Origin: a virus
Length of the DNA stretch: 28,210 bases
Virus record (IMG/VR): IMGVR_UViG_3300017757_000100
Span: 1-28,210 of that record
Direction: 5' to 3' (one strand)
Shown: positions 1 through 28,210 of the stretch, one piece after another
How positions within the stretch are numbered: the first letter of the stretch is position 1
Layout of the letters: each line of letters opens with the position of its first letter
The notes under the pieces: generated by a model
Told to the model about the DNA's origin: nothing
What the model saw: only the letters and a program-made list of their open reading frames with translations
The model's database searches: none
Made by a program: the position numbers and the translations under genes

Positions 1-180
1 CTCAACATCAACATACCTAAAAAGGATGTTGCTAATCTATTGATTGAAAATTCAGACGATAGTAAAGAAGATATAATAGAATCTATAGCTTCAGTTGCAG
101 TAAAACAAATTGAGATAAATAAATTACAAGAATTCTTAAAAGAAGAAATTACTAACTTTATAAATAAATACTATGAGTAA
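1..180 (+). CDS. C-terminal end of an unidentified protein (5' partial)
   Basis: Frame 1 is open from the first base of the window to a TAA at 178-180, giving 59 residues of a C-terminus. The peptide is charged and largely helical in character, ending in NKYYE, with alternating Lys/Glu and Ile/Leu positions. No domain can be named from so short a piece. The next gene's ATG lies inside its last codons (ATGAGTAA, 8-nt overlap), which suggests translational coupling. By position, ahead of a block of baseplate genes, it could be a tail assembly factor or the end of a tail protein, but this is inference only. Confidence 0.7.
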   Translation, partial: LNINIPKKDVANLLIENSDDSKEDIIESIASVAVKQIEINKLQEFLKEEITNFINKYYE

Positions 181-577
181 AGAGACACCACAGCAACAAC
201 ACATGAGCAGGCCTCAAAAAAGAAAAATGTATAAACAATTTGGTATTCTTAAGAAAAAGAATAGAAGTACAGAAGAAGGTCGTGAGTTATATAGAAGACT
301 TAGAGAAGAAGGACTAGATGCACATGAGAAGCATGTTAAGATGGTAAATGATTCTATAGGTGACCAGCTACAGGCAAAATTAGATTCAATCAAAAAAACA
401 TGGAAGAAAGACTTTGGGTATAATGATGCTGAGATTAAATTATTAGAAGAGGCATGGGTATTAACTTCATTCAAAGATAAAGAAACCTATAGAGCTGACA
501 AGAAAGAAGCAAAAAGACTTAATAGAGAGGCGCAAGAATTAAAGGCTAATAGACTTAATGCAAACGATAACTCTTAA
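173..577 (+). CDS. Small basic hypothetical protein (134 aa)
   Basis: I do not recognise this protein. It is very rich in Lys, Arg and Glu and looks almost wholly helical, with a basic N-terminal third (PQKRKMYKQFGILKKKN) and a charged C-terminal tail that could form a coiled coil. It has no signal peptide or membrane segment. It starts at an ATG that overlaps the preceding stop by 8 nt and ends 20 nt inside the next gene, so it is part of a translationally coupled run of small genes just upstream of the baseplate block. An assembly chaperone or scaffold-type role would fit the position, comparable to T4 gp26, gp51 or gp28, but no sequence motif supports that directly. Confidence 0.75.
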   Translation: MSKETPQQQHMSRPQKRKMYKQFGILKKKNRSTEEGRELYRRLREEGLDAHEKHVKMVNDSIGDQLQAKLDSIKKTWKKDFGYNDAEIKLLEEAWVLTSFKDKETYRADKKEAKRLNREAQELKANRLNANDNS

Positions 578-875
578 AATAGCAGACAACGGTGTCATCA
601 AAGAGATTCATGATGATAATATAAATGCAGGAGGCGATACTTATGAATCGGTAAGATTATATGAGTGGAGTGGAGGTCCTGAAAATAAAAGAAAATTCAT
701 GCGAGATATATGTTTAGATATTGGAATGGATTTCGGTAACTCAAGAATGGTAAATCAAATTAAGATTATAGAAGATTGGGGCATACATTATGAACCAACA
801 AAACCTGAAGTTAAGTTAAGGATTGAAGAATTAGAGAAAGAACTTAAGAAACTTCGTAATCGTATTAAAGAATAG
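558..875 (+). CDS. Small hypothetical protein with C-terminal coiled coil (105 aa)
   Basis: Unrecognised protein. The first 75 residues look globular, with several aromatic residues (YEWSGGPENKRKF). From about residue 80 there is a clear amphipathic charged helix (LRIEELEKELKKLRNRIKE) with heptad-like Leu/Ile spacing, which suggests oligomerisation. Its ATG at 558 lies 20 nt inside the preceding gene, and its TAG stop shares a base with the GTG start of the next gene. It belongs to the same coupled group of small genes, and a structural-assembly role is inferred from location only. Confidence 0.75.
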   Translation: MQTITLKIADNGVIKEIHDDNINAGGDTYESVRLYEWSGGPENKRKFMRDICLDIGMDFGNSRMVNQIKIIEDWGIHYEPTKPEVKLRIEELEKELKKLRNRIKE

Positions 876-1270
876 TGGAAGTGACTTCAATTGATTGTGT
901 ATTATGTGAGACTAAACGTGAGTTTAATAAATACGTTAGAATAGAAAGTGATGATTCTACTACTTCAGTAGATTATATTTCTATAATAACAAAACTAATT
1001 AAATCTGATTTCCATGATGTAGAACCACATCCATTTATAGTGGGTATGGCAATTAAAAATGCATTAAATAATATTCGTAAAAAACAAAACAGCGATAGGA
1101 TAATATATCTTATGAAAAACTATGATAGAGAGACAATAGAAAACTTCAAAGAACTTGTATATGATATGTTTGATAATTTACAAGAAGTTAACTTAATTGC
1201 CATTAATATGGAATCTATTGATGAAGATATTATAGATATGTTTGATGGTTACGAAAATTTAGAATTTTGA
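875..1270 (+). CDS. Small acidic hypothetical protein, GTG start (131 aa)
   Basis: Unrecognised protein. The frame begins with GTG at 875, overlapping the previous stop codon by one base (TAGTG). No in-frame ATG occurs until well into the protein, so GTG is the most likely start, read by coupling. The N-terminus has a Cys pair (CVLCETKREF) that is too isolated to call a zinc site. The middle is helical (GMAIKNALNNIRKKQ) and the C-terminus is strongly acidic (Asp/Glu-rich, ending GYENLEF). No membrane segment or signal is seen. It could be a tail or baseplate assembly factor by position. The next gene starts at the overlapping TTGA. Confidence 0.7.
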   Translation: MEVTSIDCVLCETKREFNKYVRIESDDSTTSVDYISIITKLIKSDFHDVEPHPFIVGMAIKNALNNIRKKQNSDRIIYLMKNYDRETIENFKELVYDMFDNLQEVNLIAINMESIDEDIIDMFDGYENLEF

Positions 1271-1848
1271 TAAGAAATAGAGTATATGATAAAGGTACTG
1301 TAGTCTATGCTTTAATATCGCCAAAGGGTAAATATGATACGCTATTCCCTGTTAAAGGAATTATATATGATGTTAAGCACAGTGATAGTATTGTCGAATA
1401 TCAGATTAGAATAAGTCATTTTTATGATGACATAAATTTTATAAAAAGACATTTTATATCCGCTCAATTTGAAAGAGATTTTGATGGTAAAATGATACAT
1501 CTTAGAACTAAATACAGCAGGTTTAAGTCTATTAAAGAATTTAATGAGCATATATTATCTACTAATTTTATTGTTGTCGTTGATGGGCCTATGGTACATA
1601 AACGTAGACATGAGATGCAAACATTGTTTAATAATATACATGATTTTTTTATTGAGAAGAAAATAGCTAGTGTGTACGATACGTGCAGTAGAAGTTATTA
1701 TAATGATGGAACATATTACTATAAAAGTAAAGGAGTTTTCAAAGCACACCTCAAAAAGTTTTTAGGCGATAGAGGGTATGGAACAGACTCATTTTTAGAT
1801 GATATACTATATAGACCTTCAGCCGACAGATTAGATAAGACTAGTTAA
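1267..1848 (+). CDS. Hypothetical protein, TTG start (193 aa)
   Basis: Unrecognised, soluble, aromatic-rich protein with many Tyr, Phe and His residues. The reading frame opens at a TTG that overlaps the upstream TGA stop (TTGA), which indicates translational coupling and an unusual start. The N-terminal half looks like beta strands (GTVVYALISPKG, EYQIRISHFYDD) and the C-terminal half is helical and basic. The stop at 1846-1848 is followed by a promoter-like motif, so this appears to be the last gene of the small-gene group that began before the window. No function is assigned. Confidence 0.7.
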   Translation: MIRNRVYDKGTVVYALISPKGKYDTLFPVKGIIYDVKHSDSIVEYQIRISHFYDDINFIKRHFISAQFERDFDGKMIHLRTKYSRFKSIKEFNEHILSTNFIVVVDGPMVHKRRHEMQTLFNNIHDFFIEKKIASVYDTCSRSYYNDGTYYYKSKGVFKAHLKKFLGDRGYGTDSFLDDILYRPSADRLDKTS

Positions 1849-1852
1849 CAAA

Positions 1853-1866
1853 TTTAGATATATAAA
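1853..1866 (+). promoter_or_regulatory. Late-promoter-like motif upstream of the 567-aa tube-like gene
   Basis: The sequence TTTAGATATATAAA lies 19-32 nt before the ATG at 1885. Close copies precede genes at 6241, 9849, 11110, 11616 and 13747. The core TATATAAA resembles the T4 late promoter TATAAATA. Recurrence in intergenic gaps is what I see; promoter activity is inferred. Confidence 0.5.
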
Positions 1867-1884
1867 CTAAATACAACTAGTTAT

Positions 1885-3588
1885 ATGCCACTTACCTTTG
1901 GAAGCTTTATGGACGGTCTTAAGACCAACATCGTTAAATTCGGTGATCGAATAGGATTAGGAGCTGATGACGATGAACAATCATCAGGCGATGATAACAA
2001 AACAAGGTCTGAGGATAATACACCAGCTAATCCAAATGTAGTTATGAGAACCATGACTGACGGAAAGTATCCTATTGCTAAGAATCGTGAGGGCGACCCT
2101 AACATATATTATACAAAAGAAATAGATTCTGTAGTGTATCAGCGTAAGGGTGAGGATGGAAAAATGACCGATATACCAGTATCTGACGGTCCTAGACCTT
2201 ATTCAATTTTTAATAAATATAGTTTAATGAACTTTAAGGGTAGTATAGCTACCGCAACCGATACTGGAGGTGTTCCATTGGCACAGTTTAATAAGATTGA
2301 CATGGATACCTTAGTGAATCCAACAGCTACTAAAATTGTAGAATTTTGTAAAGATATGGGTAAAGATAACCTAGCGTATAGATACAATTATGCTGATTTT
2401 GCCCTATGTAAATATTTTGGTAAGATTCCGGCAAATCAAATGTTAACACTTAGAAGATTTCCATTTCCAGTTGGTGATGATATTATATCTCCTAAAGAAC
2501 TTGATGGTGCTGGTAATCCTGTAAAAATGACAATGCCAGATATCGCAAGAGCAGTTACTTGGATGGGTGAAGCTCCAGGTAATTCAATGACTGAAATATT
2601 AGGATTTAAGCTTGGGTTTGAATATGAATCAATTGAATCGAAGGTACAAGAAATGCAAGCAAAAACTAGTGGAAGGGCTGGAAATTTTGGAGCTTTTGTT
2701 AATAATAATCCTATCGCTAAAGCGGCATATGGTGCTGTGTCAGGTAAAAATGCACATCAGATGGAGAGCGCGAAGCAGAATGCGGGATTTGATTCATTCA
2801 AAGAAACATATCCTAACCACGTATTCGGTCCATTAAATGTTATAAAATCTATAAACGCAAGAAAACAAGGTCTAAAATTTGAACAATCATTTACTCTTAA
2901 ATTTGAATATGAGATGAAATCGTTAGGTGGAGCTAATCCTAAGGTTATGTTTTTGGACCAACTATCAAATATACTGGCGCTAACATATAATAATGCGCCA
3001 TTTTGGGGAGGTTCTACTAGATGGACTGGAGATGGTAGTGTTGCTAAGCCTCTTGGAGATATAAATAAACTTAAGAATGGAGATATTTCAGGGTTTTTTG
3101 GTAGTGTTGTTGATGATATAAAGGGTATGTTCTCTGGTCAGTCATTTGGAGAGATGTTAGGTAAAGGTGTAAAGAATCTTATTGGTGGTAAATTAATGGA
3201 GATGATGAATACTCCTCAAGGTGGACAAGCTGTTCAAGCATTTTTAAGTGGTGACCCTACAGGCCAATGGCATTTAACTATCGGTAATCCATTAAATCCT
3301 ATGGTAGTTATTGGTAATCTTTGTTGTGAAAATACTGATATATCGTTTGAAGGTCCTCTTGGTGTACAAGATTTTCCTGAAAGACTGGTTGTAACGGTAA
3401 CATTAAAACCTGGTAGACCTAGAGATAAAACAGATGTTGAGTCAATGTTTAATTGCGGTAAAGGTAGATTTTATTTACAACCTAAAGAGGGAGTTGATGT
3501 TGATAAAACAGTAAATGTTGATTATTATGGTAGATCGATAGGAGACTCAGCTACCTTAGAAGAGTTTAGAAAAATTACTAATGGATAA
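1885..3588 (+). CDS. Tail-tube/tube-initiator-like structural protein (567 aa)
   Basis: Probable baseplate or tail-tube-associated structural protein, working at the hub-tube junction. Two blocks look tube-like: residues about 332-376 (FEQSFTLKFEYEMKSLG, then a segment on locating a position and trimming) and about 462-529 (WHLTIGNPLNPMVVIGNL followed by FPERLVVTVTLKPGRPRDK). I recognise such blocks from tube-like proteins of marine and Bacteroidota T4-like phages, but have no search to confirm this. Between them is a Gly-rich amphipathic stretch (residues 400-450). It sits directly before a LysM/gp53-like gene, as tube-initiator genes do in contractile injection systems. It is much longer than T4 gp48 (364 aa) or gp54 (320 aa). 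TAATG overlap couples it to the next gene. Confidence 0.5.
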   Translation: MPLTFGSFMDGLKTNIVKFGDRIGLGADDDEQSSGDDNKTRSEDNTPANPNVVMRTMTDGKYPIAKNREGDPNIYYTKEIDSVVYQRKGEDGKMTDIPVSDGPRPYSIFNKYSLMNFKGSIATATDTGGVPLAQFNKIDMDTLVNPTATKIVEFCKDMGKDNLAYRYNYADFALCKYFGKIPANQMLTLRRFPFPVGDDIISPKELDGAGNPVKMTMPDIARAVTWMGEAPGNSMTEILGFKLGFEYESIESKVQEMQAKTSGRAGNFGAFVNNNPIAKAAYGAVSGKNAHQMESAKQNAGFDSFKETYPNHVFGPLNVIKSINARKQGLKFEQSFTLKFEYEMKSLGGANPKVMFLDQLSNILALTYNNAPFWGGSTRWTGDGSVAKPLGDINKLKNGDISGFFGSVVDDIKGMFSGQSFGEMLGKGVKNLIGGKLMEMMNTPQGGQAVQAFLSGDPTGQWHLTIGNPLNPMVVIGNLCCENTDISFEGPLGVQDFPERLVVTVTLKPGRPRDKTDVESMFNCGKGRFYLQPKEGVDVDKTVNVDYYGRSIGDSATLEEFRKITNG

Positions 3589-4187
3589 TGAAATTACAGA
3601 GTATAAATAAAAAAGTAATAGACGGTGTAGTTCAAATAACTAGACCTACTGTTTTATTTGCTAAAATAGAAGGTGAAGCATATACAGAACATTACGTAAC
3701 TAAACATGAGGTGTGTAGAGTAGACTTAATATCTTTAGCTAGATATGGTACAGATTCTATGGGTGATATTATATTAAAGTTTAATAAAATATCTAATCCT
3801 TTTTCTTTTAATGAAGGAGATATTATGTTAATTCCTGATAGAAATATTGGACTAAGAAATTGGAAAGAAATTGTAGGGTTTGATATTCCTGAACTTAATG
3901 TAATTAAAGCTCAATTTTTAGAAACAAAAAGGCTTACCGAAAAAGATGCAAAACGAGTTGAATATCTTAAGAAGAAAGCAGAGAAGAAAGCAAACGGATC
4001 GAGTATTGCTGCACCTCCAAATATATTAAAACCAGGAGATAATAATATTCAAATAGCAGGCGGTAAAATTTCTCTTAACCCAACCGCATTCGCTAAATAT
4101 AAAAATAGACAAGCTGCAATAGACGCAGCAAAAGCTAAAGAAGAATTAAGAACAAGAACAAGTAGAAGAGACGAATCACGAGGATAA
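3588..4187 (+). CDS. gp53: Baseplate protein with LysM-like domain, gp53-like (199 aa)
   Basis: Residues about 43-84 carry the pattern of the phage LysM-like baseplate proteins (T4 gp53, P2 gpX, Afp7): a VDLISLARYGTDSMGDII helix, then NPFSFNEGDIMLIPD. In that family the motif has the form D-x-hydrophobic-x-x-hydrophobic-A-x-x-YG, followed by N-x-hydrophobic-x-(N/D)-P and an I-P ending. In T4 the domain clamps inter-wedge contacts rather than binding peptidoglycan. The length equals that of T4 gp53 (about 196 aa). The C-terminal 95 residues are a charged, low-complexity tail (KKKAEKKANG, RTRTSRRDESRG) that looks disordered. The gene lies between a tube-like gene and the hub gene, the usual place for LysM proteins in P2-like gene orders. 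Its start overlaps the previous stop (TAATG). Confidence 0.65.
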   Translation: MKLQSINKKVIDGVVQITRPTVLFAKIEGEAYTEHYVTKHEVCRVDLISLARYGTDSMGDIILKFNKISNPFSFNEGDIMLIPDRNIGLRNWKEIVGFDIPELNVIKAQFLETKRLTEKDAKRVEYLKKKAEKKANGSSIAAPPNILKPGDNNIQIAGGKISLNPTAFAKYKNRQAAIDAAKAKEELRTRTSRRDESRG

Positions 4188-4196
4188 TAGAGTACG

Positions 4197-6221
4197 ATGG
4201 TATTAGAAAGACAAATTTTAACAAGAACTGAGCCGACGATAGCACTTGATGATTTAGAATTCAAATCATTTGAGGAAGAAGAAGGGAAGGCTGTAGTTTC
4301 AAAAGATTTAGGAGGTAGAACTCCTTTAATTCATATAAATGGTTATGTGTTTCAGGAGGGTGATGTGACAAGTATGCTACTAGATATGAATGGTAAAATA
4401 CCTAAAATTACTGTTAGTATTACTGATAGTAGCGGATATTTTATTGTTGATAATTATCCAAGAAGTGGAGATGTTTTAAGTCTTAGAATAGCTTCAAGAC
4501 AGACTGATACATATAAAGATATTAGAATAGACTTTGATATTGATAGAGTTATAGGTTCGCCTAAAGGAGCAAAAGAAAAGGACGCAGAAGGAGCAAAATA
4601 TACTTTTATGGGAGTTATGAAGATTCCAGGTCTTTTTGCTGATGTCTGTACAACATATCCAGAAGGAAGTTCATTAGACCATTTAGAAGCTATGGCGACA
4701 GACCTTCAATTAGGTTTTGCATCTAATATAGATACACCAGACCCTGAAGATTTAATGGATTTACTTATACCATTCAAAACAATGAGTGAAGTAATTAAAG
4801 AAACGGTAGAACATTCTTATACTGGAGAGGAGGGATTTCAAACATATTCAATCGATCCGTTTTATTATTTAACATATGTCGATATTAACAAAGCTCTGAA
4901 TGCCGAAGACGGCGTTGATATGTCATTTGCATCGTATGCTGAAAGATATGACGAAAATGCCGGAGAAGAGGATGATAAAATGCTATCAGCTCTAGTGTTA
5001 ACTACAAAAGAGAATGCAGAAGGAACGAATCATCATATATCTAAATATGCTCTAAAACATGGGGCAGGTGCGGTCGCTAGAAAACAAGGATTCAAAAAAG
5101 TTTTGCAGTTTTATGAAGATAATCCAATGCATGATAATGGAGGTCTTGGAGAAATTAGAACTGATGTTGAGCCTTTATCTAGTGATACTATGAAGGATAT
5201 TGAAGAACCATTAAAGGGTAGAAGAGGAGAAGAAAGGTATCTTTCTGAGATTAAATATGAATATATGGGGAGAGCAAGTAATACCGCTAATACACACCCA
5301 CAATGGAAGTTTGCAGAGACGCATAATAAGCAAAATATGACAGAGCTTAATAAGTTAAGTCTTGAGGTTGAATTACCAGTAGTTAACCCATCAATTTATA
5401 AGTATCAAAAAATTCCTGTTATTATATTTACAGAAGGTCTTAATCAAAAATTAGAATCTGATCAGGTTGAAACTAAAAAACAAGAGGAAGGATTTGAAAA
5501 CGCTGGTGTTTCTACATCTAGCGAGACAGAAGCAAGCGCTATTACAACTGGAGAACAAAAGATAAATGATTTTCTATCAGGATATTATATTGTTGGTGGT
5601 ATTCAATACATATATAGCAGTAGAGATGAGGCAATAAAAATGAAGTTAATTCTGTGGAGAAGAGAATGGCCTAGTAGAACTAATAATCTGGATGGTGCAC
5701 TATTAGATGCTAAACCAGCAGATACATCAACACCAGAACCTATTCCACCCGTTCCAGAGCCAGAACCAGAGCCAGAACCAGCGCCCGAACCAGACCCGGA
5801 ACCAGATCCAGACCCAGATCCAGAACCGGAACCAGAAGATGACGGTGTTGAATTAACTGTAACGCCTACTACTCCTATTGTATTTGAACTTGAGGAAGAT
5901 GGCGATTCAGACGCGAGGTTAATGAATATTAAAGTAACGGGCTTGACGGGTTATGATATGCTAAGTGTTACGATGCCTAAGTGGAATGACCCTAAGGATG
6001 TCTTTTTTGATTTCAAACTTCCTAACTACGACCCAAATTATGGAAATAGAGATTGGAACTTTGAACAATCCGATTTCCCAGATTTACCTGAAGGAGAGAT
6101 AGATATTGATATTGAAATATATGCAGAGGAGGTAATGGAAGAAGGGACTTGGGATATAGAAATCGATGCTGGTCAAAAAACTGTAAAAGTTCCAGTAACT
6201 ATAAAATTCCTTCCATCATAA
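4197..6221 (+). CDS. gp27: Baseplate hub protein, gp27/gpD-like, with Pro-acidic linker and extra C-terminal beta domain (674 aa)
   Basis: Likely the trimeric hub that caps the tail tube and carries the spike. The N-terminal region (residues about 40-130: HINGYVFQEGDVTSMLLDM, SGDVLSLRIAS) has the beta-barrel character of gp27/gpD hub proteins. The segment around residues 195-240 (IKETVEHSYTGEEGFQTYS, then IDPFYYLTYVDINKAL) corresponds to the T4 gp27 stretch where a short-lived helix is followed by a strand read as 'length of data to structure'. Residues 520-548 form a Pro-Glu/Pro-Asp hinge encoded by a 6-nt-periodic DNA repeat. After it comes a roughly 125-residue acidic beta-rich domain (ELTVTPTTPIVFELEEDGD to the end) resembling an Ig-like sandwich. 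T4 gp27 is 391 aa, so both hinge and final domain are additions. The spike gene lies two genes downstream. Confidence 0.65.
   Translation: MVLERQILTRTEPTIALDDLEFKSFEEEEGKAVVSKDLGGRTPLIHINGYVFQEGDVTSMLLDMNGKIPKITVSITDSSGYFIVDNYPRSGDVLSLRIASRQTDTYKDIRIDFDIDRVIGSPKGAKEKDAEGAKYTFMGVMKIPGLFADVCTTYPEGSSLDHLEAMATDLQLGFASNIDTPDPEDLMDLLIPFKTMSEVIKETVEHSYTGEEGFQTYSIDPFYYLTYVDINKALNAEDGVDMSFASYAERYDENAGEEDDKMLSALVLTTKENAEGTNHHISKYALKHGAGAVARKQGFKKVLQFYEDNPMHDNGGLGEIRTDVEPLSSDTMKDIEEPLKGRRGEERYLSEIKYEYMGRASNTANTHPQWKFAETHNKQNMTELNKLSLEVELPVVNPSIYKYQKIPVIIFTEGLNQKLESDQVETKKQEEGFENAGVSTSSETEASAITTGEQKINDFLSGYYIVGGIQYIYSSRDEAIKMKLILWRREWPSRTNNLDGALLDAKPADTSTPEPIPPVPEPEPEPEPAPEPDPEPDPDPDPEPEPEDDGVELTVTPTTPIVFELEEDGDSDARLMNIKVTGLTGYDMLSVTMPKWNDPKDVFFDFKLPNYDPNYGNRDWNFEQSDFPDLPEGEIDIDIEIYAEEVMEEGTWDIEIDAGQKTVKVPVTIKFLPS
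5754..5837 (+). repeat. CCAGAN hexanucleotide-type repeat coding a Pro-Glu/Asp hinge
   Basis: About fourteen imperfect hexamers of the form CCAGAN, CCGGAA or CCAGAC are read as alternating Pro and Glu/Asp (PEPEPEPEPAPEPDPEPDPD). Such a chain is expected to be stiff and extended, and the hexamer periodicity makes the length prone to slip by whole dipeptides. Confidence 0.85.
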
Positions 6222-6227
6222 TAAAAA

Positions 6228-6240
6228 GAATATATAGTAT
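6228..6240 (+). promoter_or_regulatory. Promoter-like motif immediately upstream of the 451-aa gene
   Basis: AGAATATATAGTAT abuts the ATG at 6241 and resembles the element before the gp25-like gene (AGGATATATAGTTAT). If it works like a T4 late promoter, transcription would begin at about the start codon and give a leaderless mRNA. It could also be an internal element of the translation-initiation region. Confidence 0.35.
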
Positions 6241-7596
6241 ATGGCAGACTTTAGTACACCAAATGATTTTAGAAAAGGATACGCGCTCGGCAAGAATAAT
6301 CAATATTCCGACCCTACGTATCTTTCATTTACTCTTATGTTTGATTTCTTTGAAGGATATTCATCACCCCTATTAGCTGGTCCTGCGAGAGTTTTTCTTA
6401 AAGAACAATTAGAGGCAGAAGGAGATGCAGTAGAAGTAAACGATAATGATGAAATTACAGAAAATCCAGCACAGCAATATCAAGGAGTATATGGACATAG
6501 ACTTAAAGCTCTTGATGATTTTATATTTACATTAAAGAAAATAAATAAAGAGATGCCATGGTATTGGCAATCTCTATCGGGAGTAGACGCACTTCTAAAA
6601 TATGACCCACTTAAACCATATAGAGGAGGTGAAGAGGCTAAGATAACAATAGGTACATTAGAATCTATTGATTTAACTATATCAGGTTTAATGCATTTAT
6701 ATAGAACTGCATGTTTTGATGAAACGAGATGGAGCTATATTTTACCACCAAATCTAAGAAAGTTTAGGGTGTGGGTTTACGTTACAGAATGTAGGCCTAT
6801 TAAAAATTTATCTAAAATACAGGCTACTCTCGGATTTGACAAAGACGCGGCTAAAGATTCTATGAGCAGTCTTACATCAGGAGGTGGACTTAAAGGCGTT
6901 AAAGATATATTTGACCCGTCGCTTGGTGTACAGAACGCAAATGCCGGTATCAGTGGAGGAGACCATAGACCATATTTTATGTTTGAACTTGGTGGTTGTA
7001 AATGGGATTTACAAGGAGGAACTGCTCAATTTGCTGATTTACTAAAATCACCAGAAGGTTTTGCAGCTTCTGAAGTAGCCTTTTCATATAATAAAGTAGG
7101 AAAGGTAGATGCAAGGGTTCTTAATGGAACAATTGTAGAATCTGATAAAGATGCAGCTAGAATATCTCCCGCAACCGCAGAAGAATCTAAACACTATGAA
7201 CCTGATGATTTTGGAGGTTTGATTGGAGATAAAGTTATGGATAAGATTGGAGAGATGGGTGATCGTTTTGTTGATGATGCTGCAATGTTTATGGAAAAAA
7301 AGAAACAACAAATTGGCCAATTAGGTAGCGACATATATCGAGCAAATGTTCCAAATTTTGAAAACATATATACGAATATGGTAGCAGACACTGATAAGGC
7401 TACAGATATTAGTACTCTTTCTAAAAATATGCCAGAAAATGTATTAGGTCTTAAGAAGGGAGGTACTGTTAAAGATGGCTTTGACCAAAGTGCAGTAAAT
7501 GGATTAAATATTGGAGAGAACGTTAACGCTGACTCGAATACTACGAATAGCGGTACTGATGGTGATAACAACTTAGGAAATATTCACGATGAATAA
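6241..7596 (+). CDS. Second tube-like/baseplate structural protein (451 aa)
   Basis: Probable tail-tube or tube-cap structural protein. The N-terminus (DPTYLSFTLMFDFFEGYSSP) and the block at residues about 145-186 (GTLESIDLTISGLMHLYR, then LRKFRVWVYVTECRPI) look like the strand-turn-strand layout of tube-like baseplate proteins. A second block at 245-297 (YFMFELGGCKWDL, FAASEVAFSYNKVGKVDARV) matches the closing beta region. The C-terminal 120 residues are Asn/Asp/Gly-rich and probably disordered, apart from a short amphipathic helix. It is flanked by hub and spike genes. With the 567-aa protein it could fill the paired roles of T4 gp48 and gp54, but that equation is inference. Its last 8 nt overlap the spike start (ATGAATAA). 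Confidence 0.5.
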   Translation: MADFSTPNDFRKGYALGKNNQYSDPTYLSFTLMFDFFEGYSSPLLAGPARVFLKEQLEAEGDAVEVNDNDEITENPAQQYQGVYGHRLKALDDFIFTLKKINKEMPWYWQSLSGVDALLKYDPLKPYRGGEEAKITIGTLESIDLTISGLMHLYRTACFDETRWSYILPPNLRKFRVWVYVTECRPIKNLSKIQATLGFDKDAAKDSMSSLTSGGGLKGVKDIFDPSLGVQNANAGISGGDHRPYFMFELGGCKWDLQGGTAQFADLLKSPEGFAASEVAFSYNKVGKVDARVLNGTIVESDKDAARISPATAEESKHYEPDDFGGLIGDKVMDKIGEMGDRFVDDAAMFMEKKKQQIGQLGSDIYRANVPNFENIYTNMVADTDKATDISTLSKNMPENVLGLKKGGTVKDGFDQSAVNGLNIGENVNADSNTTNSGTDGDNNLGNIHDE

Positions 7597-8311
7597 AAAA
7601 ACAGCAAAAAAGGATAAAATAAGAGATACTCATTGGCTTGGTACTGTTGTAGATAATCAAGACCCTGAGAATTTTGGTAGATGTAAAGTTAAGGTTTTTG
7701 GTAAATTTGATTTACTGGAAAATGAAGCTATTCCATGGGCAACTCCAATGAATCGTAACAATGTAGGTTCTCATTATATTCCCCATGTTGGTGATGTTGT
7801 TTCTGTTAGATTTGATAATGGAAACATATACCACCCAGAATATTGGTTTCAAATCAATCAAAATAAAGAACTTAAAGACGAGGTATTAGATTCTTCTGGA
7901 GAGCCTGAAAATGTGGTATCATTAGTGTATGATGCTAAACGAAATATTAGAATATATCAATCTGAAACCGATGGTCTAGTTATAGCTCATGGAAAAGATG
8001 GTAAAGATTCTGAACCGCTTATTAGATTATCCGATGACGGTAAAATATTTTTATACGCTGCTAATATTTATATAGCAACACCAGAAGGAAGCGACTTTGA
8101 TGATATGGGTAATACTAGTCAGCCAGCAGTTAGAGGAGGAAGCTTAGAAGAGTTTCTTACTGCTTTTATAGATGATTATTCAAAACACATACACCCAACT
8201 GGTGTTGGTCCTTCTGGTCCATCAACTGAAGCAATAGCTTATAAAGCATCAAGTGCGCCAAAGCACATAAATTATCAACAAGACAATAAGTCTACAAACG
8301 CTAACTCATAA
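7589..8311 (+). CDS. gp5: Central spike protein, gp5-like OB-fold, no lysozyme domain (240 aa)
   Basis: The N-terminal region (residues about 14-94) follows the OB-fold pattern of gp5/gpV/VgrG spikes: HWLGTVVDNQDPENFGRCKV, then AIPWATPMN, then HVGDVVSVRFDNGNIYHPEYW. This domain trimerises on the hub. After it, residues 110-175 look like a short beta-helical stalk (LVYDAKRNIRIYQSETDG, IRLSDDGKIFLYAANIYI). Near the end is H200-I-H202 followed by PTGVGPSGPS, a motif common at the tips of phage spikes, where His residues can coordinate a metal. T4 gp5 is 575 aa and carries a lysozyme domain between OB-fold and beta-helix; here that is absent and the strands follow directly. Starts inside the previous gene and ends with a TAATG overlap. 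Confidence 0.8.
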   Translation: MNKKTAKKDKIRDTHWLGTVVDNQDPENFGRCKVKVFGKFDLLENEAIPWATPMNRNNVGSHYIPHVGDVVSVRFDNGNIYHPEYWFQINQNKELKDEVLDSSGEPENVVSLVYDAKRNIRIYQSETDGLVIAHGKDGKDSEPLIRLSDDGKIFLYAANIYIATPEGSDFDDMGNTSQPAVRGGSLEEFLTAFIDDYSKHIHPTGVGPSGPSTEAIAYKASSAPKHINYQQDNKSTNANS

Positions 8312-9792
8312 TGCCTGCAAATTGGAGTTCATTTATAAGTAATGTTGAGAGTTATATTATCTCTCAACCCCCTTCTCCTACTGAATTAGGAAAGCATATA
8401 GCTAAGGAGTATCATACAGCAATTAAACAATCACAATCAATGTGGGGACAAACTCATGTTTCTGGTAGTAATAGCGGTTTATTATCTACATATGGAACTC
8501 AATTTGAAAGAATGAAAGAAGAACATGAAGAACTTCAACCAACTCTTTGGAATAAAGTAGATGAAGATGGAAATGAAATACCATTTACTGGTAGAACAAG
8601 CGATCCGAATAATCCAAATCCCGCACAACCAGACCCTGAATATGCCGACCCTGATATGGAAGAGGTTCAACCTCCTCCAATAGACCCAGAAAAGATGCGT
8701 GATTTTTTAGGTGAATATAGTTCAGAATATGATTTACATGAATATGAGTTTTTTGAATTTGTTTTAGTTGGTGGCGAAACAAAAGATGAGGTATCATATA
8801 TAATATCGAATCGAATATTATTTACTCTAATGTCAGAATCTAGCGGAAGTAAACGAAAAAAGATAGTAGAGTGGGTAGATAGTTTTGGAACATGGGAAGA
8901 AGGAGGCTTAACGAACTCAGATGCGTATGCTGCATTTAAGAGTGACGTTGAGTCAGCAATAAGTGATGGTGGTTATAGTTCTTCATATATTATAGACAAA
9001 GTTAAATCAAGAACACTTGATAAACTTAAATCTTCTTATAATGAAACTAATCTTGGAGAATTAAAAACTAAAGCTAAAAATGGTAAACCATCAGAAATGA
9101 AATATCATGAAAATTATAATAAAGATTTTCTTAAAACATATGCACAATTAGAGTTTGATGAAGATAATGATGACGATGATTATAAAGTTTCTCCTATTTT
9201 ATTAAAAGAATTTATATGTTATTTTTCATTTACTGGAAGAGACAAATCCTCTGAATGGAAGGATAGTCAAGTTGAGTCTGAATATATTGACGGTGAAATG
9301 GGAGACTGGGCAGAGATAGTAACGCCACAGACTGCTGATGACGTTGTCAATAATAAAAATAAAGCTGCACCTTACATGTATACTAGGCAGCAAACTGTTG
9401 ATGCGCTTGACGAGGCAGATAATAGCGAAGTAGGCGAGGATCCGTATGAAATGCTAGCAGAAGAGACTATACAATATTGGAAAGATACAACAACACAACC
9501 ATTAAAATCTACACCTCCTGCCCCTCCATGTTTATCAAAGAATCCATTAGGTGGAACTTATATTGGAGTATATTATGGAAGTAAAAAGAAATTAGCCGAA
9601 GGTTTAAGAAAAGCATTAAATGCAGGTAAAGAATCTGATAATATACCAGAAGCTGCTAACATGGTTGCGACAGCCCTTTCAGTGGCTTATGCCAAACATT
9701 TAATGGAACTTAAGTTCATATATTTAGGAGGTATACCTGTTCCTCTTGTACCATACGTGCCTATGATTGGTTTTGTGCCAAATGTGTTCTAA
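8311..9792 (+). CDS. Unknown tail-tip protein following the spike (493 aa)
   Basis: No family is recognised with certainty. The N-terminus (WSSFISNVESYIISQPPSPT, then EYHTAIKQSQSMWG) resembles a helical subunit-contact region. Residues about 90-130 form a Pro/Asp/Glu-rich hinge (NNPNPAQPDPEYADPDMEE). Residues 140-400 are acidic and mainly helical. The C-terminal 95 residues are strikingly different: PPAPPCLSKNPLGGTYIGVYYG, then VATALSVAYAKHLMELKF, ending in a Pro/Val-rich hydrophobic tail (PVPLVPYVPMIGFVPNVF). The gene is coupled to the spike gene by a one-base overlap (TAATG) and is the last before an apparent promoter. A role with the spike, as tip, plug or chaperone, is suggested by position only. 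Confidence 0.7.
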   Translation: MPANWSSFISNVESYIISQPPSPTELGKHIAKEYHTAIKQSQSMWGQTHVSGSNSGLLSTYGTQFERMKEEHEELQPTLWNKVDEDGNEIPFTGRTSDPNNPNPAQPDPEYADPDMEEVQPPPIDPEKMRDFLGEYSSEYDLHEYEFFEFVLVGGETKDEVSYIISNRILFTLMSESSGSKRKKIVEWVDSFGTWEEGGLTNSDAYAAFKSDVESAISDGGYSSSYIIDKVKSRTLDKLKSSYNETNLGELKTKAKNGKPSEMKYHENYNKDFLKTYAQLEFDEDNDDDDYKVSPILLKEFICYFSFTGRDKSSEWKDSQVESEYIDGEMGDWAEIVTPQTADDVVNNKNKAAPYMYTRQQTVDALDEADNSEVGEDPYEMLAEETIQYWKDTTTQPLKSTPPAPPCLSKNPLGGTYIGVYYGSKKKLAEGLRKALNAGKESDNIPEAANMVATALSVAYAKHLMELKFIYLGGIPVPLVPYVPMIGFVPNVF

Positions 9793-9794
9793 AC

Positions 9795-9809
9795 TTTAGA
9801 TATATAATA
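9795..9809 (+). promoter_or_regulatory. Late-promoter-like motif upstream of the S1-like gene
   Basis: TTTAGATATATAATA lies 40-54 nt before the ATG at 9849 in a 56-nt gap. It is the closest match to the motif at 1853 (12 nt shared from TTTAGATATATAA). A promoter here would let the S1-like gene be read independently of the baseplate genes upstream. Confidence 0.5.
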
Positions 9810-9848
9810 TAATAATACAAATTTAATAACCCTTAAAAAATAAAACAA

Positions 9849-11054
9849 ATGTCAAAGGAAACCGTTGTTGATACAAACAACATAGACAAGAAAAAACCAG
9901 AATTCGATTGGGATGCATTAGAAGCAAGCTGTCCAAGTACAAGAAGAAAAAGAGCAAAAAGATTAAAAAACGGAACAAAGATATTTTGTACTGAACCATA
10001 CGCTGAAGAAGCACTAAAACTTTACAACCAAGATTTTACTGAAAATAATAGGATAGTTGGTGTTGAACTAAATAAATCCTATGAAGGAACTGTCGATTCA
10101 ATTAGCGTCGAGTGGTGTACTATTGATATTGGAGCTAGAGACTCTGTGTATGTAGATATGTCAAAAGAAGCAGAAGAGTACAAGAACTTATTAAAACCTG
10201 GAGAAAAGATTAATGTTCAAATAATAGAATCTAAAGGTTCTAAACAAGGAAAATATATATTAGGTTCAGTTGAAGCTGGATTTAAGCGCGCAGTATTTAA
10301 TGAAATTTTAGATAGTGTAGATAATTCTAAAACTGCATATAACTCCACTGTAAAAAGTATTATACCAGGTGGAGGTTATATTGTAGAAATACAGGGTATA
10401 GAATGTTTTATGCCAGGTTCTTTAGCTGGAATAAATAAGCTACATGATTTTGAATCTATATTAGGAACTGAAATGTATGTGGTACCTATGAATTATTCTT
10501 CTGATAGAGGAACTATTGTAGTATCTCATAGAGAATATTTGAAGGCAATGATTCCTACTAAAATTGCTGAAATAAAAGAATATGAAAATGGAGTTGTAGT
10601 TAAAGGTAGCGTAACAGGTTCTGCTAAGTTTGGAGTATTCTGTGAATTTAACGAGTGCTTAACTGGTATGATTCATATAAATGATTTAGATGAAGAAACT
10701 CTAAAAAGACATAAAGATAGAGAGATTACACCAGGAGAGGAAATAGAATTCTTTATTAAGAAAATTATTTCAGATACTAAGATTACGTTATCTCAAAAGC
10801 CTGTTGAGGCGGTGACTGATCCGTGGTTTAATGCTTCTGAAAGATTTAAGACTCCTATCGAGGTTGTCGGTAAGGTTAGATCGGTTAAAGACTATGGCGT
10901 ATTTGTTGATATTGGAGATGGCCTTGTAGGGTTACTGCATGTATCTGAATTCCCTGAAGGACATGATTTGAATGAACTTATAAAAGGAAATGACATCACT
11001 GTCACTGTTACGAGAATTGATGAAGAGACTCGTAAAGTTTTCCTTAAATTATGA
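9849..11054 (+). CDS. Ribosomal protein S1-like protein with four S1 RNA-binding domains (401 aa)
   Basis: Four consecutive S1/OB domains are seen at residues about 76-141, 165-230, 249-318 and 336-401. The fourth is canonical: VVGKVRSVKDYGVFVDIGDG, then GLVGLLHVSEF, then VTVTRIDEETRKVFLKL. The N-terminus contains PEFDWDALEAS, very like the FDWDA(F/Y)E region I recall from Bacteroidota S1, and domain 2 keeps the S1 pattern ECFMPGSLAGINKLHDF and IVVSHREYLKA. Cellular S1 of this phylum has six domains, so this matches its first four, shortened. S1 recruits mRNA to the 30S subunit, which matters especially where Shine-Dalgarno pairing is unused. A phage copy may steer ribosomes to phage mRNAs, or act in RNA handling; that role is inferred. 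The AATAAAACAA leader has no Shine-Dalgarno element. Confidence 0.88.
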   Translation: MSKETVVDTNNIDKKKPEFDWDALEASCPSTRRKRAKRLKNGTKIFCTEPYAEEALKLYNQDFTENNRIVGVELNKSYEGTVDSISVEWCTIDIGARDSVYVDMSKEAEEYKNLLKPGEKINVQIIESKGSKQGKYILGSVEAGFKRAVFNEILDSVDNSKTAYNSTVKSIIPGGGYIVEIQGIECFMPGSLAGINKLHDFESILGTEMYVVPMNYSSDRGTIVVSHREYLKAMIPTKIAEIKEYENGVVVKGSVTGSAKFGVFCEFNECLTGMIHINDLDEETLKRHKDREITPGEEIEFFIKKIISDTKITLSQKPVEAVTDPWFNASERFKTPIEVVGKVRSVKDYGVFVDIGDGLVGLLHVSEFPEGHDLNELIKGNDITVTVTRIDEETRKVFLKL

Positions 11055-11060
11055 AAAATA

Positions 11061-11074
11061 TAATAGATATATAG
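11061..11074 (+). promoter_or_regulatory. Promoter-like motif upstream of the tagged Ala-rich gene
   Basis: TAATAGATATATAG lies 36-49 nt before the ATG at 11110, at a position matching the motif before the S1-like gene. It supports ATG 11110 rather than an upstream in-frame ATG at 10990 that would lie inside the S1-like gene. Confidence 0.42.
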
Positions 11075-11109
11075 ACTATAAAATAATAACAAAAATAAAA
11101 TTATTAAAT

Positions 11110-11502
11110 ATGAAACTAACAGAAAAAAGATTAAGAGAAATCATTAGAGAGGAATTAACTTCTGCAGATGGTCACGTAGATGAGATTCTTCCTGCAGTAG
11201 CTGCTACAGTAGCAAGACAAGCGGCAGCTGGAGCGGTTGCTGATAAATTATCAGAAGGACTAGGTACTTTAATAAAGAAAGTTACTGAAGGTATTGTACC
11301 TCAACCTAAAGATTTAGTTAGTCTAGTTACGGCTTCTGCTGAAATGCATGACGCTGATGAGGATGATGAGCATACATACGAAGGATTTATGGGAGCTGCT
11401 AAAGAATTGGTAGAAAACGCTATCGCTAAAGTTGTTGGAAATGCAGCAAAAGATGCGGCTGCTGATGCGGTTAAAGATAAAATAGCGGCAAAGATAGGCT
11501 AA
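11110..11502 (+). CDS. Small Ala-rich protein with N-terminal KLTE-IIREEL tag, possible packaged head protein (130 aa)
   Basis: The N-terminus MKLTEKRLREIIREELTS is a short tag of a type I recall on many unrelated proteins of marine and Bacteroidota T4-like phages. It is laid out like the T4 capsid-targeting sequence MKTYQEFIAEA, which the prohead protease cuts after an I/L-x-E site; here I-R-E occurs in the same place. The rest is Ala-rich with amphipathic helices (AVAATVARQAAAGAVADKL; VGNAAKDAAADAVKDKIAA) and an acidic patch (HDADEDDEH). It could be an internal head protein or a membrane-active peptide; function is not established. An in-frame ATG at 10990 is rejected because it overlaps the S1-like gene and precedes the promoter-like motif. 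A terminator follows 32 nt after the stop. Confidence 0.75.
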   Translation: MKLTEKRLREIIREELTSADGHVDEILPAVAATVARQAAAGAVADKLSEGLGTLIKKVTEGIVPQPKDLVSLVTASAEMHDADEDDEHTYEGFMGAAKELVENAIAKVVGNAAKDAAADAVKDKIAAKIG

Positions 11503-11533
11503 TAAATACAAACACTAGTCGTTTATAATAAAT

Positions 11534-11562
11534 AATCCCATTCGTATGAGTGGGATTTTTTT
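11534..11562 (+). terminator. Rho-independent terminator
   Basis: A stem of ten pairs (AATCCCATTC with GAGTGGGATT, one G-T wobble) around a GTAT loop is followed by seven T residues. It closes the S1-like/tagged-protein cassette and is the only clear intrinsic terminator I see in the window. Confidence 0.9.
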
Positions 11563-11573
11563 ATGTTCAAAAA

Positions 11574-11590
11574 ATTAAGATATATAAATC
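11574..11590 (+). promoter_or_regulatory. Late-promoter-like motif upstream of the amidoligase-like gene
   Basis: ATTAAGATATATAAATC lies 26-42 nt before the ATG at 11616 and just after the terminator. Of the six copies it comes closest to T4 TATAAATA (TATAAATC). Its place after a terminator makes a promoter here likely, since the downstream genes need a new start. Confidence 0.55.
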
Positions 11591-11615
11591 AACTTAAGTT
11601 ATATAAATAGCAATA

Positions 11616-12908
11616 ATGAACAGATTTAACGACGCAGAAATATTATCAAAATCTCTAGTGGGGGTAGAGTTTGAATTCTACTCGAATAAAGATATAAACA
11701 CAACAGCTAAAGAGCTTGGTGCGCTATTATCTAAAAAAATTAGAGTTGAAGACAAGGCGCATAGTGATTTTATCGTTACTGATAAAGTATTCAAAATAGA
11801 ACCAGATATGAGTGGTGGAGAGAAGCTCATGGAGTTAGTTACTGGGGCGATACCATACAATGATGCAAGACTCATGATTATTCGAGTTTCTGAGTGGATT
11901 AAATTACATGGATATACAAACGACAGAACATCGATTCACTTAAATCTTTCATTTGATAAAAATAAACTAAAAAATAAAAATAGAATATTAAAAATGAATG
12001 TTCTTAAGTTTATTTTAGAATTTGATGAGGACACCGTATTTAATATATTTCCACAAAGAGAAAATTCAGCATACGCCAAGTCTATAAAGTTTATACTTCC
12101 AAATTCAGAAACATTTAATATTGATGGTGATTTAATCGATGAAAATAATTTTATATTTCCAAATTCAAAATACTATGGCATTAATTTTGAGAAGAGAATT
12201 AAAAATTATTTAGAGTTTAGGTATATAGGCGGTAAAGAATGGGAAACAAAAACTAGTAAAATATTAAGTCTATTAGATTCATTTTTAGTTCAACTATGGA
12301 AAAGTACAGAATCTAAAAAATTTACACACTTCAATTCATTAGAACTTAAAAAAATTCTTTCTAGTAATAAAAGAATTATAGATGCAAGAACTAACTGGAA
12401 AGTAATTGAAAAGAAATGGAAAAATATTGATTTTACCGTTGACTTATCTAAAGATGCAAATATTATACAGAATTTTTGGTCAACTATCCATAAAAAAGTC
12501 ATAAAATTATTTACACACGGTTCTATTTCTAAGGGCCATATAAATTATGATTCCGATACTGGAAAGATTCAAGTTAAGGATGGTGAATTATCTTATTGCG
12601 TGGCTCTAGAAGGATATGATTTTATAGATTGCGATATTAGAGGTGAATTATCACAGTGCGATATATTTGGTGGTAATACAAATGATTCAGATGTGATAGA
12701 TTGTAATTTCTATAATGGTGCTAAAATAAAATCATCTAAAATTAAAAGCTCCTATGTTAGTGTAGATTCTAATGCAGAAGATTGTTATATTTATGGTAAG
12801 GGTATGTTCAAAGGAGAAATGACAGGTGGTATATTTAGAGAAGGTATATATGATAAAAAGAAAGCAAGGTTTGATAAGACTGAGAAAATAAAATATGAAG
12901 AAAAATAA
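11616..12908 (+). CDS. Amidoligase (COOH-NH2 ligase)-like protein with C-terminal repeat solenoid (430 aa)
   Basis: Residues 1-220 carry the signature spacing of the amidoligase/glutamate-cysteine-ligase-like fold: G16-V-E-F-E20 (metal-binding acids), then IEPDMSGGEKLMELVTG (E62, D64, E73), then SIHLNLSF (H108), then YLEFRYIGG (E200, R202), as in the 'VEFR' motif that ends the fold. The family uses ATP to form amide or peptide-like bonds between a carboxylate and an amine. Residues about 330-415 are a different domain of short imperfect repeats with Cys/Asp/Gly-rich turns (YDFIDCDIRGELSQCDIFGG, VIDCNFYNGAKIKSS), resembling a pentapeptide or beta-solenoid stack. It is placed between a terminator and the neck protein gene, so it is probably late. 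Its substrate is unknown. Confidence 0.68.
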   Translation: MNRFNDAEILSKSLVGVEFEFYSNKDINTTAKELGALLSKKIRVEDKAHSDFIVTDKVFKIEPDMSGGEKLMELVTGAIPYNDARLMIIRVSEWIKLHGYTNDRTSIHLNLSFDKNKLKNKNRILKMNVLKFILEFDEDTVFNIFPQRENSAYAKSIKFILPNSETFNIDGDLIDENNFIFPNSKYYGINFEKRIKNYLEFRYIGGKEWETKTSKILSLLDSFLVQLWKSTESKKFTHFNSLELKKILSSNKRIIDARTNWKVIEKKWKNIDFTVDLSKDANIIQNFWSTIHKKVIKLFTHGSISKGHINYDSDTGKIQVKDGELSYCVALEGYDFIDCDIRGELSQCDIFGGNTNDSDVIDCNFYNGAKIKSSKIKSSYVSVDSNAEDCYIYGKGMFKGEMTGGIFREGIYDKKKARFDKTEKIKYEEK

Positions 12909-12919
12909 AATAAAAGGAT

Positions 12920-13729
12920 ATGAGTAATATATTTTTAGGTGGTGCATCAGGCATGGAGACAGAACAAACATATAGCTCGACGTGTTTAGCTGATTTTGCC
13001 ACAGAATTAGCAGATGAAATTACAGGCGCATGTATGATTCCAATGAATCTTCCATCATCTGAGGTTGAAGCAATTGTTAATAGAGCTAAAAAATGGTTCT
13101 ATAAAAAATATGAATATTCTGTTCAAGAGAATTTCTTTGTAATACCTAAAGCCGCATTTGAATCAACTTATTTCAAGGCATCAAGAACTATCAACATGCC
13201 AGCGGGCGTATATTCTATTTTTGGTGTTCATAAAACTAATGCGAGTTCTATAAGTAATGATGTAGACTTCCAAGCTGGTTCAGATTTTAATGTAGAACGA
13301 ATGTTTACTGCAAATATGTACGGAAATGCTGGAGTAGCAGGTGCAGCAGAACAATTAGAATATTATATAGTAAGTCAGAAGTTCTTTGATTTAGCACGAC
13401 AAGTATTACAGAACCCGTATAGTTTTGACTATAATAGACTTAATAGAGCTTTAAGATTTACTGGAGAAACTCCAACATCTGATATTATATTAGAGGTTTA
13501 TGAAACTATTCCAGACTGCGCGTTGTTTCAAGATGAGATGTTTTTTAGATATTGTTCAGCTAAAATAAAGATTTCTCTTGGTTCTAAATTAAGTATTTTC
13601 GAGTTCCAACTACCTGGTAATATAACTGTTAATGGAAGCGCGATACAAGATATGGGAACAAGCGAACTTGAGGGTATAATAGAAGAAATAAATATGGATG
13701 AGGGAACTGACTGGATGATGCACTCATAA
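12920..13729 (+). CDS. gp13: Neck protein, T4 gp13-like (269 aa)
   Basis: Layout matches T4 gp13 (309 aa), which with gp14 closes the head vertex after packaging and joins head to tail. The N-terminal helical region (SSEVEAIVNRAKKWFYKKYE, residues about 43-62) precedes a beta segment with INMPAGVYSIFGVHKTNAS, like the 'FDLR...V..I..I' stretch of gp13. Near the C-terminus, DIILEVYETIPD and a helix with FFRYCSAKIKISLGSKL are followed by QLPGNITVNGSAIQDMGTSE, which aligns with the gp13 stretch [20 protein letters not shown]. In T4 gene 13 lies after 12 and wac, away from 25; here it directly precedes the gp25-like gene. The assignment rests on remembered T4 sequence. Confidence 0.62.
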   Translation: MSNIFLGGASGMETEQTYSSTCLADFATELADEITGACMIPMNLPSSEVEAIVNRAKKWFYKKYEYSVQENFFVIPKAAFESTYFKASRTINMPAGVYSIFGVHKTNASSISNDVDFQAGSDFNVERMFTANMYGNAGVAGAAEQLEYYIVSQKFFDLARQVLQNPYSFDYNRLNRALRFTGETPTSDIILEVYETIPDCALFQDEMFFRYCSAKIKISLGSKLSIFEFQLPGNITVNGSAIQDMGTSELEGIIEEINMDEGTDWMMHS

Positions 13730-13742
13730 ATAGGATATATAG
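13729..13742 (+). promoter_or_regulatory. Promoter-like motif immediately upstream of the gp25-like gene
   Basis: AATAGGATATATAG ends only 4 nt before the ATG at 13747. The distance would make a T4-type transcript leaderless or nearly so. It is a twin of the element before 6241. Confidence 0.38.
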
Positions 13743-13746
13743 TTAT

Positions 13747-14100
13747 ATGGAATTTTATATAAAGAAATACGGAGACCCTAAATTTGATGTAAGTCAAATG
13801 GAAGTTGATGATGAGATTACAGAGATTTTAATTCAATTAGAAACTTTGTTATTTACAACTAAAGGTTCTGTACTAGGCGATCCAGATTTTGGTTTGAATT
13901 TAGATGATTATGTATATTCTTTTAGATATAATGATAATATGTTGGTTAAAATTATTAGAGAAGACATTAATAGGTTTGTACCACTATCAAAAAAATATAA
14001 TGTAGACACTTCTGTTGTTTTTACAGATGAAGTTGATAGACACTTAGTGTTTGTTAGTATCGTTGTAGATTCTAAGTATCAGGTCGGTCTTTACATATAA
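13747..14100 (+). CDS. gp25: Baseplate wedge protein, gp25/gpW-like (117 aa)
   Basis: Clear member of the GPW/gp25 family, the small wedge protein that connects the gp6-gp7 core to the sheath and starts sheath polymerisation. Residues 38-57 hold the hallmark: TKGSVLGDPDFGLNLDDYVY, equal to the T4 stretch RKGSRPFDPEFGCDLSDQLF. A long helix precedes it and the expected helix (NMLVKIIREDINRFVP) and strand pair (DTSVVFTDEV, FVSIVVDS) follow. T4 gp25 is 132 aa. Choosing ATG 13747 keeps the N-terminal residues of the family; the internal ATG at 13798 would remove them. The gp6-like gene starts 15 nt downstream, the order gp25-gp6-gp7 being typical of P2-like phages and contractile injection systems. 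Confidence 0.93.
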   Translation: MEFYIKKYGDPKFDVSQMEVDDEITEILIQLETLLFTTKGSVLGDPDFGLNLDDYVYSFRYNDNMLVKIIREDINRFVPLSKKYNVDTSVVFTDEVDRHLVFVSIVVDSKYQVGLYI

Positions 14101-14115
14101 ACATTAACAATTAAA

Positions 14116-15939
14116 ATGGAATATAAATTCAAATATTTAGAAAAGTCTAGAATCAAGACAAAAGAAATGATAAGTGATACTCAAACTTTTATAAGTAGAG
14201 TATATAATAGAGCAGGGACTCTATTCACGTCTGCATCACCATTTGCCCAAATATTAAATGTATTACAAGAACTTTCAAGTTTTATTTTCCTTTATATAGA
14301 AGATGCAATGGTAGAACAAAACATATTAACTGCACAGCATAAAGAATCTGTATATGGTTTATCAAGACTTGCAGGTCACGATCCATTTAGAGGCTCTTCT
14401 GCTCAGGGCGAAATAAGAATAAGATTAAATCCAACAACGGTTGCTGAGGTAGCTGGAGATGCTGTTAATATACTACCAGATAGTATAATTAAAATGGAAG
14501 CTAATAGTCTAAAATATACTATGCTAACTAATTCAGATAAATTTAGAATTTCAAAAACAACTTCTACGTTTATTAGAATACCTATAATTCAAGGAGAGGT
14601 TGAAAGACAAACCGTAACCGGTACTGGAGAAAAGTTTCAATCTTTTAATATAATAACTAAAGGAAATACTGACCACAATCATGTTAAGGTTTCTGTAAAT
14701 AGTATTCCATGGGAGAAATATAGTTCTATATATGATATGAAGGTTGGAACTACCGGGTTTATAGTAAAAACTGGGATTACTGGAGGATTGGATGTTTATT
14801 TTGGAAATGGGAGTTTTGGAGCTCTTCCTCCATTAGGAAGTTCTATAGAAATTCAATATATTAAAAATCAAGGTGATAATGGAAATTTAATTGGAGGCAA
14901 AAATTTAAGATTTAAGTTTGAGTCTGAAGGGTTTGATAGTATAGGAAATTCATATGACTTAAATGAACTATTAGATACTGAAGTATCAGTAACGCCTAGA
15001 ATGGGCTCAAATCCTGAAAGTATAGAACTTACAAAACTTATCGCTCCACTACAATCACATGGATTTGTATTGGCTACTCCAGATAATTATGAGGCATTTT
15101 TATCTCAATATGGTATGTTTTCATATTTAGATGCATATAGTACTACTGATGATGGATATTTAGACGATGATAATGTTATCTATTTATTTATGTTGCCGGA
15201 TGTTAAGAGAAAACTTGTACAAAATAAAGATTATTTTAGTTTAGAGCTTGATGAATTCTTCTTTTCTGAAGATGAAGAAAACGCGGTGCTTAATATAATT
15301 GAAAAATCAGGTAGACAAATGTTAACTTCTGAAATTAAAATTACTCCTCCGTCACCTCAATATTTTAGAATGGATATTAAAGTAAGATATTTTGAAGGAT
15401 ATGATAAGCACAGCATTTTTAATGATATAAGAGCTCAAATATCAGAATATCTAGTACATATTACTCGTAGAGATAGATTACCAAAATCTGATATAATAGC
15501 TATACTAGAAGGCGTTAAAGGTATAGACTCTGTTAATGTAAGATTTGTTAGTAAGGCAGAAGAAGAGGCAAGAAAAAATGGTTATTATGTTTCAGAAACC
15601 GTGACTATTACACCAAATACTCCAATACTTGAAGATATAGGTAACGGTCAACAAAAGATGGTATTTTTCAAAAGAACAGTTAAGAAAAGAAATGTTAGAT
15701 TTGAAAAAGATGCGGCTCTTCCAGAAAATGTAATAAATTTAGATTCATTTGGAGATATTCTTTTAGAAAAAGATGAGGTTGCATTATTTAGAGGTGGTTG
15801 GCAAGATAGAGACGATATATTAGTAGAAGATGACGCTTTAATTGGAGAAATGGGAGCATTATCAGTTTACTTTGATGAGCCTCCAGTTCCTCAAACTATA
15901 TTTACTAGAGTTCAGGCAAAAAATAGAAAATCAATATAA
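14116..15939 (+). CDS. gp6: Baseplate wedge protein, gp6/gpJ-like (607 aa)
   Basis: Wedge-core protein of the gp6/gpJ (baseplate_J) family; in T4 two copies per wedge form the inner ring of the baseplate and drive its opening. T4 gp6 is 660 aa. The N-terminal helix region is followed by the family-like LSRLAGHDPFRGSSAQGEIR (residues about 83-102). Beta-rich segments follow (VYFGNGSFGALPPLGSSIEI, the typical 'FGdG..G..P..G..i' motif). Residues about 445-478 contain EYLVHITRRDRLPKSDIIAI followed by VKGIDSVNVRF, the C-terminal alpha/beta unit by which gp6 subunits dimerise. The gene lies between gp25-like and gp7-like genes, as expected. It ends with a one-base overlap (TAATG). Confidence 0.88.
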   Translation: MEYKFKYLEKSRIKTKEMISDTQTFISRVYNRAGTLFTSASPFAQILNVLQELSSFIFLYIEDAMVEQNILTAQHKESVYGLSRLAGHDPFRGSSAQGEIRIRLNPTTVAEVAGDAVNILPDSIIKMEANSLKYTMLTNSDKFRISKTTSTFIRIPIIQGEVERQTVTGTGEKFQSFNIITKGNTDHNHVKVSVNSIPWEKYSSIYDMKVGTTGFIVKTGITGGLDVYFGNGSFGALPPLGSSIEIQYIKNQGDNGNLIGGKNLRFKFESEGFDSIGNSYDLNELLDTEVSVTPRMGSNPESIELTKLIAPLQSHGFVLATPDNYEAFLSQYGMFSYLDAYSTTDDGYLDDDNVIYLFMLPDVKRKLVQNKDYFSLELDEFFFSEDEENAVLNIIEKSGRQMLTSEIKITPPSPQYFRMDIKVRYFEGYDKHSIFNDIRAQISEYLVHITRRDRLPKSDIIAILEGVKGIDSVNVRFVSKAEEEARKNGYYVSETVTITPNTPILEDIGNGQQKMVFFKRTVKKRNVRFEKDAALPENVINLDSFGDILLEKDEVALFRGGWQDRDDILVEDDALIGEMGALSVYFDEPPVPQTIFTRVQAKNRKSI

Positions 15940-16214
15940 TGGCTGTAAAATTAACCGATGGTTTATTCAAAAGTAGAAGAGTTAAAGTATATCAAGTATC
16001 AAGACAGTTTTCAGATGATAGAAAAAACCTACCTAATAATTATAGAATAAATATACTAAGGAATTCTATATCTTCTCATATTTTTAGAAATAATCAGATG
16101 TGGGATTTTATAACCTATATTCAAGATGTTGTTGCAAATTGGGTTGATGCAGTCAACCAAATAAAAGTGTTCAAATCTTTCACTGTAAAAAAGGACTATA
16201 AAAATATTAGGTAA
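15939..16214 (+). CDS. Small hypothetical baseplate protein between gp6-like and gp7-like genes (91 aa)
   Basis: Unrecognised protein with a basic N-terminus (KLTDGLFKSRRVKVYQVS) and a Trp-containing helix (MWDFITYIQDVVANWVDAVN). No signal peptide or transmembrane segment. Both ends overlap their neighbours by one base (TAATG), the tightest linkage in the window, so it is probably made in step with the two wedge-core proteins. T4 has no gene between 6 and 7. It may be an extra wedge subunit or a part of gp6 or gp7 that was split off; neither can be shown here. Confidence 0.75.
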   Translation: MAVKLTDGLFKSRRVKVYQVSRQFSDDRKNLPNNYRINILRNSISSHIFRNNQMWDFITYIQDVVANWVDAVNQIKVFKSFTVKKDYKNIR

Positions 16215-19200
16215 TGAGTAAATATTCAAATCTTAAATTCTTTGATAGTAATTCCGATGAATTGAATCTTAATTATGATTCTACTACACAGTCTTGGAAT
16301 GGTATTGTGTATCTTCCTGAGGTTTCAGTAGGGCTATATGAGACTCTAACTATTTATATATTAGAAGAGGTTAGAGGAGAGCTTGGTGAAACTAAGTATA
16401 TTAAACCAATAACACCAACAACTTCTGGAGTAAATGACAACCTGATAATAAACTTTGAAGGAGGGTATGACACTAGTATAGAATCTGACGGCGTTAATAA
16501 TGATATTACGATGTACACTACTACGACGGTAGTTGATGATAACGATATTCCAGAGCTTTATATTAAATATGAAGAATCTACAATAAAGACAAGAAGTCCT
16601 CAGAGTATAGTGACTGGAACTTCTGGAATTTTTGATACTGTATTAAGTTCAGTACAAAATGAACCTATTCAAATCAATGTAGCATTAAAATCAAAATTAG
16701 AAACATATCATAAAAGAACTTTAAGCATTAATGAGGTAGATTCTAGTGGTACAATAACGCATAATGTCGCAACTATAAGAATTTATGGAGAAACTGTAGC
16801 TGAAGACGAAAGATTAGAGGCTTTAATATCTAATATTGGTATGTCTCTTTCGCCATCTGACCATTTTGTTTTTGAAGATGCTAATTTAAGAGAGTCTAGT
16901 CCTGACTGGAAACTTATAAATAGAAAAAGAAGAGAACTTTTATTAGAGGCTTCAAATATTAAACCATTTATAGGAACATATAAAGCCCTATTAAATGCTA
17001 TTAAATATTTTGGATATGAAAATATAACTCTTAAAGAATATTACTTAAATATAAACGAGCAGGCTGAGAATTTTGGTAAATTAAAGGCAGTGGCAGTACC
17101 TAATCAAGAAGTTAGAGGTTTTTTAGCTGCAAAAAGTACAATGAGTGGTGGTGTAATGCCGAACTCAAATCTAAAAAAGACATCAAGATTCTCATTGGTG
17201 TATAGATTAAATAATGCAACAGGAGAATACGATGAATGGGATATTCCAGAAGTTAAAGAAGCATTAGAGTTTTCTCCTGATGAAGTTTTAATTAAATTAT
17301 ACGGACTTAAAGATAGACTACAATTAACCTATGTTCCAATGCATGCTAAAATTGTTGATATTTGTGGAGAGGGAGATTACTTTGCTCAATTCAATATAAA
17401 TACATGGAATAATCAACAAAACATATATAGCGTTAATGAAGGTGTAGAGGTTGGATATGAGCTTTTCCCAGAAAGACCATTATTCCTAGAAGACTTAAGA
17501 AAGGTTAGTCCATTATTTACTGGAGTTGGTCAAGATTTTACACAAATGGCAAACACATACGAAATAGATGCGGGCCCGCAATCATGGTGGAAAATGGGAG
17601 AATATGAAAAATTAGTACCAGAATTATACGATCCTATTACAGGTGCATTTGATTCTGCAACTAAAATTACAGACAATATAGGTAGTAATAATGGAATAAT
17701 AAGAGACATGGCATTTGGGATAGACTCTACATTTGCTGTTGACCATGCGGCTGGCGCTGAAGTATTATATGTAGAAGATGCAAGCACTTGGTCAAATACA
17801 CATAATATAACATATACTGGCGCTACAATTGAGCCAGGAAATCTAATTGCATGGTCAGAATTAGATACTTCAGTTCTTATTACTGGTGTTTCTACTAATG
17901 GTGCATACACAACTGCTTCAGGAGCTAATATAACCTTGACTGGAAATTTAACAGATTGGCCACATAAGGGAAGTTTGAAAATTGGTGCGGAAACTCTTGG
18001 TTATTCTGGAATTATAGGACAGGTATTAACCGTTAACTCATGTTCTACAAATGGTGCTACCATTGCGAGTGGTACAGCAATTACATCTGCTACTGTATTA
18101 TATCATCCTAATAGTTGGGTGACTCATGGTCTTAATTGTTATTATACACATGCTGGTGGGATTGCTGGATTTGGTACAAATACAGCAGTACCTCCTGTTC
18201 ATTTATCTGGAGAGGTACTTGATGGGCCTACTGGAGTTTTATGGAAACATGTACCAAATGGAACTGAAAATAAAAACGCTATTGCTAGGTCCACGCCAAT
18301 AGGTATTTATCCTAAAAATGCGGCGCTAACGGTTACAGATTACACTTCACCAGTATCGTTCACAACAACATTAAATAATGGTGGTGCATTTAGTTTTCTT
18401 GATACTGAGTGTACGCTAACCACAGTTGCAGGGTTAAGAAAGGCAGGTATAATTACAATATCTAATGGTATAACTATTAGATATTCAGGAATAGCTGGTA
18501 ATAAACTTACTGGTTGTGTTTCTTCTATGACATCAGGTTCTATACCAGATGGAAGTGCAACATTATTACAAAGAGGTTTTTGGGAAATAGCTACACTACG
18601 TTCAACTACACAAACTGCTATCCTTAAAGGGGCTAAAGTTTCTAATAGTGCTTTTTCAAATGACAGTCCACCTCAAACAACAAGTACTAAATCTCTATCA
18701 TTTGATGCTAAAACTAATTATGTTTCTGTACCGTTTGTTAATGACAATATTAGACCTAAGAATGCGTTAACTATGAACGTTTGGGTAAAACATGATAGTT
18801 GGCTACCATCTAATACAACTTCATATAATGCAAATAATGCGACTCAACATATAATCAGTTGCTTTTCTGCGGCCGGTGGGTTTAGGCTATATTGGGAAGG
18901 TGCTAGAATATACGCTACAATGTCGATAAGAGATGACTCTGCTTTGGGGAATTCATATAAAGGCGTTGGAACAGGATACAATAACTTTAACGCTACAATA
19001 ACTGGGAATCAATCTACAACAGCACAAGCTGCTAACGCTCAAGGAGCAAATGCTTTATTTTGGGAGGCAGGTAACAACGATTGGTACATGCTAACTGTTA
19101 CGTTCGATGGAAGGTATATAAAATTATATGTAAATGGCGAGTTAGTTGACCAGCCTGGTGTTTGGGTTAATGGTGGTGTTGTAGGTGGACCTGCAATATC

Positions 19201-22200
19201 TGATTTAGGGTCATATGGTCATGAAATATATTATGACGATGACAAACCTATAGACTTACATATTGGTGGTGAAGCGAAATGGGACCCAGGAACAACTTCA
19301 ACTATAAATGATTTTTTACATTGGGACGGTCTAATAGACGATGTTTCAATATGGAATACACCACTAACCTCGGCTAGAATTAAAGAATTATATAAGGGAG
19401 TATTACCAAGTAAGACAGGTTCTCTTGGAGATAATCCTATAACTGATATTACTTCTTTTTATACAAATTATGTAGATTCTGATTTATCTACATTCTCTGA
19501 AACAGATATTCCAGTAGGATGTCCAATAGTACTTCGAGCTAATTCTTTATTAGATAAATTTGATGATTGTAATTTTACATGGGAAGATGGAGAGGATGAA
19601 GGAGAACTTACAACAACATGGGATAAGTGGTGGCATAGAAATGTATATGAGGTTCAATGGAGGCTAATAGGACCTACGGTTAACGGTGTAAAATATGATA
19701 GAAGCTTTAGAGGAAATATTTTAGATTTTTATGAGATAGCATTAACACTACCATATGTTGGTAAATATGACGTTGAACTTTCATTCTATGATTTATATAA
19801 TGTTAGGAGCGTTAAGTTTGAAAAAGAAACAATTGAAGTAAACTCTAAAGAAATTGAAACATACGCAATCACCCAACATCATGTTCCAAAGAAAGACTGG
19901 AATGAATATGTTATATATGATTGGGACGGTGTTGGTTCTGATTGGGATACTTCAAATGAAAATGAAGAAGAAGTTGAAGATTTTATAGGTTCATATTATC
20001 TTACATTAGATAGAGCTAACTACGCAAACTCTGATGCTGATTGGAGAAAATCAACAATAGTTAGATACGTTGATACTATTAACTTTAGTGCTACTCCACC
20101 ACTAACAGCTGGATTTGCTGATAGTACAGGGCCATATATTTGGAAAAATCTTAAAAAACATACATGGCATAATGGAGAAACAATGTCTTGGAATACAACT
20201 AGAATAGGTGCCGATATGAACCCATCCTTTTCATTTGATATTACAGATACTAAAAAGGTTGGGCTTGCACTATCATACTATGCTGGAAATAATATAGATA
20301 TATCTCCTGTCGTTACAGATATAACCGCTCCCGCATATACTGCGGGTACTCTTGGTAATGTAGTTATGAGTGACGTTTTAATAGGATGGCCAGCAACTGG
20401 AACTGTTGTCGTTGGCGGTGGTGCTATTCTTACGTATACTAGTATATTGACAAGTGGCGATACTTTAGTTGTTTCTGTTGATAATGGTGTTGATATATTG
20501 GCAAACACGTCTTGTATATCGGTAACCGCCCTATCAACAGATACATATACATCAACTATAGCACCCGCTAATAATGCAGATTTAGCAAATTGGGATTTAA
20601 TAGCAGATGAATTAAACGCCTTATTAGGTGATACTTTACCAGTTTATACTACCGTAGCAACAAGCGTTACTGTTAATAATGGTGTTGTTTCAGATTGTGC
20701 TACAGAAATTGCTTCACCGTCTACTACTGGAGATACTTTATTATACGCAAAGGATGCAAGCAACTATTTAGCGACAGGTGTTATAACATATACTAATGCA
20801 GTATCAGCATCAGTAAGTACAACAGCTTCTCATATAGAGAATTTTACAGTACAAAATTTTAAGGATATATTCGTAACACATGTTACGGTTAATGGTGTAT
20901 ACACAACTACTTCAGGAGCTAATATAACCTTGACTGGAACATTAACATCTTGGCCAACAGCAGGAACTTTAATAGTTGGTGGAGAAACTATTATTTACTC
21001 TGCAATTTCTGGGCAAGTATTAACCGTTACTTCATGTACTATAAATAATGCTACCATTGCAAGTGGTACAGCATGTACAAGTATAACGGGTACAGCAATA
21101 AACCCTACCACTACTACATGCGGAGTGTATACTTCAGGTGCACTTGGTAACGTAACTATGAGTGGTGCATCTATGAATGTTGGTGCAGGGTGGCCGCATG
21201 CTGGTGCGGTAACAATGACTGGTGGAGGAACTCTTAGATATACTAGTAGAACAGCCACTCAATTAACTGTTTCTTATGACAGTGGTATTACTACAACAAT
21301 CACATCACCAACAACAACAACAGTAAGGGTGGCAGCTAATGCTGATAAATATGTATTTGTCACTAATGCCGCAGGTTGGGTTCCTGGAAATGTAGGATAT
21401 ACAGACACTGGAGGTACTGTAAGAACTGGAACTTTAGTTTCAGTAGTTAATAAAACAGGTACAGATACTTCTGGTGTTGTAACGAATGTTGTTGCTCCCG
21501 CATATACTGCAGGTACTTTAGGTGCCGTAACAATGGTGGGTGATATGGATGCTGGTGATAAATGGCCACAAGCTGGTACTGTAGTAATAGGCTCAACCAC
21601 TCTTACTTATAGTAGTAGAACAGGTACTGTGTTAACCGTTACTGCTGATAATGGTACATCTATTGGTTCTCCAGCAAATTGTGTTAATGTAACTGGTTTA
21701 GGTTGGGAATTAGAATTTGCAGCTCCTTATGTAATTACTGGAATTGCAAACGGTGCTAATATTACTGGGGTAGTCTTAGGAATACCAGTAGGTACAGGTT
21801 GTGTATCAGTAATAGGATACTATGAAATAACAGTTCCTGGACTTCCTGCAACGAATCCTCCAGGTACTATTGAAACTGATCCAATTAACGGACAATCTCT
21901 TGGATTTGCTAGCGGTGGAGCAACATTAACATTAGCAGGAGATTTAACTGCTTGGCCAAATACTGGTACAGTAGTAGTCGGTGGATATTCAATTGAATAT
22001 AATGATATAGCTGGACAGGTACTTACTGTAATGTCAGATAATGTTGATTGCTCACCAGTGGCTGATGGTACTAATATTACTTATTTCAAAGAAAAGGAAT
22101 ATCCACAATTATCTAAATATACTTTTAATGCCGTTAAGGTTGATGTGAATAATGATGGTATTTTAGATACATGTGATCAGATGTTGGCAGTTGCTAACGG

Positions 22201-22564
22201 TGCTGATAAAATGCATGACTTTAATACTATAGTTATAACAACAGGTACTGGTACGTTAACAAAATATAATAAACTAATACCATGTAATCCGACATATGAC
22301 GACGTGAAGATAATTAAACAGCATGAGATACATAATAAACTTAATCATTTTACATTTTCATACGATAATACAAAGGTACCAGGTGTAGCGAAACAAGAAT
22401 GGGTATTGAAAAATAACTCAAAAAATATCGATGATATATACTATAATAATAGGTGGTTACCGTATGTGTTTGACGAAACAGGAGATTATACTTTAAGTTT
22501 GAAAATAACAGATGTTAACGGCAATGAAATTAAAACAACAAAAAACATATTAACAATAAAATAA
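16214..22564 (+). CDS. gp7: Giant baseplate wedge protein, gp7/gpI-like core with LamG, beta repeats and PKD-like domain (2116 aa)
   Basis: Residues about 213-281 (SPDHFVFEDANLRE, then IKPFIGTYKALLNAIKYFGY) have the helical tail-protein-I/gp7 pattern 'GT..al......G', and the gene follows gp25- and gp6-like genes, so this should be the gp7 position of the wedge heterotrimer. T4 gp7 is 1032 aa. A LamG/concanavalin-like domain begins near residue 453 (QSWWKMGEYEKL; DNIGSNNGIIRDMA) and resumes at 826-1063 (SLSFDAKTNYVSV; WYMLTVTFDGRYIKLYVNGE; WDGLIDDVSIWNTPL), with repeats between. Residues 1096-1355 look wedge- or PKD-like. Five further repeats fill 1366-1957, and the end (ETGDYTLSLKITDVNGNEI) is PKD-like. 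LamG and repeats suggest a surface-exposed, possibly glycan-binding addition. Starts by a TAATG overlap. Confidence 0.7.
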   Translation: MSKYSNLKFFDSNSDELNLNYDSTTQSWNGIVYLPEVSVGLYETLTIYILEEVRGELGETKYIKPITPTTSGVNDNLIINFEGGYDTSIESDGVNNDITMYTTTTVVDDNDIPELYIKYEESTIKTRSPQSIVTGTSGIFDTVLSSVQNEPIQINVALKSKLETYHKRTLSINEVDSSGTITHNVATIRIYGETVAEDERLEALISNIGMSLSPSDHFVFEDANLRESSPDWKLINRKRRELLLEASNIKPFIGTYKALLNAIKYFGYENITLKEYYLNINEQAENFGKLKAVAVPNQEVRGFLAAKSTMSGGVMPNSNLKKTSRFSLVYRLNNATGEYDEWDIPEVKEALEFSPDEVLIKLYGLKDRLQLTYVPMHAKIVDICGEGDYFAQFNINTWNNQQNIYSVNEGVEVGYELFPERPLFLEDLRKVSPLFTGVGQDFTQMANTYEIDAGPQSWWKMGEYEKLVPELYDPITGAFDSATKITDNIGSNNGIIRDMAFGIDSTFAVDHAAGAEVLYVEDASTWSNTHNITYTGATIEPGNLIAWSELDTSVLITGVSTNGAYTTASGANITLTGNLTDWPHKGSLKIGAETLGYSGIIGQVLTVNSCSTNGATIASGTAITSATVLYHPNSWVTHGLNCYYTHAGGIAGFGTNTAVPPVHLSGEVLDGPTGVLWKHVPNGTENKNAIARSTPIGIYPKNAALTVTDYTSPVSFTTTLNNGGAFSFLDTECTLTTVAGLRKAGIITISNGITIRYSGIAGNKLTGCVSSMTSGSIPDGSATLLQRGFWEIATLRSTTQTAILKGAKVSNSAFSNDSPPQTTSTKSLSFDAKTNYVSVPFVNDNIRPKNALTMNVWVKHDSWLPSNTTSYNANNATQHIISCFSAAGGFRLYWEGARIYATMSIRDDSALGNSYKGVGTGYNNFNATITGNQSTTAQAANAQGANALFWEAGNNDWYMLTVTFDGRYIKLYVNGELVDQPGVWVNGGVVGGPAISDLGSYGHEIYYDDDKPIDLHIGGEAKWDPGTTSTINDFLHWDGLIDDVSIWNTPLTSARIKELYKGVLPSKTGSLGDNPITDITSFYTNYVDSDLSTFSETDIPVGCPIVLRANSLLDKFDDCNFTWEDGEDEGELTTTWDKWWHRNVYEVQWRLIGPTVNGVKYDRSFRGNILDFYEIALTLPYVGKYDVELSFYDLYNVRSVKFEKETIEVNSKEIETYAITQHHVPKKDWNEYVIYDWDGVGSDWDTSNENEEEVEDFIGSYYLTLDRANYANSDADWRKSTIVRYVDTINFSATPPLTAGFADSTGPYIWKNLKKHTWHNGETMSWNTTRIGADMNPSFSFDITDTKKVGLALSYYAGNNIDISPVVTDITAPAYTAGTLGNVVMSDVLIGWPATGTVVVGGGAILTYTSILTSGDTLVVSVDNGVDILANTSCISVTALSTDTYTSTIAPANNADLANWDLIADELNALLGDTLPVYTTVATSVTVNNGVVSDCATEIASPSTTGDTLLYAKDASNYLATGVITYTNAVSASVSTTASHIENFTVQNFKDIFVTHVTVNGVYTTTSGANITLTGTLTSWPTAGTLIVGGETIIYSAISGQVLTVTSCTINNATIASGTACTSITGTAINPTTTTCGVYTSGALGNVTMSGASMNVGAGWPHAGAVTMTGGGTLRYTSRTATQLTVSYDSGITTTITSPTTTTVRVAANADKYVFVTNAAGWVPGNVGYTDTGGTVRTGTLVSVVNKTGTDTSGVVTNVVAPAYTAGTLGAVTMVGDMDAGDKWPQAGTVVIGSTTLTYSSRTGTVLTVTADNGTSIGSPANCVNVTGLGWELEFAAPYVITGIANGANITGVVLGIPVGTGCVSVIGYYEITVPGLPATNPPGTIETDPINGQSLGFASGGATLTLAGDLTAWPNTGTVVVGGYSIEYNDIAGQVLTVMSDNVDCSPVADGTNITYFKEKEYPQLSKYTFNAVKVDVNNDGILDTCDQMLAVANGADKMHDFNTIVITTGTGTLTKYNKLIPCNPTYDDVKIIKQHEIHNKLNHFTFSYDNTKVPGVAKQEWVLKNNSKNIDDIYYNNRWLPYVFDETGDYTLSLKITDVNGNEIKTTKNILTIK
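17897..18079 (+). repeat. Intragenic repeat, copy 1 of a 183-nt pair
   Basis: Aligns without a gap to 20891-21073, 2994 nt (998 codons) downstream in the same frame. The first 49 nt differ at 2 positions and include an exact 30-nt match (17916-17945). The 61 encoded residues match at about 43 positions by my hand alignment (YTTASGANITLTG; GQVLTVNSC; ATIASGTA). Codon-level similarity suggests a recent duplication or conversion. Confidence 0.9.
20327..20535 (+). repeat. Beta-repeat unit of the giant wedge protein (copy C)
   Basis: Encodes APAYTAGTLGNVVMS, GWPATGTVVVGG and a GDTLVVSVDNG ending. The start of the unit matches 21494-21510 exactly over 17 nt (GCTCCCGCATATACTGC). Confidence 0.75.
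20891..21073 (+). repeat. Intragenic repeat, copy 2 of a 183-nt pair
   Basis: Partner of 17897-18079. Exact 30-nt match at 20910-20939. It encodes YTTTSGANITLTG, SWPTAGTLIVGGETIIYS and GQVLTVTSC, followed by ATIASGTA. Confidence 0.9.
21110..21330 (+). repeat. Beta-repeat unit of the giant wedge protein (copy E)
   Basis: A diverged unit with YTSGALGNVTMSG, GWPHAGAVTMTGGGTLRYTS and QLTVSYDSG, keeping the W-P-x-x-G, G-G, Y-(T/S) and L-T-V positions of the other copies. Boundaries are approximate. Confidence 0.7.
21494..21710 (+). repeat. Beta-repeat unit of the giant wedge protein (copy F)
   Basis: APAYTAGTLGAVTMVG, KWPQAGTVVIGSTTLTYSS and VLTVTADNG. It is closest to copy C at 20327 in both protein and DNA. 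Boundaries are approximate. Confidence 0.72.
21885..22085 (+). repeat. Beta-repeat unit of the giant wedge protein (copy G)
   Basis: GGATLTLAGDLTAWPNTGTV, VVGGYSIEYNDIAGQVLTV and a GTNITYF ending. It resembles the 183-nt pair more than copies C and F. Boundaries are approximate. Confidence 0.7.
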
Positions 22565-22573
22565 AACAAAACT

Positions 22574-23137
22574 ATGGCGACAATTTACACGATACTAGGA
22601 ACAGACAGTATTTCTTCATCAAGACTGCATCTAAATAATAATTTTGATTCTATTAACACGGAGCTTACTGATGTTAGTTTGTTATTAGATACTTCTGCAC
22701 AGAATTTAACAATAACTGGAAATGTTAGTGCATATGATGGAACTTTTACTAATAATCTAAACGTTACAAATACAGCTACATTAGCAGGAGCTGTAAATAT
22801 TACCGGTAATCTTTCAACAAGTGGAGCACTACAACAGAGCGTAATTGGACCAGCTAGTGCACTACCAACAACAAATGCCTCATTCAACCACCATACTTAC
22901 TTGATAACACCGTCTGGTCAGAACCTTTCTCTAAAGAACGGTACTCAAGGACAGGAGATTATGATTTGTACGGATGGTACAACAGGACAAACGCTTGTTC
23001 TTACAGAATCATCCTCTAACTTAGCGCTGTATACAACGATTACTTTTGCTGCAGGAGCATATAAGCACGTTACTTTAAGATATGTGAATTCTATTTGGTA
23101 TGTTATAGATAAGTCAACGGGCGTAACACCGGCATAA
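22574..23137 (+). CDS. Fibre-like baseplate/tail protein (187 aa)
   Basis: Small structural protein of tail-fibre character. The N-terminal helix (SRLHLNNNFDSINTELTDV) is like attachment segments of phage fibres. It is followed by a row of short Thr/Asn-rich strands (NLTITGNVSAYDGTF, NNLNVTNTATLAGAVNITGN) of the kind that wind into triple-stranded fibre shafts. The C-terminal half is beta-rich (YLITPSGQNLSLKNG, TLRYVNSIWYVIDKS), resembling a small fibre head. There is no signal peptide. The leader is AAAACAAAACT with no Shine-Dalgarno sequence. It lies between the giant wedge gene and another baseplate/fibre gene, where T4 keeps genes 8-12, so it could be a short fibre or fibre adaptor. No family is certain. 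Confidence 0.65.
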   Translation: MATIYTILGTDSISSSRLHLNNNFDSINTELTDVSLLLDTSAQNLTITGNVSAYDGTFTNNLNVTNTATLAGAVNITGNLSTSGALQQSVIGPASALPTTNASFNHHTYLITPSGQNLSLKNGTQGQEIMICTDGTTGQTLVLTESSSNLALYTTITFAAGAYKHVTLRYVNSIWYVIDKSTGVTPA

Positions 23138-23163
23138 TAATTAAAATTAAATAAATCCTATAG

Positions 23164-25185
23164 ATGGCTACTCCACTAATTAGAACACCACAAGACCAAG
23201 GAGGTACTATGTACGCATTCGCAAGTGCTGCAAAGGACCTTACTAGGGCGTATTATAATCCAGATATAAACTTCGAATATTCAAGGTTTGCTTTGATTGA
23301 TTTGCCTGTGGTTGATGCTGCATCGGGTACCGATAATTTTATTAAATTTGGCCAACTTAGAAACTCTGTAGCGTCAGGTGGTGCGGCTGGTTTTTTAACA
23401 CCAAACGCCGACGCAAACATAAACTGGGCTCAAACTTTTCAAAACTATTGCCTTAATCTAGAAGATTATATATTATCTGACGATGACTATGACGCAACAT
23501 TATTTGAGAGCGACGCAGAAAAAATATTCTTCAAATACTTAAATCAACTTGGGGCATTTAGAACTCGTGCAGCAACGTCACAAGAAGCTGTAAATAGTAA
23601 GTTAGTAGAAGAAGATAACTCTACTGTATCAGGAACTGAATATAGCAGAGTAGTAAAGTATTTAGGTAATATAGATGTTTCGAATGATAAACAATATGGA
23701 GGTGAAGCATATAATGAAATTTTCATAAATGTTCCTTCTGCTGTTGGGTACACTCCTAATATTTTATTTAAGGAATCAAACTTTAATACAACAGAAACTG
23801 ATTATATTCCACAAACTCTATTTATAAATGGTAGAAGTGCTCAAGTACATCCTGATCCTAATTTGAATATGCAACCTATTGTAGATAACACTGATGCTGG
23901 TGGTATAAATGGTGCATCATTTGGACCGTATAGTCCTGGAACTGCTACAGTAAACGGAGTATATAATGTAGACTCAAATCAAACATACCATTGTGGTATT
24001 GAATGGGAAAACGAAGAGTATGCTAAGATTGTAAGCGATCCAAAACTTGACAATCTACAAGATTATGCAAAGAGAGGTGGAGATTTTAGGTTTAATGCTA
24101 TATTGGTATATTATGACATATATTCTAAATCTCAGCCAAGTAATAAGGCAACAAACTTATACGGTATTATATTATTAGATAATTTCAAGGATGACCCTAA
24201 TTCTACAGGATGGTATATTCCTGAATTAACAAAGAATAAACCAAACGATATTACAGGGTTAAATGGTAATTCCTTTGCCCTAAAATTAAATGTAAAATTT
24301 AATTCTTCATTAGATAATGTTGGTATTGAATCAAATATAAATGATTTTACTACATTCTCAATGGATATATTCTTTGATACTACATCATCGCTTGAAAACG
24401 CTACAAGGCTTTTATTAGATGCTAATCAAAGGTATGCTGATATTACTGATAGACTTACTGACCTTGAGAATATTACATTAACTAGTACGACCTCAGGCGA
24501 TTTAGAAACTAGAATACTTTCTCTAGAAACAAGCGTAGCAAATGCGGTTCTGAACTATGCTGACTCAACGTCTATACTTGATTTAATTACAAGTGCAAAC
24601 GATAGAATCAATCAACTAATAGCTGGAGAAATAGATGCTTCAGTGCAGGTTAATACTGATATTATTGTAGCGGGTGGAGATAGTGGTATCGTTATAACTA
24701 GATCGACTACAGATAATATAATTAAATTAAGTTCAAATAATGATGGTTATAATTTAAGTGGAACTTATATTTTTGATAAATCATCGTTAACACTCAATAC
24801 TGCAATAACCTCATCTAATAAGTTTCTTGGAGGACTTGCAAGTACCAAAGGTATTTGGTTAGGTTTAAGACCATTTAGTAATATAATTAGAATATACAAC
24901 GACGGTACTGCACTATCAGATAACTTAAATATATACATAGACGATAGTAAAACAGGGTGGACGAAGGGACGTGTTATTAGAATTACATTTAGAGATGATA
25001 TAGAAATTCCTTCTTCAAAAACTATTAGTATTTTTATGGACAAGTTAAATGGATGGGTACAGACTATTACAATTCCAACAACTGAACTAATACTAAAGAG
25101 CGGTACTTCAATATATAAACCATATATTGAAATAATATGTACTGATGAACTAAATAAAATATTTGAAACCGACATTATTAGATAA
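23164..25185 (+). CDS. Baseplate/tail-fibre structural protein (673 aa)
   Basis: The N-terminal half looks like a globular virion subunit (PLIRTPQDQGGTMYAFASAA, ARAYYNPDI-type start read as TRAYYNPDINFEYSRFALI). Residues about 290-410 are mixed strands and loops. Around residues 405-460 there is a coiled-coil-like stretch (NATRLLLDANQRYADITDRL, ETRILSLETSVANAV). The C-terminal 170 residues are beta-rich with fibre-like features (GIVITRSTTDNIIKLSSNND, IRIYNDGTALSDNLNIYI). This head-coil-tip arrangement suits a trimeric peripheral baseplate protein or short fibre (cf. T4 gp9-gp12), but I cannot match it to one of them. Start ATG 23164 follows a 26-nt A/T-rich gap. Confidence 0.62.
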   Translation: MATPLIRTPQDQGGTMYAFASAAKDLTRAYYNPDINFEYSRFALIDLPVVDAASGTDNFIKFGQLRNSVASGGAAGFLTPNADANINWAQTFQNYCLNLEDYILSDDDYDATLFESDAEKIFFKYLNQLGAFRTRAATSQEAVNSKLVEEDNSTVSGTEYSRVVKYLGNIDVSNDKQYGGEAYNEIFINVPSAVGYTPNILFKESNFNTTETDYIPQTLFINGRSAQVHPDPNLNMQPIVDNTDAGGINGASFGPYSPGTATVNGVYNVDSNQTYHCGIEWENEEYAKIVSDPKLDNLQDYAKRGGDFRFNAILVYYDIYSKSQPSNKATNLYGIILLDNFKDDPNSTGWYIPELTKNKPNDITGLNGNSFALKLNVKFNSSLDNVGIESNINDFTTFSMDIFFDTTSSLENATRLLLDANQRYADITDRLTDLENITLTSTTSGDLETRILSLETSVANAVLNYADSTSILDLITSANDRINQLIAGEIDASVQVNTDIIVAGGDSGIVITRSTTDNIIKLSSNNDGYNLSGTYIFDKSSLTLNTAITSSNKFLGGLASTKGIWLGLRPFSNIIRIYNDGTALSDNLNIYIDDSKTGWTKGRVIRITFRDDIEIPSSKTISIFMDKLNGWVQTITIPTTELILKSGTSIYKPYIEIICTDELNKIFETDIIR

Positions 25186-25190
25186 AATAT

Positions 25191-28100
25191 ATGAGCACTA
25201 ACAATTCAATATCGCAGCTTTTAGAGCAATTCTTAGAATTAAACACAAATGCATTAGAAACATTTGAACGCATCAATGAGGCTATAACGACCGACAAGGA
25301 AACAGTTTCTATAACATTATATGATGATAGAACTGGAGTAAAGAAGCCTATTCAAATTCCAGCGTTTGGGTATTTGAAAAGAGAGATTGAAAGATTAGAT
25401 ACTAATTACAAGGCACTAAGTGGCGTTGATGGTGGAAATGCAAACGTAAGACTTAAAGATGGTTCTTTTAGAAGAATACATACTTCAAAAATTAAAGGTC
25501 CTTCAAAACCTATTAAAAAACTTTTATCTCCTGTAACGTTTAATACAAAGCTTAATGATTTCTTTGAAGATTTTCTTAATCCTCTATTAACAATAGAACT
25601 TTCTGTAGATGGGCAAATACCCGTAGAAACTGAAAGAGTATATGTTGAGAGATATTTATTTGATTCTACTGACGTAAATACTATCGAGTTTTTTGATGAA
25701 AACTATAAAGGTAGGAGCGATATAACATATAGTAATTTGGTATATAAAATAAAAGAAGATGAGGTTAAATACTCGCTAGATTCTAATATTATAGATATGC
25801 CGGTAAGAACAATACAATATGTTGGTGGATTTGATGTTGTTAACACAGTTAACACACAGAAGACCGTGGTTGTAGATGGTACGACTTTAACTAAATCTAT
25901 CAAACTATTTACATTAAATAAACTGAGTTATTCTGATGCATCAAAAACAATGAAGGATACTGAAACTCTAAAGATTGGAGATTCTCTCGTTGTTAACACT
26001 GGAGCGTATTCGACAAGGTATCAAATTGTAAGTATTAATGGTTCAACTTCGCAGGTAGAGGTTAAGTTAATAGAAGGTTTTGAGCCTATTAAAGTAGGTA
26101 AAGACGCTTTGAAGATTTATAAAAAGATAGATACAGGATTAAATATAGATGTTAATGTTGGTTATAACGAAAGACAAGTTGTTTTTATTAAGCCAGTCGA
26201 TCCAGTATCTAAAATACAAGCAGAGACATATTCACCTGGAATTGGGTTCTTTTCTAATGAACTTACAATGTTGAAGGAAGATGGTATAGAAACTACGCTT
26301 GCTAAGTATTATAAAGATGAGGTTGCAGATTTTGGACAATTTATTAAGGCTCTTAAGGTTGATTATATTCCACCTGCTGCAGTCGCGTTAAAACCAAATC
26401 CGCCTAGATTAGATGTAGATAATTTTAAGGTAGTTCAAATTAACAAACATTTAACAGATAATTCAACAACTAAAAAGATAGTAAAGTTAAAATCTGATAA
26501 AAAAGCAGCTGAACAATCTATTTCTAAGTCTGATGCTGCTATTAAAAGAAAAAGAACTTTTATCAATAGAAAGAAATTCAAATCAATTTCAGAGAAAAGA
26601 AGACATAGAGGAGAGCTTTCAGCGTTAATAAGTAAAAGAGTAGACCATTCTAAGATGTTTTCTTCTCTTGTTAGTGATATTAAGGCTACTGCAGAATCTA
26701 CACAAGTAGCTACAGTAGCTCCTAAATTCAGAACTAGAGGTTTTTGGTCAGTGCCAACTCCTAAAACTTTAGGAGAAGAAGTTTCTCAAGATGTTATTAA
26801 ATTTATTTTAAGATATAGATACCTTTCTAACAATGGAGCATCTTCAAATATAGAACAAATTCCATTTAATGACAGTGTAAATGATACAATCAAAACTGGA
26901 GCATTTTCAAATTGGATTGAAATAGAAACTTCAGTAAAGAAAAGAAGATTAAATGAAACCACTGGTAAGTATGAGTGGTATTTTGAAAATGAAGAAGATG
27001 GTTCAGCAGTAAACTTTAATTCATTAGACCTTCCTATATCCGTTGGCGAGTCTATTGAAGTAATGATTAAATCAGTATCTGAAGCTGGCTATCCTGCAAA
27101 TCCAGTAACTTCTGAATGGTCTGACTCTGTAAAAATTGAATTTCCAGAAGAATTTGTAGTTGATGCTGTTACCGGTTTAGTTAAAGATAATGAAAGAGAT
27201 TCTATTAAAGTTGAAATTATAGATGACTTAGAATCTAAAGGAATATACTCTCACGTAGATGATAGCACAGAATCTTTTGCACATACGTCAAATAGTATTG
27301 CATCAGGATTCTTAAGTCCTGAACAAACACCAATTTCATTATATGATAAGTTAACTTCAATGCAACTTGAAATAGAAAGACTACAAGCAGCATTATCAGA
27401 CTCAATTGGAGAATTAACGATTAAAATTATTGATGAAGATGGTAACGCAACTACTGTAAATCCAAATTCTGTTGTTAAATTACATGGTGGATATTATGTT
27501 CAAGAGGTTTCAGATGTAAATAATTATAAAGGCGAAATCATAACTAAAATATTTAAGATAGAAATTTCAAATACAAAAGCTACTCAATTAGAACTATCAG
27601 CAATAATTAATGGTGATAGAAAGGTACAAGCATATGCGTCGTCAAGTGATCCTGTATTCGGTGCTTCGTTAGGAGCGCCTGATCTGGCCGTAACAGATAA
27701 TGACTATTATCTAAATTCTGGAGGATATGATTTAGTTCCAGTAGGTTATCAAAACGTAGAAACAATAGACTTAGACTCTGGTCAATTCTTTAATAGAATA
27801 CCAAGCCAATCATCTCAAACTATTGGACAATACATTTATTCTAGGTATAAGAACCTTTCAGGAGACAAAAAATTATATGACACTTCTGCTGCTATGGTTA
27901 GTGGTGGTAGTATAGGTTTTGATGATACTGAATTTGGCCCAAATTTAGCATATTATGGTATGACGGGCCCAACTACTCCTTATTCTTTACCTGACTGGAC
28001 CGTGTTAAGTTGGACAGCTGGTTCGGGTCAAGCAGGTTCAGCAAATACAGGAACTGGTGCCACTAAAGGTGTATGGGATGGCGATAGCGCAACAACCCCT

Positions 28101-28210
28101 GCAGCCGGAACAAATCCTGACAACGCAACGTTAGATGGTTCTATATTTCCATCGCAATATCACCCAATGGCTAAATATATGAATATAGACGTGTTAATAT
28201 CTAACGGGTA
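25191..28210 (+). CDS. Large structural protein with Fn3-like domain (3' partial, 1006+ aa)
   Basis: The frame opens at ATG 25191 (MSTNNSISQLLEQFLEL) and stays open to the end of the window, so the C-terminus is missing. Domains in order: an N-terminal helical piece; beta-rich segments to residue 410 (KSIKLFTLNKLSYSD; TETLKIGDSLVVNTGAYS); a strongly basic helical linker (residues about 426-500: RKRTFINRKKFKSISEKRRH); an Fn3-like domain (about 517-650: DVIKFILRYRYLSNNG, IEVMIKSVSEAGYPANPVTS); a short coiled coil (about 720-740: KLTSMQLEIERLQAALSDSI); then a Gly/Ser/Thr-rich region. Such proteins in T4-like phages are baseplate-peripheral or fibre-anchoring. It starts 5 nt after the previous stop, so it is in the same operon. 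Confidence 0.72.
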   Translation, partial: MSTNNSISQLLEQFLELNTNALETFERINEAITTDKETVSITLYDDRTGVKKPIQIPAFGYLKREIERLDTNYKALSGVDGGNANVRLKDGSFRRIHTSKIKGPSKPIKKLLSPVTFNTKLNDFFEDFLNPLLTIELSVDGQIPVETERVYVERYLFDSTDVNTIEFFDENYKGRSDITYSNLVYKIKEDEVKYSLDSNIIDMPVRTIQYVGGFDVVNTVNTQKTVVVDGTTLTKSIKLFTLNKLSYSDASKTMKDTETLKIGDSLVVNTGAYSTRYQIVSINGSTSQVEVKLIEGFEPIKVGKDALKIYKKIDTGLNIDVNVGYNERQVVFIKPVDPVSKIQAETYSPGIGFFSNELTMLKEDGIETTLAKYYKDEVADFGQFIKALKVDYIPPAAVALKPNPPRLDVDNFKVVQINKHLTDNSTTKKIVKLKSDKKAAEQSISKSDAAIKRKRTFINRKKFKSISEKRRHRGELSALISKRVDHSKMFSSLVSDIKATAESTQVATVAPKFRTRGFWSVPTPKTLGEEVSQDVIKFILRYRYLSNNGASSNIEQIPFNDSVNDTIKTGAFSNWIEIETSVKKRRLNETTGKYEWYFENEEDGSAVNFNSLDLPISVGESIEVMIKSVSEAGYPANPVTSEWSDSVKIEFPEEFVVDAVTGLVKDNERDSIKVEIIDDLESKGIYSHVDDSTESFAHTSNSIASGFLSPEQTPISLYDKLTSMQLEIERLQAALSDSIGELTIKIIDEDGNATTVNPNSVVKLHGGYYVQEVSDVNNYKGEIITKIFKIEISNTKATQLELSAIINGDRKVQAYASSSDPVFGASLGAPDLAVTDNDYYLNSGGYDLVPVGYQNVETIDLDSGQFFNRIPSQSSQTIGQYIYSRYKNLSGDKKLYDTSAAMVSGGSIGFDDTEFGPNLAYYGMTGPTTPYSLPDWTVLSWTAGSGQAGSANTGTGATKGVWDGDSATTPAAGTNPDNATLDGSIFPSQYHPMAKYMNIDVLISNG

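Follow-up and report, generated by a model that had tools for sequence, protein, structure and literature searches.

A divergent bS1 homologue of viral descent encoded in the tail gene block of a phage lineage

Introduction

Why would a phage keep a gene for an S1-domain protein among its tail genes, and is the product a true ribosomal protein bS1? The ambiguity of S1 domains led Mizuno et al. (2019) to omit S1 from their survey of viral ribosomal proteins (PMC6375957), and Al-Shayeb et al. (2020) found a 'true' phage rpS1 hard to confirm (PMC7162821). The locus considered here lies in a virus record of 28,210 bp (IMG/VR record IMGVR_UViG_3300017757_000100, analysed at its whole length and called the window below), with a contractile-tail gene block on the + strand. 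An initial annotation had described one ORF of this block as an S1-like protein with four S1 domains and a Bacteroidota-like N-terminus, lacking the last two domains of bS1:

9849 to 11054, + strand: phage bS1 homologue, 401 amino acids, four S1/OB domains (profiles, AlphaFold2, structure matches)

The ORF encodes a divergent bS1 homologue

Judged by its profile and structure matches, ORF 9849-11054 is a divergent bS1 homologue and not a generic S1-domain protein. Pfam S1 alone scores two domains in the product (E 6.8e-20) and PHROGs holds no family matching it; the NCBIfam bS1 model NF004952 covers residues 54-399 at E 8e-49. The equivalog cut-off of NF004952 was not reached (166 of 524 bits), and since the cut-off of TIGR00717 was met by just 2 of 14 control genomes, a score of this kind points to divergence rather than to a different family. 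Phage S1 aligns collinearly with PDB bS1 chains; on E. coli bS1 the collinear stretch runs to residue 344, where the fourth domain ends. The AlphaFold2 model, built from 35 relatives, contains four OB folds (mean pLDDT 76, pTM 0.49), and its top structural matches are bS1 chains on the 30S subunit (9gut_B, E 2.7e-24); with bS1 models matching end to end, the four S1 domains first proposed are borne out. Tandem S1/OB domains make up the protein, with no other domain present, and matches to PNPase (E 4e-16) and RNase R (6e-6) models are weaker than those to bS1. PNPase, RNase R, Tex or another S1-domain protein was thus ruled out by lower scores and by the missing partner catalytic or core domains, and the placement with PNPase or Tex that the initial annotation had named as speaking against its reading was not seen.

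The individual parts of the protein are as follows:

9903 to 9923, + strand: FDWDALE, putative bS1 anchor segment of the Bacteroidia type, with F19 and W21 unchanged throughout (alignment; role by analogy with E. coli)
9924 to 10046, + strand: phage-specific linker (C-P-S/T...KVFS-E-YAQE) before domain 1, with a helix at residues 50-65 (alignment, AlphaFold2)
10062 to 10274, + strand: S1 domain 1, matches bS1 D1 (domain profiles)
10311 to 10544, + strand: S1 domain 2, matches bS1 D2, invariant F-M-P-G-S and V-S-H (profiles, alignment)
10575 to 10808, + strand: S1 domain 3, RNA-binding residues F264 and H276 kept, profile nearest D5/D4, not D3
10842 to 11051, + strand: S1 domain 4, matches bS1 D4/D5, invariant Y349, F352 and H364 (profiles, alignment)

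Profiles of bS1 domains D1-D6 were built from cellular proteins, and each phage domain was scored against all of them. The first domain scored 23.8 bits on the D1 profile (at most 9 on the others) and the second 40.7 bits on D2 (at most 8 on the others), a specific match to bS1 D1 and D2 that bears out the assignment as a true S1 homologue. Across 35 relatives the F-x-P-G-S motif of bS1 D2 (FMPGS) never varies, and RNA-binding positions F264, H276, Y349, F352 and H364 in domains 3 and 4 show little or no variation.

The third domain departs from this pattern. In the window protein it scored 38 bits on D5, 29 on D4 and 20 on D3, the lowest of the three, and the preference for D5 is common to the other phages scored, except LR756500. 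All six control bS1 proteins, two four-domain proteins included, score best on D3 with their third domain, which makes the phage third domain unusual. An identity as D5 is favoured by the profiles; the 71-column single-domain tree does not favour it, rejecting no origin of this domain. That the protein simply lacks the last two domains is therefore not established: D1-D4 without D5-D6 is one way among others to read its architecture.

The Bacteroidota-like N-terminus, by contrast with the missing domains, proved both real and specific. F[DN]W, as part of F[DN]W..[FY]E or a near variant, precedes D1 in 72 of 72 full-length Bacteroidia bS1 proteins and in none of 21 others (0/13 from the same phylum search, 0/8 from other phyla). 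Among distinct phage relatives F[DN]W occurs in 41 of 44 and FxW in all 44, against a chance occurrence of about 0.3% per 90 amino acids; position 24, the second aromatic of the segment, varies (Y, H, L or F). E. coli S1 is held on uS2 by the stacking of two N-terminal residues, Phe5 and Phe9 (PMC4288201). By analogy, the phage segment may be functionally equivalent to this uS2 anchor.

A fixed place in the tail gene block

The S1 gene is surrounded by the following genes:

7589 to 8311, + strand: baseplate spike/OB protein (gpV-like), upstream neighbour
8311 to 9792, + strand: conserved gene directly upstream of S1
11110 to 11502, + strand: small gene after S1, only in part of the family
11616 to 12908, + strand: conserved gene for a 430-amino-acid protein, always follows S1
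12920 to 15939, + strand: head-tail adaptor (12920-13729), gp25-like protein (13747-14100) and gp6-like baseplate wedge (14116-15939)

The gpV-like spike, adaptor, gp25-like protein and wedge confirm the tail-block setting first described. In 66 IMG/VR loci and in the 462-kb phage LR756500, S1 occupies the same slot on the same strand, and all 13 loci that were found via the gp6-like neighbour and cover the slot carry it. Its position among late structural genes, which the initial annotation found unexpected, was confirmed as a position; it is less surprising than claimed, because Bacteroidetes phages also keep bS21, a gene with late expression, in a structural-gene region (PMC9723584).

The product of the gene at 11616-12908 is 50-79% identical among relatives and has a pentapeptide-like C-terminus; no Pfam match was obtained up to E 1, and its GVEFEF start recalls amidoligase-like enzymes. 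Elsewhere in the block, a protein encoded at 4197-6221 has an internal proline-glutamate repeat (PEPEPEPAPEPDPEPD), and a 2116-amino-acid protein (16214-22564) contains many degenerate repeats (TLTGxLTxWPxxGTLxVGGExxxYxxIxGQVLTV); the latter is kept in the block, its length differing between relatives.

An old viral lineage under purifying selection

A total of 67 further loci of the window S1 family were found in IMG/VR, at 48-94% identity. The dN/dS of the S1 gene is 0.09-0.17, as low as or below that of most neighbours, and the gene is under strong purifying selection. In a maximum-likelihood tree, the window family, LR756500, Lak and four phages of >600 kb form one clade (100/100) on a long stem, and cellular Bacteroidota bS1 forms a separate clade (100/98). 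In this comparison with Bacteroidota S1, which was proposed initially, the phage proteins form one group, and an AU test did not reject their union with Bacteroidota bS1 (p values of 0.20 and 0.23). The long branch keeps the tree from placing the phage clade inside Bacteroidota bS1, and the shared N-terminal motif is the sole positive evidence for such nesting. A Bacteroidota host for the S1-bearing phage, a large myophage, is supported.

A search of 297 Bacteroidota genomes returned, among the matches listed, none above 32% identity to phage S1. Recent capture from a host was rejected on this low identity and on the long phage stem. With a single phage clade this far from host S1, the sequences indicate that phage S1 is an old virus-owned lineage. 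Taken together, phage S1 is real, conserved and, by selection, functional: a divergent bS1 of viral descent.

In Lak and the >600-kb phages, S1 is not near these tail genes, and cultured phages with related tail genes (PTm1, PAU, MaF61, MA9V-1 and pT24) have no S1 domain whatever. Lak S1 (L070, L174) has the F[DN]W and KVFSHESYAQ segments in common with the window family and has lost the fourth domain. Three huge phages (LR756504, LR745206 and LR756502) encode a second S1-domain ORF of 601-646 amino acids besides the bS1 homologue. Four >600-kb phages also encode bS21, as does one S1-family contig of 93.9 kb (L023, G308:84539-84691); bS21 is absent from six other long contigs.

Leaders and upstream elements

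Two elements were recognized ahead of the S1 gene:

9798 to 9807, + strand: AGATATATAA box (ATATATA), promoter-like, upstream of the S1 gene
9822 to 9839, + strand: leader element TTTAATAACCCTTAAAAA, conserved before the S1 gene only

The Shine-Dalgarno-less setting presumed at the outset was confirmed: GGAGG occurs in 0 of 444 phage leaders, and the region -14 to -11 is rich in A (0.63-0.67). In a 234-kb relative (232 ORFs), the A content of this region is 0.59 against a background of 0.38. A similar A-rich leader region is found in Flavobacterium johnsoniae. In that species translation increases with A at -12/-13, and bS1 domain 4 is believed to sit close to mRNA nucleotides -12 to -15 (PMC6847099).

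The ATATATA box precedes the S1 gene in 37 of 39 distinct leaders, and in the window AGATATATAA also precedes the genes at 1885, 6241, 11110, 11616 and 13747, structural genes among them. When ten long box-bearing genes of the 234-kb relative were tested, six had a family match, and all six were virion genes. The box stands before 37 of the 232 ORFs of this genome, against about 14 expected; given this spread over the whole genome, the idea of a strictly late promoter was dropped and the box is called promoter-like only. Late control of the S1 gene may be inferred from sequence.

The TTAACC leader element is found before the S1 gene in 20 of 39 leaders, compared with at most 3 of 41 for any other gene of the block, and TTTAATAACCCTTAAAAA is conserved over phages that are 50% divergent. 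E. coli rpsA is autoregulated by S1, and TTTAATAACCCTTAAAAA is a candidate site of autoregulation by the phage protein.

Proposed function and alternatives

The mechanism that we consider most likely, with somewhat better than even confidence, is that phage S1 docks on the ribosome and recruits A-rich late phage mRNAs. The protein would be made together with the late structural genes and would dock on the 30S subunit at uS2, replacing host bS1 or sitting beside it; its last two domains would hold the A-rich leaders of late phage mRNAs near the mRNA exit, so that initiation on structural mRNAs might be raised at peak demand. Phage S1 retains the anchor half (the F-x-W segment, D1 and D2) and two OB domains with RNA-binding residues. 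E. coli S1 can bind 30S and support initiation with D1-D3 alone, does so better with D4 added, and has little need of D5-D6 (PMC3858243); bS21 and bL12 encoded by viruses are taken up into the ribosomes of E. coli (PMC6375957). Against this proposal, E. coli S1 relies on its third domain, whereas phage domain 3 is not a recognizable D3; the second aromatic of the anchor segment, at position 24, is variable; and close cultured relatives manage without an S1 gene. Host genes also carry the A-rich motif at -14 to -11, so the motif by itself does not favour phage over host mRNA. A more far-reaching version is tentative and, in our estimate, probably incorrect: that an old virus-owned bS1 turns Bacteroidota ribosomes into late-phage ribosomes, replacing host bS1 by a shorter S1 that is adapted to phage leaders and has a changed domain order, with D5/D4-like domains after D1-D2.

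Several other explanations deserve consideration. Phage S1 may act off the ribosome, where it would protect, unfold or tether phage mRNA or help an RNA polymerase or RNase of the phage, much as host S1 serves T4 RegB and the Q-beta replicase. In phage biology bS1 is known to work outside the ribosome as well (quoted in PMC13157829), whether rpS1 acts on or off the ribosome is left undecided by Al-Shayeb et al. (PMC7162821), and phage D1 is strongly diverged from cellular D1. We regard this as unlikely, for 30S docking is linked to the N-terminal segment and D2, both of which are conserved. Those same parts could instead serve a decoy that fills the uS2 site, blocks host bS1 and shuts down host translation rather than promoting that of the phage. 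The retention of the anchor half with only two RNA-binding domains and a non-canonical third domain would suit such a brake, as E. coli S1 cut down to D1-D2 still attaches to 30S but fails in initiation (PMC3858243). However, a mere plug would have no need of the conserved F264, Y349, F352 and H364, and a gene in the late structural block would act at a time of high translational demand by the phage itself; we accordingly think a decoy quite unlikely.

The fixed place between baseplate and adaptor genes, at all 66 loci and in LR756500, also invites the idea that the protein travels with the virion, as cargo or as a tail component, and enters the cell at infection, where it would act on the earliest mRNAs, as has been put forward for phage bS21 (PMC9723584). 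S1 does not appear to be a needed tail part, since the same lineage lies elsewhere in Lak and >600-kb phages and the cultured myophages with the same tail genes do without it; no targeting sequence was identified in phage S1 either, and we hold a virion role to be improbable. As for the possibility that the sequence is host contamination, or that the protein is some other RNA-binding protein with several OB domains and no kinship to bS1, the score far below the NCBIfam cut-off could be taken in its favour. Yet the second domain matches bS1 D2 only, the architecture is collinear and the Bacteroidia motif is present, while virus genes flank S1 in 67 genomes and the 297 Bacteroidota genomes gave no close copy among the matches listed, leaving this explanation next to no probability.

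Relation to known systems and significance

Phage rpS1 (Al-Shayeb et al. 2020) and late bS21 (Chen et al. 2022) are already known, and window S1 is the S1 counterpart of this bS21, with clearer evidence that it is a bS1. The rpS1 of huge phages (PMC7162821) and Lak shares with it both the 100/100 clade and the S1-domain architecture (four domains, three in Lak); these proteins too occur in settings with few Shine-Dalgarno sequences, and an initiation role had been suggested for them before (PMC7162821). The window family differs in belonging to a lineage with contigs of up to 236 kb, in keeping F-x-W together with the four-domain length, and in having S1 locked in the tail block, a slot common only to LR756500. 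The third domain is its one odd feature. The bS21 of Bacteroidetes phages is likewise an initiation ribosomal protein encoded in a conserved structural-gene region (PMC9723584), although it is a different protein and its late expression was shown, whereas that of window S1 is presumed; for bS21, Chen et al. considered that phage mRNA may be selected late in infection and that the protein may be packaged in virions (PMC9723584).

Among cellular proteins, Bacteroidia bS1 (rpsA) shares with phage S1 the F[DN]W motif, D1, D2 with F-x-P-G-S, and OB repeats with RNA-binding residues, but has six domains and mostly 580-760 amino acids, with identity of at most 32% among the matches listed; phage S1, unlike cellular bS1, has a third domain that is not D3-like and an extra conserved linker. 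The bS1 of PhiMa05 (PMC13157829), set beside window S1 by description, is also phage-encoded and proposed to enter host ribosomes; it belongs to a jumbo cyanophage, where it is one of six ribosomal proteins, and comes from a Vampirovibrio-like host. The best viral structural matches, A0A7S9STL2 (Virus NIOZ-UU157) and A0A8D9CG03 (uncultured marine phage), are database predictions with 36% and 32% identity over nearly the full length.

The D2 and N-terminal signatures settle the S1 ambiguity for one lineage and so provide a clean case. Bacteroidota ribosomes work without Shine-Dalgarno pairing, for which bS1 is suspected to stand in; a phage bringing its own S1 would permit a direct test of bS1 as the Shine-Dalgarno substitute in Bacteroidota.

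Follow-up and report, generated by a model that had tools for sequence, protein, structure and literature searches.

The gene at positions 11,616–12,908 of the window, by which we mean the whole 28,210-base virus record that was analyzed, encodes a real, conserved, and unusual enzyme. The family is known, and what sets this member apart is its C-terminal solenoid and its setting in a structural module: the record contains tail, neck, and baseplate genes. Protein sequence comparisons and a structural model support the fold, the motifs, the solenoid, purifying selection, the genomic linkage, and a promoter-like motif upstream of the gene (Table 1).

Table 1. Features of the amidoligase-solenoid gene and its surroundings (positions in the window).
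Feature	Position	Strand	Evidence
Amidoligase-solenoid gene	11616..12908	+	ATG start, 430 aa; 174 homologs, purifying selection
Catalytic core, residues 1–210, GS/GCS fold	11616..12245	+	AlphaFold2 model, conservation
Motif GxExE, residues 16–20 (G16, E18, E20)	11661..11675	+	invariant, 174/174
Motif DxS...E, residues 64–73 (D64, S66, E73)	11805..11834	+	invariant, 174/174
Motif HxN, residues 108–110	11937..11945	+	H108 166/174, N110 166/174
Motif E-F-R, residues 200–202	12213..12221	+	E200 and R202 174/174; F201 136/174
Pentapeptide-like right-handed beta-solenoid, residues 301–415	12516..12860	+	model, profiles; invariant R408
Terminator-like hairpin before the ligase	11534..11557	+	10-pair stem, T run
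Conserved promoter-like motif ATATATAAAYYAACTTAAGT, just upstream of the ligase	11580..11599	+	single exact match in the window
gp5/VgrG-OB-like baseplate protein	starts 7589		PF04717
Ribosomal-S1-like protein, upstream neighbor (marine lineage)	9849..11054	+	PF00575, E 7e-20
Neck-like/head-tail adaptor, downstream neighbor	12920..13729	+	phrog_211, E 4e-14; resembles PTm1 "neck protein"
gp25-like baseplate wedge	13747..14100	+	PF04965, E 0.0011 (below cut-off); phrog_43, E 0.003
gp6-like baseplate wedge	14116..15939	+	phrog_219, E 7e-32

Homologs and the catalytic domain

Comparing the protein by itself to Pfam, PHROGs, NCBIfam, and PADLOC gave nothing useful, so homologs were needed. Searching viral contigs identified nine close relatives first, and two further searches found at least 555 aligned relatives and 327 aligned relatives; we retained 80 from each of these two larger searches. 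In all, we collected 174 homologs, and close pairs show dN of ~0.13–0.18 versus dS of ~0.9–2. This purifying selection is seen across all parts of the protein.

Among phage genomes, the matches were LR756500–504 and LR745206 (uncultured phages of 462–735 kb), at 31–42% identity, and gp196 of Agrobacterium phage Atu_ph07, which is 28% identical across 44% of the query. For uncultured phages of this kind, genomes of 634, 636, 642, and 735 kb have been reported as complete (PMC7162821). We found no relatives in bacterial or archaeal genomes, which is a weak negative as just two short peptide patterns were used, and phmmer against the PDB gave chance matches only. An NCBIfam match to a serine/threonine kinase was also due to chance (17.7 bits versus a cut-off of 194). 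We dropped the idea that the gene is part of a defense system because PADLOC gave no match.

An AlphaFold2 model built from 35 sequences (pLDDT 89.6, pTM 0.78) has the fold of glutamine synthetase and glutamate-cysteine ligase (GS/GCS) across residues ~1–300. Residues 1–302 match glutamine synthetases with a VIA Z of 11.2 (186 residues, 3.2 Å) and a Foldseek E-value of 1.6e-4, although sequence identity to glutamine synthetase or gamma-glutamylcysteine ligase is only 10–15%. The best viral fold matches, from BFVD, are phage proteins named "Amidoligase enzyme." PafA- or Dop-type protein ligases are absent from the best fold matches listed, which is uninformative either way. The sequence-only reading had proposed an amidoligase (COOH-NH2 ligase) fold, and the model bears this out rather than showing an unrelated fold.

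A profile search, which that reading had recommended, succeeded for relatives of the protein but not for the protein itself, which is too divergent to match Pfam's Amidoligase_2 (PF12224; cut-off 22 bits). A full-length homolog (L053) that is 62–63% identical scores 28.7 bits and Atu_ph07 gp196 scores 30.2 bits; at E ≤ 0.1, 15 of the 35 aligned members match. The enzyme class is well supported, and we are highly confident that the window's enzyme belongs to it.

When compared to distant members, the protein averages 41% identity in residues 1–210, 20% in residues 211–300, and 27% in the solenoid. Ten positions of the catalytic domain (G16, E18, E20, D64, S66, E73, R148, Y186, E200, and R202) are invariant across the 174 homologs. 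The order of the motifs (GxExE, DxS, E, HxN, R, KY, EFR) matches that of classical phage amidoligases: the invariants G-E-E, D-S, E, H, R, KY, and E-R are also present in seven of these, including the enzymes of LUZ24, RIO-1, and Bas94. For instance, G31-E33-E35 of LUZ24 gp18 is the ordered counterpart of GxExE, and according to hhalign, DxS...E is in register with D53 and E61 of that phage. hhalign places the same residues of this family and of the classical amidoligases in register, albeit with a low probability (9.8%; E = 0.0032). The protein shares its fold and motif order with Amidoligase_2 members such as LUZ24 gp18, RIO-1 gp13, and Atu_ph07 gp196, but the classical members have a histidine where it has N110, and the C-terminal beta-solenoid is its own feature.

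The earlier claim of conserved acidic residues, a conserved histidine, and an E-F-R motif holds in all 174 homologs for the acids and for E200 and R202, but the histidine is not strictly conserved. In eight homologs (L155 and a group among L169–L175), H108 is replaced by glutamine, always together with N110S. Because these eight keep every other invariant residue of the site, the substitutions seem more likely to reflect retuning than decay of the active site. The members with both substitutions look like two separate groups.

The C-terminal solenoid

When modeled alone, the solenoid is predicted with high confidence (pLDDT 96.5). Its five-residue hydrophobic periodicity (residues 340–379) exceeds the shuffled mean in all 111 distinct sequences, and it has profile matches to the pentapeptide-repeat structures AlbG, MfpA, and Qnr. 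These results and the modeled beta-solenoid agree with the earlier claim that the ligase is fused to a repeat solenoid. The extent is different: rather than the last 90 residues, the solenoid spans about residues 301–415, which is slightly longer.

The domain resembles pentapeptide-repeat proteins (MfpA, Qnr, and AlbG) in its five-residue periodicity and in the right-handed solenoid of its model, but it scores below the cut-offs of Pfam, and it is fused to a ligase. The best score to Pfam's pentapeptide models was 31.6 bits (cut-off 38); 21 of 35 members match weakly, and the window's protein does not match. As for a right-handed quadrilateral solenoid, the model's VIA Z score against 2j8k is 9.9, but other right-handed beta-helices are within one Z unit, and the Foldseek E-values are weak. 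Because unrelated beta-helices score so similarly and the Foldseek matches are weak, we describe residues 301–415, to be safe, as a pentapeptide-like right-handed solenoid rather than as an established member of the pentapeptide family.

Near the end of the solenoid, R408 is invariant in all 174 homologs despite the mean solenoid identity of just 27%. In the alignment, Atu_ph07 gp196 lacks the solenoid repeats. In a related contractile machine, a pentapeptide solenoid forms the C-terminal extension of an assembly factor (PMC11883445). That factor has no ligase domain; it is only an analogy.

Linkage to virion genes and expression signals

The sequence-only reading placed the gene among neck and baseplate genes, and profile matches to neck-like, gp25-like, gp6-like, and gp5/VgrG-OB-like proteins nearby confirm this (Table 1). 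To avoid selecting on the ligase, we used the neck and wedge proteins as queries and examined the nearest 80 loci per scan. The ligase is present in all 152 of the loci that have the neck gene and enough flanking sequence, and it is directly upstream of the neck gene, on the same strand, in 151 of them. Among the loci from the wedge query with enough flanking sequence, 69/69 contain the ligase. Because these fetched loci represent 72 distinct ligase sequences in ~43 clusters, from the nearest 80 loci per scan, we limit the claim of linkage to the window's lineage.

The whole block is kept in 11 of 39 representative lineages. In the 28 rearranged lineages, the order and strand of the genes differ; a structural gene is within 6 kb of the ligase in 19, and the other nine, including the 735-kb phage, have no recognizable structural gene within that distance. 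Atu_ph07 gp196 falls within CDS 170–215, which is one of three clusters that encode most of that phage's virion proteins (PMC6102473). Among more distantly related phages, two Lak phages, Chryseobacterium phage MA9V-2, and Tenacibaculum phages PTm1 and pT24 (which are T4-like relatives) have similar neck or wedge genes but no match to the ligase. The sequence-only reading had remarked that T4 has no comparable gene at this place, and PTm1, pT24, and the Lak phages are the relatives on which we can judge that remark.

Two other genes recur near the ligase. In the marine lineage, the structural block includes the S1-like gene as the ligase's immediate upstream neighbor (94/174 loci); its product matches NCBIfam's S1 models with E-values to 8e-49, under their cut-offs. 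Also, a protein of ~544 amino acids, which by eye resembles DHH phosphoesterases, recurs just after the ligase (in L012, L119, L116, and related huge-phage loci).

The promoter-like motif ATATATAAAYYAACTTAAGT is found once per matching fetched locus, in ~150 loci, many of which are overlapping records. In the distinct upstream regions that we inspected, it lies just before the ligase's start. Within the window, the + strand has six copies of the shorter sequence GATATATA (at 1857, 9799, 11066, 11579, 13734, and 22433) and the minus strand has none, and five of the six sites are 13–50 bp before genes of the block. This is consistent with GATATATA being a candidate late promoter that is common to the ligase and the structural genes. 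We considered a T4-type late promoter, TATAAATA, but dropped it as the main signal because its octamer is no more common than expected by chance (10 found versus 8.35 expected). The ATATATA element is better placed than that octamer, with AT-rich intergenic DNA as a confounder for it and for GATATATA. The terminator-like hairpin is a weak signal (one found versus 0.7 expected by chance). Between the ATATATA element and the ligase gene is the palindrome AACTTAAGTT (11591–11600), which many relatives retain and which is also found at 9707–9716, upstream of the S1-like gene. It is possibly an operator.

The ligase is not part of the known phage cassette of amidoligase and GATase. In phages like LUZ24 and RIO-1, the amidoligase lies in an early or metabolic region with a COOH.NH2 ligase, a GATase, an ATP-grasp protein, and GGCT. 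The window's lineage shares the Amidoligase_2 enzyme with the cassettes of LUZ24-, RIO-1-, and PSA-HP1-like phages, but those are among early genes, while the window's ligase stands alone in a structural block. Among 11 related phage records, we found neither GATase_6 (14/14 control genomes were positive) nor the COOH.NH2 ligase PF14395 (the LUZ24 control was positive). GGACT is present in four of the 11 records (LR745206, LR756502, LR756501, and the L148 contig), not adjacent to the ligase; these are gamma-glutamylamine cyclotransferases. The small Porphyromonas phages L362 and L363 also have short annotated amidoligases, separated by a few genes from a preceding adaptor gene, with no annotated GATase within the stretch shown.

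Possible substrates and significance

The explanation that we favor, although we put it at a little below an even chance, is a late-made, ATP-dependent amide ligase that carries a solenoid and modifies a neck, tail, or baseplate protein of the phage. By analogy to glutamine synthetase and gamma-glutamylcysteine ligase, the conserved acids and H108 would bind metal ions and the nucleotide. As in other members of the GS/GCS superfamily, ATP would phosphorylate the carboxylate of the substrate to form an acyl phosphate, and attack by an amine would then yield the amide bond. The ligase would be made together with the late virion genes, as judged from its upstream motif. Given the genomic context, the enzyme would most likely act while virions are assembled, adding an amino acid to one of the neck, tail, or baseplate proteins or forming an amide link on it, and the solenoid would dock the enzyme to this substrate. 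The solenoid might otherwise be a substrate, an anchor, or an arm for oligomerization.

We infer the catalysis, the late timing, the virion-protein substrate, and the role of docking from these comparisons. There are precedents for protein substrates: PafA, which has the glutamine synthetase fold, attaches Pup to proteins, and ribosomal protein S6 is glutamylated by RimK. Taken alone, the identification of the substrate as a virion protein is tentative, and we would not give it quite even chances. We are more doubtful about a bolder proposal, in which a self-contained ligase, guided by its solenoid, covalently amino-acylates or cross-links neck, tail, or baseplate proteins of myovirus particles as a fixed step of assembly across a widespread lineage. 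Several observations go against the favored explanation: gp196 lacks the solenoid, nine of the 28 rearranged lineages lack a nearby structural gene, and H108 is replaced in 8/174 homologs. Also, late timing and linkage would be compatible with a target in the wall or among host proteins.

The main rival is a wall substrate. Late in infection, the ligase might modify the host's wall or envelope (for instance, stem peptides of peptidoglycan) and so block superinfection or aid release. Modification of the cell wall or envelope has been proposed for members of the same family in phiEco32, LUZ24, and RIO-1 (PMC5498523, PMC10580990), and GGACT, a related partner, is encoded in four of the 11 records. 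However, GGACT is not adjacent to the ligase and is absent from the other seven records, and both GATase_6 and PF14395 are missing from all 11. The ligase gene also sits with structural genes rather than early ones, and no N-terminal export signal is evident by eye. The setting, the late-promoter-like motif, and the absence of the cassette's partners circumstantially favor a virion protein over the wall, the two options that the sequence-only reading had offered, and we consider a wall substrate to be unlikely. It seems improbable that the ligase makes a small molecule, either by joining free amino acids or metabolites or by modifying a nucleotide or cofactor. The relatives with solved structures, glutamine synthetase and glutamate-cysteine ligase, do use free amino acids, but a metabolic enzyme would not be expected to be linked to virion genes or to have a solenoid that is under purifying selection and contains a conserved residue of its own.

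The ligase fold might instead serve without catalysis, as a structural or scaffolding protein. Linkage to structural genes would fit, as would the joint replacement of H108 and N110 in eight homologs, but the rest of the site does not vary in any of the 174 homologs, these eight among them, and we view a noncatalytic role as quite improbable. Finally, because an S1-like gene is the upstream neighbor in the marine lineage (94/174 loci), the ligase could modify a translation protein, such as the adjacent S1-like protein, much as RimK modifies S6. We think that this is very improbable: in huge phages the S1-like gene is far from the ligase (for example, 684 kb versus 241 kb in LR756501), and structural genes are the more common neighbors.

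Phage amidoligases have been described as accessory genes with a presumed function in the cell wall (PMC5498523, PMC10580990). In a large marine lineage, this ligase appears to be a fixed member of a block of virion genes, and many giant phages encode it close to virion genes. Compared to the known phage amidoligases, it is missing the usual partner enzymes and has a dedicated solenoid. If it does modify a virion protein, this would be an unrecognized covalent step in the assembly of the tail or neck, and measuring the masses of virion proteins could reveal the amide modification.
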